Below are positions 1 through 64,000 of a stretch of 64,000 bases of DNA, piece by piece. Source of the stretch: Streptomyces sp. WM4235 (GTDB lineage Bacteria; Actinomycetota; Actinomycetes; Streptomycetales; Streptomycetaceae); NCBI RefSeq assembly GCF_001279725.1, contig NZ_LGDE01000001.1:1-64000 (forward strand). The letters are read 5' to 3'. The notes below the pieces were generated by a model. The model saw only the letters and a list, made by a program, of their open reading frames with translations. It ran no database searches and was not told the origin of the DNA. The position numbers and the translations under genes were made by a program. Every line of letters starts with the position of its first letter. The stretch's first letter is position 1.

Positions 1-2
1 CC

Positions 3-2147
3 GCGCCCCCCCCCCCCCCCCCCTCCCCGCCCCGGGCCGCCGCCGGGGCCCGGAGGCCGGGCCCCCCGCCGGCCCCGCCGGAACCCCGCGGGGGAGAGGC
101 GGCCGACGGCGCGGCCTCCCGGTACCCGGGCGACCTGCCCGCCCCGGCCCGACACCCGTGGGCCTCGCACCCCGGCGCCCCGATCCCCCCGGTCGACCCC
201 GCGCCCCGGACCGTGACCGCCGTTCCCGCGCCCGGCGCCGCCGACCGCGCCGACGAGTCACCCGCGTACGCCTCGGCGCCCCGCCCCCACCCGGCGCACG
301 CCGCCGACCGGCCGGCCGACGACACGCACGCCCGCCCGGCCGTGCCCGAGCCGATGCTCCCGACGCCGCACCCGGCGTTCGCACGGCCGGCGTTCGCCCA
401 CGCGGGTCCGCCCGCGGCGGCCGACCCGGGCGCGGGGGAGCCGGGTGCGGGGGAGCCGTACCCCCGCCACGCCCGGCCGGAGCCCGTGGCGGCCCCGCCG
501 CCCGTGCCGGAGTACCGCGGCTCCGTTCCCGTCGAGCCGGAGCGCCGCCCCCTGCGCGCCGCCGCGCCGGAGCCGGCGGCGTACCCGACGCCCGCCCAGG
601 GTCACCCCGCCGACGCTCCGGACACCGCCCCGCCGGCGTGGCCCGCCCGCGCGGACTCGGCGACCCCGTACCCGCAGCCGCCCCGGGACGCCCCTGCGAA
701 CCACGCGCCCGGGACCCCCGAGCCCCCGGTCGTGCCGGCCTCCCCGGCCGAGGGACCGACCGGGGAAGCCCAGGACGCGGTGCCGGCCGCACGCGCCGAG
801 GTGGACGCCCCGGCGGACGCCCCGCGGCCCCGGCCCGTGACGGACCGCCGGCCCGCCCCGGCCCCGGAACCCCGGCCTCCGGCCGCCCTCGCCCCGACCC
901 CCGGCCCGGGCGTGGCCGGCCACCCGCAGGACGAGCTCTGGCCGCCCGCCGAACCCGTCGTGCGCACGGTCCCCGGACCGGACGTGGCCGGCGTCGCGGC
1001 GGACGGCGTCGCCGATCTCGTCGCCCGGGCAGTGGCCCGCGGCATGGCGGACGCCGACGAGGACGACACCCGGGACCTCCCCCGGCTCCGTCCCGCCCAG
1101 GGGGCCTCGGCCACCGCGGTGCCCGTGCACCTGCCCTTCCTCGGGCAGACGCCCACGGGGCCCCCCGTTCCGGCCGGGGACCCGGCCGCACGGCGGTCCG
1201 GGCACGCGGCCCCCGCGTCCCGCCCCGCGGCCGGCCGTCGTGTCCCCCGGGGCGACGACCGGCTCCGCGAACACCGCGGACCCGTACTGCCCGGCTGGAT
1301 CGCCGTGGCCGTCGGCGGCCTCGCGCTGGCCGGCTGCTCGGCGGTGCTCTGGCGGGCCGGCGCCGTCCCCGACGCCCTCGCCGCCGGCTTCGGCGCGGCC
1401 CCGCGCGCCTACCAGGGGCTGCGCGCGACCCACTGGCCCCCGCTCGCCTTCCTCGGCATCGTCACGCTCCTCGCACTGGGCGGGCTGGGCCGCGCCAAGG
1501 CCGGCCACGCCTGGGTGCTGACCCTCTTCGGCAGCTACCGGGGCACGGTCCGCCGTACCGGCCTCACCTGGGTCAGCCCGCTGCTGCTGCGCCGGCGGGT
1601 GGACGTGCGGCTGCGCCACTGGCGCAGCGACCCCATGCCCGCGGTGGACTCGGGGGGCCTCGCCCTCCAGGTGGTCGTGCAGGTCGTCTGGCAGGTCAAG
1701 GACACGGCCCGCGCCACCCTCGCCGTCGGGGACCACACGGAGTACCTGGCCGAGCAGGTCGAGTCGGCCATGGCCCGGGTGCTGTCCCAGCTGCCGGCCG
1801 ACGCCTTCCACGACGACGCCCCGACGCTGCGCGACGCCGAGGCGGTCGGTGACGCGCTGACCCGCCTGCTGGCGGCCGAGACCGAGGCCGTCGGCGTGGA
1901 GGTGTTCTCCGCCCAGCCCACCCGGATCGAGTACGCCCCGGAGGTGGCGGAGGCCATGCGGCGCCGTCGGATCGCGGCGATCGACGCCCGGCATCGGGAT
2001 GCCGTGCTGTCCTCGGTCGTCGACGCGGTCGACGACACGGTCCACCGGCTCACGTCACGGGGGATCGTCGAGCTGGACGACTACGAGCGCAAGGCCCTGG
2101 TGAAGGACCTCACCGTGGCCTTCTACACCGGCCGCTCCGACCAGTAG
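3..2147 (+). CDS. Pro-rich membrane-anchored SPFH/band 7 protein (5' truncated by window)
   Basis: The reading frame stays open to the first bases of the window, so the true start lies upstream and the protein is at least 714 residues long. An internal GTG at 213 has no clear ribosome site. The first two thirds (to about nt 1260) are an extremely Pro/Ala-rich, probably disordered arm that begins in a run of proline codons. Two hydrophobic helices follow (about nt 1285-1355 and 1435-1500). A C-terminal SPFH/band 7 domain of about 200 residues then starts near LTLFGSYRGTVRRTG and ends in a charged helical tail. SPFH proteins form oligomeric membrane scaffolds. Here the disordered arm precedes the helices, which is unusual. 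The exact function is unknown. The family call rests on the G-x-YRGTVRRTG-type start and the helix-strand pattern. Confidence 0.8.
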   Translation, partial: APPPPPPSPPRAAAGARRPGPPPAPPEPRGGEAADGAASRYPGDLPAPARHPWASHPGAPIPPVDPAPRTVTAVPAPGAADRADESPAYASAPRPHPAHAADRPADDTHARPAVPEPMLPTPHPAFARPAFAHAGPPAAADPGAGEPGAGEPYPRHARPEPVAAPPPVPEYRGSVPVEPERRPLRAAAPEPAAYPTPAQGHPADAPDTAPPAWPARADSATPYPQPPRDAPANHAPGTPEPPVVPASPAEGPTGEAQDAVPAARAEVDAPADAPRPRPVTDRRPAPAPEPRPPAALAPTPGPGVAGHPQDELWPPAEPVVRTVPGPDVAGVAADGVADLVARAVARGMADADEDDTRDLPRLRPAQGASATAVPVHLPFLGQTPTGPPVPAGDPAARRSGHAAPASRPAAGRRVPRGDDRLREHRGPVLPGWIAVAVGGLALAGCSAVLWRAGAVPDALAAGFGAAPRAYQGLRATHWPPLAFLGIVTLLALGGLGRAKAGHAWVLTLFGSYRGTVRRTGLTWVSPLLLRRRVDVRLRHWRSDPMPAVDSGGLALQVVVQVVWQVKDTARATLAVGDHTEYLAEQVESAMARVLSQLPADAFHDDAPTLRDAEAVGDALTRLLAAETEAVGVEVFSAQPTRIEYAPEVAEAMRRRRIAAIDARHRDAVLSSVVDAVDDTVHRLTSRGIVELDDYERKALVKDLTVAFYTGRSDQ

Positions 2148-2255
2148 CGGCGATCGGCGGCCGAGGCGCGGGAGAAGACGGCGGCGACGCGGGAGCGGAC
2201 GACGAGCGACGCGGGAGAACGGGTGGCCGGGAACGACCGGACCACCCGTTTTCCC

Positions 2256-2312
2256 ATTGGTATAGACATGGCCAACTCTCGTCAATAATCTGGGACTTGG
2301 TCTAGACCTGGA
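2256..2312 (+). promoter_or_regulatory. Two DasR-like (dre) boxes upstream of the AA10 gene
   Basis: Two related 15-16 nt elements lie 59-115 nt before the AA10 start: TTGGTATAGACATGG (about 2257-2271) and ACTTGGTCTAGACCTGG (2295-2311). Both resemble the Streptomyces DasR operator ACTGGTCTAGACCACT and the TGGTCTAGACC repeats known from chitinase promoters. The second contains an uninterrupted GGTCTAGACC palindrome. Repression relieved by glucosamine-6-phosphate is inferred from the family, not shown here. Confidence 0.75.
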
Positions 2313-2370
2313 AACCATCCCCACGCGTGCGCACGCTCTCGCCAGACTCCCCCCACGTCCAAGGAGCATC

Positions 2371-2979
2371 ATGCGTTCCTTCCGCATGCCCAAACGAGCC
2401 GGCGTCACGGCCCTCGGTCTCGGCCTCGTCGCCGGCGCCACCCTCCTCGGCACCCCCACCGCCAGCAGTCACGGATACACCGACACCCCCATCAGTCGCC
2501 AGAAGCTCTGTGCCAACAAGACCGTCTCCAACTGCGGCCAGATCCAGTGGGAACCGCAGAGCGCCGAGGGCTTCAAGGGCTTCCCGGCCGCCGGACCGGC
2601 CGACGGGAAGATATGCGCGGCCGGCAACGCCCAGTTCGCCGAACTCGACGACCAGCGCGGCGGGACCTGGCCCGCCACCCGCGTCAACAGCGGCCAGAGC
2701 TACGGCTTCCGGTGGCAGTTCACCGCCAACCACTCCACCACCGACTTCAAGTACTACGTCACCAAGAACGGCTGGGACCCCACCAAGCCGCTCACCCGGG
2801 CCGCCCTCGACCCCCAGCCCTTCCTCACGGTCGCCTACAACGGCGCCCGCCCCGCCATGACCACCGTCCACCAGGGCGCCATGCCGAGCGGGAAGACCGG
2901 TCGGCACATGATCCTGGCGGTCTGGACCGTCAACGACACCCCGATGGCCTTCTACTCCTGCTCCGACGTTCAATTCTGA
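2371..2979 (+). CDS. Secreted AA10 lytic polysaccharide monooxygenase (chitin-active)
   Basis: This 202-residue copper enzyme oxidatively cleaves crystalline chitin outside the cell. The signal peptide (residues 1-33) ends at ASS|H, so the mature protein begins with His34, the first ligand of the copper histidine brace. His121, in the TANHSTTDF segment, is the likely second ligand. The closing CSDVQF places the axial Phe at the last residue, as in chitin-binding AA10 enzymes. There is no extra carbohydrate-binding module, so the length is typical for a single AA10 domain. The ATG is preceded by AAGGAG. Two dre boxes upstream suggest DasR control, shared with the chitinase at 7431 and the hexosaminidase at 45671. 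The gene ends inside a perfect palindrome that separates it from the next gene. Confidence 0.93.
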   Translation: MRSFRMPKRAGVTALGLGLVAGATLLGTPTASSHGYTDTPISRQKLCANKTVSNCGQIQWEPQSAEGFKGFPAAGPADGKICAAGNAQFAELDDQRGGTWPATRVNSGQSYGFRWQFTANHSTTDFKYYVTKNGWDPTKPLTRAALDPQPFLTVAYNGARPAMTTVHQGAMPSGKTGRHMILAVWTVNDTPMAFYSCSDVQF

Positions 2980-2990
2980 CGTAACGTCAG
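2976..2990. promoter_or_regulatory. Perfect 15-nt palindrome CTGACGTAACGTCAG, candidate operator
   Basis: A 7-1-7 inverted repeat, CTGACGT-A-ACGTCAG, overlaps the stop codon of the AA10 gene and lies 15 nt before the acyl-CoA ligase start. It is too short and too loop-poor for a terminator, so a repressor operator (TetR type) for the ligase is more likely. The binding protein is unknown. Confidence 0.5.
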
Positions 2991-3005
2991 CTAACCTCCG
3001 GCGGC

Positions 3006-4682
3006 ATGCGGACGACGACCACACCCGACACCGTCGCGGAGCTCATCGCGCGCCAATGGGGCGACCACCGGCCCGGGCTGAAGCACGAGCACGCCGTCCT
3101 CAGCCGCCACCGGACCGCCCAGGAGGCCGCCGCGCGCGCCGCGCTGCTCGTCGACCTCCTGCCGCCGGAGGCCGAGCCGCACCTGGGAGTGCTGCTCGAC
3201 AACACCCCGGAGTTCCCGTTCTGGCTCGGCGCGGCGGCCCTCGCGGGGGCCGCCGTCGCCGGGATCAACCCGACCCGGCGCGGCCCCGAACTGGCCCGCG
3301 ACATCCTGCACACCGACTGCCGGATCCTCGTCACCGAGCGCGCCCACCTGCCGCTGCTGCGCGGCCTCGACCTGCCGGGCGTACGGATCCTCGTGACCGA
3401 CACCGAGGAGTACGCGCGACTGCTGGCGCCCTACGCGGGAGCCAAGCCGGGGGAGGCCGTACTCTCCGGCGGCCCCACCCCCGCCTCCCGGATGCTCCTC
3501 TACTTCACCTCCGGCTCCACCGGCGCCCCCAAGGCCGCCCTCTGCACCCAGGGCCGCCTGGCCGCCGCCGGAACCGCGCTGGCCCGCCGGTTCTCGGTCA
3601 CCCCCGACGACGTCCACTACGTCTGCATGCCGCTCTTCCACGGCAACGCGGTCATCGCCGACTGGCTGCCGGCGCTGGCCGGCGGCGCGTCCGTGGCCCT
3701 GAGGCGGCGCTTCTCGGCCTCCCGGTTCCTGGACGACGTACGGGCCTACGAGGCCACCTACTTCACCTACGTCGGCCGGGCGATCCAGTACCTCCTGGCC
3801 ACCGAGCCCCGCCCCGACGACCGCGCGCACACCCTGCGGCTCGGCTTCGGCACCGAGGCCGGCGCGGTGGACGCCGCCCGCTTCACCGAGCGGTTCGGGG
3901 TCCGCCTGGTGGAGGGCTACGGGGCCACCGAGGGCGGCGCGTCCGTGGTCCGCACCCCCGACACCCCGCCGGCCGCACTGGGCCGCGCCGGCGCCGGGGA
4001 CGACCTCGCGGTCGTCGACCCGCAGACGGGCAGGCAATGCCCGGCGGCCGTCCTCGACGGCTCGGGCCGCCTCCTCAACGGCCGCGAGGCCATCGGGGAA
4101 CTCGTCAACCGAGGTCGCGGCCTCTTCGAGGGCTACTGGCGCAACCCCGACGCCGAGGCGGCGCGCACCCGCGACGGCTGGTACTGGACCGGAGACCTCT
4201 TCTTCCGGGACGCCGCCGGATTCCTCTACTTCGCGGGCCGCACCGACGACCGACTGCGGGTCGACAGCGAGAACCTCGCCGCGGCCGTCATCGAGAACGT
4301 CCTCGCCCGATGGGAGGACGCGGCGGCCGTGGCGGTCTACGCCGTGCCGGACGAGGTCGCGGGCGACCAGGTGATGGCGGCCGTCGCCCTCCGCCCGGGG
4401 GCGACGTTCTCCCCGTCGGCGTTCGCCGCGTTCCTCGCCGCGCAGCCCGACCTGGGCACGAAGATGCCGCCGCGCTACGTCCGGGTGGTCCCCGAGATGC
4501 CGACGACGGCGACGAACAAGGTCCACCGCGTGGCCCTGCGCCGCGCCGGCTTCCGCTGCCCGGACCCGGTCTGGTGGTCCCCGCCGGGCGAACCGGGTTA
4601 CCGGCCCCTGGACGCCCAGTCCCTGGCCGCCCTGCTGTCCTCCTACGAGGCCCAGGGCCGGTCCGACCTCCTGGACCGCTGA
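3006..4682 (+). CDS. Acyl-CoA synthetase (AMP-binding, FadD17-like)
   Basis: This 558-residue adenylating enzyme activates a carboxylic acid, probably a fatty acid, with ATP and joins it to CoA. The AMP-binding P-loop YFTSGSTGAPKAAL lies near residues 168-181, the VEGYGATEGG motif near 305, the GDLFFRDAAGF hinge-region motif near 400, and the catalytic Lys region ATNKVHRVALRR near the C terminus. The overall order matches bacterial class I fatty-acyl-CoA ligases of about 500-560 residues. The start codon has only a weak ribosome site. The gene follows the secreted AA10 gene by 26 nt, but the palindrome between them suggests its own promoter. The substrate cannot be read from sequence. Confidence 0.88.
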   Translation: MRTTTTPDTVAELIARQWGDHRPGLKHEHAVLSRHRTAQEAAARAALLVDLLPPEAEPHLGVLLDNTPEFPFWLGAAALAGAAVAGINPTRRGPELARDILHTDCRILVTERAHLPLLRGLDLPGVRILVTDTEEYARLLAPYAGAKPGEAVLSGGPTPASRMLLYFTSGSTGAPKAALCTQGRLAAAGTALARRFSVTPDDVHYVCMPLFHGNAVIADWLPALAGGASVALRRRFSASRFLDDVRAYEATYFTYVGRAIQYLLATEPRPDDRAHTLRLGFGTEAGAVDAARFTERFGVRLVEGYGATEGGASVVRTPDTPPAALGRAGAGDDLAVVDPQTGRQCPAAVLDGSGRLLNGREAIGELVNRGRGLFEGYWRNPDAEAARTRDGWYWTGDLFFRDAAGFLYFAGRTDDRLRVDSENLAAAVIENVLARWEDAAAVAVYAVPDEVAGDQVMAAVALRPGATFSPSAFAAFLAAQPDLGTKMPPRYVRVVPEMPTTATNKVHRVALRRAGFRCPDPVWWSPPGEPGYRPLDAQSLAALLSSYEAQGRSDLLDR

Positions 4683-4858
4683 CCCGGGCCCCGCGACCAC
4701 CCCGAGGGTGTGGCCGGCGTCACCGCCCCCGGGCCGCCCCGCCGGGGGCCCATGGCGCGGCCCGGACCCCGGGGTCGGCGTGAGCGCGGGGTCCTCGCGC
4801 ACCTCGGGGGTAATGGTTTTGAGCACTCCCGGGGACCGGGTAGTATTTTCTCTGTCAG

Positions 4859-4932
4859 GCGCCGCTAGCTCAGTTGGTTAGAGCAGCTGACTCTTAATCA
4901 GCGGGTCCGGGGTTCGAGTCCCTGGCGGCGCA
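4859..4932 (+). tRNA. tRNA-Lys (CTT)
   Basis: A 74-nt cloverleaf with acceptor stem GCGCCGC/GCGGCGC and discriminator A. The D loop is AGCTCAGTTGGTTAGAGC. The anticodon stem-loop is CTGA-CTCTTAA-TCAG, giving anticodon CTT, and the T arm carries GGTTCGAGTCC. CCA is not encoded. A second, identical copy lies in inverted orientation at 13229-13302. Confidence 0.97.
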
Positions 4933-4937
4933 CTTGT

Positions 4938-4977
4938 ACTTCGGGCGGTTTCCGGTTCACCGGGAACCGCCCGAAGT
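4938..4977 (+). terminator. Terminator after tRNA-Lys
   Basis: A 13-bp stem, ACTTCGGGCGGTT (4938-4950) with AACCGCCCGAAGT (4965-4977), encloses a 14-nt loop. It follows the tRNA by 5 nt and lies before the convergent IclR gene's end, so it may serve both directions. Confidence 0.85.
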
Positions 4978-5044
4978 GGTTTCCGGGCCCCGGCGCAACG
5001 GCCCGAGCGGCCTTCGGGGTGTTCGTCCCCGGGTGCGCGGCCCG

Positions 5045-5803
5045 TCAGAGCGTGAGCGACAGCAGCAGCGGCGCGGCCTTCCGGTTCAGCGTCTCCGCCG
5101 CGGCCCGCAGCCGGTGCGCGTGCTCGACCGGCATCGACAGGGCCAGGCAGCCCACCGAGGCGCCGGCGGTGATCGGTACCGCCGCGCAGACGGTGCCCAC
5201 GGCGTACTCCTGGAGGTCCAGCACGGGCACGGTGGCGGGCTGGCTGTCCAGCTTGGAGAACAGCACGCGCTCGTTCACGATCGTCTTCGAGGTCAGTCGG
5301 GCGATCTTGTGCCGGGACAGGTGGTCCCGTCGACCGTTCTGGTCGAGCTGGGTCAGCAGGCACTTGCCGACCGCGCTGGCGTGCGCCGCCGAGCGGAAGT
5401 CGACCCACTCGTGCACCTTCGGGGTGCGCGGACTGTCCGCGAACTGGGTGATGCGGACCTCGCCGTCGACGTAGCGGCTGATGTAGACCGCCGCTCCGAC
5501 CGAGTCCCGCAGTCGGTCCAGGGTGTCCTGGAGCTTGTCCTGGAGGGCCTGCTGCCGGTCGACGCCGGAGCCGAGGAGGACGAGGGAGTCCCCTATGGCG
5601 TAGGCGCCGTCGGAGACCTGGAGCACGTACCCCTCCCGGCGCAGCATGAGCAGCATCGGGGACAGGTGGGCCGAGGGCAGGCCTGTCTCACGCGCTATCT
5701 GCGCGTCGGTCACACCGCCGGTGTGCCGGGCGATCGTTTCGAGTACGCGAAGGGCGTACTGCACCGAATGGAACGGCGCGATCGGCTCGGGCTTCAGCGC
5801 CAC
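5045..5803 (-). CDS. IclR-family transcriptional regulator
   Basis: A 252-residue DNA-binding protein. The N-terminal winged helix-turn-helix (about residues 10-70) contains SVQYALRVLETIARHTGGVTD and IARETGLPSAHLSPML. A C-terminal IclR effector domain (about 80-245) includes the conserved SAVGKCLL segment and a Cys-containing GTVCAAVPITAG strand. It is divergent from the luciferase-like oxidoreductase at 6051 with 247 nt between them, and an inverted repeat in that gap may be its operator. It is convergent with tRNA-Lys. The effector is unknown. The sequence does not obviously match the amino-acid regulator NdgR. Confidence 0.9.
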   Translation of the reverse strand: MALKPEPIAPFHSVQYALRVLETIARHTGGVTDAQIARETGLPSAHLSPMLLMLRREGYVLQVSDGAYAIGDSLVLLGSGVDRQQALQDKLQDTLDRLRDSVGAAVYISRYVDGEVRITQFADSPRTPKVHEWVDFRSAAHASAVGKCLLTQLDQNGRRDHLSRHKIARLTSKTIVNERVLFSKLDSQPATVPVLDLQEYAVGTVCAAVPITAGASVGCLALSMPVEHAHRLRAAAETLNRKAAPLLLSLTL

Positions 5804-5846
5804 GGTTTTCCCCCTACCAGGTTGTTACCGCTTGCTCCCCCACGAT

Positions 5847-5899
5847 AGCCATCAAGAGGCTTGTGTGGAGCGCCTGTTGAAGAGATTGATGGCTCAATC
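5847..5899. promoter_or_regulatory. Dyad between IclR gene and divergent oxidoreductase
   Basis: AGCCATCAA (5847-5855) is repeated inverted as TTGATGGCT (5886-5894), centres about 39 nt apart. The right arm sits inside a second palindrome, GATTGA-TGGC-TCAATC (5884-5899). The position in a divergent promoter region suggests an IclR operator; binding is inferred. Confidence 0.45.
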
Positions 5900-6050
5900 A
5901 AGTCCCTCTGCCTGGACCTACCCGCCTGGCATATGCCAGAGGCATGGCCGACTCGGCGGCCCGTCGGGAATGCCCCGGCCCCCTCGATGGTTCGAATTCC
6001 TCGTACGGACATGCAGGAAGCCGCGAGGGCCGCACGGGACGGGAGCGACG

Positions 6051-7178
6051 ATGAATGACGCCGGGGACGAGGGAATCAGGGCAGCCGGGACGGGAGGCAC
6101 CGCGGATCCGATCCGGGGGACCGTACGGGGGAGCGCGCCGGTCCCGCTCTCGGTGCTGGACCTCGTCACCGTCGGGGCCGGCAGCACCGCCCAGGCGTCG
6201 CTGCGCACCAGCGTGGCGATCTCCCGGCTGGCCGAATCCCGGGGGTTCCACCGGCACTGGGTGGCCGAACACCACTCCATGCCCGGCGTGGCAAGCTCCT
6301 CCCCGGCGGTGATCCTCGCCCACCTCGCCGCCCACACCTCCCGGATACGGCTCGGCTCGGGCGGGGTCATGCTGCCCAACCACGCCCCGCTGGCCGTCGC
6401 CGAGCAGTTCGGCACCCTGGAGGCCTTCGCCCCGGGCCGGATCGACCTCGGACTGGGGCGCGCGCCCGGCACGGACCCCCGTACCGCGGCCGCGCTGCGC
6501 GGAGCCGGACGGGCGGACGCCGCCGCCGACGGATTCCCCCGGCAGCTGGGGGAGCTGATCCGCTTCCTCGACGACGACTTCCCCGACGGACACCCCTACG
6601 CCCGAGTGCACGCCGTGCCCGGCCCCGTGCAGGGCCCCGCCGGTCGACCGCCGATCTGGTTGCTCGGCTCCTCCGGTTTCAGCGCCCGCCTCGCCGGCGA
6701 GCTCGGCCTGCCCTTCGCGTACGCCCACCACTTCTCGGCGGCCGGCACGATTCCCGCGCTGGACCTGTACCGGCAGAGCTTCCGACCCTCGGCCGTGCTC
6801 GACGCCCCCTACGCCCTGATCGGCGCCGCGGCCCTGGCCGCCGACACCGACGAGGAGGCCCGGGCGCAGGTGCTCACGGGCGCGCTGTCGATGCTGCGGC
6901 TGCGCGGCGGACGACCCGGGCTGGTCCCGACGCCCGAGGAGGCGGCCGCGTACCCCTTCTCGCCGCTGGAGCGGGAGTTCGTGGACGGCTGGCTCGCGAA
7001 CATCGTCCACGGCACCCCCGACGAGGTCCGCGAGGGACTCGACGACCTGGTGAAGCGGACGGGCGCGGACGAGCTGATGCTGACCGCCAACGCCCATGGC
7101 GGGGAGGCCCGGTTGCGATCGTACGGGCTCATCGCAGATGCGTACGGCATGCCGACGCAGGACTCGAACCCCGCCTGA
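6051..7178 (+). CDS. LLM-class flavin-dependent oxidoreductase (MsnO8-like)
   Basis: A 375-residue luciferase-like monooxygenase, expected to use reduced FMN in a TIM barrel. Landmarks are LSVLDLVTVGAG near residue 33, the HWVAEHHSMPGVASSSP motif near 80, RIRLGSGGVMLPNHAPLAVAEQ near 105-125, and RIDLGLGRAPGTDP near 138. These match the subgroup named after MsnO8. The ATG at 6051 was chosen because GGGAGCGACG directly precedes it, although the frame is open upstream. It is divergent from the IclR gene, which may regulate it, and is followed by a strong hairpin at 7248. The substrate is unknown. Confidence 0.88.
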   Translation: MNDAGDEGIRAAGTGGTADPIRGTVRGSAPVPLSVLDLVTVGAGSTAQASLRTSVAISRLAESRGFHRHWVAEHHSMPGVASSSPAVILAHLAAHTSRIRLGSGGVMLPNHAPLAVAEQFGTLEAFAPGRIDLGLGRAPGTDPRTAAALRGAGRADAAADGFPRQLGELIRFLDDDFPDGHPYARVHAVPGPVQGPAGRPPIWLLGSSGFSARLAGELGLPFAYAHHFSAAGTIPALDLYRQSFRPSAVLDAPYALIGAAALAADTDEEARAQVLTGALSMLRLRGGRPGLVPTPEEAAAYPFSPLEREFVDGWLANIVHGTPDEVREGLDDLVKRTGADELMLTANAHGGEARLRSYGLIADAYGMPTQDSNPA

Positions 7179-7247
7179 GCGCACAAGAACGGGGTTTGGC
7201 TGGTTTGTTGCCAAAACCTTGCCCGCACATGGCTTAGTGCAGCCTTA

Positions 7248-7278
7248 AACCGCTCGTCACCCGGGGTGGCGAGCGGTT
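7248..7278 (+). terminator. Terminator after the luciferase-like gene
   Basis: A near-perfect 15-bp stem, AACCGCTCGTCACCC with GGGTGGCGAGCGGTT (one G:T pair), closes almost without a loop. It starts 70 nt after the stop codon at 7178. Confidence 0.75.
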
Positions 7279-7323
7279 CTGCGTATGCCCTCAGGTCTCT
7301 GACGAGGCCTTTTGGCGCCTGAG

Positions 7324-7353
7324 TGGTCTAGTCCTTCTTTGGTCCAAACCATT
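7324..7353 (+). promoter_or_regulatory. Two direct DasR-like repeats in the chitinase promoter
   Basis: TGGTCTAGTCC (7324-7334) and TGGTCCAAACC (7340-7350) are direct repeats 16 nt apart, about 80-107 nt before the chitinase start. Direct repeats of this TGGTCYAGACC type are a known hallmark of Streptomyces chitinase promoters and overlap DasR operators. Regulation here is inferred from that similarity. Confidence 0.7.
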
Positions 7354-7430
7354 GACTGGGGGCCGGGGTGATCGCTATCACTTCTCTCACCTGAAGCTGA
7401 TGCCCCCCTCCCACCCCCCGGAGTCAGTTC

Positions 7431-9137
<1,707 letters not shown>

Positions 9138-9160
9138 TCCCCCCACCCCGCGCCGAGCGC

Positions 9161-9197
9161 CGGCCGCCCCCGCCCCCTCCCGGGGCGGGGGCGGCCG
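9161..9197 (+). terminator. Terminator after the chitinase gene
   Basis: A 16-bp GC-rich stem (CGGCCGCCCCCGCCCC against CGGGGCGGGGGCGGCCG) with a CTCC loop, beginning 24 nt after the stop codon. Confidence 0.8.
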
Positions 9198-9256
9198 TGT
9201 TCCGCGCACCGGCGCGCCGGGAACAACCCCCGACCGGTCTCGGGTTGACTCCGGAC

Positions 9257-9688
9257 ATGACTGCCACGCCATTCGAACCGCGCGCGCTGCTCGCGGGGAG
9301 CCGACTCGGTGTCCTCGCCACGATCAAGTCGAGCGGCCTCCCCCAACTCTCCCCCGTGATGCCCTTCTACGACAGCGAGTCGGGCCTGCTGCACGTCTCG
9401 ATGACCGAGGGGCGGGCCAAGACGGCGAACCTGCGCCGCGACCCGCGAGCCGCCCTGGAGGTCACCGCCCCCGACGGCCGCTCCTGGGCCACCGCCGAGG
9501 GGCCCGTGACGCTCGTCGGCCCGGGCACCGACCCGCACGGCCCCGAGGTCGACGCGCTGGTGGACTACTACCGCCTCGCCGCCGGCGAACACCCGGACTG
9601 GGAGGAGTACCGGTCGGTGATGGTGTCCGACCGCAGGGTGCTGATGACGATGACGGTCGAGCGCGTGTACGGCGAGAAGCTCGGCTGA
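9257..9688 (+). CDS. PPOX-class F420/FMN-binding oxidoreductase
   Basis: A 143-residue split beta-barrel protein of the pyridoxamine-phosphate-oxidase-like family, of which many actinobacterial members use F420. The typical N-terminal strand pattern is RLGVLATIKSSGLPQLSPV (residues 14-32), followed by KTANLRRDPRAALEVT, the family's KxxNLrrdPr signature, near 54-69. The start at 9257 (MTATPFEPRALL) fits the family length; the longer open frame upstream overlaps the chitinase terminator and end. It is convergent with the cyclic-di-GMP gene with only 10 nt between stop codons. The substrate is unknown. Confidence 0.87.
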   Translation: MTATPFEPRALLAGSRLGVLATIKSSGLPQLSPVMPFYDSESGLLHVSMTEGRAKTANLRRDPRAALEVTAPDGRSWATAEGPVTLVGPGTDPHGPEVDALVDYYRLAAGEHPDWEEYRSVMVSDRRVLMTMTVERVYGEKLG

Positions 9689-9698
9689 CCGCGCGGTC

Positions 9699-11570
9699 CT
9701 AGCCCTCGGCCCCGGGGCGCGAGCCGATCATCTCGGCGATCCGTTCCGGGGCCACGGCCCGCGAGTACAGCCAGCCCTGGCCCGTGTCGCAGCCCACGCG
9801 GCGCAGGCGCGCCGCCTGGCCCGCGGTCTCCACGCACTCGGCGGTGACCGTCAGGCCCAGCCGGTGGGCGAGTTGGACGAGCGCCTCGACGATGGTCTCG
9901 TCGGCCGGATTCGGGTGCGAGCCCTCCTCGTAGCGGAACCCGCGGACGAAGGAGCCGTCCAGCTTCAGCACCGACACCGGCAACCGGCTCAGGTAGGCCA
10001 GGTTCGAGTACCCGGTGCCGAAGTCGTCGATGGCGATCCGCACGCCCATGTCGCTCAGCGCCTGGAGTGCCTGCAACGGCCGGCCCGCCGAGCCCATCAC
10101 CGCCGACTCCGTCAGCTCCAACTGGAGCAGTTGCGGGGCCAGTCCGGTCTCGGCGAGGATCTCCGCGACATCGCCGACCAGGTCCGAGTCCCACACCTGG
10201 CGCACCGCGACGTTGACGGAGACGAACACCGGCGCGTCACTGGGCTGTTCGATCTGCCAGCGGCGCGCCTGCCGGCAGGCGGTCCGCAGCACCCACTGTC
10301 CCAACGGGACGATGGAGCCGTCCTCTTCGGCGATCCCGATGAACCGATTCGGCGTCAACATGCCGAACTGCGGGTGGTTCCAGCGCACCAGGGCCTCCAC
10401 CCCGCGCACCGTCCCGCTCTCCAGGTCCACCAGCGGCTGGTACTCCAGTCGGAACTCGTCCCGCTCCACGGCCGGTCGCAGCGTCGAGGACAGGGCCTGC
10501 CGGGTCATGCGGTGCGCGTTGCGCTCCGGGTCGAAGAGGGTCCAGCGGGCCTTGCCGTCCGCCTTCGCCCAGTACAGGGTCGTGTCGGCGGCCTGCATCA
10601 GCCCCGTCGCGGAGGTCCCGGCCGCCGCCCGCTCCACCACGCCGATCGACGCGGATACCGACAGTCGCTGACCGGCCAGGTCGAACGGCTCCTGTACGGC
10701 GTTCAACACGCTCCGCGCCAGGTCCGCGAGTTGCTCGGTACCGGTGGAGTCCTCCACCAGCAGGGCGAACTCGTCGCCGCCGAGCCGGGCCACCAGGTGC
10801 CCGCTCGTGCGCCCGTACCCGGACTGGTCGGCGCACTGCGTCAGCCGGGCCGCGACGGCCGCCAGCAGCCGGTCCCCGACCCGGTGGCCCAGGGTGTCGT
10901 TGACGGCCTTGAACCCGTCGAGGTCCAGGTAGCACAGCCCGATCCGCCCCGTGCCGCCGTGCTCGTACGAGGAGTGCTCCAGAGCGGCGGAGAGCCGCTC
11001 GAAGAACAGTGTCCGGTTGGGGAGTCGGGTCACCGGGTCGTGCATCTGGAGGTGGCGCAGCCGGGCCTGGAGGTCGCGCCGGTCGCTGATGTCGGCGACC
11101 GACAGCAGGACGTCCCCGCTTCCGGGGACCGGCCCGAGGGTGACCTCGGTCCACAGCGAGTGTCCGTCGGGGTGTTTGAGGCGGCGGGTGCAGCGCAGTC
11201 GGGCCTGCCGGCCGCGGAGCACCTCCTGGTAGGCCTGCCAGGTGCGGGCCTCCGCGGCGAGGTCCACCAGGTCGGCGGCGGACCGTTCGACGAGCGCGAG
11301 CGGTTCGGCGCCCAGCAGCGCGGCGAGTGCCTCGTTGGCGGCGACGACGTGCCCGCTGCGGTCGACGACGGCCATCGCGAGATGGGCCGCGTTGAAGGCG
11401 GCCTGGTAGTCGCGTGCCCCGGACGTGCGCGGGGACCGCGGGGCCGACGCGGTGGCCGCCGCGGGTTCGCTCGACATGCCGGGCACTGCCGGCACTGCCG
11501 GGTGACGCTCCGTAGTGGCCGATCGGATGCGGTCGGCCGCCGAACCGGTTCCCTCTGAGGTTCCGCTCAC
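9699..11570 (-). CDS. Cytoplasmic PAS-GGDEF-EAL cyclic-di-GMP enzyme
   Basis: A 623-residue protein that could both make and degrade cyclic di-GMP, the ligand of the developmental regulator BldD. Order: disordered N terminus (1-50), PAS sensor (about 52-165), GGDEF domain with an intact GGDEF at 264-268, and EAL domain with VEALVRW (EAL at 392-394), ELTES, DDFGTGYS and KLDGSFV motifs. Both catalytic signatures are intact. The RxxD inhibitory site expected just before GGDEF is absent (RTSGHLVARL is found instead), so product inhibition may be weak. No membrane helix is seen. The GTG start has GGGAG 7 nt upstream. The architecture resembles Streptomyces CdgA/RmdA; which one is not decided here. 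Confidence 0.92.
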   Translation of the reverse strand: MSGTSEGTGSAADRIRSATTERHPAVPAVPGMSSEPAAATASAPRSPRTSGARDYQAAFNAAHLAMAVVDRSGHVVAANEALAALLGAEPLALVERSAADLVDLAAEARTWQAYQEVLRGRQARLRCTRRLKHPDGHSLWTEVTLGPVPGSGDVLLSVADISDRRDLQARLRHLQMHDPVTRLPNRTLFFERLSAALEHSSYEHGGTGRIGLCYLDLDGFKAVNDTLGHRVGDRLLAAVAARLTQCADQSGYGRTSGHLVARLGGDEFALLVEDSTGTEQLADLARSVLNAVQEPFDLAGQRLSVSASIGVVERAAAGTSATGLMQAADTTLYWAKADGKARWTLFDPERNAHRMTRQALSSTLRPAVERDEFRLEYQPLVDLESGTVRGVEALVRWNHPQFGMLTPNRFIGIAEEDGSIVPLGQWVLRTACRQARRWQIEQPSDAPVFVSVNVAVRQVWDSDLVGDVAEILAETGLAPQLLQLELTESAVMGSAGRPLQALQALSDMGVRIAIDDFGTGYSNLAYLSRLPVSVLKLDGSFVRGFRYEEGSHPNPADETIVEALVQLAHRLGLTVTAECVETAGQAARLRRVGCDTGQGWLYSRAVAPERIAEMIGSRPGAEG

Positions 11571-11916
11571 CGTTGGCTCCCGCAGTGCTCGTGAGTGTCC
11601 GTGCAGGAAAGTGTGCCGATCATAGAGGCTGCCGGACGGCCCTATCCAGCGGCGTCGCCGTACGGAGGGCGGTGGTTCGCGGTGATGACGGATCGCCGGC
11701 CGATCGACGCGTGATCGTTCCTGCGCGGCTGTGAACGCCCGGGGGTCGCAACTGATCTCCCGTGACCGGTCGTGACGTTCTGTAGGCGCGTCCGTGAAGT
11801 CCGGGGGTCACCGACTTGACGTATCGCTCACTCGTGTGGGGCAGCGGAACAGGGCATTGGTAAGACAATCACCTCAAGGTGGATGGAAGGGTACAAATCC
11901 ACCACCGGAGGTCGAT
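11571..11916. other. 346-nt divergent intergenic region between the GGDEF-EAL gene and the protease
   Basis: It must hold promoters for both genes. The only clear structure is a 7-bp hairpin, GGTGGAT (11878-11884) with ATCCACC (11897-11903), which ends 3 nt before the GGAGG ribosome site of the protease. This could affect its translation. No convincing riboswitch or BldD box was recognised. Confidence 0.4.
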
Positions 11917-13152
11917 GTGCCGCGACAGCAGACACCCGGGGGAGTGGACCGCTCCCGCATCCGAAGTACGGCGGCCGTCGTCACTTCCATGGCGGCGCTC
12001 GCCGCGATGTCGCTCGTCGCCACCCCCGCGGCGTCCGCCTCCGGCGCCGGTCCCTGCGCGCTGACCCGTACGGCGGCGCACCACTCCCTCGGGCTGGACA
12101 CCTGGAACGGCGCCTACCCCAGGCCCGAGCGCACCCTGAACGCGGTCATGGTCTTCCTCTCCTTCCCCGACCATCGCACCGCCGTCACCCCCGAGCAGCT
12201 GACCGGCGACTACTTCCCCGCCACCAGCGAGTTCTTCCAGCGGGCCTCGTACGGGCGCTTCCGGCTGGTCCCGCACCCGCGGGAGCAGTGGATCCGCATG
12301 CCCAAGCCGTCCACGGCGTACGGCATACAGCGCGACTGGGCCCCCGAGGACCGGGCGGCCTACCTGCGGGACGCCGTCGCCACCGCCGACCCCGAGGTGG
12401 ACTTCAGTCAGTACGACGTCGTGTACTTCGTCGCCGACCCGGACGCGCCCGGGGTGGACTCGGACGCCACGAAGGTCGTCAACTTCGACCGGCCCATCCG
12501 GGCCGACGGCACGGACCTGCGGCGGATCGTCACCGTCTTCGAGCAGCACCCGCCGGACCGCAACGTCCTCGCCCACGAGACCGGGCACGTCTTCGACCTG
12601 CCCGACCTCTACCACCGACCGTCCGACGGCAAGGGCGACTGGGACACGTACGTCGGCGACTGGGACGTCATGGGCAGCCAGTTCGGCATGGCCCCGGACC
12701 TGTTCGCCTGGCACAAGTGGAAGCTGGGCTGGCTGAGCCCCTCCCAGGTCGACTGCGTGCGCTCCGGCTCCTCGCTGCACACCCTGCAACCGCTCGCGGA
12801 GGGCGTGCCCAACGGAGGCACCGGCGGCACCCGGCTGGCCGTGGTCCGCACCGGCCCCGGCAGCGCCATCGCCATCGAGGCCCGGGGCTCCGCCGGCAAC
12901 GACGGGGACACCTGCACCGAAGGCGTCCTGATCTACCGGGTCCGCAACGAGCCGGCCTCGGGCGGCGGGCCGATCGAGGTACTGGACGGGCATCCGGGCA
13001 CCGAGGCCTGCTGGGACCGGTCCGTGTACCCGCCGCTGGCGGACGCCCCGCTGGAGGTCGGCGAGACGTTCACGGTGCCGGGGGAACGGATCCGCATCGA
13101 GGTGGCGGACCGGACCCAGTCCGGCGCGTACACCGTGAAGATCACCACGTAG
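11917..13152 (+). CDS. Secreted M6-family-like zinc metalloprotease
   Basis: A 411-residue extracellular protease. The GTG at 11917 was chosen because GGAGG lies 6 nt upstream; the frame is open further. It gives a normal signal peptide (about residues 1-43, SAALAAMSLVATPAASASG region). The zinc site is HETGH (residues 220-224) followed by FDLPDLY, and a DVMGS turn sits about 25 residues later, as in immune-inhibitor-A-like M6 peptidases. The C terminus (about 290-411) looks like a beta-rich accessory domain. A short hairpin overlaps the leader just before the ribosome site. A bidirectional terminator separates it from the convergent tRNA-Lys. The substrate is unknown. Confidence 0.87.
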   Translation: MPRQQTPGGVDRSRIRSTAAVVTSMAALAAMSLVATPAASASGAGPCALTRTAAHHSLGLDTWNGAYPRPERTLNAVMVFLSFPDHRTAVTPEQLTGDYFPATSEFFQRASYGRFRLVPHPREQWIRMPKPSTAYGIQRDWAPEDRAAYLRDAVATADPEVDFSQYDVVYFVADPDAPGVDSDATKVVNFDRPIRADGTDLRRIVTVFEQHPPDRNVLAHETGHVFDLPDLYHRPSDGKGDWDTYVGDWDVMGSQFGMAPDLFAWHKWKLGWLSPSQVDCVRSGSSLHTLQPLAEGVPNGGTGGTRLAVVRTGPGSAIAIEARGSAGNDGDTCTEGVLIYRVRNEPASGGGPIEVLDGHPGTEACWDRSVYPPLADAPLEVGETFTVPGERIRIEVADRTQSGAYTVKITT

Positions 13153-13191
13153 CCGCGCGGGCCCCGGTCCGAAGGGCATCGCGGGCACGAA

Positions 13192-13219
13192 AAAGGCCCC
13201 CACTCGCGTGGGGGCCTTT
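13192..13219. terminator. Bidirectional terminator between protease and tRNA-Lys
   Basis: A perfect 12-bp stem, AAAGGCCCCCAC-TCGC-GTGGGGGCCTTT, flanked by A and T runs on both sides. It serves the protease (plus) and the tRNA (minus). Confidence 0.93.
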
Positions 13220-13228
13220 CTCCGTCTG

Positions 13229-13302
13229 TGCGCCGCCAGGGACTCGAACCCCGGACCCGCTGATTAAGAGTCAGCTGCTCTAACCAACTGAGCTAGCGGC
13301 GC
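13229..13302 (-). tRNA. tRNA-Lys (CTT), second identical copy
   Basis: Read on the minus strand, this 74-nt gene is identical base for base to the tRNA at 4859-4932, including anticodon CTT and discriminator A. Flanking sequences differ. The two copies form an inverted repeat 8.3 kb apart. Confidence 0.97.
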
Positions 13303-13313
13303 TTGGTGACGAG

Positions 13314-13874
13314 CTAGACATTAGCATCAGGATCGGCCGAACCAAAAATCGATACCTGCAGGCGGGCGGCGTGCAGGAAGGCCCAGAGCAGCGAATCGGC
13401 GCCCGGCAGCCAGGGCCGCCGGGAGTCCGGGGCCACCAGCCAGCGGGACGGCCCCGGAGAGGGCGCCAGCGGGGGCACGGTGACCGCGTCGCCCCGGCCG
13501 TGACAGAGCGGGGCGGCCGTGGTCTCGCCCCATTCCTCCCAGGCGAGCAGCGCCGGCAGCCGCTGGGCGGTGCCCGGCGCGGCGAAGAGCAGCGTCCGGC
13601 CGCGGTGCACGGCGGCGGGCCCGGAACCGGGCCCCTCGGCCCACAGCAGGTCGAGCATGCGGCGCCCGAGCACGAGCGGGACGTTGACGACGTCGAAGGT
13701 GGTCCCGCAGGGCAGCGCGGCCGGAGCGGCGGGCCGCGCCCGCCACGCGGCGAGCGTGTCGTGGGGCAGGGCGCACGCGGAGGCGAGCCAGGCCGCGCCC
13801 TCGGAGGTGACGAGGGTCGCGGACGCGGGGGAGGTGCGGACTTCGAGGGCGGCGCAGCCTGTCAGAGTCGTCAT
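13314..13874 (-). CDS. Conserved hypothetical protein (primase-polymerase N-terminal-like)
   Basis: A 186-residue protein. It has no signal peptide or membrane helix. Segments such as GAAWLASACALPHDTLAAW, LPCGTTFDVVNVP and GRTLLFAAPGTAQRLP recall the N-terminal region of Streptomyces proteins annotated as bifunctional DNA primase/polymerase-like. The acidic catalytic triad of true Prim-Pol enzymes is not recognisable, so any enzymatic role is doubtful. It lies just upstream of tRNA-Lys on the same strand, and its stop codon is 12 nt before the tRNA. The start ATG (reverse CAT at 13872-13874) gives MTTLTGCAALEV. Function unknown. Confidence 0.75.
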   Translation of the reverse strand: MTTLTGCAALEVRTSPASATLVTSEGAAWLASACALPHDTLAAWRARPAAPAALPCGTTFDVVNVPLVLGRRMLDLLWAEGPGSGPAAVHRGRTLLFAAPGTAQRLPALLAWEEWGETTAAPLCHGRGDAVTVPPLAPSPGPSRWLVAPDSRRPWLPGADSLLWAFLHAARLQVSIFGSADPDANV

Positions 13875-14037
13875 GCCCCCAGGTCTACCGGGGGTAGCCC
13901 GACCAATCCGGGGAGTTACCGGAATCCGGGACAGGGGCGACCGGCCGGGGGTATGGTGCGCCCCGCATATGCCAGATGTGACGTGCGCCGCACCCGGATC
14001 CGGATGCGGCGCACGGCCGGCCTCGGTTCGCCAGGGC

Positions 14038-14385
14038 CTAGGGGCCGTCCGGGTGGCCGTCCCGCAGCAGGGTCTCGCCGAACTCGATCATCTTGACCGC
14101 GTAGTCCTCGGTCCACTCCGCCTGCTCCGCGATGGCCGCCGCGGGCAGCCGGTCGAACCGGCGCGGGTCGGCCAGCTGCGCCGCGGCGACGGCCTGGAAC
14201 TCCACCGCGCGCTCCTGGGCCGCCCGGAAGGCCAGCGTCAGCTCGGTCGCACGGGTCAGCAGCTCCCGCGGGTCGTCCATCGACTCCAGGTCGAAGAAGT
14301 GCTCCGGGTCCGTTGCCACCTCGGAAGGCTCGAAGAGCAGCGGCGCGGGCCGCAACCTCCGCTCGGTGCGCTCGGGCTCTGCCAT
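14038..14385 (-). CDS. Conserved hypothetical protein, 115 residues
   Basis: A small soluble, acidic, helix-rich protein (LTRATELTLAFRAAQERAVEFQAVAAAQL in the middle). The ATG at 14385 was chosen because GGAGG precedes it by 5 nt; upstream codons in frame are poor. The C-terminal half, WTEDYAVKMIEFGETLLRDG, looks like an amphipathic helix. No domain was recognised. It is probably transcribed separately from the FMN reductase upstream, 82 nt away. Confidence 0.7.
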   Translation of the reverse strand: MAEPERTERRLRPAPLLFEPSEVATDPEHFFDLESMDDPRELLTRATELTLAFRAAQERAVEFQAVAAAQLADPRRFDRLPAAAIAEQAEWTEDYAVKMIEFGETLLRDGHPDGP

Positions 14386-14467
14386 GCGTGTCCTCCTGCT
14401 GCGCGTACGTCGTCCCTTCAGGGCCACCCTCCATTGTCCAACGTCGCGCAAGAGTGCACCCGGGGTG

Positions 14468-15025
14468 TCAGACGCCCGCCGGCTCCTTCGCGAGCGCCGC
14501 GATGTCGTCGAACACGCCGGTGAGCCCCTCCGCGAGCCCCTCCGGAGCCTCGAATCCCTCGTCCGTGACCAGCGCGTTGATGCCGGGGACGGCCACCGAC
14601 CGCTCGGTGGGCAGCATGCCCAGACGGGTCAGGACCGGGCGCAGCATCTCGGCGGCGGGTGCTCCGCCGGTCGGGCCCGCGCTGTAGCTGACGATGCCGA
14701 CCGGCTTGCCCCGCCACTCGCGGTAGAGGAAGTCGATGGCGTTCTTGAAGGGGGCGGTGTAGCCGCCGTTGTACATCGGCAGGACGAACAGCACGGCGTC
14801 GGACGCGTCGATCAGCGCGCTCCACGCCAGCGTGTGCGGATGGGTGTAGATGCCGCTGGAGGCGTACTCCGGCTCGTCCAGGAAGGGCAGCGCGATCTCG
14901 GCGAGATCGATCGGGGTGACCTCGAACGCGCCGTGCTCGCGGGCCCTGCCGACGACCCACTCGGCGAGCGGGCGCCCGGAGGAGGTGGGGCGGGTCGCGG
15001 CGTAAATGACGTGCAGACGGGTCAT
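14468..15025 (-). CDS. NADPH-dependent FMN reductase family protein
   Basis: A 185-residue flavodoxin-like reductase. The N terminus VIYAATRPTSSGRPLAEWV binds the FMN phosphate in this family. The LPMYNGGYTAPFKNAIDFLYREW segment (about 86-108) is the conserved flavin-contact and dimer motif, and KPVGIVSYSAGPTGG follows (about 110-124). The ATG at 15025 fits the normal start of the fold; the frame extends upstream without support. The likely role is quinone or flavin reduction. The physiological partner is unknown; the next upstream operon is unrelated and 147 nt away. Confidence 0.88.
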   Translation of the reverse strand: MTRLHVIYAATRPTSSGRPLAEWVVGRAREHGAFEVTPIDLAEIALPFLDEPEYASSGIYTHPHTLAWSALIDASDAVLFVLPMYNGGYTAPFKNAIDFLYREWRGKPVGIVSYSAGPTGGAPAAEMLRPVLTRLGMLPTERSVAVPGINALVTDEGFEAPEGLAEGLTGVFDDIAALAKEPAGV

Positions 15026-15172
15026 GGGGCGTTCGTTCCTTCGGCTGTCGGTGCGGTGTGTCGGGGGCAGTCTGGTGGGTGACGTGGCCCCCCGGCAAAG
15101 CCGCGGACGGGTGAGGCGCCACAACCGGGCGGGCGCGGCCCCACCGAGGACGTCGGCGCCCGAACTCCCGCC

Positions 15173-16501
15173 TCAGGGCCGCCAGGCCACCCGATGCTCC
15201 GCCAGGTGCGCCAGCACCGAGTGGTTGGCCTCCCAGCCGTCCGGGAACTTCACCGTCACCCCCAGCTGTACCGGCTCCGAGGACGGATGGTCGTCCAGGA
15301 GTTCCGCTATGCCCGCCCGGGCCACCACCACACAGGCGTGCCGGTGTCGGGACGCCAGCACGCACAACCGCCCCGTCTCCAGGTGGAACGCGGTCGCGTC
15401 CGGCCGCCCCGACAGCGGGTGCAGCACCACCGTCAGGTCGAACTCCCGTCCCTGGAGCCGGTTCGCGGTGTCCACCGTCACCCCCGGGACGCCCAGCGCC
15501 GTCAGCGCCGCCCGCACGGCGGCGGCCTGGTCCCGGTGGGCGGTGCCCACCGCGATCCGGTCGGCGGTCAACGGCGCGGGGCCCGCCGACTGTTCGTCCT
15601 CCGTCACCGCACCCCGGTCCAGCGCCCGGCGCACCACCAGGGCCACCGCCCGCACCGCCTCCGGGTCGGTCCGCGGCGTGTGTCGCGCGGGCAGCTCCAG
15701 CAGGCCCCAGCCCGACTCCGCGGCCTCGTCCAACACCCGGTCCGGCCCCGAACCGTCCGAGGCGACCCCGTACGACAGCTTCCGCTCACCGGGGCCGGTG
15801 CCGCTGCGGAACCGGCTGTACGGGTAGAACGCCCGCGACACCAGCGGCGCGGCCGACGCGGGCAGCCGCCAGGACACCGGCAGCCGGTGCTGCGGCAGGT
15901 GCGGGTTGTGCGCCAGCAGGGTGGACACCGCCGAGGCGGAGGGGTCGTAGGACAGCCCGGCCCACTGCTCCGCGCCGACCACGCTGAACGGGTCGAGCTG
16001 CCCGGGGTCGCCCACGAACAGCGCCCGCTCGAACAGCCCGGCCACGGCCAACAGCGCGTCGGAACGCATCTGGTAGGCCTCGTCCACGATGGCGTGCTCC
16101 CACGGATCCGTGTCCTTCACGTACGCCCACTTCGCCGCCGTCGAGATGGTGATCGGCAGCTCGGCGAGGTCGGCCGGCTTCGCCGACAGGGTCACCGAGG
16201 GCAGCTCGCGCAGCGCCGGGTCGTAGGCGTCGCCGTCGCTGCTGTGCAGCCGGCCGACCTTCAGCCCCGGATCCTTGCCGTGCAACCGCAACACCAGGTC
16301 GTCGACCTGCGCGTTCGTCTGCGCGACCACCATCAGCCGGCGCCCGGCGGCGGCCAGCTCCCGGGCGGCCCGGACCACGAGCGTGGACTTGCCGGCGCCC
16401 GGCGGGGAGTCGACGACCACGCCCCGATCCGCGCCGTGCAGGGTGTCGTGCAGGATGGCGGCGGTCGCCCGGTCTGCGGCCGCTCCCGGATCGAAACTCA
16501 C
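15173..16501 (-). CDS. Superfamily 1 DNA/RNA helicase-like ATPase
   Basis: A 442-residue helicase core without extra nuclease domains. Motif I is DSPPGAGKST (31-40), motif II is VDEAY (139-143), motif III is GDPGQLDP (164-171), motif IV is SWRLP (210-214), motif V is VDTANRLQGREFD (343-355) and motif VI is ASRHRHACVVV (383-393). The pattern is closest to Upf1/Dna2-like SF1B enzymes. The GTG start at 16501 overlaps the stop of the upstream gene (GTGA), so translation is coupled. It is the last gene of a three-gene operon with a protein of unknown function and a Cas4/RecB-like nuclease. A joint role in DNA end processing or defence is inference. Confidence 0.87.
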   Translation of the reverse strand: MSFDPGAAADRATAAILHDTLHGADRGVVVDSPPGAGKSTLVVRAARELAAAGRRLMVVAQTNAQVDDLVLRLHGKDPGLKVGRLHSSDGDAYDPALRELPSVTLSAKPADLAELPITISTAAKWAYVKDTDPWEHAIVDEAYQMRSDALLAVAGLFERALFVGDPGQLDPFSVVGAEQWAGLSYDPSASAVSTLLAHNPHLPQHRLPVSWRLPASAAPLVSRAFYPYSRFRSGTGPGERKLSYGVASDGSGPDRVLDEAAESGWGLLELPARHTPRTDPEAVRAVALVVRRALDRGAVTEDEQSAGPAPLTADRIAVGTAHRDQAAAVRAALTALGVPGVTVDTANRLQGREFDLTVVLHPLSGRPDATAFHLETGRLCVLASRHRHACVVVARAGIAELLDDHPSSEPVQLGVTVKFPDGWEANHSVLAHLAEHRVAWRP

Positions 16502-18075
16502 AACAGGTCCTCGGCGGTCACGGGATCGGGCGCGGGCAGGTGCGGTCGGTCGGCGCTCAGGTGCGCCGGCGGCCCGCCGTGCGTCCACGGGGTCTTCTCC
16601 GGCTCGGGCAGCCTGGGGCCGCCGCGCGCGTCGTGCTCGAACAGCGTCCAGCAGAGCCGGTCGCCCTTCTCCGGCACCGAGCCGGGAGTGGGCTCCTTGC
16701 CGCCGCCCATCTTGTCGAGCAGCCGCAGCACGATCCGCCCCGCCTCCTCGAACCGCACGAACTCGGCCGCCTGCGGGCGTCCGTCGAGCGAACGGAACAC
16801 CTTCCCGCCCCCGCCGTCCGCCAGCTGCGGCCGGTCCTCGGTGTCCACCGTCACCAGCGGGCGCGGCCGCGGCCGTTTGGCCTGCGTCCACTCCATGACC
16901 ACCTCGGTGACCTCGCCGGCGAAGGCCTCCCCGGACAGCCGCCGACCCGCCATCACCAGGGGGTCGTCCAGCGCCTCCTGGGCGTCGAGACGGACCTGTT
17001 CGGTCTCGCGCGTGGCCAGCTTCTGGGCGGCCGTCACCGCGTCGTCGCGGCGCGGCTGCGGGGGCTCGCCGGCCCGCACCCGGTCGCGGTGCCCGGTGTA
17101 CGACCAGCGGTCGCGGGTCCAGCGCTCCTCGGTCCGTTCCCCGGCGGGCAGCGCGCGCACCAGCTCCAGCGCCCGCCACACCGCCTCCCACGTCGGGCGC
17201 ATCTGGTCCGCGACGAGTTCCCGGACGTCCCGCTCGGCCCGCTCGACGGCGGCCGGATCGCCCGAGGCGCGCGCCGCGTCGTAGCGGGCCATCGCCGGGG
17301 CCAGCAGCCGGTTGTCGAAGGCGGGGTCGGTGGCCGGTCCGGCGGGCGGGACCAGCAGCCCGCCCCGCGGGTCCCGGGCCACCTCGGCGCGCAGGGCCGC
17401 CTCCGCGCCGGATTCCCCCTCCGGAGGGGCGATCCAGGCGAGCAGGGCGCCCAGGTGCTGGTCCTCCAGGTTGCTCTGGCCCGTCGCCCAGTGCCGACCG
17501 AGCAGGTCCGTCGCCGACAGCAGCATCGAGGAACCGGGCACCCGCGCCCGCTCCCCGAGGTGCGTGAACCAGCGCCCCAGCAGCGGCACCCGGGCCGGCG
17601 CCGGATACGGGTTCTCCGGGTCCTCCTCGGCCGTCCGCCGGAACCGCATCGACCGGCCGAGGAGCCGTACGTACTCCACGCCCGCCCGGCTGGGCACGAT
17701 CAGTTGGGGGGCGTCCAGGCACAGCTCGGCGGCGACCTTGCTCTTGGCGCCCGTCTCGGGATCGGTCTCGTTGCGCTCGACGAGCTCGACGTCGTCCGCG
17801 TACCCGTCCACGTACGGCAGGACCAGGTCGGCCAGCTCCGCGAGGAACGTCCAGCGCAGGTCGCGGTCGCGCGGCTGCGGGACCACGAGCAGCGTCGGCT
17901 CCGCCGGATCGGTGCCGACCAGGGCGCCCAGCGGCGCCCCGGCCTCGCCGGCGGTGGTCAGCGGCACGACGACCAGCGGGCGCTCGCTCAGATGCCGGTG
18001 CCGCACGGTCGCCAGTGCCTGGGCGCGGCCCGCCCGGACCGCCTCCAGGCGCGCGAGGGTGTTCAGCAGGGGCAT
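16498..18075 (-). CDS. Protein of unknown function in nuclease-helicase operon
   Basis: A 525-residue soluble protein with no recognised domain. Visible features: an N-terminal alpha/beta part with repeated beta strands (RPLVVVPLTTAG, PTLLVVPQPRD) and the acidic segment LPYVDGYADDVELVERNETDPETG (about 85-108). A central helical part with many Arg and Glu follows, and a C-terminal strand-rich part (RPRPLVTVDTEDRP, GRIVLRLLDK). It overlaps both neighbours: 13 nt with the nuclease upstream and 4 nt with the helicase downstream. That strongly suggests a functional unit, perhaps a substrate-recognition or bridging subunit. The start ATG (18075) lies inside the nuclease gene's end. This is inference from context only. 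Confidence 0.8.
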   Translation of the reverse strand: MPLLNTLARLEAVRAGRAQALATVRHRHLSERPLVVVPLTTAGEAGAPLGALVGTDPAEPTLLVVPQPRDRDLRWTFLAELADLVLPYVDGYADDVELVERNETDPETGAKSKVAAELCLDAPQLIVPSRAGVEYVRLLGRSMRFRRTAEEDPENPYPAPARVPLLGRWFTHLGERARVPGSSMLLSATDLLGRHWATGQSNLEDQHLGALLAWIAPPEGESGAEAALRAEVARDPRGGLLVPPAGPATDPAFDNRLLAPAMARYDAARASGDPAAVERAERDVRELVADQMRPTWEAVWRALELVRALPAGERTEERWTRDRWSYTGHRDRVRAGEPPQPRRDDAVTAAQKLATRETEQVRLDAQEALDDPLVMAGRRLSGEAFAGEVTEVVMEWTQAKRPRPRPLVTVDTEDRPQLADGGGGKVFRSLDGRPQAAEFVRFEEAGRIVLRLLDKMGGGKEPTPGSVPEKGDRLCWTLFEHDARGGPRLPEPEKTPWTHGGPPAHLSADRPHLPAPDPVTAEDLL

Positions 18076-19259
18076 GCGGTCGCCTCCGGGGACGTCCGGG
18101 CGGGGACGAGGGCGAGGGCCTCGGCGCGCAGCCGCGCGGCCTGGTGCAGCGCGGCCGCGATCGGGTCCTCGGCGCGGCCCGCCCCGGAGGCCGCCGCGAG
18201 GGCCGCCTCCACGGTGGTCAGACCGCCCAGTTCGCCCCGCAGGGACCGGCCGAGCGCGGTCACCTCGTCGGAGTCGCGGGCCCGCTCCCGGCAGTGGAAG
18301 GCCAGCTCGCAGGCGGCCAGGCACTCGGGGGCGTACGCGGCGGTGACGGCGGACACCGCCTCGGTCAGTTCCTCGGCCGGCCGGGCGGGATCGAAGCAGG
18401 TCCCCTCCGGCAGGGCGGCGGCCAGCTCCTCGACGCGGGTCAGCCGCTCCAACTGGCGCCGGGTCACGGCGCGTTCGCGCCGCACGTCGACGAGTGCCGC
18501 GGTGGGCAGGTTGGAGAAGTCCTTGGGGCAGACCAGCACGACCCGGTGACCCACGGTGGAGCCGGGCAGCTTCTCCGCGGTCTTCTCCAGGGCCAGCACG
18601 TATACGGCGGCCTGCCGCGCGGCGGCGCCCACCTTCGCCGCGTCGGCGCCCCCGTCGATCATCGGGAACGACTTGATCTCCACGACGGTCCACTGACCGT
18701 CGGGGTGCACGACGACGGCGTCCGGCTCCAGGTACGCGGGCGTGCCCGCCACCTCCAAGGCCAGCATCGGGTGGTCGAGGAGCGTCCAGGTCCCGGCGGC
18801 CGTGGCCTCGCGCAGGGCCAGCGCCGTGCGGGCGGCGCGTCCCTCGGGGCCGGCGGCGGTGAGATCGGGCACCGGGGTGGCCGGCCCGGGCGGCTCGCCC
18901 CCGGCGCCGAGCCGTTCGTGGACCAGGCGCAGGAGTTCGGCCCCGCCGTCGCCCTTGACCTTGGCCTCGAAGGAGTTGCCGCGCACTATGGCGAACTGGG
19001 ACTGCCCGAAGGGGGCGGGGGAGCCGAGGGCCTGCGCGAGGGCGGTCTTGTCCACCCCGGCCCCGTCGAGCAGGGCCCGTCTGCCGCAGCCCGGGTTGGC
19101 GGCGAGCGCGGCCAGCGCCCGGGCGTCGAGCGGGCGGGGCGGCACGGCGGGGCCGCGCAGGTCAGCGAGCCGCTGCCGCAGTGTCGTCGTCTGCGGTGTT
19201 CTCTGCGGAGGGCCGCCGGTCGGGTAGGAGCTCACGGGCGGAAGTGTCCCATCCGCCAC
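18063..19259 (-). CDS. Cas4/RecB-like PD-(D/E)XK nuclease with probable Fe-S cluster
   Basis: A protein of about 398-400 residues. Numbering from the TTG at 19265, the nuclease core shows Asp182 in LEPDAVVV, Glu196-x-Lys198 in VVEIKSF and Gln218-xxx-Tyr222 in RQAAVYVLAL. This is the classical D...ExK...QxxxY order of RecB/Cas4/AddB nucleases. One Cys lies far upstream (Cys60, NPGCGR) and three lie after the core (Cys315, Cys319, Cys325 in PECLAACELAFHC), the usual 1+3 layout for a 4Fe-4S cluster. The spacing Cx3Cx5C differs slightly from Cas4's usual Cx2C. Start: GTG at 19259 chosen over TTG at 19265; neither has a strong ribosome site. First gene of the operon with the helicase at 15173. No CRISPR array is present. 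Confidence 0.82.
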   Translation of the reverse strand: MADGTLPPVSSYPTGGPPQRTPQTTTLRQRLADLRGPAVPPRPLDARALAALAANPGCGRRALLDGAGVDKTALAQALGSPAPFGQSQFAIVRGNSFEAKVKGDGGAELLRLVHERLGAGGEPPGPATPVPDLTAAGPEGRAARTALALREATAAGTWTLLDHPMLALEVAGTPAYLEPDAVVVHPDGQWTVVEIKSFPMIDGGADAAKVGAAARQAAVYVLALEKTAEKLPGSTVGHRVVLVCPKDFSNLPTAALVDVRRERAVTRRQLERLTRVEELAAALPEGTCFDPARPAEELTEAVSAVTAAYAPECLAACELAFHCRERARDSDEVTALGRSLRGELGGLTTVEAALAAASGAGRAEDPIAAALHQAARLRAEALALVPARTSPEATACPC

Positions 19260-19308
19260 TGACAATCGTGGTCTTACACCGGAAACCGGCTGTTCCCGAG
19301 CGGAACCG

Positions 19309-19482
19309 GCGGGCCGGGAGCAGGCCCAGACCCATCACGGCGGCCCCGGCGACGACGTCCAGGAAGTAGTGGTTGGCCGTGCCCATGACCACCAGCGCGG
19401 TGGCGGCCGGGTAGGCGATCCCCAGGGCCCGCGCGAGGGGGTGCCGGGCGTGGGTCCCATCGAGGGGGCCGCTGCCTGTCAG
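19309..19482 (-). pseudogene. Remnant of a PAP2-type phosphatase C terminus
   Basis: On the minus strand, a short stretch reads ARALGIAYPAATALVV and then MGTANHYFLDVVAG, the second active-site segment of membrane PAP2/inositol-phosphorylceramide-synthase-like phosphatases (conserved His in NHY and Asp in LD). The frame is closed by a TGA at 19483-19485, and nothing upstream encodes the rest of the enzyme. The reading frame runs on into the start of the nuclease gene without PAP2 similarity. It is therefore read as a decayed gene end. Confidence 0.55.
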
Positions 19483-19614
19483 TCATGGGGTGCAGGACGC
19501 TTGCGCGACCGGGGGAGTTGCCCGGTGTACGGGTGATGGATGATGGACGAACGACGGAACCGCCTCGAAAGCGGGCCGATCCGTACACATCAACATGTAC
19601 CGGGAGAAATTCAC

Positions 19615-20211
19615 ATGGCCCCCCGCATCCTGCTGGCCCGCCACGGCCAGACGGCGTGGTCGCAGCTCGGCAAGCACACCGGACGCACCGACGTGCCCCT
19701 GCTGGAGGAGGGCCGGCGGGGCGCGAAGCTGCTCGGAGAACGGCTGGCGCGCGAACCGTGGGCGGGCCTGCCCGGCTTGGAGGTGCGCACCAGCCCCCTG
19801 GTCCGCGCGAGCGAGAGCTGCGACCTGGCCGGCTTCGGGGCCCGCGCCGAACCCTGGGACACCCTGATGGAGTGGGACTACGGCGACTACGAGGGCATGG
19901 CCCCGGCCGAGATCCAGGCGATCCGCCCCGGCTGGCTGATCTGGCGCGACGGGGTCCCCGGCGGCGAGTCCGTCGCGGACGTCGCCGCCCGCGCCGACGA
20001 GGTCGTCGCCTGGGCCCGCTCGGCCGAACGCGACGTCCTCGTCTTCGCCCACGGCCACGTCCTGCGCACGCTCGCCGCCCGCTGGCTCGGCTTCGAGGCC
20101 TCCTTCGGCGCCCGGATCCGGCTGGACCCCACCTCCCTGTCGGTGCTGGGCTGGGCGTACGGCGAACCCGCGCTGGAACGCTGGAACGACACCGGCCATC
20201 TGGACGGCTGA
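19615..20211 (+). CDS. Histidine phosphatase (phosphoglycerate-mutase-like) family protein
   Basis: A 198-residue cytoplasmic phosphatase. The catalytic RHG motif is in [12 protein letters not shown] (His9 phospho-acceptor region), the second conserved Arg lies in [11 protein letters not shown], the WDYGDYEG acid motif near residues 86-93, and the second His in [15 protein letters not shown] near 144-158. All core residues are present. The ATG at 19615 is preceded by GGGAGAAATTC; a longer frame starts at 19540 but adds residues without homology. The substrate is not predictable. It is divergent from the PAP2 remnant, and a GC-rich tandem repeat follows the stop codon. Confidence 0.9.
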
Positions 20212-20228
20212 GCGTCGCCGACGAAGCG

Positions 20229-20288
20229 TCGGCCCGGTCGGCCCGGTCGGCCCGGATCGGACCGGTCGCCCCGGATCGGACCGGCCGG
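20229..20288 (+). repeat. Degenerate GGCCCGGTC tandem repeat
   Basis: About six imperfect 9-16-nt units of GGCCCGGTC and GGCCCGGATCGGACCGGTC type fill the gap between the convergent histidine phosphatase and HTH/TPR genes. It may fold into hairpins acting as terminator, but no T run is present. Confidence 0.6.
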
Positions 20289-20303
20289 GGGGTCCCGCGG
20301 GCG

Positions 20304-21626
20304 TCAGGCCGTCGCGTGGCGGGCCAGGAAGGCGCCGACCCGCGGTGAACGCTGCTGCGGCACCAGCGTCTTGGCCGTCCCCGCCAGTATCGACCTGACC
20401 CGGGTCGACTGGACCTCGGCGAGCAGGTCCAGCACCCGGGTGCCCGCCCAGGCGGCCTCGTCGGGCGCCCCCGCGTGCGCCAGGTTGTCGGCCAGCTCGG
20501 CGGTGTAGAGGGCCACGTTCCGGGCGAAGTGCGGGTCCTGGAGGTCCGCCGCCCGACGGGCGTGCCGGGCCGCGCGCGCGTGCTCCCCGAGCGCCGCCCA
20601 ACACCGGGACTCCAAGGACTCCAACTCGGCCTCCCCGAAGAACGACATCCACTCGGGGTCCGCGCCCGCCGCGCCCCGCGAGAACTCCGTGTGCGCCCGG
20701 GTCAGCGCCTCCTCGCAGGCCCTGCGGTCGTCCAGCCCCGCCCACCCGCCCGCCTCCCGCAGGGCCAGCAGCGACAGCAGCCGGGGCGAGCCCAGCGCGC
20801 GGGCCGCGCCCCGGCCCGCCTGGGCCGCCCGCACCGACTCGCGCGGCCGCCCGCAGTCCCGGGCCAGGAACGCCATGTTGCTGAAGGCGTGCGCCTCCAG
20901 GGCGGAGTCGCCGGACACCCGGGCCGTCGCCAGGGCCTCCGCGTAGTGCGAGCGGGCGTCCTCGAAACGGCCCGAGTCGTGCGCCAGCCACCCCACCGAC
21001 ACCGCCAACTCGCCCGCCCCCGAGTGCAGTCGGTCCTCGGTGGACTGCCGGGTGGCGCCGGCGTCGAGCAACGCGTAGGCCGTGCGCAGGGGTTCGGCCG
21101 CCCTTCGGTACAGGGCGTCGGCCCCGTGCCGGTCGTCCAGCAGACGGATCTGACGCACGGCCTCCTCGACGGCGGCGGCCTCGGACTCGCCGGCCCGCGA
21201 GGGGAACCGGCGGGAATCGCCGAGCAGGGTGAGACCGAGCGTCGCGGCCGCCACGGTCGCGGAGCCGCCCGCCATGAACGCGCGACGCAGCACGTCGCTC
21301 TCCTTGGAACGGTGGATGAGGTGGGGGAAGGAGGGGGACGTCGGGGCGCCGCGCTGCGCGGAGCGCCCGCGCACCGCCTCACGCGGGGAGAATCCCAGGT
21401 CGGCGAGGGTGCGACCGGGGAACATGTGCAGGAACACGCGCTCGTAGGCGTAGTTGGGACAGCGGATCTCGCCGGACTCCACCCGCCCGATGTAGCGGGC
21501 GTCGCAGGAAACCGTTTCGCCGATCTCCCGTGCGGCCCGGCGGACCGAGGCCGCGAACTCGGCCGGGGAACGCGCTCCGCGCAATCGCCGGAAGGAGGAG
21601 TTGGGTGAGTGGGGGGACGCCGCCAT
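20304..21626 (-). CDS. HTH-TPR regulatory protein
   Basis: A 440-residue protein with an N-terminal HTH-like part (about residues 15-85) including REIGETVSCDARYIGRVESGE, the xre-type helix pattern, and a conserved CPNYAYERVFLHMFPG segment. A hydrophobic stretch follows (about 117-137), then a long C-terminal helical region with tetratricopeptide-like repeats (about 150-420; e.g. RFEDARSHYAEALATARVSGD, EHARAARHARRAADLQ). The layout recalls Streptomyces regulators of development and antibiotic production, but the sequence does not match NsdA closely enough to name it. It is divergent from the small orphan protein at 21858, a pairing typical of partner genes. The ATG at 21626 has an AGAGAGG ribosome site. 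Confidence 0.8.
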   Translation of the reverse strand: MAASPHSPNSSFRRLRGARSPAEFAASVRRAAREIGETVSCDARYIGRVESGEIRCPNYAYERVFLHMFPGRTLADLGFSPREAVRGRSAQRGAPTSPSFPHLIHRSKESDVLRRAFMAGGSATVAAATLGLTLLGDSRRFPSRAGESEAAAVEEAVRQIRLLDDRHGADALYRRAAEPLRTAYALLDAGATRQSTEDRLHSGAGELAVSVGWLAHDSGRFEDARSHYAEALATARVSGDSALEAHAFSNMAFLARDCGRPRESVRAAQAGRGAARALGSPRLLSLLALREAGGWAGLDDRRACEEALTRAHTEFSRGAAGADPEWMSFFGEAELESLESRCWAALGEHARAARHARRAADLQDPHFARNVALYTAELADNLAHAGAPDEAAWAGTRVLDLLAEVQSTRVRSILAGTAKTLVPQQRSPRVGAFLARHATA

Positions 21627-21857
21627 GGACGTGGCCTCTCTGGACTTCGGGCTTTCCTCAGACTGTGCCCGGCGCGCATGAAGGTACCGCCGGCGAAGGA
21701 CCGTTCATGCGGTGTTTGGCTACAAAACGGATATCTCACCCGCGATCCGCCATGAACTGCCATCCTTTGCGGCATCGTTGCGCCGCACCCGTTGACGTCC
21801 CACCGCGTTGAACCCATGCGGAGTGGCTCGTACGCGGATCGAGGAGGGGTTCCCTTG

Positions 21858-22319
21858 GTGGAGGGCGGCATGGAGAGCATCGGAACGAACACCACGCCCG
21901 AGCCCCGGGCGGTCGGGATGCTGGACACCCTCGACGCGCCGGACCCGGCCGAGGCGCCCGACCTGGTGACCGTGCCCACCCGGCAGGGCCTGGAGGCGGT
22001 CGACATCATCCGTCGGGCCACCCACCACACCGCCCCCGGCGTCGGCCCCGTCCTGCACGACGGCTCCGGCGACACCCTCGGCTTCCTCGTCCCGCCCGGC
22101 ACCGCCGACGCCTGGGACCTGCCCGGCAGCGCCTGCACGCAGACCAACGGACGAGGCCTGCGCATCGGCGACACCCAGCTCTGCGCCTCGTCGCCCGTGG
22201 ACGGCACCGGCTGGCTGCTGCCCCCGGAGGCCGTCGGACCCGTCACCGACCCCGACGTGCTGCGCGCGGCACTCGGCGAGGCCGCCCGACTGATCGAGGC
22301 GGCGGACAACTGCCGCTGA
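21858..22319 (+). CDS. Small conserved protein paired with the HTH-TPR regulator
   Basis: A 153-residue soluble protein of unknown function. It is compact, with RQGLEAVDIIRRATHHTAPG (about 46-65), a GFLVPPGTADAWDLPGS core and two Cys residues (ACTQTN and QLCASSP). The GTG at 21858 was chosen because GAGGAGGGG lies 8 nt upstream; the ATG at 21870 is an alternative. It is divergently oriented to the regulator with 231 nt between starts, so co-regulation or a physical partnership is plausible. The next gene starts 25 nt downstream and may be co-transcribed. Confidence 0.7.
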   Translation: MEGGMESIGTNTTPEPRAVGMLDTLDAPDPAEAPDLVTVPTRQGLEAVDIIRRATHHTAPGVGPVLHDGSGDTLGFLVPPGTADAWDLPGSACTQTNGRGLRIGDTQLCASSPVDGTGWLLPPEAVGPVTDPDVLRAALGEAARLIEAADNCR

Positions 22320-22344
22320 TGCCCTGACCGGCGATAATGGGCGC

Positions 22345-23214
22345 ATGGCAGGGAAGAGCAAGGGCAGCGGGCGCAGGGGCGCCGTGGAGCCGGTCGTCGG
22401 GCAGGTGGACGGCGGCCGGGCGGAGTTGGCCCCCGATCGCGAGCGAGCGGGCGCCTGGACCCTGCTGATCGACGGGGCGCCGCAGTCACACGTCGACCTC
22501 ACCGACCCCGGGTACCTGGACTTCGCGTACCAGCGCCGGATCGGCCACCTCATCGACCTCGTCGCGCCCGCCCGGCAGCCCCTGAACGTGGTGCACCTGG
22601 GCGGCGGAGCCTTCACCCTGGCCCGCTACACCGCGGCGAGCCGCCCCCGCTCCACCCAGCAGGTGGTGGAGATCGACGCCGGCCTGGTGGCCTTCGTACG
22701 GGAACACCTGCCGCTGGACCCGCAGGCACGGGTCCGGGTGCGGGCCGTGGACGCGCGCGCGGGCCTCGCCAAGGTGCCGGACGGCTGGGCCGACCTGGTC
22801 ATCGCGGACGTGTTCGGCGGCGCCCGCACCCCGGCCCACCTGACGAGCGCCGAGTTCCTCGACGACGTACGCCGGGCCCTGGCACCCGGCGGCTGGTACG
22901 TGGCCAACCTCGCCGACGGCCCGCCGCTGGCACACCTGAAGGGCCAGATCGCCACCGCCGCCACCCGGTTCACGGAACTGGCCCTGGCCGCCGACCCCGT
23001 GGTGTGGCGGGGGAAACGCTTCGGCAACGCCGTGCTCGTGGCCGCCGACCGGGAGCTGCCGGTCGCGGAGTTCACCCGGCGCGTGGCCACCGATCCCCAC
23101 CCCGGGCGGGTGGAGCACGGTCGGGCGCTCGCGGACTTCGCGGGCGGCGCGGCCCCGGTGACCGACGCCTCGGCGGTGGCCTCGCCGGAACCCCCGCCGT
23201 CGGTGTTCCGCTAG
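22345..23214 (+). CDS. Spermidine-synthase-like class I methyltransferase-fold protein
   Basis: A 289-residue Rossmann-fold protein. Landmarks of the spermidine synthase family are ESH-like APQSHVDLTDPGYLDF (about 46-61), the nucleotide loop NVVHLGGGAFTLARY (about 76-90), the acidic strand QQVVEIDAGLV (about 102-112) and IADVFGGARTPAHL (about 154-167). The catalytic Asp of true aminopropyltransferases is replaced in the DVFGG context, as in many orphan members, so polyamine synthesis is unproven. It overlaps the convergent AMP ligase by 4 nt at the stop codons. It is probably co-transcribed with the small protein upstream. Confidence 0.82.
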   Translation: MAGKSKGSGRRGAVEPVVGQVDGGRAELAPDRERAGAWTLLIDGAPQSHVDLTDPGYLDFAYQRRIGHLIDLVAPARQPLNVVHLGGGAFTLARYTAASRPRSTQQVVEIDAGLVAFVREHLPLDPQARVRVRAVDARAGLAKVPDGWADLVIADVFGGARTPAHLTSAEFLDDVRRALAPGGWYVANLADGPPLAHLKGQIATAATRFTELALAADPVVWRGKRFGNAVLVAADRELPVAEFTRRVATDPHPGRVEHGRALADFAGGAAPVTDASAVASPEPPPSVFR

Positions 23215-24719
23215 GCCTCGTCGTCCGCGTCCCGCCGGGCCAGTTCGCGCAGGCGGCGCTTGTCCGGCTTGCCGCGGTCCGTCAGGGGGAGGGCCGGCAG
23301 CCAGAACACCCCCGTCGGGCGGTGGTCCCGCGCCAGTTCCCGCTCCACCAGCGCGCACGCCGCGTCGGCCGCCTCCCCGGACGGGTCCGCACCGGCGGCC
23401 GGCACCAGGAAGGCGCACACCTCCTCGCCGGTGACCTCGTGGAACCGGCCCACCACCGCGGCCTCCGCCACCGAGGGATGCCGGGTCAGCGCCGTCTCCA
23501 CCGGCCCGCAGTAGATGTTCTCCCCGTCCACCATCACCACGTCCTTGACCCGGTCGTCGAGGTACAGGTACCCGTCCGCGTCGAAGTGCCCGAGGTCCCC
23601 GGTGCGCAGCCAGCCGTCACGCAGCACCTCCGCCGTCTGCCCTGGCCGCTTCCAGTAGCCGGCCATCACCGTCGCGGACCGCACCCACACCTCGCCGGTG
23701 TCGCCCTCCGCGCACGCGCTCCCGTCCGCCGCACGGACCCGCGCCGTCACCCCGGGCACGGGCCGGCCCACCGAGCCGAGGAGTTCCGGGCGGTCGCCGG
23801 CCGCCGCCTCGTGGTCGGCCGCGGTGAGCCGGCAGATCACCCCCGACTCGTTCATCCCGTACCCCTGCCGCCACTCCTTGCCGGCCCCCCAGCCGGTCAG
23901 CGCCCGCCGCAGCCGCTCCGGGTGGACGGGCGCGTCGCCGTACGAGACCTGCTCCAGGCCGGGCACCCCGGCTGCGGTCACGGGGTCGTCCAGCAGCCGG
24001 TAGACCATCGAGGTCGTCAGGTAGGTGGACACGGGCCCCAGCCGGCGGCAGGCATCGGCGAACCCCCTCGTGTCGAAGGGGCCGAGGACCTCGCTGCGGC
24101 CACCCGCCCGCAACTGTTCCAGGCAGCGGCCCCCGGACCGCTGGGCCAGGGAGGTCACCGACAGGTAGACCCGCTCCGCGCTCCGGCCGCGATCGGCCTT
24201 GCGGGCCGCCATCGCCCCGAACGTGGAGGCCACCCCCTTCGGGCGGCCCGTCGTACCGCCCGTGTACGTCACCCGGGCCACGTCCTCCTCGCGGGCCCGT
24301 ACCGGTACCGGCGTCGCGTCCAGGGCCCGGGCCGACTCCAGCAGCGCGCCCACGGTCACCCGGGCGACCCCGGTGTCCGGGACCGGGGTGTCGTGGACCA
24401 CCAGCGCCGGTTCGCAGTCCCGCAGCAGGAACTCCAGGCCGTGGGTGGCCGGTCCGACGACGACCTGGGTCAGCCGGGCACCCAGCAGGTGCGCCGCCAA
24501 CCGTACGAGCAGCTGCTCGGGCGGGTTGCCGGCCGTCACGCAGGCCAGCCCCGACCCGCGGCCGACGCCCAGCCCGGACAGGGCGCCGGCCAGCCGGTAC
24601 GCCTCGGACAGCACCTCGTCGAAGGTCAGCAGCCAGGAGGGGCCGGCGCCGAGCGCGGGTACGCCCGCGTGCCGCTCGCACGCCTCGATCAGGTCCGTGA
24701 CGTACCGCGCGCCACCCAT
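23211..24719 (-). CDS. AMP-dependent acyl-CoA ligase/synthetase
   Basis: A 502-residue ANL-superfamily enzyme activating a carboxylate through an acyl-adenylate. The P-loop is VTYTGGTTGRPKGVAS (about 150-165), the A8-type hinge is GWLRTGDLGHFDADGYLYLDDR (about 378-399), ENIYCGPVE is present, and the C-terminal lysine lies in LTDRGKPDKRRLREL (about 481-495). The active-site GYGMNESG replaces the more usual GYGxTE, and Asn before Glu is atypical. The ATG is preceded by GGGAGGG. No carrier protein or CoA-pathway partner sits next to it. The substrate is unknown. Confidence 0.88.
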   Translation of the reverse strand: MGGARYVTDLIEACERHAGVPALGAGPSWLLTFDEVLSEAYRLAGALSGLGVGRGSGLACVTAGNPPEQLLVRLAAHLLGARLTQVVVGPATHGLEFLLRDCEPALVVHDTPVPDTGVARVTVGALLESARALDATPVPVRAREEDVARVTYTGGTTGRPKGVASTFGAMAARKADRGRSAERVYLSVTSLAQRSGGRCLEQLRAGGRSEVLGPFDTRGFADACRRLGPVSTYLTTSMVYRLLDDPVTAAGVPGLEQVSYGDAPVHPERLRRALTGWGAGKEWRQGYGMNESGVICRLTAADHEAAAGDRPELLGSVGRPVPGVTARVRAADGSACAEGDTGEVWVRSATVMAGYWKRPGQTAEVLRDGWLRTGDLGHFDADGYLYLDDRVKDVVMVDGENIYCGPVETALTRHPSVAEAAVVGRFHEVTGEEVCAFLVPAAGADPSGEAADAACALVERELARDHRPTGVFWLPALPLTDRGKPDKRRLRELARRDADDEA

Positions 24720-24794
24720 GTCCGCCGTCCCTCCCTCGTCACCACAGGTCGGTGCCGACCGTAGCCGAGGGGGCCGCGCGGACCCCCGGCCGGC

Positions 24795-25343
24795 TCAGGG
24801 ATCCACGATCTCCACGCGCGGGGCCGTGTCGTGCCAGGTGCAGAACACCGACACCTCGCGGCTCTCCCTGGTGAAGGTGACCCGGATCCAGAAGTCCTGC
24901 TTCCACACCTGCATGCGCCAACCGGCCGCCGGGGTGGCCGACACCAACTCGGCCGAGGACTTCCCGATGTCGAAGGCCACCCGACCGCCGGACACCGAGT
25001 ACCCCTTCACGTCGTCCCCGCCGGACCCGTCGTCCGGCTGCCGGTACGGGCGCGGGCTCGGCGACGCGGACGGCGGCTTCGGCTTCCCGGCGGACGGCGT
25101 GGCCGACGGGGACGGGGCCGAGGACGAGGGGGAGGGCGACGGGGACGCGGGCGGCGGAGCGGGGGAGGACGGCGGATCCGTGTGGTGCGTCGAGGAGGAC
25201 AACGGCACCGCGGTCAGCGGGACCGCGAGCGGAGGATCGTAGGCGGTGCCGGACATGACGGTGTGCACGCCCCACCACGACAGCGTCACCGCCGCCGCCG
25301 TGGACAGCGTCCACGCCATGGCATGTACAAGTCCTCTCAGCAT
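24795..25343 (-). CDS. Membrane-anchored Pro/Ser-rich protein of unknown function
   Basis: A 182-residue protein. An N-terminal helix (MLRGLVHAMAWTLSTAAAV, about 1-28) acts as signal anchor. A Pro/Ser-rich wall-spanning linker follows (about 50-105), then a small extracellular domain of about 75 residues with YSVSGGRVAFDIG, WRMQVWKQDFWIRV and a single Cys in VSVFCTWHD. It is divergent from the response regulator at 25422 with 78 nt between starts, so it may be regulated by or signal to that two-component pair. The start was placed at ATG 25343 ahead of the anchor helix; its ribosome site is weak. Confidence 0.72.
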   Translation of the reverse strand: MLRGLVHAMAWTLSTAAAVTLSWWGVHTVMSGTAYDPPLAVPLTAVPLSSSTHHTDPPSSPAPPPASPSPSPSSSAPSPSATPSAGKPKPPSASPSPRPYRQPDDGSGGDDVKGYSVSGGRVAFDIGKSSAELVSATPAAGWRMQVWKQDFWIRVTFTRESREVSVFCTWHDTAPRVEIVDP

Positions 25344-25421
25344 CACGGCACATACTGCACCACCCGTCACAGAGATGGCCCGGCGCCTCCCGGCATCCCC
25401 CGAATGGACTACGGTGCCGCC

Positions 25422-26111
25422 ATGGCAAGTGTGCTCGTGGTCGAGGACGACCAGTTCGTACGTTCCGCCCTCATCCGGCACCTGACCGAGGCCTCCCACA
25501 CCGTGCGGAGCGTCGGCACGGCCCTGGAGGCGCTGCGCGAGGTCGCGCACCACCGCTTCGACGTGGTCATCCTCGACCTCGGACTGCCCGACCTGGACGG
25601 GGCCGAGGCCCTGAAGATGCTGCGCGGCATCACCGACGTCCCCGTCATCATCGCGACGGCCCGCGACGACGAGGCCGAGATCGTCCGGCTGCTCAACGAC
25701 GGCGCCGACGACTACCTCACCAAGCCGTTCTCCGTCGAACACCTCTCCGCCCGGATGGCCGCCGTCCTGCGCCGCTCCCGCGCCGCCGCCGGCGTGGAAC
25801 CCCCCTCGCGGGTCCTGCGGGTCGGCGGACTGGCCATCGACCCGCTGCGCCGACAGGCCGAACTCGACGGGGCGGTCCTCGACCTCACCCGACGGGAGTT
25901 CGACCTGCTGGCCTTCCTCGCCGGCCGGCCCGGCGTGGTCGTGTCCCGACGGGAACTGCTCGCCGAGGTGTGGCAGCAGTCGTACGGCGACGACCAGACC
26001 ATCGACGTCCACCTGTCCTGGCTGCGCCGCAAGCTCGGCGAGACCGCCGCCAGCCCCCGCTACCTGCACACGCTGCGGGGTGTGGGCGTCAAACTGGAGC
26101 CGCCGGCGTGA
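25422..26111 (+). CDS. OmpR-family response regulator
   Basis: A 229-residue regulator. The receiver domain (1-115) has acidic pocket Glu8-Asp9-Asp10, phosphorylated Asp52 in VILDLGLPDLDG, Thr79 in IIATARDDE and Lys101 in YLTKPF. The C-terminal winged helix (about 130-225) carries LTRREFDLLAFLAG and the recognition region DVHLSWLRRKLGE. The ATG at 25422 follows directly from the receiver's first strand ASVLVVEDDQ; upstream codons lack homology. It overlaps the kinase gene by 4 nt (GTGA), a standard two-component layout. Target genes are unknown, but the divergent membrane protein is an obvious candidate. Confidence 0.93.
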   Translation: MASVLVVEDDQFVRSALIRHLTEASHTVRSVGTALEALREVAHHRFDVVILDLGLPDLDGAEALKMLRGITDVPVIIATARDDEAEIVRLLNDGADDYLTKPFSVEHLSARMAAVLRRSRAAAGVEPPSRVLRVGGLAIDPLRRQAELDGAVLDLTRREFDLLAFLAGRPGVVVSRRELLAEVWQQSYGDDQTIDVHLSWLRRKLGETAASPRYLHTLRGVGVKLEPPA

Positions 26112-35444: not shown

Positions 35445-36761
35445 TCACTGCTCCAGGGCGTTGTCGATCGCCTTCACCGCGGCGTCCCAGCCCTCCTGCG
35501 GGGTGCGGCCCTTCTGGTCGACCTGGAGCATCCCGATGTCCGCCAGGTTCTGCGCGATGACCAGGTCCTTCGGGCCGATCACCGTCACCGGCACCCCCTC
35601 GGCGGCCCGCGCGAAGATCTCCCCGATCGGGGCGCCGCCGAAGTACGCGTGCTTCGCGCCCGACACCGCCGGCAGGCTGTAGGCGGCACTCGCGCTCGGG
35701 AAGCTGCCGCGCTTCTCGAACAGCTTCGCCTGCTGCGCCGGGGCCGTCAGCCAGGCCGCCAGCTTCGCCGCCTCCTCGGCCTTCTTGCCCGCCTTCGGCA
35801 CCACCAGGAACGAACCGCCCCAGTTGCTCGGCTTCGGGGCCTGCGCCACGTCCCACTTGTCCTTGCCCGCCGGACCGGCCTTGTCCTGGATGTAGCCGAG
35901 CATCCAGGCAGGGCAGGACACGGTGGCGAAGTTCCCGTTGGAGAAGCCCTGGTCCCAGGCCGGGGTGAACTGCTGGAGCTTCGCGCTCAACCCCTCGACG
36001 GCGAAGGAGGCCGCCAGGTCGAAGGCCCCGCGCACCGCGGGGTTCGTCTTGTACGCGACCTTGCCCTGCGCGTCGTAGAACCGCTCCGCGCTGCTGCCCG
36101 TCACCGCCGCCATCACGCCCGACGCGGAGTCCACGAAGGCCTTGCCCGCCCCGGCCTTCGCCTTGTAGGCCTTGCCCGTCTCCAGGTACTTGTTCCAGTC
36201 GCCCGCCCACAGCGCGCCGACCGCGGCCCGGTCGGTGGGCAGCCCGGCCGCCGCGAAGAGGTCCTTGCGGTAGCAGATGCCCTGCGGGCCTATGTCGGTG
36301 CCGAGGGCGACCGTGGCCCCGTTCTTCGCGGTGCCCTGGGCCCACTTCCACGGCAGGTAGGCGCCCTTGTCGACGCCCGGCGCCTTGGCGAGGTCGACCA
36401 GCTTGTCCGCCTGGGTCGCGGTGACCTCCGCGATGTTGTTGACCTCCACGGCCTGGATGTCGGCGAGTCCGCTGCCGGTACCCAGGTGGGTCAGGAGCTG
36501 CGGGTAGTAGTTCTCGTTGCGCTCGATGGAGGTCTGCTCGATCCTGACCCCCGGGTTCTGCGCCATGTACTCGTCGTACAGGCCCGCCTCCTGGAGCCCG
36601 AAGGCGCCGAAGACCCCGACCGTGAGGGTGGTCTTCGCCTTGCCGCCGGTGGAGCCGCCCTGGGCGGGGGCCTCGCCGGGGTCCTGCGAGCACCCCGCGA
36701 GGAGCAGCGCCGTCGCGCCCATCGCACCGACCGCGGTCACAAGTCTTCTTCGGGCTCGCAT
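35445..36761 (-). CDS. cebE: Cellobiose/cellotriose-binding lipoprotein CebE
   Basis: A 438-residue extracellular solute-binding lipoprotein. The lipobox is LLLAGC with Cys24 as the anchor. The periplasmic-binding-protein fold follows, with VGVFGAFGLQEAGLYDEYM near residues 47-65 and SNWGGSFLVVPKAGKKAEEA near 316-335, typical of family 1 sugar-binding proteins. It is the first gene of cebEFG-bglC. The CebR box lies 51-64 nt upstream of its start codon, in the divergent promoter region shared with cebR. Confidence 0.92.
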   Translation of the reverse strand: MRARRRLVTAVGAMGATALLLAGCSQDPGEAPAQGGSTGGKAKTTLTVGVFGAFGLQEAGLYDEYMAQNPGVRIEQTSIERNENYYPQLLTHLGTGSGLADIQAVEVNNIAEVTATQADKLVDLAKAPGVDKGAYLPWKWAQGTAKNGATVALGTDIGPQGICYRKDLFAAAGLPTDRAAVGALWAGDWNKYLETGKAYKAKAGAGKAFVDSASGVMAAVTGSSAERFYDAQGKVAYKTNPAVRGAFDLAASFAVEGLSAKLQQFTPAWDQGFSNGNFATVSCPAWMLGYIQDKAGPAGKDKWDVAQAPKPSNWGGSFLVVPKAGKKAEEAAKLAAWLTAPAQQAKLFEKRGSFPSASAAYSLPAVSGAKHAYFGGAPIGEIFARAAEGVPVTVIGPKDLVIAQNLADIGMLQVDQKGRTPQEGWDAAVKAIDNALEQ

Positions 36762-36811
36762 CAGGATCCTCCCTGGGGGATGGAACGTACCGGGTGTCGT
36801 GTGCCACAGTG

Positions 36812-36825
36812 TGGGAGCGCTCCCA
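36812..36825. promoter_or_regulatory. CebR operator
   Basis: TGGGAGCGCTCCCA is a perfect 14-nt palindrome and equals the established Streptomyces CebR box. It lies between divergent cebE and cebR, 51 nt upstream of cebE and 51 nt upstream of cebR. CebR is released by cellobiose in characterised species. Confidence 0.95.
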
Positions 36826-36875
36826 CCATCGTCAAGAGGCAGTCAACGGGTAGATTCACCAGCCGGGAGGAAGCC

Positions 36876-37901
36876 ATGAACGGGCACGGGCGCAGCGGGG
36901 GACGGCCGACGCTGGAGGAGGTCGCGGTCCGGGCCGGGGTCGGACGCGGCACGGTCTCCCGGGTGATCAACGGATCCTCCAAGGTCAGCGAGCACACCAG
37001 GGCCGCCGTCGAGGCCGCCGTCGCCGAGCTCGGCTACGTCCCCAACCGCGCCGCCCGGGCCCTCGCCGCGAACCGCACCGACGCCATCGCCCTCGTCATC
37101 CCCGAGCCCGAGGCCCGCTTCTTCGCCGAGCCGTACTTCTCCGACGTGGTCCGCGGAGTCGGCGCCACCCTCGCCGAGACCGACGTGCAGCTGGTGCTCA
37201 CCCTCGCCGGCAGCGAGCGGGAACGCCGCCGACTGGCCCAGTACCTGTCCGGGCACCGCGTCGACGGGGTGCTGCTGGTCTCCGTGCACGCCGGTGACCC
37301 GCTCCCGGAGCTGCTCGCCGAACTCGGCATCCCCGCGGTGATCAGCGGACGCCGCTCGGCCGACGAGACGCTCCCCAGCGTGGACTCCGACAACCTCGCC
37401 GGAGCCGCCCAGGCCGTACGCCACCTCCTCGGCCGGGGCCGGCGCGTGATCGCCACCGTCACCGGACCCCTCGACGTGTACGGCGCCCAGTGCCGCCTCG
37501 ACGGCTACCGGCAGGCCCTCCAGGCCGCCGGGCACCCGGTCGACGAGGCACTGATCGCGGTCGGGGACTTCACCGAGGAGGGCGGCGCCCGGGCCGTGCG
37601 CGAGCTGCTGGACCGCCGGCCGGACCTCGACGCCGTCTTCGCCGCCTCCGACGTCATGGCGGCGGGCGCCCGCCGCGAGCTGCGGGCCGCCGGTCGCCGC
37701 ATCCCCGCGGACGTGGCACTAGTCGGCTTCGACGACTCGGTGGTGGCCCGCCACATGGACCCGCCGCTGACCAGCGTGCGCCAGCCGATCGAGGAGATGG
37801 GCCGCACCATGGCGCGTGTCCTGCTGGAGCGGATCGCCGGCGAGTCGGGGGAGACGGCGGTCGTCCTGCCGACGGAGCTGGTGGTCCGGGAATCCTCCTG
37901 A
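36876..37901 (+). CDS. cebR: LacI-family cellobiose repressor CebR
   Basis: A 341-residue repressor. The LacI HTH at residues 11-60 reads LEEVAVRAGVGRGTVSRVING, with hinge helix NRAARALAANRT. The sugar-binding domain follows (about 65-335), with VDGVLLVSVH, SVDSDN and VALVGFDDS motifs. ATG 36876 has GGGAGG 6 nt upstream; the frame is open far beyond but that is a shadow of cebE. It represses the divergent cebEFG-bglC operon through the CebR box. A bidirectional-looking terminator follows at 37909. Confidence 0.93.
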   Translation: MNGHGRSGGRPTLEEVAVRAGVGRGTVSRVINGSSKVSEHTRAAVEAAVAELGYVPNRAARALAANRTDAIALVIPEPEARFFAEPYFSDVVRGVGATLAETDVQLVLTLAGSERERRRLAQYLSGHRVDGVLLVSVHAGDPLPELLAELGIPAVISGRRSADETLPSVDSDNLAGAAQAVRHLLGRGRRVIATVTGPLDVYGAQCRLDGYRQALQAAGHPVDEALIAVGDFTEEGGARAVRELLDRRPDLDAVFAASDVMAAGARRELRAAGRRIPADVALVGFDDSVVARHMDPPLTSVRQPIEEMGRTMARVLLERIAGESGETAVVLPTELVVRESS

Positions 37902-37908
37902 GCACGCG

Positions 37909-37944
37909 AAAGGCCCCGGCCCGCTCGCGCGGGACGGGGCCTTT
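37909..37944 (+). terminator. Terminator after cebR (and convergent tRNA-His)
   Basis: AAAGGCCCCGGCCCGC pairs with GCGGGACGGGGCCTTT around a TCGC loop (one mismatch). The A and T flanks suit both directions. Confidence 0.92.
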
Positions 37945-37950
37945 CCACAG

Positions 37951-38024
37951 GGTGAGTGACGGGACTTGAACCCGCGGCCACCTGGACCACAACCAGGTGC
38001 TCTACCAACTGAGCTACACCCACC
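37951..38024 (-). tRNA. tRNA-His (GTG)
   Basis: On the minus strand the cloverleaf begins GTGGGTGTAGCTCAG and has anticodon stem-loop CCTGG-TTGTGGT-CCAGG with anticodon GTG. The acceptor GTGGGTG pairs with CACTCAC (one G:T). A G at -1 (38024) faces discriminator C (37951), the hallmark of tRNA-His. CCA is not encoded. Confidence 0.96.
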
Positions 38025-38120
38025 ATGTCCGGTCGGAAAACCGACCGGCCGAAGAAAAGCGTACAGGGTCCGGGAGGGTGCTCGCTCCCCCCTTTCCCCG
38101 CCGCCCGCCTCCGGAGGGTG

Positions 38121-38723
38121 CTACGCGCCGCCCACCACGTGCCTGGCGGCGATGGTGCGGGCCGTGTCCGAGTCGGGTCCGGGCTGCGGCACGAAGACCG
38201 CCTCGCGGTAGTAGCGCAGCTCGGCGATGGACTCCTTGATGTCCGCGAGCGCCCGGTGGTTCCCGTTCTTCGGCGGGCTGTTGAAGTACGCCCGCGGGTA
38301 CCAGCGGCGGGCCAGCTCCTTGACCGAGGACACGTCCACGATCCGGTAGTGCATGTAGCTCTCCAGCGCGGCCATGTCGCGCAGCAGGAAGCCGCGGTCG
38401 GTGCCGACCGAGTTTCCGCAGAGCGGAGCCTTGCGGGGCTCCTTGACGTGTTCCCGTACGTACGCCAGGACCTGCGCCTCGGCGTCCGCGAGCGTGGTCC
38501 CGCCGGCCAGCTCGTCGAGCAGGCCGGACGAGGTGTGCATCTCGCGCACCACGTCGGGCATGGTCTCCAGGGAAGCGTCCGGCGGGCGGATCACGATGTC
38601 CACGCCTTCGCCGAGCACGTTGAGCTCCGAGTCGGTGACCAGTGCGGCCACCTCGATAAGTGCGTCGTCCGTCAACGAGAGCCCGGTCATCTCGCAGTCG
38701 ATCCACACCATGCGATCGTTCAT
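38121..38723 (-). CDS. orn: Oligoribonuclease
   Basis: A 200-residue DEDDh 3'-5' exoribonuclease that degrades 2-5-nt RNA and, in Streptomyces, pGpG from cyclic-di-GMP turnover. The catalytic acids are seen in [10 protein letters not shown] (Asp9, Glu11), [13 protein letters not shown] (about 105-117) and [11 protein letters not shown] (His and Asp, about 156-166). Length and motif order are normal. It lies 112 nt downstream of adpA, the conserved adpA-ornA arrangement, with a terminator-like hairpin between. The GGDEF-EAL protein at 9699 would supply its pGpG substrate. Confidence 0.96.
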
Positions 38724-38773
38724 GCGCCCACCTTATGCGCTCTTCGCCGGATCGGACCGGGCCCGTACACGCC

Positions 38774-38817
38774 CGAAGGCCCCTCTCGTCGGGGACGGCC
38801 GACGAGAGGGACCTTCG
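38774..38817 (-). terminator. Hairpin between adpA and orn
   Basis: CGAAGGCCCCTCTCGTCGG pairs with CCGACGAGAGGGACCTTCG (one mismatch) around GGACGG. It starts 18 nt after the adpA stop and 51 nt before orn, so adpA transcripts probably end here and orn has its own promoter. Confidence 0.85.
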
Positions 38818-38835
38818 TGGTCCGGGCGGGCGGGA

Positions 38836-40008
38836 CTACGCGTGCTCGCGCAGCACCCGGTTCGGCGCGTACAGCTCCGTCACCGACTGACCGGCCGCGG
38901 CCAGGGCCGCCGCCGCCCGCTGGGGCTGCGGAGTGCGCTGGTGCGGGAGCGGGCCCTCCGAGATCTGCGTCACCTGCGACACGTCGGCCTGCGGCCGGCG
39001 CGCCCGGTACGCGGACCGGTAGGCGGCCGGGGAGGACCCCAGCTGCCGGCGGAAGTGACCGCGCAGCGCGACGGGCGAACGGAACCCGCAGCGCCCGGCG
39101 ACCTCGTCGACCGAGTAGTCGGAGGTCTCCAGCAGCCGCTGTGCCTGGAGTACCCGCTGGGTGATCAGCCACTGGAGCGGAGCGCTGCCGGTGAGCGAAC
39201 GGAACCGCCGGTCGAAGGTGCGCCTGCTCATGTAGGCGCGGGCGGCCAGCGTCTCCACGTCGAACTGCTCGTGGAGGTGTTCCAGCGCCCAGGCGACGAC
39301 CTCGGCCAGCGGATCCGCGCCGATCTCTTCCGGAAGTGACCGGTCGAGGTAGCGTTCCTGGCCACCCGTGCGGCGCGGCGGCACGACGAGCCGGCGGGCC
39401 AGAGCCCCGGCCGCCTCGCTGCCGTGATCCGTGCGCACGATGTGCAGGCACAGGTCGATTCCGGCCGCGGTGCCCGCGGACGTCAGTACGTCGCCGTCGT
39501 CGACGAACAGCTCGCGCGGGTCGACGTGGACGGACGGGTACCGCTTGGCCAGCGTCGGCGCGTACATCCAGTGCGTCGTCGCGGGCCGACCGTCGAGCAG
39601 ACCGGCGGCGGCGAGCACGAAGGCCCCCGTGCACAGTCCGACGATCCGGGCACCTTCCTCGTGCGCCAGACGCAGTGCGTCGAGCGCCTCCGGCGGCGGC
39701 GGTGAAGTGATGGAGCGCCAGGCCGGAACGACGACCGTGCCTGCCCGGGCGATCGCCTCCAACCCGTACGGCGCGGTCAGTTCGAGTCCGCCGGTGGTCC
39801 GCAGCGGACCGTCCTCACCGGCGCACACGAGCAGTCGATAGCGTGGAACTCCCGCGTCCTGCCGGTCGATGCCGAACACGGAGAGTGGAATGGAACTCTC
39901 GAAGATCGGGCCGCCGCTGAACAGCAGCACGGCGACGATCTCTCTGCGGCGACGCCCCGCGAGCTTCCGGCCCGCGTCCGCGACGACGGCGGTGGAATCC
40001 TGGCTCAT
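38836..40008 (-). CDS. adpA: Pleiotropic developmental regulator AdpA, without a TTA codon
   Basis: A 390-residue AraC/XylS regulator controlling morphology and secondary metabolism. The DJ-1/GATase-like N domain covers about 25-195 (GLCTGAFVLAAAGLLDG at 124-140 holds the Cys-type nucleophile position). The C-terminal AraC domain covers about 235-332 with two HTHs, including MSRRTFDRRFRSLTG and VDEVAGRCGFRSPVALRGHF. The Streptomyces orthologue typically contains one TTA leucine codon that makes it bldA-dependent. Here no TAA triplet occurs anywhere on the plus strand of 38836-40008, so no TTA codon exists in the gene. The upstream 376 nt are leader/promoter sequence. Neighbour orn confirms identity. 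Confidence 0.95.
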   Translation of the reverse strand: MSQDSTAVVADAGRKLAGRRRREIVAVLLFSGGPIFESSIPLSVFGIDRQDAGVPRYRLLVCAGEDGPLRTTGGLELTAPYGLEAIARAGTVVVPAWRSITSPPPPEALDALRLAHEEGARIVGLCTGAFVLAAAGLLDGRPATTHWMYAPTLAKRYPSVHVDPRELFVDDGDVLTSAGTAAGIDLCLHIVRTDHGSEAAGALARRLVVPPRRTGGQERYLDRSLPEEIGADPLAEVVAWALEHLHEQFDVETLAARAYMSRRTFDRRFRSLTGSAPLQWLITQRVLQAQRLLETSDYSVDEVAGRCGFRSPVALRGHFRRQLGSSPAAYRSAYRARRPQADVSQVTQISEGPLPHQRTPQPQRAAAALAAAGQSVTELYAPNRVLREHA

Positions 40009-40384
40009 GGCGCTAAGCCCCCCTTGGGTGTCGCGACTCCTTGGTCTGGTCGCACCTGCACGTTTCCCCTCGGCCTTGCACGTGGATCCCCCGCCGTAAA
40101 TACATGATCGAATCTACTGCGTCCCGTGGTGTCGGCGTGACAAGTTCAGCACGCAGCGCTATGTCGACTTGGCAACTTGGCGAAAAGCATTCGATCAGTA
40201 AGGGTTCCACTCCGCTACCCGTGCGGGAAGCGCAGAGTCCGGCCATGGCCCGTACCCATAGGGTCACGCGCCCCCCGGAGCTCTGTCGTCGCTGGTGATG
40301 GGGGGGTTGGGGGGACATTCCGGCAAGGGGGGCGACCTGCCGGGAAGTTGGCTTAAAACAGGCGGGTGTGTACGTGCGAATCGG
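40009..40384 (-). promoter_or_regulatory. Long adpA upstream region
   Basis: This 376-nt gene-free stretch precedes adpA. It has a lower-GC part (40090-40240) that could hold the promoter and AdpA self-binding sites. No site was assigned with confidence, and no reading frame on either strand has coding support. Confidence 0.45.
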
Positions 40385-40705
40385 TCAGCCGAGAGGGGAG
40401 ACGCCCCCGGAACCGTGGCGGCCGCGGTGTGAACCGGCCCCGCCGCGCGAGTGTCGGCCGCGCCGGCTGGACGCGAACGGCTCCTCGGTGCGCACCCGGG
40501 CCGCGGACCGTTCGGCCTTCTCGGAGTGCCGCAGCAGCACCCGGCAGGCGGCGGTGACGGCGGCGAGACCCAGGGTCGCGACGGCCGCCCCGCCGAAGGA
40601 GGTTCCGTAGACGACCAGGACCACCGGGACGAGCAGGCAGCTGAAGACGGCCCAGCGCACCACGTCACCCGCGGGGTCGTCATGCCGGGTTCGGGCGCGA
40701 CGCAC
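40385..40705 (-). CDS. Small two-helix membrane protein upstream of adpA
   Basis: A 106-residue protein. Two adjacent helices (VVRWAVFSCLLVPVVLVVYG and FGGAAVATLGLAAVTAACRVLL, about 15-56) are followed by a basic, Ser/Gly/His-rich cytoplasmic tail (about 60-106, SRRGRHSRGGAGSHRGRH). The GTG at 40705 (VRRARTRHDDPAG) is the best start before the helices, though its ribosome site is weak. It is transcribed towards adpA, 376 nt upstream of it. Function unknown. Confidence 0.7.
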   Translation of the reverse strand: MRRARTRHDDPAGDVVRWAVFSCLLVPVVLVVYGTSFGGAAVATLGLAAVTAACRVLLRHSEKAERSAARVRTEEPFASSRRGRHSRGGAGSHRGRHGSGGVSPLG

Positions 40706-41191
40706 GGAAGGGTGAAGACGCGCGGAAGGGGGAAGAGGAACGGGCGCGAGACGCGGTGTCGCGTTGCCGGAGTGCGCGCCGGAGTGGGCGCCGGAACGCG
40801 ACGACGTGCCGGGCAGGACGGAACGCGTCGGCGGAGCGGGCTGGACGGGGTGGACCGGACGGCCGGGCACGGCGTACTCCCTGCGGGCTCTTCCTGGACG
40901 GTCGGACGCCTGTCCAACGGTGCGCGGAGGGGCACGGTCACTGCGCGCACGGGTGGTGCCCGCTCCGCTCGTCACTGGCTGTAGGGGCCAGTCGACATTG
41001 CCAACGCGCCGTCCCTCCGGCATGCTCCCTGGGACGCTCTCCAAGGGCGGCATGCCCTGTGCAGGACAGGAGTGTCGCCGTACCCTGGAGGGTATGGGCT
41101 TGGGAAGATGCTTCCCGGACAGAGCTCCGTCACACTGCGTCGCCGATTTCGCCCCTGTCGCTTCCCCCCGAGGACCCTTCGCCGAGACACC
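40706..41191. other. 486-nt divergent region, no supported gene
   Basis: Lies between the small membrane protein (minus) and the stress protein (plus). Several overlapping frames are open because of the GC content, but none has recognisable protein sequence. It should contain two divergent promoters; none was recognised with confidence. Confidence 0.4.
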
Positions 41192-41722
41192 ATGGCCGGT
41201 CACGAATTCTCCGAACCCGCGGACCGCAAGCGCAAACCCCTCGCCGACTCCGCGTCGGCCGACCTGCGCGCGGTGGAACAGACGCGCCATCCCTGCGACC
41301 CGGCCTTCCGGCACGGCGTCGTGGTGGGCTTCGACGGCTCGACCTCCAGTGAGCGGGCCCTCGCGTACGCCATCGGGATGGCCCGACGCTCCGGATCCGG
41401 CCTGATCATCGTGCACGTGGCCAACCGGCTGCCCACCACGGTGTGGGCCGGCTGCGAGCCCCCCGTCTTCGTGGACGTCCCCGACCATCGCACCGAGGTC
41501 CTGGGGCTGGAGCTGGCCTGTGCGGACTACCTGTCCGAGGTGCCCTGGATCCTGGTCGAGCGGGGCGGGGACATCTGTCACGAGCTGGAGGAGGTCGGCC
41601 GGGAGTACTCGGCGGACGCCATCGTGGTCGGCTCCACGCACGGCATCGTGGGCCGGATCTTCGGCTCGGTGGCGGGCCGACTGGCCAAGCGGGCACAGCG
41701 ACCGGTTGTTGTCATTCCGTGA
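41192..41722 (+). CDS. Universal stress protein family member
   Basis: A 176-residue single-domain USP. After a charged N tail of about 40 residues, the fold starts with GVVVGFDGSTSSERALAYAIGMA (about 42-64, with the conserved first Asp) and ends with IVVGSTHGIVGRIFGSVAGRLA and RPVVVIP (about 145-176). The nucleotide loop, normally Gx2Gx9G(S/T), is shortened here (GSTHGIVGRIFGS), so ATP binding is uncertain. The ATG at 41192 was chosen to remove an unsupported upstream extension. It is followed after 99 nt by the acetate-family transporter. Confidence 0.85.
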   Translation: MAGHEFSEPADRKRKPLADSASADLRAVEQTRHPCDPAFRHGVVVGFDGSTSSERALAYAIGMARRSGSGLIIVHVANRLPTTVWAGCEPPVFVDVPDHRTEVLGLELACADYLSEVPWILVERGGDICHELEEVGREYSADAIVVGSTHGIVGRIFGSVAGRLAKRAQRPVVVIP

Positions 41723-41821
41723 CCCTCTGTACGCCGTTCGTGCGGTTGTGAACCCTCATATAAAGGGTAGATAAGTGCTGCTGGGACGCAGCAAACAACT
41801 GCAGATCGAAGGGAGCCCGCC

Positions 41822-42391
41822 GTGGACAACGGTGTCTCTGCGGGAAGCTCGGCCTCTACTTCGACCCTCGGGCACATTGCCCTGGGTCTCACCCTTCTCG
41901 CGTTCGGTATCGGCCACACCGGCATCATCGACGGCGTGACCGCCGCGAACTCCGTTTCGCTCGCCACCTACGTCGGCGGTCTCGCCCTGTTCGTCCTCGG
42001 GATCCTCGAATTCCGGGGCGGCGACGGCTTCAACGGCACCGCGTTCGCGGGGCTCGGCGCCTTCTGGTTCACCTGGGCCGCGGGGGCCGACGGAAAGGTT
42101 TCGGCGGATGCCGCCGGGGCGTTCCTCGTCCTGTTCGCCCTGCTCGGCCTGACCCTCACGGTGGGGGCGGCGAGCGGACTGTTCGGGCAGGGCGTGTACG
42201 CCCTGTTCACCCTCTCCCTGCTGCTCCTCGCGGTGGGAGCCTTCGCCGACAGCGGTCTGCTCGCCAAGATCGCCGGCTGGGTGGCGGCGGTCGCCGGGCT
42301 GCTGGCCTGGTACGGGGCCACGGCCGCGCTGGCGCACTGGCCGGTGGCGCTCGGCAGCAGGGCCCGCGGGGACGCGGTCCCCGCGAGCTGA
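41822..42391 (+). CDS. GPR1/FUN34/YaaH (SatP) family acetate transporter
   Basis: A 189-residue membrane protein with six predicted helices, for example LGHIALGLTLLAFGIGHTGI, VSLATYVGGLALFVLGILE and IAGWVAAVAGLLAWYGATAAL. The members NPxG and FxxGxxxGAF-type motif are partly changed: AGLGAFWFTWAA near residues 76-87 aligns with the third-helix motif. The family carries acetate or succinate across the membrane. The GTG start has GGGAG 7 nt upstream. A strong bidirectional terminator separates it from glmS. Confidence 0.83.
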   Translation: MDNGVSAGSSASTSTLGHIALGLTLLAFGIGHTGIIDGVTAANSVSLATYVGGLALFVLGILEFRGGDGFNGTAFAGLGAFWFTWAAGADGKVSADAAGAFLVLFALLGLTLTVGAASGLFGQGVYALFTLSLLLLAVGAFADSGLLAKIAGWVAAVAGLLAWYGATAALAHWPVALGSRARGDAVPAS

Positions 42392-42418
42392 GCCGTACGA
42401 GGGAGCCGTGAGGAACGC

Positions 42419-42457
42419 GGAAGGCCCCCGGGGGACGTGATCCCCCGGGGGCCTTCC
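42419..42457. terminator. Bidirectional terminator between transporter and glmS
   Basis: A perfect 17-bp stem, GGAAGGCCCCCGGGGGA (42419-42435) with TCCCCCGGGGGCCTTCC (42441-42457), and a 5-nt loop. Confidence 0.95.
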
Positions 42458-42483
42458 GCGCGTGCTGCCGTCCGACCGCTCGA

Positions 42484-44301
42484 CTACTCGACGGTGACCG
42501 ACTTGGCCAGGTTGCGCGGCTTGTCGATGTCCCGGCCCAGGGCCAGGGCGGTGTGGTACGCCAGGAGCTGGAGCGGGATGCCCATCAGGATCGGGTCGAG
42601 CTCGTCCTCGTTCTTGGGGACGAGGATCGTGTGGTCGGCCTTCTCCTGCTCGCGGTGGGCGACCGCGAGGATCCGGCCGCTGCGGGCCTTGATCTCCTCC
42701 AGCGCCGCGCGGTTCTTCTCCAGCAGGTCGTCGTCCGGGACGATCGCGACCGTCGGCATGGCCGGCTCGATGAGCGCGAGCGGACCGTGCTTGAGCTCGG
42801 AGGCCGGGTAGGCCTCGGCGTGGATGTAGGAGATCTCCTTGAGCTTCAGGGAGGCTTCCAGGGCCACCGGGTAACCGCGCACCCGGCCGATGAACATCAT
42901 CGACTTGGCGTCGGCGTACTCGGCCGCCAGCTTCTTGATGTCCTCTTCGCCTTCGAGGATCTCCTGGATCTGCGCGGGCAGCTTGCGCAGGCCCTCGATG
43001 ATCCGCTTGCCGTCGGTGACCGAGAGGTCCCGGATCCGGCCGAGGTGCACGGCGAGCAGCGCGAAGGCCACGACCGTGTTGGTGAAGCACTTGGTGGAGA
43101 CGACGCAGACCTCGGGGCCGGCGTGCACGTACACGCCGCCGTCGGCCTCGCGGGCGATGGCGGAGCCGACGACGTTCACGACGCCGAGGACGCGGGCGCC
43201 CTTGCGCTTGAGCTCCTGGACGGCCGCGAGGACGTCGTAGGTCTCGCCGGACTGGGAGACCGCGATGTAGAGGGTGTCGGGGTCCACGACCGGGTTGCGG
43301 TAGCGGAACTCGGAGGCCGGCTCGGCGTCGGCGGGGATGCGGGCCAGGCCCTCGATGAGGCCGGCGCCGATCAGACCCGCGTGGTACGAGGTGCCGCAGC
43401 CCAGGATCTTGACCCGGCGGATGCCGCGCGCCTCGCGCGGGTCCAGGTTCAGGCCGCCCAGGTGCACGGTGTTGAAGCGGTCGTCGATCCGGCCGCGCAG
43501 GACGCGGTCGACCGCGTCGGACTGCTCGGAGATCTCCTTGTGCATGTACGTGTCGTGACCGCCCATGTCGTACGAGGCGGCCTCCCACTCCACGGTCTCG
43601 GGCGTGGCGGTGGTCGTCGTGCCGGAGGTGGTGTACGTGCGGAAGTCGTCGGCCTTGAGGGTGGCCATCTCGCCGTCGTCGAGGGTGACGATCTGGCGGG
43701 TGTGGGCGACCAGCGCGGCGACGTCCGAGGCGACGAACATCTCCTTCTCGCCGATGCCGAGGACCACCGGGGAGCCGTTGCGGGCCACGACGATGCGGTC
43801 GGGGAAGTCGGCGTGCATGACGGCGATGCCGTACGTGCCCTCGATGACCTTGACGGCCTCGCGGACCTTCTCCTCAAGGGTGTCGGCCGCGGAGCGGGCG
43901 ACGAGGTGCACGATGACCTCGGTGTCGGTCTCCGAGAGGAAGACGACACCCTCGGACTCCAGCTTGGCGCGCAGCTCGGAGGCGTTGTCCACGATGCCGT
44001 TGTGGACGACCGCGACCTTGTTGTCGGCGTCCAGGTGCGGGTGCGAGTTGATGTCGCTCGGGGCGCCGTGGGTGGCCCAGCGGGTGTGGGCGATGCCGGT
44101 GGTGCCGGCGAAGCGCTTGGGGACCCGGGACTCCAGCTCGCGGACGCGACCCTTGGCCTTGACGACCTTCAGGGCCGCGGACTTCGGGCTGTTGACGACG
44201 ATGCCGGCGGAGTCGTAACCCCGGTACTCCAGCCGCTGGAGGCCCTCCAGCAGCAGCGGTGCCACGTCACGCTTGCCGATGTAACCCACGATTCCGCACA
44301 T
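42484..44301 (-). CDS. glmS: Glutamine-fructose-6-phosphate aminotransferase
   Basis: A 605-residue isomerising enzyme that makes glucosamine-6-phosphate from fructose-6-phosphate and glutamine. The N-terminal Cys2 (MCGIVGYIG) is the amidohydrolase nucleophile, with RLEYRGYDSAGIVV near 22-36 and HTRWATHG near 72-79. Two SIS sugar-binding domains follow (KILGCGTSYHAGL near 297-309; FIGRVRGYPVALEASLKLKE near 470-489), and the C-terminal end SVTVE is standard. Length is normal. A small gene and a DasR-like box lie upstream. The product is the effector of DasR, which makes that box noteworthy. Confidence 0.96.
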   Translation of the reverse strand: MCGIVGYIGKRDVAPLLLEGLQRLEYRGYDSAGIVVNSPKSAALKVVKAKGRVRELESRVPKRFAGTTGIAHTRWATHGAPSDINSHPHLDADNKVAVVHNGIVDNASELRAKLESEGVVFLSETDTEVIVHLVARSAADTLEEKVREAVKVIEGTYGIAVMHADFPDRIVVARNGSPVVLGIGEKEMFVASDVAALVAHTRQIVTLDDGEMATLKADDFRTYTTSGTTTTATPETVEWEAASYDMGGHDTYMHKEISEQSDAVDRVLRGRIDDRFNTVHLGGLNLDPREARGIRRVKILGCGTSYHAGLIGAGLIEGLARIPADAEPASEFRYRNPVVDPDTLYIAVSQSGETYDVLAAVQELKRKGARVLGVVNVVGSAIAREADGGVYVHAGPEVCVVSTKCFTNTVVAFALLAVHLGRIRDLSVTDGKRIIEGLRKLPAQIQEILEGEEDIKKLAAEYADAKSMMFIGRVRGYPVALEASLKLKEISYIHAEAYPASELKHGPLALIEPAMPTVAIVPDDDLLEKNRAALEEIKARSGRILAVAHREQEKADHTILVPKNEDELDPILMGIPLQLLAYHTALALGRDIDKPRNLAKSVTVE

Positions 44302-44374
44302 ACGGTTTTGCCCCTCCTGAAGTCCTGAACGAGTGCTCCGGTCGTCTCCGCGCGTCCGTCCGCGCGGTCACCGG

Positions 44375-44650
44375 TCAGCCGTAGACGATGCGGCGCAGTT
44401 GCCGGAGCGAGAGCTCCGGCGGCGCCACGGCGCGGTGCGGCAGTTCGGCCGCGATCCGCTCGAAGATCTCCGTGTTGACCGCGCCACCGGACTGCAGTTC
44501 ACGGTGGCGGCGGCGGACGAATTCCTCCGTCGTCTCGTCGAAGTAGGCGAGTACGTCGAGTACCACCCGGGCCGCCTCGCCCCGCTGGAGCGAGGTGCTG
44601 CGCACCAGGTGGTCGACGAGATCGTCATGTGACGGGCGGCGGTCGAGCAC
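44375..44650 (-). CDS. Small conserved protein upstream of glmS
   Basis: A 91-residue soluble, highly helical protein (SLQRGEAARVVLDVLAYFDE; VNTEIFERIAAELPHRAV). The GTG at 44650 (VLDRRPSHDDLVDHLV) is the only plausible start in frame; the frame is open further upstream but has no other start near it, and the ribosome site is weak. It lies 73 nt before glmS on the same strand, and a palindromic DasR-like box sits 66 nt upstream. Function unknown; co-regulation with glmS is inference. Confidence 0.7.
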   Translation of the reverse strand: MLDRRPSHDDLVDHLVRSTSLQRGEAARVVLDVLAYFDETTEEFVRRRHRELQSGGAVNTEIFERIAAELPHRAVAPPELSLRQLRRIVYG

Positions 44651-44715
44651 CCGTAGATACTCGCGGGATGTGGGGCGGAATGCAAAGATCCTGCCCGGAT
44701 TCGGGCAGAATCGAG

Positions 44716-44729
44716 CTGGTCTGGACCAG
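44716..44729. promoter_or_regulatory. DasR-like palindrome upstream of the small gene and glmS
   Basis: CTGGTCTGGACCAG is a near-perfect palindrome (CTGGTC/GACCAG around TG). It matches the DasR consensus ACTGGTCTAGACCACT except at the central A. It lies 66 nt upstream of the GTG of the small gene and in the gap after the DUF4429 gene. Confidence 0.65.
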
Positions 44730-44757
44730 GAGAATGGGTAATTCCGGTCCTGGTCGG

Positions 44758-45618
44758 TCAGAAACGGCGCAAAATCGCCGCTTTCGCCGTCGAGAACTCC
44801 TCGGCCGTGAGGACGCCCGACGTGTGCAGCTCCCCGAGCTCGCGCAGTCGACGCAACAGGGCGTCGTGATCCGCGCCGTCCGCCGGGAGCGCGGCCGGGG
44901 CCGGGGCGAGCGCGGCGGCCGGGTGCGGCAGGCGGGCCGCCACGGCCGCCGCGACCAGCGCGGTCGCCAGTTCCTTGCGGCCCGTCCCGAACAGCTCCAG
45001 CGCGTACGGGTCGTACTTGGGGGACGGTGGCGCCTGCGCCCCCGCCGGGGTGAACCGCAGGACGCCGTTGGAGAGCCCCCGCGACGGGGCCCACTCCACA
45101 CCCCGGAGGTCGGCGACCCGGAACTGCCGGGAGCCGGCCGACTGCTTGGCCTCCTCCGCCGTCCAGTTCCAGTCCAGGGTGATCCGGTCGCCGTCGAAGG
45201 ACACCGTGCCGTCGCCCCCGCTCGCGGTGATCGGCACCGCCGGACCCGGCAGCAGGTAGCGGTCGCTGGGGCCGGGGTCCACCTGGTCCAGCAGGAGCGC
45301 GTTGCGGATCTCGTCGACGAAGTACTCCGCCACTCCCGTGCGGTCCGACTCCACGGTCAGCCGGTAGGGGTCCGAGGTCTCAGGCAGCCGCCCGCCCGTC
45401 ACCTGGAGCAGGGGGTCGGCGCCGTCACGCGGACGCAGCCGCAACCGGCCCGACTTGCGGCCCGGTTCGTAGGAGACGCCGCCGATCGCGCCCAGCGGCA
45501 CGAGCAGTTCCCCGAGGGCCTGCCGCAGCGGGCCGACCTCCTTGTCGCGGCCCGGCACGATGCGCACCGCGTCCCCTTCGAAGGTCCACGTGCCGTCCTT
45601 CTGGATGATTTCCGCCAT
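44758..45618 (-). CDS. DUF4429 domain protein with C-terminal SHOCT-like motif
   Basis: A 286-residue soluble protein. Two DUF4429-type beta-rich units are visible: DGTWTFEGDAVRIVPGRDKEVGPLRQ (about 8-33) and GDGTVSFDGDRITLDWNWTAEEAKQS (about 133-158), each with a LGAIGGVSY/DLRGVEW-type strand. The C terminus DALLRRLRELGELHTSGVLTAEEFSTAKAAIL (about 252-283) is a SHOCT helix pair. The ATG at 45618 begins MAEIIQKDGTW. Role unknown; SHOCT tails often mediate oligomer or membrane contacts. It is divergent from the hexosaminidase with 52 nt between starts. Confidence 0.88.
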   Translation of the reverse strand: MAEIIQKDGTWTFEGDAVRIVPGRDKEVGPLRQALGELLVPLGAIGGVSYEPGRKSGRLRLRPRDGADPLLQVTGGRLPETSDPYRLTVESDRTGVAEYFVDEIRNALLLDQVDPGPSDRYLLPGPAVPITASGGDGTVSFDGDRITLDWNWTAEEAKQSAGSRQFRVADLRGVEWAPSRGLSNGVLRFTPAGAQAPPSPKYDPYALELFGTGRKELATALVAAAVAARLPHPAAALAPAPAALPADGADHDALLRRLRELGELHTSGVLTAEEFSTAKAAILRRF

Positions 45619-45650
45619 CCCGCGATTCTCGCATCGGCGTGTCGTGCCCG

Positions 45651-45666
45651 ATTGGCCTATACCTGA
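45651..45666 (+). promoter_or_regulatory. DasR-like box at the hexosaminidase start
   Basis: ATTGGCCTATACCTGA resembles the dre consensus ACTGGTCTAGACCACT (TGGYCTANACC core) and ends 4 nt before the ATG at 45671. A repressor here would block initiation of the hexosaminidase, and possibly of the divergent DUF4429 gene. Confidence 0.6.
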
Positions 45667-45670
45667 GGTC

Positions 45671-47257
45671 ATGAGAGTCCTGCGACGCACGCTCGGTGCC
45701 CTCCTCGTCCTCGGCGCGGCGGCCGTTTCCTGCACCGCCGCCCACGGCGACGACTCCAGGCCCGGGGGCGTGCGGGCCGCCGCGCCCACCCCCTACGAAC
45801 GGCTGCTGCCCGCACCCGTGTCCGCGCGGGCCGAGGGCGCCGGGTACGCGTTCGGGGCGGGAACGGTGATCCGTACCGCCCCGGGCTCCGGCGCGGAGGT
45901 GCGGCAGGTCGGGGAGCTGCTCGCCGGGCAACTGCGCGCGACGGCCGGCCTGCCGCTGCCCGTGGTGGTCGGGGCGGACGGGGACGGGATCCGGCTGCGG
46001 CTCGACCGGGCCGCCGGCGCGCTCGGCGAGGAGGGCTACCGACTGGAGGCCGGCCCGACCGGGGTCACGCTCACCGCGCGCACCCCCGAGGGGCTGTTCC
46101 ACGCGGGACAGACCCTGCGGCAACTGGTGCCGGCGCGGGGCGCGGGGACGGTGCCGGGCGGCAGGGTGCAGGACACGCCTCGGTTCGCATACCGGGGAGC
46201 CATGGTCGACATCGCCCGCCACTTCTTCCCGGTGGAGCAGGTGAAGCGGTACGTGGACCAGCTCGCCCAGTACAAGGTCAACACCCTGCACCTGCACCTG
46301 ACCGACGACCAGGGCTGGCGGCTCGCGAGCGACTCCTGGCCGCGGCTCGCCGAGCACGGCGGCGCCGGCGAGGTCGGCGGCGGCCCGGGCGGCCACTGGA
46401 CGAAGGACGAGTACCGGGAACTGGTCGCCTACGCGGCCCGGCGGTACGTGGACGTCGTCCCCGAGATCGACATGCCCGGACACGTCAACGCGGCCCAGGC
46501 CTCCTACGCCGAGCTGAACTGCGACGGCAAGGCGCGCGAGCGGTACACCGGGATCAAGGTGGGCTTCAGCTCGCTGTGCGTGGGCAGCGAGCGGACGTAC
46601 GAGTTCATCGACGAGGTGCTCGGCGAGCTCGCGGAGATGACCCCGGGCACGTACCTGCACATCGGCGGGGACGAGGCGCACTCGACGCCGGCGGCGGACT
46701 ACGCGGCCTTCATGGACCGGGCGCAGGCGGTCGTCGGCAAGCACGGCAAGACGGTGGTGGCCTGGCACCAGCTGGCCTCGGCGCGACCGGCGGCGGGCGC
46801 GGTGCTCCAGTACTGGGGACACGACCGGACGTCGGCGGCCGAGAAGGCGGGCGTGGCGGCGGCGGCGAAGGCGGGCCACCCGGTGATCCTGTCCCCGGCC
46901 GACCGCCTGTACCTCGACATGAAGTACGACAAGGCGACGAAGCCGGGGTTGGCGTGGGCCGGGTACGTGCCGGTGCGGCGGGCCTACTCCTGGGACCCGG
47001 GCGCCTACCTGCCCGGGGTCCCGGAGTCGGCGGTGCTGGGTGTGGAGGCGCCGCTGTGGACCGAGACGGTCGCCACCCGGCAGGACTGGGAGCAACTGGC
47101 GTTCCCCAGGGTGCTGGGGCTGGCCGAGCTGGGCTGGTCGCCGGCGGCGGCACTGGACTGGGACGACTACCGGGAGCGGCTCGCGGCCCAGGGCCCGCGG
47201 CTGGACGCGCAGGGCATCGGCTACTTCCGGGCGCCGGACGTTCCCTGGACCCGGTGA
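45671..47257 (+). CDS. Exported GH20 beta-N-acetylhexosaminidase
   Basis: A 528-residue enzyme that releases GlcNAc from chito-oligosaccharides. The N-terminal hydrophobic segment (LGALLVLGAAAVSC, residues 8-21) directs export; Cys21 might be a lipoprotein anchor but the lipobox is poor. The GH20b domain covers about 43-165, and the catalytic barrel about 170-520 with the HLHLTDDQGWR strand (207-217) and the Asp334-Glu335 pair in HIGGDEAH. The product feeds GlcNAc metabolism together with the chitinase and AA10 enzyme. The stop TGA lies inside the first unit of an 8-nt tandem repeat. A DasR-like box touches its start region. Confidence 0.93.
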   Translation: MRVLRRTLGALLVLGAAAVSCTAAHGDDSRPGGVRAAAPTPYERLLPAPVSARAEGAGYAFGAGTVIRTAPGSGAEVRQVGELLAGQLRATAGLPLPVVVGADGDGIRLRLDRAAGALGEEGYRLEAGPTGVTLTARTPEGLFHAGQTLRQLVPARGAGTVPGGRVQDTPRFAYRGAMVDIARHFFPVEQVKRYVDQLAQYKVNTLHLHLTDDQGWRLASDSWPRLAEHGGAGEVGGGPGGHWTKDEYRELVAYAARRYVDVVPEIDMPGHVNAAQASYAELNCDGKARERYTGIKVGFSSLCVGSERTYEFIDEVLGELAEMTPGTYLHIGGDEAHSTPAADYAAFMDRAQAVVGKHGKTVVAWHQLASARPAAGAVLQYWGHDRTSAAEKAGVAAAAKAGHPVILSPADRLYLDMKYDKATKPGLAWAGYVPVRRAYSWDPGAYLPGVPESAVLGVEAPLWTETVATRQDWEQLAFPRVLGLAELGWSPAAALDWDDYRERLAAQGPRLDAQGIGYFRAPDVPWTR

Positions 47258-47334
47258 CCCGGTGACCCGGTGACCCGGTGACGCGGTGACGCGGTGACGC
47301 GGTGACGCGGTGACGCGGTGACCCGGTGACGCGG
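47251..47334. repeat. Tandem array of 10.5 copies of an 8-nt unit
   Basis: CCGGTGAC occurs four times, then GCGGTGAC five times, then CCGGTGAC once and a partial GCGG. The first unit carries the hexosaminidase stop codon (TGA, 47255-47257). The array fills the space before the terminator at 47361. Confidence 0.95.
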
Positions 47335-47360
47335 CAAACGGGGCGGTCGGGCGCAAGGGC

Positions 47361-47401
47361 GCGGGCGGGCTTCCGAGGGACCGTATCGGAAGCCCGCCCG
47401 C
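47361..47401. terminator. Bidirectional terminator between hexosaminidase and desD
   Basis: A perfect 16-bp stem, GCGGGCGGGCTTCCGA with TCGGAAGCCCGCCCGC, and a 9-nt loop, lies 8 nt from the desD stop and 104 nt after the hexosaminidase stop. Confidence 0.93.
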
Positions 47402-47408
47402 GGGTCGG

Positions 47409-49190
47409 TCACCGTCGGGCGAAGGGCGCGACGGGGTTCTTGAGGTCGCCGATCAGCTGGAGGGCCGCCGACGGGTCGGAGAGGTCGACCATCTGCTTGT
47501 TGTTGCGCAGCTGGAGACGGTTGAGGCAGGACAGCTGGAACTCCTCGGCGAACAGGTCGTACCGCTCGAAGCGCTCCGCCAGCTGGGGCATGGACTCCTG
47601 GTAGTCGTGGCCGCAGTCCGCGACCGCCTTCCAGAAGGTGTCCTCCTCGCAGATGCCCTCGTCCGCGAGGATCGCGCCGAGGAAGCGGAAGAAGCAGTCG
47701 AAGACGTCCGTGAAGATCGACAGCAGCTTCATGTCCTCGGGGATGTCCGCCCGGACCCGCTCGACCGCGGGCGGCAGCACCGCGTCCGCGTCCATGATGA
47801 CGATCTCCTCGGCGATGTCCTTGAAGATCGCCCGCTTCACCACGCCGCCCTCGATGACGAGGATGGTGTTCTCGCCGTGCGGCATGTAGGCGAGGTCGTA
47901 CTGGTAGAAGCAGTGCAGCAGCGGGACCAGGTACGCCTTCAGGTACGAGCGCAGCCACTCGGTCGGGGTGAGGCCCGACTCCGCGATCAGCGCGCCCACG
48001 AAGGACTTGCCCTCGGAGTCGACGTGCAGCAGCGAGGCCATGGTGGCGAGCCGCTCGTCACCCTGGATCGAGTTGACCGGGGACTCGCGCCACAGCGCGG
48101 CCAGCATCTTGCGGTACGGGGAGTACCGGTCGGTGGCGCGCTCGTACTGGCGGTGGTGGTAGCCGATCGCCGCGCGCTCGCGGATGATCGAGAAGTCCAC
48201 CGACCTCAGGACCTCGTCGCCCTCGATCAGCTGGTGCAGCCAGTCGTTGATGGCCGGGGTGGCCTCCATGTACGCGGCCGACAGACCCCGCATGAAGCCC
48301 ATGTTGAGGACCGAGATGGCGGTCTTGACGTAGTGCTTGCGCGGTGCGCTCTGGTTGAAGAACGTGCGGATCGACTGCTGCGCGAGGTACGCGTCGGGGC
48401 CCTCGCCCAGCAGCACCAGACGGCGGTTCGCGATCTCGGCCGCGAAGGTGACCGTGGTCTTGTTCCACCACTGCCAGGGGTGCACGGGGAAGAGGTGGAA
48501 GTCGGCCAGGTCCAGGCCCAGCGCGGTCATCCGCTCGGCGAAGACGCCGATGGTCTCGTCGCCGAGCTCCTCGCGCATGAAGGAATCGTGGTCCAGGCCC
48601 GCGCCCGCCGTGAAGGTGGAGACGTCCTTGCGGGCGGCGACCCACACGAGGTGGACGGGGCTGGCGGTCTCCGGGGCGTACGAGAGGTACTCGTGCACGC
48701 CGAAGCCGAGCCGGCCGTTGTTCGCGACGAAGCAGGGGTGGCCCTCGGTCATGCCCGTCTCGATGTCCTGGAAGGAGGACTTCGCGAGGACCTCGGAGGA
48801 GACCTGCGGCTTCGTGTACTTGTAGCCGGTGCCGGCCAGGGTGGAGGAGATCTCCTCCAGGTACACCGGCAGGACCTCGGCGCTCAGGCCAAGGGTCTCG
48901 CGCAGCTCGATGTGGAAGTCGAGGGCGTCCAGCTCCAGTTCGGCGCCGCCCCGGTGGCGGGTGATGGAGGTCTCGTCGACCGACCAGTGGTCGAGGGCGT
49001 GCCGGACCGCCTTGAAGCGGTACTCCACGGTCGAGTCGTCGCTGAGGACCGAGTAGAGGTCGGAGCCGAGCGGCTTCGGGGTCAGCAGGCGTTCGTGGGA
49101 GAACTCCGCGAGGCCCTTGCGGACCAGGGCGCGGTTGGCGCGGGCCCACAGCTCGGGGGAGAGGTGGGCGACGGCGTCGGCGAGGCTCAT
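47409..49190 (-). CDS. desD: Desferrioxamine synthetase DesD (NIS synthetase)
   Basis: A 593-residue IucA/IucC-family, NRPS-independent siderophore synthetase that trimerises and cyclises N-hydroxy-N-succinyl-cadaverine into desferrioxamine E. Family segments seen: KPQVSSEVLAKSSFQDIETG (about 129-148), VHPWQWWNKT (about 236-245), LLGEGPDAYLAQQSIRTFFN (about 257-276), MPHGENTILV with the conserved His-Glu-Asn (about 433-442) and KDIAEEIVIMDAD. The ATG overlaps the desC stop by 4 nt. It is the last gene of desABCD. Confidence 0.96.
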   Translation of the reverse strand: MSLADAVAHLSPELWARANRALVRKGLAEFSHERLLTPKPLGSDLYSVLSDDSTVEYRFKAVRHALDHWSVDETSITRHRGGAELELDALDFHIELRETLGLSAEVLPVYLEEISSTLAGTGYKYTKPQVSSEVLAKSSFQDIETGMTEGHPCFVANNGRLGFGVHEYLSYAPETASPVHLVWVAARKDVSTFTAGAGLDHDSFMREELGDETIGVFAERMTALGLDLADFHLFPVHPWQWWNKTTVTFAAEIANRRLVLLGEGPDAYLAQQSIRTFFNQSAPRKHYVKTAISVLNMGFMRGLSAAYMEATPAINDWLHQLIEGDEVLRSVDFSIIRERAAIGYHHRQYERATDRYSPYRKMLAALWRESPVNSIQGDERLATMASLLHVDSEGKSFVGALIAESGLTPTEWLRSYLKAYLVPLLHCFYQYDLAYMPHGENTILVIEGGVVKRAIFKDIAEEIVIMDADAVLPPAVERVRADIPEDMKLLSIFTDVFDCFFRFLGAILADEGICEEDTFWKAVADCGHDYQESMPQLAERFERYDLFAEEFQLSCLNRLQLRNNKQMVDLSDPSAALQLIGDLKNPVAPFARR

Positions 49191-49771
49191 ATGGATACCC
49201 CCTGGGCGGCCGCGGCGGCCTCGAACTGCTCGCGGGTGCAGAAGCTCAGGAGGGCTTCCTTCTCCGGCTTGGTGACCTGGCGCTCCGGCACGAAGCCGAC
49301 CGTCTCGTTGAGGGCGTGCACGGCGGTGTTGGCGACGTCCGGCTCGACCACGACGCGCTCGGTGGCCGGGTCGGCGAAGATCGCGGCCATGACCGTGGTG
49401 ATCACGGCGCGGGTGAAGCCGTGCAGCGGGGTGTCGCTCGGCGCGACGAGGAAGTGCATGCCGACGTCGCCCGGCCGGGCGTCGTAGAGGCCGACCAGCT
49501 CCAGCTCCGACGGATCGTAGGTCTCCATCAGGAACGCGGGACGGCCCTCGTGCAGGCCGATGAAGGCCTGGTGGTGCTCGTGGGCGGCGATCCGCATGTA
49601 CTCGCGCTCGACGTCCGGGAGGGAGGCGTCCTGCATCATCCAGAACGACGCCTTCGGGTGGGTGACCCAGCCGTGGAGCAGCTCCGCGTCGGCGAAGGGG
49701 TCCAGGGGGCGCACGGCGAAGGAACCGAGTTCCTTGTCGGTGCGGGAGAAGAGGAGTTCGGTGGTGCTCAT
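49187..49771 (-). CDS. desC: Desferrioxamine acyltransferase DesC
   Basis: A 194-residue GNAT-fold acetyltransferase of the AlcB/IucB type that acylates N-hydroxycadaverine, with succinyl-CoA or acetyl-CoA depending on the product. Recognised segments are LHGWVTHPKASFWMMQDAS (about 33-51), PAFLMETYDPSELELVGLYDARPGDVG (split over about 75-102) and HGFTRAVITTVMAAIFADP (about 115-133). The ATG shares a base with the desB stop (TGATG), so expression is coupled. Confidence 0.95.
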   Translation of the reverse strand: MSTTELLFSRTDKELGSFAVRPLDPFADAELLHGWVTHPKASFWMMQDASLPDVEREYMRIAAHEHHQAFIGLHEGRPAFLMETYDPSELELVGLYDARPGDVGMHFLVAPSDTPLHGFTRAVITTVMAAIFADPATERVVVEPDVANTAVHALNETVGFVPERQVTKPEKEALLSFCTREQFEAAAAAQGVSI

Positions 49772-51096
49772 CAGAGGGTGCCTTCCGGGGCGGCGAACTG
49801 CTGGAACGCGATGGACTTCTCGACCTTGTAGTGCTCGCGGCCGAGGAGCTCACCGACGATGTACGCGTTCCGGTACGCCGCCATGCCCAGGTCGGGCGAG
49901 GTGAGGGAGTGGTTGTGGGTGGTGCCGTTCTGCAGGTAGACCCCGCGGCCCGTGGTGTCGATGCTGTAGTTGCGGGCGGCGTCGAGACGGCCGTGCCCGT
50001 CGAAGTTCAGGCGGTCGCGCACCGGGTTCAGGAACTCCGGGAAGGTGTACTTGTAGCCGGTGGCCAGCACCAGGCCCTCGGAGGTGAGGGAGAAGTCCCG
50101 CTCCTGCTCCTCCTGGCGCAGCCCCAGCGTGTACGTGCCCGTGGTGGTGTCGTACGCGGTGCTGTTCAGGGAGGTGTTGGTCAGCAGGGTGGTCGGGACC
50201 TGGCCCGGCATGCTGATCTTCTTCTGGTAGAGCAGGTCGAAGATGGCGTTGATCAGGTCGCCGTCGATGCCCTTGAAGAGGTTCTTCTGCTGGGTCTCCA
50301 ACCGGTACCGGGTGTCCTCGGGGAGCGCGTGGAAGTAGTCCACGTACTCGGGGGAGGTCATCTCCAGGGTCAGCTTGGTGTACTCCAGCGGGAAGAACCG
50401 CGGCGAGCGGGTCACCCAGTTGAGCTGGTAGTCGTGGACGTCGATCTCGGCGAGGAGGTCGTGGTAGATCTCGGCCGCGCTCTGGCCCGAGCCGATGAGG
50501 GTGATCGACTTCTTCTTCTGCAGCTCAGCCTTGTTCTGCATGTAGGCGGAGTTGTGCACGAAGTCGCCGCCGAGGCCCTCGCAGGACCGCGGGACGTGCG
50601 GCGGGGTGCCGGTGCCCAGGACCAGGCGGGGGGCCCGGTGGGTCTCACCCTTGTCGGTGTGGACCTCGTACAGGCCGGCCTGCTCGTCGTAGGTGACCTC
50701 GGTGACCGAGGTGGACCACCGGACGTTGTCGAGGCGGTCGGCGGCCCAGCGGCAGTAGTCGTTGTACTCGGCCCGCAGCGGGTAGAAGTTCTCCCGGATG
50801 TAGAAGGAGTACAGCCGGTCCTTGTCCTTCAGGTAGTTCAGGAAGGAGAAGGGCGAGGTCGGGTCGGCGAGCGTGACCAGGTCGGACATGAAGGGCGTCT
50901 GCAGGTGGGCGCCGTCCAGGAACATGCCGGCGTGCCACTCGAAGTGCGGCTTCGACTCGATGAAGAGACCGTCGATCTCGTCGAGCGGGGCGGTCAGGCA
51001 GGCGAGTCCCAGATTGAACGGACCGACGCCGATGCCGATGAAGTCGTGGGTCTCAGCGGTGGAGGGCAAGGGATTCTCCCAAGAACTGCTCGGCAT
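49771..51096 (-). CDS. desB: Cadaverine N-hydroxylase DesB
   Basis: A 441-residue flavin N-monooxygenase (IucD/SidA type) that hydroxylates cadaverine. FAD loop [14 protein letters not shown] (about 21-34), NADPH loop [17 protein letters not shown] (about 199-215) and the C-terminal [13 protein letters not shown] (about 341-353) are intact. The ATG at 51096 lacks a strong ribosome site and overlaps desA by 44 nt. A TTG at 51069 with GGGAG 6 nt upstream would give 432 residues and is a credible alternative start. Second gene of desABCD. Confidence 0.93.
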
Positions 51097-52543
51097 GTGC
51101 GGCGAGAAGGTCGAGGACGGCAGCGATGTCGGCCGTCGTGGTCTGCGGGTTGAGGAGGGTGAACTTCAGGTACTGGCGGCCGTCCACCTTGGTACCGGCG
51201 ACGACGGCCTCACCGGAGGCGAACAGGGCCTTGCGGGCGTGCAGGTTCGCCTCGTCGACGAGGTCGGCGCGGACGTCGCCCTCGGGGACGTAGCGGAAGA
51301 CCAGCGTGGAGATCTGCGGCTTGACGACGACCTCGAAGCGGGCGTCGGCGTCGATGATGTCCCAGCCCTCGGCGGCCAGCGAGACGACCTCGTCGAAGAG
51401 CGAGCCGAGACCGTCGGCGCCCATGACGCGCAGGGTCATCCAGAGCTTGAGGGCGTCGAAGCGGCGCGTGGTCTGGATGGACTTGTCCACCTGGTTCGGG
51501 ATCCGCTCCTCCGCCATCCGGCGGGGGTTGAGGTAGTCCGCGTGGTACGTGGCGTGCCCCAGGGTGTCCCGGTCCCGGACCAGCACGGCGCTGGAACTCA
51601 CGGGCTGGAAGAACGACTTGTGGTAGTCGACGGTGACCGAGTCGGCGCGCTCGATGCCGTCGAGGAGGTGCCGGCGGGTGGGCGAGATCAGCAGCCCGCA
51701 GCCGTAGGCGGCGTCCACGTGCATCCACGCGGAGTACTGCCCGGCCAGGCGGGCGATCTCGTGCAGCGGGTCGATGGACCCGAAGTCGGTGGTGCCGGCG
51801 GTGGCGACGACGGCCATCGGGAAGAGGCCCTCGCGCTCGCACTCCTCCAGCTCCAGGGCGAGTACCGAGGTGTCCATGCGGCGGTTGCGGTCGACCGGGA
51901 CGGAGACGACGGCCTCGTAGCCGAGTCCGAGCATGGCCGCCGACTTCTTCACGCTGAAGTGGCTGGCCTCGGAGCTGAAGATGCGCAGCTTGGGCAGGAC
52001 CTCGGCCTTGCTGAGTTCCCGACCCTCGTTCAGCGCCCGCTTCATGACCAGGCGGCAGGCCTCGTCGCGGGCCAGGAGCAGCGCGTGGAAGTTGGACTGG
52101 CTGCCGCCGGAGGTGAAGACGCCGTCCGCGCCCTCGCCGAGGCCGATGCGCCGCGCGGTCCAGTCGATCAGGCGGCGCTCGATGAGGGTGCCGCCGATGG
52201 ACTGGTCCCAGGTGTCGAGGGAGGAGTTGACGGCGGAGAGGATCGCCTCGCCGAGCACGGCCGGGATGACGACCGGGCAGTTGAGGTGGCCGAGGTAGCG
52301 CGGGTGGTGGAAGTACACCGCGTCCCGGAGGTAGACCTCTTCGAGTTCGTCCAGCACGGCGGCCGGGTCCTCGAGGGGCTTGTCGAGGTCGATCGCGTCG
52401 ATGACCGGGGCGAGTTCGTCGACGGATATACCGGTGTGGGGCCGTTCCGTGGTCGCGATCTTCGCGGCGACGCGTTCGACGCCTTCGGTGACGGTACGCC
52501 GGTAGAGGTCTGCGGTCGTCTCGTTCAGCAGATGCGAACGCAT
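51053..52543 (-). CDS. desA: Lysine decarboxylase DesA (PLP-dependent)
   Basis: A 496-residue group II decarboxylase producing cadaverine from lysine, the first step of desferrioxamine synthesis. Signatures: [20 protein letters not shown] (about 139-158), [11 protein letters not shown] (about 275-285) and the PLP lysine in [13 protein letters not shown] (about 307-319). The ATG at 52543 has GGAGG 8 nt upstream; the TTG one codon earlier is unlikely. An iron box lies 46-64 nt upstream of the start, so the operon should be repressed by iron-loaded DmdR1/IdeR. Confidence 0.96.
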
Positions 52544-52588
52544 CAACTTTCCTCCGGGCAGGGGAAGAGGGGGGAGTGGGGAGAAGTC

Positions 52589-52607
52589 TTAGGTTAGCCT
52601 AGCCTAA
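52589..52607. promoter_or_regulatory. Iron box (DmdR/IdeR operator) of desABCD
   Basis: TTAGGTTAGCCTAGCCTAA matches the 19-nt iron box TTAGGTTAGGCTAACCTAA at 17 of 19 positions. It lies 46 nt upstream of desA. Confidence 0.95.
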
Positions 52608-52621
52608 GTTTCAGACCAAAT

Positions 52622-52659
52622 AGAGAGGGGCCCCGGCCGGAGGCCGAGACCCATCTCTC
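52622..52659 (-). terminator. Hairpin between desF and desA
   Basis: AGAGAGG...CGGCC-GGA-GGCCG...CCATCTCT forms an interrupted stem. It lies after the desF stop and before the desA iron box, so it probably ends the desEF transcript. Confidence 0.55.
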
Positions 52660-52743
52660 AATGTCCGCGCGGAGCGCGGGAGTTGTGTGCGTGCGAGTCG
52701 CGTACGTGGGAGTCGCGTACGTGGGACCGAGGGCCCGCGAGGG

Positions 52744-53649
52744 CTACAGGGTCGCGGTGGCGTCCTCGCTGGGAGCCTGGCCCGCGTAGGCCTCGGCGAG
52801 CAGCTCTTCCTCGCTCGCGCCGAGGCGCCAGTAGCCGACGAAGCGCACCGCGCGCCGATCGATGGAACGTTCCCGCACGAGGTGGCGCCGGACCGCGCGG
52901 ATCGTGCCCGCCTCGCCGGCGATCCAGGCGTACGGGGCCTGCGCGGCAAGCGGTTCGGCCGCGCGGATCACGTCCACGAGCCGGTCGGCGCGCTCGCGCC
53001 CCAGGGCGGGGTCGCGGACGATCCAGGTGATGTCCGCGTCGGCGAGGGTCACCGGGGCGAGCCGGTCGTCCTCGTGCGGGACCTCGAACCAGGCCTTCAC
53101 CGGCGTGCCGGCGGGCAGTCGTTCGAGGATCGCGGAGGCGGCGGGCAGCGCGGTCTCGTCCGCGTACAGCAGGACGGCGTCGGTGGCGGCCGGCGGCTGG
53201 AACCGCACGGACTTGTTCTCCGCGACGGCCGGCCCGATCAGCATGACCCGGCGGCCGGCGACGGCCCGCCCGGCCCAGCGGGACGCCGGGGAGGAGTCGC
53301 CGTGGAGCACGAAGTCGATGTCGACCTCGTCCACGCCCTCGGGCGTTCGGCGCTGCTCGCGCACGGTGTACGAGCGCATCACCGGGCGCTCGGCCTCGGG
53401 GATCGCCCGCCAGGCGGCGAACCACGTGTCCTCGTCCGTGGAGGGCAGGACGGTGTGCTCGGCGCCCTCGGCCGGCAGGAAGAGCGACAGGCTCTGGTCG
53501 TACCCGCCGGAGCGGAACTCCGAGAGGGACTCGCCGCCGAACGTGACGCGCAGGAACGAGTGGCCGAGACGGCGCGTGCGGAGCACCTCGAGTTCGAAGA
53601 ACCGGAAGTGGGCCACGGCCGGGGCCGCGTCGGATGCGGTGACGGTCAT
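52744..53649 (-). CDS. desF: Siderophore-interacting ferric reductase DesF
   Basis: A 301-residue FAD-dependent SIP/ViuB-family reductase that releases iron from imported ferrioxamine. The FAD-binding barrel includes RSYTVREQRRTPEGVDEVDIDF (split near 91-112, RxYT motif) and HGDSSPASRWAGRA (about 115-128). The NAD(P)H-type domain has LLYADETALPAASAILERLP (about 164-183) and WIAGEAGTIRAVRRHLV (about 243-259). All are family hallmarks. It follows desE by 52 nt and is probably co-transcribed with it. Confidence 0.92.
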   Translation of the reverse strand: MTVTASDAAPAVAHFRFFELEVLRTRRLGHSFLRVTFGGESLSEFRSGGYDQSLSLFLPAEGAEHTVLPSTDEDTWFAAWRAIPEAERPVMRSYTVREQRRTPEGVDEVDIDFVLHGDSSPASRWAGRAVAGRRVMLIGPAVAENKSVRFQPPAATDAVLLYADETALPAASAILERLPAGTPVKAWFEVPHEDDRLAPVTLADADITWIVRDPALGRERADRLVDVIRAAEPLAAQAPYAWIAGEAGTIRAVRRHLVRERSIDRRAVRFVGYWRLGASEEELLAEAYAGQAPSEDATATL

Positions 53650-53701
53650 GCGGTGAGTCCCTCCTGGGGGTGTGTGCGGCGCCGGTCGGGGGCGCCGGGG
53701 G

Positions 53702-54742
53702 TCAGCTGACCTTCTTGGCGCCCTGGATGGACTTCGCCAGGTCCTCCAGCAGCTGCGCGCACTTCTCGTACGAGAAGATCGGCTCGGTCACGCGCGGGGT
53801 GATCTGACCGGCCTTGACTGCGGGCATCTCGGCCCAGGTCGGCTTGGCCGCCAGGTCCTTCGGCTGCAGGGTGCCGGTGCGGTTGTCGAGCAGGATGACG
53901 TCGGCCTTGTACTTGCCGGCGTTCTCCCAGCTGAGGCTCTCGAAGAAGCCGCCCTCGTCCAGCTTCTCCGGGGCGACGAACTCGACGCCGAGCGACTCGA
54001 AGTACTTCAGGTCGGCGGAGGTCTTCGCGGTGGAGACGTAGAACAGGTCGGCCGCGCCGGAACCGACGAGCACCTTGATGCCCGGGTTCGCCTTGGTGGC
54101 CTCGCGGACCTTGGCGGAGGCGGCCTCGAAGCGGGCCTTGGCGTCCACGGCCTTCTTGGCGTTCATGTCGGCGCCGAGGGACTTGGCGAGGTCCGCGGTG
54201 CGGGCCAGCGCCTTGTCCATGCTGACGTCGCCGCCGACCTTGATCGCGGCGGCCGGGGCCAGCTTCAGGATCTTGTCCTTGGAGGCCTCCGGGACGTACC
54301 AGTACGAGCCGTCCCAGGAGTTGGTGACCAGCAGGTCGGGCTGGAGGGCCGCGTACTTCTCGACGTTGAACTCGTCGTAGACGTTGCCGAGGATCTCGAC
54401 CTTGGATATGTCCATCGAGCCGGCCTGGACGTCGGGCTTGCCGTCGGCGGTCTTGGTCGGGCCGAAGACGCCCTTGACGCTCACGCCGTAGTCGTAAAGG
54501 GCGGCGGCGGTGCCGGTGAAGGCGACGACGTTCTTCGGGGCGGCCTTCGTGGAGACGTCCTTGCCGAGGTCGTCCTTGAAGGTCCAGGGGCCCGAGGCCG
54601 CAGCGGTCTTGTCCGCCTCGCCGGCCCCGTCCTTCGCCTTGTCGGTGCCGCCGCACGCGGAGAGCGCCGCGACGAGGCTCAGGGCACCGCCGGCCGCGAT
54701 GAGACCGCGGCGGGTGAGGAGGGAGGATCGGGACTTGGGCAT
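53702..54742 (-). CDS. desE: Ferrioxamine-binding lipoprotein DesE
   Basis: A 346-residue substrate-binding lipoprotein for ferric hydroxamates. The N terminus SLLTRRGLIAAGGALSLVAALSAC holds twin Arg (about 11-12) and the lipobox LSAC, with Cys30 as anchor. The binding-protein core is of the FepB/FhuD (two-domain, long linker helix) type: KNVVAFTGTAAALYDYGV near 70-87 and NRTGTLQPKDLAAKPTWAEM near 289-308. An iron box lies 52 nt upstream. Permease and ATPase genes are not in this locus and are expected elsewhere. Confidence 0.94.
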   Translation of the reverse strand: MPKSRSSLLTRRGLIAAGGALSLVAALSACGGTDKAKDGAGEADKTAAASGPWTFKDDLGKDVSTKAAPKNVVAFTGTAAALYDYGVSVKGVFGPTKTADGKPDVQAGSMDISKVEILGNVYDEFNVEKYAALQPDLLVTNSWDGSYWYVPEASKDKILKLAPAAAIKVGGDVSMDKALARTADLAKSLGADMNAKKAVDAKARFEAASAKVREATKANPGIKVLVGSGAADLFYVSTAKTSADLKYFESLGVEFVAPEKLDEGGFFESLSWENAGKYKADVILLDNRTGTLQPKDLAAKPTWAEMPAVKAGQITPRVTEPIFSYEKCAQLLEDLAKSIQGAKKVS

Positions 54743-54793
54743 GTCGATGTCCGCTTTCGTGCGTGCCGGGCGGCCACTGGGCCGTTCGGAGGG

Positions 54794-54810
54794 AAGGTTA
54801 GCCTAACCTT
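54794..54810. promoter_or_regulatory. Iron box (DmdR/IdeR operator) of desE
   Basis: AAGGTTAGCCTAACCTT is a near-perfect palindrome matching the core of the iron box TTAGGTTAGGCTAACCTAA. It lies 52 nt upstream of the desE start codon. Confidence 0.93.
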
Positions 54811-54871
54811 GGCCGAAAACGGTAAGGGGGCCCTAATCTTTCTCCGGGCCCCCTCGGGTGAACTGCTCCTC

Positions 54872-54891
54872 GGCCGACCTTTCGGTCGGCC
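54872..54891 (-). terminator. Terminator after the acdH operon
   Basis: GGCCGACC-TTTC-GGTCGGCC is a perfect 8-bp stem 5 nt beyond the acdH stop on the minus strand. Confidence 0.8.
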
Positions 54892-54896
54892 ACCGG

Positions 54897-56057
54897 TCAG
54901 CCGGCGAAGCCCAGTTCGCGGGCGATCAGCATGCGCTGCACCTCGCTGGTGCCCTCGCCGATCTCCAGGATCTTGGAGTCCCGCCACATGCGGGCCACCG
55001 GGTACTCGTTCATGAACCCGTAGCCGCCGTGGATCTGCGTGGCCTCACGGGCGTTGTCGACGGCGACCGTGGAGGAGTACAGCTTGGCGATGGCCGCCTC
55101 CTTCTTGAACGGTTCGCCGGCCACCAGCCGCGAGGCCGCGTCCCGCCAGCCGACACGAGCCATGTGGGCGCGCATCTCCATGTCCGCCAGCTTGAACTGG
55201 ATGGCCTGGTTGTCGCCGATGGGCCGGCCGAAGGCCTTGCGCTCCTTGGCGTACTTCACCGACTCGTCGACACAGCCCTGGGCCAGGCCCGTGGCGAGCG
55301 CGGAGATGGCGATGCGGCCCTCGTCGAGGATCCGCAGGAACTGGGCGTAGCCGCGGCCCTCCTGGCCGACCAGGTTGGCCAGGGGCACCCGCACGTCCTG
55401 GAACGACAGTTCACGGGTGTCGGAGGAGTTCCAGCCGACCTTGGAGTACGGGGCCGCCACCGTGAAGCCGGGCGTTCCGGACGGCACGATGATCGAGGAG
55501 ATCTCGGGCCGGCCGTCCGCCTTGCGCCCGGTCACCGCGGTGACCGTGACCAACCCGGTGATGTCCGTACCGGAGTTGGTGATGAAGCACTTCGAACCGT
55601 TGATCACCCACTGGTCACCGTCCTTGACGGCCGTCGTGCGGGTGCCGCCCGCGTCCGAGCCGCCGTCCGGCTCGGTCAGACCGAAGGCGCCCAGCACCTC
55701 GCCGGAGCACATCCTCGGCAGCCACTCCCGCTTCTGCTCCTCGGTGCCGAACAGGTGGATCGGCATGGCGCCGAGCGAGACGCCGGCCTCCAGGGTGATG
55801 GCGACCGAGGAGTCGACGCGGGCCAGCTCCTCCAGGGCGATGCCGAGGGCGAGGTAGTCGCCGCCCATGCCGCCGTACTCCTCCGGGAAGGGCAGGCCGA
55901 ACAGGCCCATGCGGCCCATCTCGCGGACGATCTCGTACGGGAACTCGTGCCGCTCGTACAGGTCGCCGATCTTGGGGGCGACGACGTCGTGCGCGAAGGC
56001 CTCGACGGTGCGGCGGAGTTCCTCGTGCTCGGGGGTGAGCCGGTGGTCGAGGGACAT
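54897..56057 (-). CDS. acdH: Acyl-CoA dehydrogenase (FadE4/AcdH-like)
   Basis: A 386-residue FAD flavoenzyme oxidising acyl-CoA, here most likely isovaleryl-CoA or a related branched-chain substrate because of its operon. Family motifs: MCSGEVLGAFGLTEPDGGSDAGGTRT (split near 116-141), KCFITNSG (about 158-165), QIHGGYGFMNEYPVARMWRD near 340-359 and LEIGEGTSEVQRMLIAREL near 362-380. It is the last gene of accD1-accA1-hmgL-acdH, 7 nt after the hmgL stop. A terminator follows. The gene corresponds to fadE4 of the AccR regulon described in S. avermitilis. Confidence 0.92.
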   Translation of the reverse strand: MSLDHRLTPEHEELRRTVEAFAHDVVAPKIGDLYERHEFPYEIVREMGRMGLFGLPFPEEYGGMGGDYLALGIALEELARVDSSVAITLEAGVSLGAMPIHLFGTEEQKREWLPRMCSGEVLGAFGLTEPDGGSDAGGTRTTAVKDGDQWVINGSKCFITNSGTDITGLVTVTAVTGRKADGRPEISSIIVPSGTPGFTVAAPYSKVGWNSSDTRELSFQDVRVPLANLVGQEGRGYAQFLRILDEGRIAISALATGLAQGCVDESVKYAKERKAFGRPIGDNQAIQFKLADMEMRAHMARVGWRDAASRLVAGEPFKKEAAIAKLYSSTVAVDNAREATQIHGGYGFMNEYPVARMWRDSKILEIGEGTSEVQRMLIARELGFAG

Positions 56058-56064
56058 GTCTTCG

Positions 56065-56997
56065 TTACTCCTTGTGGGAGAGGGCGCGGACGGTACGGGA
56101 GGGGCTGGGGCGCCCCAACCGCTCGGCCATCCACACGCTCGTGGCGGTGAGGGCGGCCAGGTCGACCCCGGTCTCGATGCCGAGGCCGTCGAGCATCCAC
56201 ACGAGGTCCTCGGTGGCCAGGTTGCCGGTGGCGCTCTTCGCGTACGGGCAGCCGCCGAGGCCGCCGGCGGAGGCGTCGACCGTGGTCACGCCGTGCCGGA
56301 GCGCGGCGAGGGTGTTGGAGAGGGCCTGGCCGTAGGTGTCGTGGAAGTGCACACCGATCCGATCGGTCTCCACGCCCACCTCGTCGAGTCCGTCGAGGAG
56401 GGCCCCGACATGGCCCGGGGTGGCGACGCCGATGGTGTCGCCGAGACTCAGTTCGTCGCAGCCGAGGTCCAGCAGGGCCTTGGCCACGGAGACCACCTGC
56501 GGGATGGGCACGGCGCCCTCCCAGGGGTCGCCGAAGCACATGGAGAGGTATCCGCGCACATGGGCGCCCTGTTCCTTGGCCCGGGCCACCACGGGCTCGA
56601 ACATGGCCAGGGACTCGGCGACGGTGCGGTTGAGGTTGCGGGCCGCGAAGGTCTCCGTCGCGGAACCGAACACCGCGATCCGATCGGCCCCGAGGGCGAG
56701 CGCGCGGTCCAGGCCGCGCTCGTTGGGGACGAGGACGGGCAGGTCCGCGGACACGTCGGAGAGCAACGGGAAGAGCTGTTCCGCGTCGGCGAGCTGGGGC
56801 ACCCACTTGGGGTGGACGAAGCTGGTGGCCTCGATGGTGGTGAGGCCGGCCGCGGCGAGCCGGTGGACGAACTCGGCCTTCACCTCGGTCGGTACGGGCG
56901 TCTTCTCGTTCTGGAGTCCGTCGCGGGCGCCCACCTCGTGGATGCGGACGCGGGTCGGCAGCCCGGGATCGGGGACCGTCATGGGCAGGCCGTTCAC
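56065..56997 (-). CDS. hmgL: Hydroxymethylglutaryl-CoA lyase
   Basis: A 310-residue TIM-barrel lyase that splits HMG-CoA into acetoacetate and acetyl-CoA, the last step of leucine breakdown. Motifs: IHEVGARDGLQNEK (metal-binding Asp-containing strand near 19-32), GVHFHDTYGQAL (about 204-215) and the catalytic-Cys loop ASAGLGGCPYAKSATGN (about 231-247). The GTG start at 56997 overlaps the accA1 stop (GTGA) and has GGAGG upstream; ATG at 56982 is a possible alternative. Confidence 0.94.
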   Translation of the reverse strand: MNGLPMTVPDPGLPTRVRIHEVGARDGLQNEKTPVPTEVKAEFVHRLAAAGLTTIEATSFVHPKWVPQLADAEQLFPLLSDVSADLPVLVPNERGLDRALALGADRIAVFGSATETFAARNLNRTVAESLAMFEPVVARAKEQGAHVRGYLSMCFGDPWEGAVPIPQVVSVAKALLDLGCDELSLGDTIGVATPGHVGALLDGLDEVGVETDRIGVHFHDTYGQALSNTLAALRHGVTTVDASAGGLGGCPYAKSATGNLATEDLVWMLDGLGIETGVDLAALTATSVWMAERLGRPSPSRTVRALSHKE

Positions 56998-59003
56998 TCG
57001 GCGCCCTCCTCTTCCTCCGGGGTGACCACGGCCAGGATCTGGTCCATGGCGACGGTGGTGCCGGGCGTCACGTCGAGTTCGGTGACCGTGCCGGCGTGCG
57101 GGGCGGAGATGACGTGCTCCATCTTCATCGCCTCCACCACGAGCAGGCTCTGACCGGCCGTCACCCGGTCCCCGACGGCCACCTTCACGACGGTGACGGT
57201 GCCGGGCATCGGGGCGGCCAGCGTGCCCGCGCCGCCGTGGCCGCGGCCGGTGAGCGCCGCGGCGACGGGGTCGTGGCGCTGGAGGTGCCAGGAGTCGCCG
57301 TCGCGGCCGAGCCAGGTGCCCTCCGGGGACGCGGCGTGGCTGAAGCGGTGGGTGACGCCGTCGAGTTCCACCGTGACCGCGTCGGGGGTCCGGGCCACGA
57401 TCCGGCCGCGGGCCGGTGTACCGGAACTCCCGGGGAGGATCTCCGTGTCCCGCCCGGCCGGGCGGGTGCGGACCTCCACCGGGTCCTGGCCGGGCAGGCG
57501 CAGGTGGTGGACCGTCCAGGCGGGGGTGCCGCCCAGGCGCCAGCCGTCGGCGGCGTCGAACGGGTCCACCCACCCTCCCGGCCGCGCAGGCAGGGGCTCC
57601 TCGGCGAGCAACGCCGCCGCCGCGTACACCTCGTCCGGGATCCCCTCCGGGAGCAGCGACGCGAGGTCGCGCTCGACCAGCCCGGTGTCGAGGTCGCCCG
57701 ACACCACGTCGGGGTGCGCCAGCAGCCGCCGCAGGAAACCGGCGTTGGTCTGGACGCCCAGGATCACGGTGTCCGCGAGGGCCCCCCGCAGCAACCGCAG
57801 GGCGCTCGCGCGGTCCGGCCCGTACGCGATGACCTTGGACAGCATCGGGTCGTAGGCGGAGCCCACCGGCACGCCGGCCGTCAGACCCGAGTCGGTGCGC
57901 ACCGCCCCGCCGGACGGCTCCGACAGGGCCAGGACCGTACCGCCCGAGGGCAGGAACCCGCGGGCCGGGTCCTCGGCGCAGACGCGGGCCTCGATGGCGT
58001 GGCCGGTCAGGGTCACGTCCTCCTGCCCGAACCCGAGGGGAGCCCCCGCCGCGACCCGCAGTTGTTGTTCGACCAGGTCCAGTCCGGTGATCAGCTCCGT
58101 CACCGGGTGCTCCACCTGGAGGCGGGTGTTCATCTCCATGAAGTAGTACGAGGACGGGTCGCCGCCCGGCACGATGAACTCCACGGTGCCCGCGCCGACG
58201 TACCCGCAGGAACGGGCCGCCTCCACGGCCGCCGCGCCCATCGACGCCCGCAGCTGCGGCGTCAGCAGGACCGACGGGGCCTCCTCGACGACCTTCTGGT
58301 GGCGCCGCTGGAGCGAGCACTCCCGCTCGCCCAGGTGCACCACGTTGCCGTGCGCGTCCGCCAGCACCTGGATCTCGATGTGCCGCGGCCGGTCCACCCA
58401 CCGCTCGACGAGCAGGGTGTCGTCGCCGAAGGAGGACCGGGCCTCGCGCCGCGCCGCGGCGATCTCCTCGCCGAGCAGCTCCGCGTCGCGGACCAGCCGC
58501 ATGCCCTTGCCGCCGCCGCCCGCGGAGGGCTTCAGCAGCACCGGCATGCCGATCTTCTCGGCGGCGGAGACCAGTTCGGCGTCGGTGAGGCCGCTGCCGG
58601 AGGAGCCGGGGACGACGGGAACGCCCGCCTCCTTCACCGTCTCCTTCGCCCGGATCTTGTCGCCCATCAGGGAGATCGCGCTCGCCGGGGGCCCGATGAA
58701 GGCCAACCCGGCCTCCGCGCAGGCCGCCGCGAAGGCGGCGTTCTCCGCGAGGAAGCCGTACCCGGGGTGGACCGCCTCGGCGCCGGTGCGGCGGGCCGCG
58801 TCCAGGAGCCGCTCCACCGACAGGTAGCTCTCGGCGGCCGCCTCCGGACCGATCCGGACGGCCGTGTCGGCCTCCCGTACGTGGCGGGCGTCCGCGTCGG
58901 CGTCGCTGAAGACGGCCACGGAGCGGATGCCGAGCTCCCGCAGGGTGCGGATGACCCGGACCGCGATCTCGCCGCGGTTCGCGACCAGAACAGTGCTGAA
59001 CAT
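56994..59003 (-). CDS. accA1: Biotin-carboxylase/carrier subunit of acyl-CoA carboxylase (methylcrotonyl-CoA type)
   Basis: A 669-residue alpha subunit. Order: biotin carboxylase (about 1-445) with VLVANRGEIAVRVIRT at the N terminus, ATP-grasp loop LKPSAGGGGKGMRLV (about 152-166) and FMEMNTRLQVEHPVTE (about 286-301); a middle BT-like linker; and a C-terminal biotin carrier with biotinyl Lys in VVEAMKMEH (about 629-637). ATG 59003 gives the conserved MFSTVLVANRG start; GTG 59018 adds five residues. It lies 16 nt after accD1. With accD1 and hmgL it fits leucine catabolism. Confidence 0.94.
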   Translation of the reverse strand: MFSTVLVANRGEIAVRVIRTLRELGIRSVAVFSDADADARHVREADTAVRIGPEAAAESYLSVERLLDAARRTGAEAVHPGYGFLAENAAFAAACAEAGLAFIGPPASAISLMGDKIRAKETVKEAGVPVVPGSSGSGLTDAELVSAAEKIGMPVLLKPSAGGGGKGMRLVRDAELLGEEIAAARREARSSFGDDTLLVERWVDRPRHIEIQVLADAHGNVVHLGERECSLQRRHQKVVEEAPSVLLTPQLRASMGAAAVEAARSCGYVGAGTVEFIVPGGDPSSYYFMEMNTRLQVEHPVTELITGLDLVEQQLRVAAGAPLGFGQEDVTLTGHAIEARVCAEDPARGFLPSGGTVLALSEPSGGAVRTDSGLTAGVPVGSAYDPMLSKVIAYGPDRASALRLLRGALADTVILGVQTNAGFLRRLLAHPDVVSGDLDTGLVERDLASLLPEGIPDEVYAAAALLAEEPLPARPGGWVDPFDAADGWRLGGTPAWTVHHLRLPGQDPVEVRTRPAGRDTEILPGSSGTPARGRIVARTPDAVTVELDGVTHRFSHAASPEGTWLGRDGDSWHLQRHDPVAAALTGRGHGGAGTLAAPMPGTVTVVKVAVGDRVTAGQSLLVVEAMKMEHVISAPHAGTVTELDVTPGTTVAMDQILAVVTPEEEEGAE

Positions 59004-59019
59004 CGAAGAGGTCCTCACG

Positions 59020-60636
59020 TCACATGCGGAAGATGCCGAAAGCGGAGTCGCCCAAGGGGGCGTTCGCGCACGCGGTCAGGGCCAGCCCGAGCACCTGCCG
59101 GGTCTCCATGGGGTCGATGACCCCGTCGTCCCAGAGGCGGGCGGTGGCGTAGTAGGCGTTGCCCTGTTCCTCGTACTGCGCGCGGACCGGTGCCTTGAAG
59201 GCCTCCTCGTCCTCGGCCGGCCAGTCCTGGCCCGCGCCCTCGATCTGGTCCCGCTTGACGGTGGCCAGCACGGAGGCCGCCTGCTCGCCGCCCATCACCG
59301 AGATCTTCGCGTTCGGCCACATCCACAGGAAGCGCGGCGAGTAGGCCCGGCCGCACATCGAGTAGTTGCCCGCCCCGTAGGAACCGCCGACGACCACCGT
59401 CAACTTCGGGACCCGGGCGCACGCCACGGCCGTCACCATCTTGGCGCCGTGCTTGGCGATGCCGCCCGCCTCGTAGTCGCGGCCGACCATGAACCCCGAG
59501 ATGTTCTGGAGGAAGAGGAGCGGGATCCCGCGCTGGTCGCACAGCTCGATGAAGTGCGCGCCCTTCTGGGCGGACTCGGAGAAGAGGATGCCGTTGTTGG
59601 CGATGATGCCGACCGGGTGTCCGTGGATCCGGGCGAAACCGGTGACCAGCGTCTGCCCGAACTCCGCCTTGAACTCCTGGAAGCGGGACCCGTCCACGAC
59701 CCGGGCGATGACCTCGCGGGCGTCGTAGGGGGTGCGGGAGTCGACCGGCACCGCGCCGTACAGGCCGTACGGGTCCACCTTCGGCTCCTCGGGAGCCTCC
59801 ACCGACCAGGGCAGGGCCGCGCGGTCGGGCAGCGTCGCCACGATGTTCCGTACGATCCGCAGCGCGTGCGCGTCGTCCTCCGCGAGGTGGTCGGTGACGC
59901 CCGAGATCCGGGAGTGGACCTCGCCGCCGCCGAGCTCCTCGGCCGTGACGACCTCGCCCGTCGCGGCCTTCACCAGCGGCGGGCCGCCGAGGAAGATCGT
60001 GCCCTGGCCGCGCACGATGACGGCCTCGTCGCTCATGGCCGGGACGTACGCCCCGCCGGCGGTGCAGGAGCCGAGCACGGCCGCGATCTGCGGGATGCCG
60101 GCGCCGGACATGCGGGCCTGGTTGTAGAAGATGCGGCCGAAGTGCTCCCGGTCGGGGAAGACCTCGTCCTGCATGGGCAGGAAGGCGCCGCCGGAGTCGA
60201 CCAGGTAGAGGCAGGGGAGACGATTCTCCAAAGCCACCTCCTGGGCGCGGAGGTGCTTCTTGACGGTCATCGGGTAGTAGGTGCCGCCCTTGACGGTGGC
60301 GTCGTTCGCGACGATGACGCACTCGCGACCGCTGACCCGGCCGATGCCCGCGATGACCCCGGCGGCCGGGGCCGCGCCCCCGTACATGCCCTCGGCGGCC
60401 AGCGGGGCCAGCTCCAGGAAGGGCGATCCGGGGTCGAGGAGGGCGTCCACGCGGTCGCGGGGAAGCAGCTTCCCGCGGGCGGTGTGGCGGGCGCGGGCCC
60501 GTTCCCCGCCGCCCAGGCGGGCCGCCTCCAGTCGGGCGCGCAGGCCCTCGGCGAGTTCGCGGTGGGCGGCCTCGTTGGTCCGCCAGGCCTCGGACGCCGG
60601 GTCCGCGGCGCTCGTCAGCACTGGTGCCTGCTGCAT
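59020..60636 (-). CDS. accD1: Carboxyltransferase subunit of acyl-CoA carboxylase (methylcrotonyl-CoA type)
   Basis: A 538-residue beta subunit that transfers CO2 from biotin to acyl-CoA. Typical segments: [25 protein letters not shown] (split near 52-76), [24 protein letters not shown] (near 144-167), [15 protein letters not shown] (near 188-202, oxyanion loop) and [22 protein letters not shown] near 429-450. It is the first gene of a four-gene operon. Two AccR-type operators lie in the 99-nt gap to the divergent accR. The substrate assignment (methylcrotonyl-CoA) rests on operon context. Confidence 0.94.
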
Positions 60637-60665
60637 CGGTCGAGCTCCCTTGCTCGGTGCACGCG

Positions 60666-60681
60666 GTTAATGGTCGTTAAC
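60666..60681. promoter_or_regulatory. AccR operator 1 (perfect)
   Basis: GTTAATGGTCGTTAAC equals the reported AccR motif GTTAA-N6-TTAAC exactly. It lies 30 nt upstream of accD1. Confidence 0.92.
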
Positions 60682-60696
60682 GCGTATGGGCCTTAG

Positions 60697-60712
60697 GTTA
60701 ACGAGCGCTAAC
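60697..60712. promoter_or_regulatory. AccR operator 2 (one mismatch)
   Basis: GTTAACGAGCGCTAAC matches GTTAA-N6-TTAAC with one changed base. It lies 24 nt upstream of accR and 31 nt (start to start) from operator 1, about three helical turns, allowing control of both directions. Confidence 0.85.
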
Positions 60713-60735
60713 GGCCCTGTCTAGAATGGTTTCCC

Positions 60736-61314
60736 ATGAGCACCAGAGCGGCCGCCCCGACCCGTCGCGAGCAGATCCTCAGTGAGGCCGCTCGTCTCTT
60801 CGCCGAGCGCGGCTTCCACGGCGTCGGAGTGGACGAGATAGGGGCCGCGGTGGGCATCAGCGGCCCCGGCCTGTACCGGCACTTCGCCGGCAAGGACGCC
60901 ATGCTCGCCGAACTGCTCGTCGGGATCAGCGAGCGGCTGCTCACGGGCGGCCGGCGGCGCGCCGAGGAGGCGGCCGGCGACCCGACGGCGCTGCTGGCCT
61001 CCCTCGTCGAGGGCCACATCGACTTCGCGCTCGACGACCGGGCGCTGATCACCCTGCACGACCGGGAGCTGGACCGGCTGCGGGAGGCCGACCGCAAGCT
61101 CGTACGACAGTTGCAGCGCCAGTACGTCGAGCTGTGGGTGCAGGTCGTGCGCGAGCTGCACCCCGAGGTGGGGGAGGCGCAGGTACGGGTCTCCGTGCAC
61201 GCGGTCTTCGGCCTGCTGAACTCCACCCCGCACCTGGCGGCGCTGGGCCGGGAGGCCACCGAGTCCCTGCTGCGGCGGCTCGCCAACGGCGCCTTCGGGG
61301 CGCTGTCGGGGTGA
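60736..61314 (+). CDS. accR: TetR-family repressor AccR
   Basis: A 192-residue regulator. The N-terminal HTH (about 8-55) reads RREQILSEAARLFAERGFHG and VDEIGAAVGISGPGLYRHFAGK. The C-terminal TetR ligand domain has VSVHAVFGLLNSTPHL near 155-170. It is divergent from accD1 and flanked by two GTTAA-N6-TTAAC-type sites, matching the AccR/accD1A1-hmgL-fadE4 arrangement known in S. avermitilis, where short-chain acyl-CoAs are the effectors. The ATG is 12 nt after a weak AATGG site. Confidence 0.9.
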   Translation: MSTRAAAPTRREQILSEAARLFAERGFHGVGVDEIGAAVGISGPGLYRHFAGKDAMLAELLVGISERLLTGGRRRAEEAAGDPTALLASLVEGHIDFALDDRALITLHDRELDRLREADRKLVRQLQRQYVELWVQVVRELHPEVGEAQVRVSVHAVFGLLNSTPHLAALGREATESLLRRLANGAFGALSG

Positions 61315-61379
61315 CGCCCGGCATCCGCGGGTCGAAATGGTTCCGGCGCGTGACGGCACGCGACGGCAGAATGGGCCGT

Positions 61380-62192
61380 ATGCCGAAGCCGATAGAGACG
61401 CCCGCCCAGTCCTCTCAAGCGCCGAGCCGCGCCGAACTCCTCGACCACCTGGTCCGCACGCGGATCGCGGGTGACGTCGCCACCTCGCGCGAGAACAACC
61501 TGTCGCACTACCGCAAGCTCGCCAACGGCGACCGCCACTACTGGCTGGGCCTGGAACTCGGCGACCGCTGGGCCGACGAGCAGGACGTGCTCGCCGTGAT
61601 GGCGGAACGCTGCGGAGTGGTCGACGACGCGACCCACCGCCACGGCCAGGACACCATCGACCCGGAACTGACGGTCGCCGCCCTGGACCGGCTCGCGGCC
61701 CGACTGCGCAAGGCCGCGCTGGACCGGCAGAGCGTCCTGCTGGCCACCGGGCACCCCGGCGGCCTCCTGGACGTCCACCGGGCGACCGGCGAGGCCCTGC
61801 GGGCGGCCGGTTGCGAGATCGTGGTCATCCCGCGCGGGCTGGTCGCGGACGAGTGCTCCGTGTGGCAGTTCGCCGACGTCGCCGTGCTGGAGCGGGGTGC
61901 GACCCTGTGGCACACCCACTCGCCGGAGCCCATGGCCGCGATCCTGGACGGGCTGGCGGCCGAGGGACGCCCCCAGCCGGACCTGGTCCTGGCCGACCAC
62001 GGCTGGGCGGGCTGCGCGGCGCAGCGGGGCCTGGACGCGGTGGGCTACGCGGACTGCAACGACCCCGCCCTGTTCCTCGCCGAGGCGGAGGGCACCCTCC
62101 AGATCGCGATCCCGCTCGACGACCACGTCCGGGACCCACGCCACTACGACCCGATGGTGGCCTACCTGCTGGACGCCGCGGGCCTGGCCTGA
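61380..62192 (+). CDS. Putative phosphatase, conserved in Streptomyces
   Basis: A 270-residue soluble protein. It starts with a helical N-terminal part (ELLDHLVRTRIAGDVAT, NNLSHYRKLANGDRHYWLGL) and has a Rossmann/phosphatase-like C-terminal half with LLATGHPGGLLDVHRATGEAL (about 119-139), HTHSPEPM (about 178-185) and VLADHGWAGCAAQRG (about 201-215). His-, Asp- and Gly-rich loops suggest metal or phosphate binding. Streptomyces homologues are often labelled phosphatase, but I see no canonical HAD or PAP motif, so the activity is unproven. ATG 61380 is one of two close starts (61371). It follows accR on the same strand after 65 nt. Confidence 0.75.
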   Translation: MPKPIETPAQSSQAPSRAELLDHLVRTRIAGDVATSRENNLSHYRKLANGDRHYWLGLELGDRWADEQDVLAVMAERCGVVDDATHRHGQDTIDPELTVAALDRLAARLRKAALDRQSVLLATGHPGGLLDVHRATGEALRAAGCEIVVIPRGLVADECSVWQFADVAVLERGATLWHTHSPEPMAAILDGLAAEGRPQPDLVLADHGWAGCAAQRGLDAVGYADCNDPALFLAEAEGTLQIAIPLDDHVRDPRHYDPMVAYLLDAAGLA

Positions 62193-62265
62193 GGGCCGCC
62201 GGCGTCGGCCGGGGCGTGCGCCCCGCCCGACGGGTCGGGCCGCGAGGGCCGCGCCGCGGGTGTGG

Positions 62266-63129
62266 TCACTTCAGCCAACCGCCGGTGAAGTCCTGGACGG
62301 CCGAACCGTCGAGGTCCGCCAGCTTGATGCCGACGAAGTCCCGCGCCCAGTCGGAGGTCTGCACCCGGAACGGCATCCGCTCCGCGGTCAGCGCCTCGAC
62401 GACGGGGGCGGCGGCCTCGGCCGAGGTCTGGGCGTGGTCGTAGGCCTGCGAGGTGCGCCCGAGGTAGGCCTGGAGCGCGGGGGCGTACGGTCCGGCCTCG
62501 GTGAGCAGGGTCGGTACGTCGACCCCGATGGTGGCGACGAACTCGCTGGTGACGGCGCCCGGTTCGACGACGGCCACCTGGACGCCGGTGGTGGCGACGA
62601 CCGGGGCGAGCGACTCCATGAAGCCCTCGACGGCGAACTTGGCCGCGCAGTACGCCTCGTTGAACGGCTGGCCGATCATGCCGCCGACGCTCGTCACCGT
62701 GATGACCCGGCCGCCCGAGGCGCGCAGGTGGGGGAGCGCCGCCCGGGTGACCTCGACGACGCCGAAGTAGTTGACCTCCATCGCGGCCCGGACCGGCTCC
62801 ATGCCGTGCTGTTCGATCGTGCCGACGAACCCGGCGCCCGCGTTGTTCACCACCGCGTCGAGCCGTCCGTGTTCGGCGACGACCTCGGCCACGCAGCGGG
62901 CCACGGAGTCGGCGTCCGTCACGTCGAGCGGCTTGACCTGGATCAGGTCGCAGACGCCGGCCTCGTCGGCCGCCTCCAGCAGGGCGTCGGCGCGGCGGGT
63001 GTCGCGCATGGTGGCGACGGTGTGCAGGCCCGCGCGGGCGGCGGCGACCGCGGCGGCCAGACCGATGCCGGTGGAGGTGCCGGTGATGAGGACGACCTTG
63101 GGGCCGGTGGGGGTGGGGGTGGCGGACAT
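62266..63129 (-). CDS. Short-chain dehydrogenase/reductase
   Basis: A 287-residue classical SDR. The cofactor loop is LITGTSTGIGLAAA (about 13-26), the NNAG motif lies at about 92-95 in AVVNNAGAGFVG, the catalytic Ser in VITVTSVGGMIGQ (about 138-150) and YxxxK in EAYCAAKFAVEG (about 154-165). All residues for activity are present. It probably uses NADP(H). The ATG at 63129 has AGGAG 7 nt upstream. It is divergent from a MarR regulator, and a large dyad lies between the two genes. The substrate is unknown. Confidence 0.92.
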   Translation of the reverse strand: MSATPTPTGPKVVLITGTSTGIGLAAAVAAARAGLHTVATMRDTRRADALLEAADEAGVCDLIQVKPLDVTDADSVARCVAEVVAEHGRLDAVVNNAGAGFVGTIEQHGMEPVRAAMEVNYFGVVEVTRAALPHLRASGGRVITVTSVGGMIGQPFNEAYCAAKFAVEGFMESLAPVVATTGVQVAVVEPGAVTSEFVATIGVDVPTLLTEAGPYAPALQAYLGRTSQAYDHAQTSAEAAAPVVEALTAERMPFRVQTSDWARDFVGIKLADLDGSAVQDFTGGWLK

Positions 63130-63159
63130 GGGGGTCTCCTGAGGGTTTCCGTATTTCTG

Positions 63160-63200
63160 TGCGTGCACACACACATTAGCCATGTGTGCGTGTGCACGCA
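63160..63200. promoter_or_regulatory. 41-nt imperfect dyad between SDR and MarR genes
   Basis: The left arm TGCGTGCACACACACAT (63160-63176) mirrors the right arm ATGTGTGCGTGTGCACGCA (63182-63200) with a 2-nt insertion. Each arm carries TGCGTGCACA. The position suggests operators for the MarR protein over both promoters. Confidence 0.75.
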
Positions 63201-63219
63201 ATTAGGTAGGCTCCTCGAC

Positions 63220-63669
63220 ATGGCGCACAACGAGCTCTCCATGGGCGGACTCACCCCCCGCGACCACGCCTTCTACGGCCTGGTCTGGGCCGGCACCACC
63301 CTCACCGCCCGGGTCGACCAGGCCCTCACCCGCCGGCACGACCTGCCGCTCTCGTGGTTCGAGGTGATGCTGTGGCTCCACGCCCAGCAGGAGCCGGTCG
63401 CCTCCTCCGAGCTGGGGGCCAGGACCCTGCTCAGTCGCAGCCAGGTCTCCCGGGTCGCCGACTCGCTCCAGGCGCGCGGCCTCGTCGAGCGGATACCCTC
63501 CCCGACCGACGCGCGCTCCGTGCGGATCGCCCTGACCGACGCGGGCCGGCGCGCCTTCCGGGAGGCGGACGCCACCCGCCGGGAGGCCCTCGCCGAGGTC
63601 TTCGACGACCGGCTCGACGACGCGGACATCGCCGCGCTCGGCGCGATCTGGGCCAAGCTCAAGGCGTAG
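63220..63669 (+). CDS. MarR-family transcriptional regulator
   Basis: A 149-residue regulator. The HTH is LGARTLLSRSQVSRVADSLQARGLVERI (about 66-93), with wing TDARSVRIALTDAGRRAF (about 97-114). The terminal helices form the dimer. The ATG at 63220 was chosen because the frame is open far upstream without homology. It is divergent from the SDR gene; the dyad between them supports autoregulation and control of the SDR. The ligand is unknown. Confidence 0.9.
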   Translation: MAHNELSMGGLTPRDHAFYGLVWAGTTLTARVDQALTRRHDLPLSWFEVMLWLHAQQEPVASSELGARTLLSRSQVSRVADSLQARGLVERIPSPTDARSVRIALTDAGRRAFREADATRREALAEVFDDRLDDADIAALGAIWAKLKA

Positions 63670-63746
63670 GCCGTCCCTTTCGCCCCGACCGGCAACGGCG
63701 CCCGGACGGACGGGCGTTGTCAGTGTCGGCGCCTACGGTCGCCCCC

Positions 63747-64000
63747 ATGACTAAGACGCCGAACCCGCTGTCCGTGTTGGCCGCCGACCCGCAAGGCCGC
63801 TCCCTGGGGCTCGCGTTGCCGCCCGGCACGGTGATCGACGGGCCCGGCCGCCGGTTCGCGCGCCGGTCCCCGCTCGTGTGGGTCTCCGACGAGCCCGTGG
63901 GCCCCGGAGCGCTCGCCGTCCACCGCGGCCCGGCAGGGGCGGCCGGCCTCCAGGCGGTGCTGTTCCAGGGCCGCCGCGGCCTGGAGAGCTGGTGGACCCG
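63747..64000 (+). CDS. N-terminal part of a DUF4253-like protein (cut by window end)
   Basis: The frame opens at ATG 63747 and stays open to the last base, giving at least 84 residues. The N terminus NPLSVLAADPQGRSLGLALP and the LVWVSDEPVGPGALA segment resemble Streptomyces DUF4253 proteins. The 3' end lies outside the window, so neither length nor domain can be confirmed. Its start is 77 nt after the MarR gene. Confidence 0.65.
   Translation, partial: MTKTPNPLSVLAADPQGRSLGLALPPGTVIDGPGRRFARRSPLVWVSDEPVGPGALAVHRGPAGAAGLQAVLFQGRRGLESWWT

Follow-up and report, generated by a model that had tools for sequence, protein, structure and literature searches.

The three overlapping genes at 15173..19259 of the window (the whole stretch of DNA analyzed, 64,000 nt of Streptomyces sp. 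WM4235) probably encode a three-subunit helicase-nuclease on the plan of Dna2 and Bad, its domains split in order over a nuclease gene (NUC), a middle gene (MID), and a helicase gene (HEL). This reading draws on the nuclease motif, the SF1B core, and the linked middle gene, all predicted from sequence, and on a stalk and barrel suggested by a structural model of MID. The source genome (G000) comprises 478 contigs and 7.81 Mb in total. The features of the trio are as follows.

18063..19259, minus strand: NUC, predicted RecB/Cas4-like PD-(D/E)XK nuclease with 1+3 cysteines, 398 aa
19086-19088, minus strand: NUC C58, the fourth cysteine
18672..18722, minus strand: NUC active-site codons, D180 and E194-x-K196
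18291..18323, minus strand: NUC cysteine cluster, C313/C317/C323
18063..18075, minus strand: NUC/MID overlap, 13 nt
16498..18075, minus strand: MID, ATG start, 525 aa, no Pfam family above cut-off
16951..17985, minus strand: MID residues 31-375, match to the 3'-5' exonuclease part of archaeal family-B polymerases
16615..17046, minus strand: MID residues 344-487, likely stalk and beta-barrel of Upf1/Dna2 SF1B helicases
16498..16501, minus strand: MID/HEL overlap, 4 nt
15173..16501, minus strand: HEL, predicted SF1B (Upf1/Dna2-like) RecA-core helicase, GTG start, 442 aa
16382..16408, minus strand: HEL Walker A, residues 32-40

The start of NUC was assumed to be the GTG at 19259, with the TTG at 19265 as a possible alternative. 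The gene coordinates bear out the tight coupling described in the first-pass annotation, with its overlaps of 13 and 4 nt. Among the 78 core loci examined (defined below), 31 have a 13-nt NUC/MID overlap and another 31 one of 10 nt, and the 4-nt MID/HEL register holds a start codon in 70. NUC, MID, and HEL are separate genes in the window and at the other loci where they were called; the loci that were read contain no fused NUC-MID or MID-HEL gene. Directly upstream of NUC, positions 19270-19464 on the minus strand encode the 65-residue C-terminal end of a PAP2-family protein (PAP2_3, E 1.3e-11, profile positions 145-187 of 190), apparently a truncated gene.

NUC is predicted to be a nuclease of the Cas4/RecB type, its active-site motif intact and its cysteines in an iron-staple pattern, that is, a RecB-family domain spanned by four conserved cysteines as in Dna2 and Bad. 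The first-pass annotation had reached the same class from D182, E196/K198, Q218/Y222, and a 1+3 cysteine layout; its residue numbers fit the TTG start at 19265 and are 2 too high for the start at 19259. In the alignment of 80 core NUC rows (the window and 79 of the 80 core loci, L110 being omitted because a contig end truncates it), D180, E194, K196, Q216, Y220, and all four cysteines, C58 plus C313/C317/C323 (CX3CX5C), are invariant. The Pfam match is to PDDEXK_1 at E 0.0068, under Pfam's cut-off. Neither NUC nor MID matches any NCBIfam or PADLOC model up to E 1, so that no PADLOC family identifies NUC as Cas4, and a phmmer search of the PDB with NUC returned nothing up to E 10. A profile search of the PDB gave a single match at E 0.26; two others, to engineered or de novo proteins over 32 residues (E 1.1e-10 and 2.2e-7), were read as compositional.

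HEL is a predicted SF1B (Upf1-like) RecA-core helicase, the motor class of Dna2 and Bad, with AAA_11 and AAA_30 above the Pfam cut-off and AAA_12 just below it. The SF1 motifs noted earlier hold up: GKS/T, DE, GD..Q, R, and QG.E are invariant or nearly so across 115 HEL rows. NCBIfam and PADLOC give partial or weak matches only, including a weak one to PprDinG. HEL begins almost at Walker A, and there is no room for a stalk and barrel ahead of it.

A MID match occurs in 142 of the 150 Streptomyces genomes searched. A phylum-wide set of 296 genomes gave 11 with MID, and a profile search of the class detected it in 76 of 393 genomes, spread over 15 of 122 genera. We defined the core loci as the best 80 of 124 relatives in a genome-contig scan; 79 carry the name Streptomyces and one is an "Actinobacteria bacterium." All three genes are present in 78 of them, and the other two (L076 and L110) end at contig ends. 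Where MID is absent, the whole trio is usually absent. Of nine MID-less Streptomyces genomes (eight from the 150-genome set and one from the class search), seven have no HEL or NUC match either, one of these (G050) being 82% complete. The other two (G102 and G112) contain pieces of HEL and NUC, three of the four pieces lying <300 bases from a contig start, the pattern expected from assembly gaps. Two MID-bearing genomes searched alongside both had HEL and NUC. In two further genomes (G346 and G586), HEL is not beside NUC-MID and lies ~36 and ~49 kb off on the same strand.

The surroundings of the core copy are also shared, as judged by tblastn among the 80 core loci, with flanks of up to 10 kb and some loci without full flank. 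Matches were found to a histidine phosphatase in 77, to ORF 14038-14451 in 76, to ORF 13314-13874 (minus strand) in 75, to a TPR protein in 70, to a spermine-synthase-like protein in 67, and to a GGDEF-EAL gene (9699-11570, minus strand) in 60; the FMN reductase directly downstream of the trio has matches in only 19. The small protein of ORF 13314-13874 shows a weak N-terminal Prim-Pol match (E 1.3e-5, just above the cut-off). A GGDEF-EAL cyclic-di-GMP gene also lies directly after MID at L134 (6749-9013, minus strand), a locus of another family. Five window neighbors checked against PADLOC include no convincing defense gene and gave one weak match, of the spermine-synthase-like protein at 22345-23214 (Spermine_synth-like) to mad2 (E 1e-8). 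Twelve queries from the accessory loci described next (ten defense-type proteins and two versions of the protein c3) gave no tblastn match in any of the 80 core loci at a cut-off of 1e-5. Since no convincing defense gene lies near the window copy in what was tested, genome maintenance is the likelier role for it.

The diverged copies present another picture. At least 16 additional trios occur in at least 14 of the 150 Streptomyces genomes, with MID 39-48% identical to that of the window among the ten matches listed. Of 16 such places, 12 adjoin SbcCD and 4 adjoin pPIWI-RE genes. In this count, G049 has three matches, with one diverged copy read as L191 and the other inferred from a mirrored SbcD; G025 and G031 have two matches each, taken as one core copy in two pieces. 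The association also holds from the side of SbcD: the best 12 of 21 SbcD matches adjoin a trio, and none of the nine weaker ones stands next to a MID match among those listed. Within the stretch read, Jet (Wadjet) genes follow the trio in 8 of 16 SbcCD-linked loci, of type I at L010, L011, L128, and L183 and of type II at L127, L130, L177, and L184. At five loci, the trio is divergent to pPIWI-RE genes. Type III restriction genes adjoin L129 and L133, and a methyltransferase-cluster gene of the same kind adjoins L186. Of the 35 diverged loci, 18, all from other families, showed neither SbcCD nor pPIWI-RE relatives beside the trio.

Ahead of NUC, 28 of the 35 diverged loci (25 called and 3 by tblastn) encode a protein of ~250-300 aa, c3, exemplified by the following gene.

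L010, 7971-8816: c3, relatives in alignment A5

No c3 was found in the window's genome (best E 0.039). It has an apparent N-terminal coiled coil and, by eye, could hold a winged helix. One member searched against Pfam matched no family at 0.01; 17 members gave scattered weak matches only, among which ABC_tran_CTD (best E 0.0012, 5 of 17 members) was read as coiled coil, and the best PDB match (E 0.015) was to coiled coils. The trees place the SbcCD-linked copies in two subclades, with L184 very far from both; the two subclades, together with L181, which shows no SbcCD, are joined in the MID tree (support 98/93) and not in the HEL tree. SbcCD is fragmentary at L011 (1-2003) and L127 (12677-13207), where the adjacent trio is open; the trio may therefore be independent of SbcCD. 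Related genes follow HEL in three SbcCD-linked loci (L136, 11910-14150; L182, 5672-7981; L183, 5794-8043), the one at L183 being a helicase with HA (helicase-associated) repeats.

The pPIWI-RE-linked copies differ in NUC itself. In 38 diverged NUC rows, C313/C317/C323 are kept in all, C58 in 37 (with one gap), D180 and Y220 in 38, Q216 in 37, K196 in 33, and E194 in 32. E194L and K196R occur jointly in exactly five rows (L125, L129, L131, L133, and L186), which are the five loci adjoining pPIWI-RE genes; L180 has E194A, and further single exceptions exist. Both the MID and the HEL tree group these five as a single, fully supported clade, so the change counts as one event, not five. The clade has lost catalytic residues of NUC and is predicted to be nuclease-dead. 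The PprPDDEXK protein beside these trios is a Cas4-like nuclease in its own right (PDDEXK_1, E 3.3e-23), which makes a nuclease swap an attractive explanation.

Some of the SbcCD-linked copies are found far out on their replicons. In single-contig assemblies, the SbcCD-trio cassettes of G093 and G732 lie ~7 and ~15 kb from contig ends, and those of G129 and G049 lie ~21-22 kb from the ends, at both ends (the second G049 copy being inferred), as terminal repeats would give. On the linear plasmid of L010, the trio is ~13 kb from an end; the SbcCD-linked locus of G110 is ~520 kb from one. Flanking the terminal-repeat cassette at L189 are genes for a NACHT/AAA_16 NTPase of 1773 aa (1710-7031) and for a Mu-type transposase (18585-19901). 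According to passages of a study of Actinobacteria, Wadjet is enriched toward Streptomyces chromosome ends (PMC10482375), and the terminal position of the trio may thus follow from Wadjet.

Relatives of the trio are therefore strongly linked to defense loci, and the window copy is not. The earlier statement that no known defense gene is near stands in what was tested, and the link sits in the diverged copies. Since diverged copies sit in bacterial defense islands, the trio may trim DNA ends for both repair and defense. For the accessory cassettes, we tentatively propose, as a possibility short of an even chance, that SbcD-SbcC/c3-NUC-MID-HEL is a defense that attacks DNA ends, combining an Mre11-Rad50 pair with a Dna2-like enzyme. 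It would be carried on plasmids and terminal repeats, would act with Wadjet by destroying its linear pieces, and would have been recruited in nuclease-dead form to pPIWI-RE, which would supply its own Cas4-like nuclease. A broader proposal, that the trio is primarily anti-phage or anti-plasmid and the core copy a domesticated or still active defense operon degrading invading DNA, strikes us as somewhat unlikely. It would account for the 16 diverged Streptomyces places beside SbcCD or pPIWI-RE, for the best SbcD matches, for the eight loci with Wadjet, and for the type III and methyltransferase-cluster genes at L129, L133, and L186. It fits poorly with the housekeeping pattern of the core copy (MID in 142 of 150 genomes, shared neighbors in the 80 core loci), with the absence of the tested defense genes from those loci, and with the 18 diverged loci that showed neither partner. 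The first-pass annotation was right to consider both repair and defense.

The Dna2-like reading depends on what MID is. The first-pass annotation had called it a 525-residue protein of unknown fold; Pfam indeed yields subthreshold matches only, but the fold appears readable in part. In an AlphaFold model with pLDDT 88 (a single-sequence model with pLDDT 39 was discarded), the C-terminal end likely resembles the helical stalk and beta-barrel that precede the motors of Dna2, IGHMBP2, and Sen1. The match, from structure comparison with a predicted model, is moderate: the best rows are SF1B helicases, HEL's own family, and four of six reach into the helices before the barrel, while FNR and F1 barrels score just slightly below, and Foldseek found nothing at 1e-3. 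Residues 31-375 of the model match the exonuclease part of the archaeal polymerases, and we suspect an RNase H-like fold there, with a first strand that has no D-x-E. The PDB profile search gave a single match at E 0.92, a search of a viral fold library no match with a value of 1e-3 or less, and a scan of viral contigs with a single-protein query, which reaches close relatives only, no relative. An alternative would be that HEL and NUC act separately and that MID is an adaptor of another fold whose barrel match reflects a common small barrel, in line with the close FNR and F1 scores and the empty Foldseek search. We regard this as improbable: the best rows belong to HEL's helicase family and mostly extend into the pre-barrel helices, the matched part of MID is the part absent from HEL, and the three genes overlap and are lost together. 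MID thus appears, on its model, to supply the stalk and barrel that HEL is missing.

On the three-subunit Dna2-like reading, HEL and MID would dock to form one 5'-to-3' single-strand DNA motor, with NUC held by MID where the DNA tunnel opens. Loading might take place where single- and double-stranded DNA meet or at an end already processed; NUC would cleave the strand in the manner of Dna2, and the complex would trim single strands or 5' flaps. For the core Streptomyces copy, the housekeeping distribution favors flap or end processing, presumably in genome maintenance. For the accessory copies, the substrate may be foreign or damaged DNA whose ends a partner nuclease, SbcCD or possibly Wadjet, has produced and which the trio would trim; blocked ends could be opened by SbcCD and then resected by the trio.

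If this is true, nearly every member of a whole genus carries a Dna2-like enzyme on which no study was found, with three separable subunits whose motor, barrel, and nuclease could be recombined and tested piecewise, which is impossible with fused Dna2. The accessory copies with SbcCD would constitute an MR/Dna2-type end-processing couple, as in eukaryotes, in bacteria with linear chromosomes, and the predicted nuclease-dead clade beside pPIWI-RE would be an evolutionary experiment in which an enzyme was turned to defense.

The trio could not be assigned to a described system at first pass, and this holds: no Pfam, NCBIfam, or PADLOC profile names it, and we recognized no description of it among the open-access papers listed. 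The other finding that would have refuted the first-pass reading, a lack of active-site conservation, is likewise absent, these residues being kept throughout the core lineage. The activities of the trio are familiar; their three-gene form is unusual, and no description of that form was found. Next to Wadjet, pPIWI-RE, and SbcCD, the accessory trio is a neighbor and not a named part: PADLOC has no model that fits NUC or MID, HEL matches none of the Jet models, and the trio lies beside the pPIWI-RE module, with HEL only weakly similar to PprDinG. A 2013 account of pPIWI-RE describes a three-gene operon with an REase-fold enzyme and a DinG helicase (PMC3702460). A survey of Cas4-like nucleases links others to UvrD-like helicases and partly to defense, and its passages and term counts contain no Streptomyces or Actinobacteria case (PMC5704561).

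The TM0106 proteins (TIGR03491; L196 is an example) join a RecB-like nuclease, RNase_H_2 (PF13482), and an SF1 helicase in one chain. They share with the trio the apparent order of parts (motif order by eye) and the suspected RNase H-like middle, and differ in being fused. HEL aligns with their helicase (hhalign, E 9.1e-23); profile-profile alignments of NUC and MID were not significant and no better than shuffled controls. The family model scores above cut-off in 1 of 41 genomes, with a weak match in 3 others, and has no match in G000 at E <= 0.001.

AddAB, RecBCD, and AdnAB are end-processing helicase-nucleases with another helicase class and subunit layout; AddAB has UvrD-like helicase subunits with fused nuclease, the motors of AdnAB are likewise UvrD-like, and Streptomyces already carries AdnAB. 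That the trio is an AddAB/AdnAB variant for double-strand-end resection is very improbable and was dropped on helicase class, HEL being a single small helicase of the AAA_11/AAA_12, Upf1/Dna2-like SF1B type and not UvrD-like, and NUC a separate protein, even though the iron-staple nuclease of AddB has a cysteine plan similar to that of NUC (PMC7430649). The AddAB-like comparison first offered accordingly gives way to Dna2 and Bad, whose SF1B, Upf1-like motor is closer.

Bad, from Geobacillus, is biochemically characterized in the same report, the relevant passages of which describe an iron-staple nuclease, a structurally uncharacterized central domain, a 5'-to-3' motor, and an adjoining type III-like methyltransferase gene (PMC7430649). 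Like the trio, it is bacterial and pairs an iron-staple nuclease with an SF1B-type motor; its center can be likened to MID by description only, its gene neighbor recalls the type III genes at L129 and L133, and it is a single chain in contrast to the three proteins here. Dna2 (5ean, 5eaw, and 5eax), with the domain order taken from passages of its structure paper (PMC4716839), runs from an iron-staple RecB nuclease through stalk and barrel to an SF1B motor, and the gene order of the trio follows it, with MID as the likely carrier of the stalk and barrel. No OB domain was identified in the trio and MID has an extra N-terminal part of ~340 residues, and what is one gene in Dna2 is three genes in Streptomyces.
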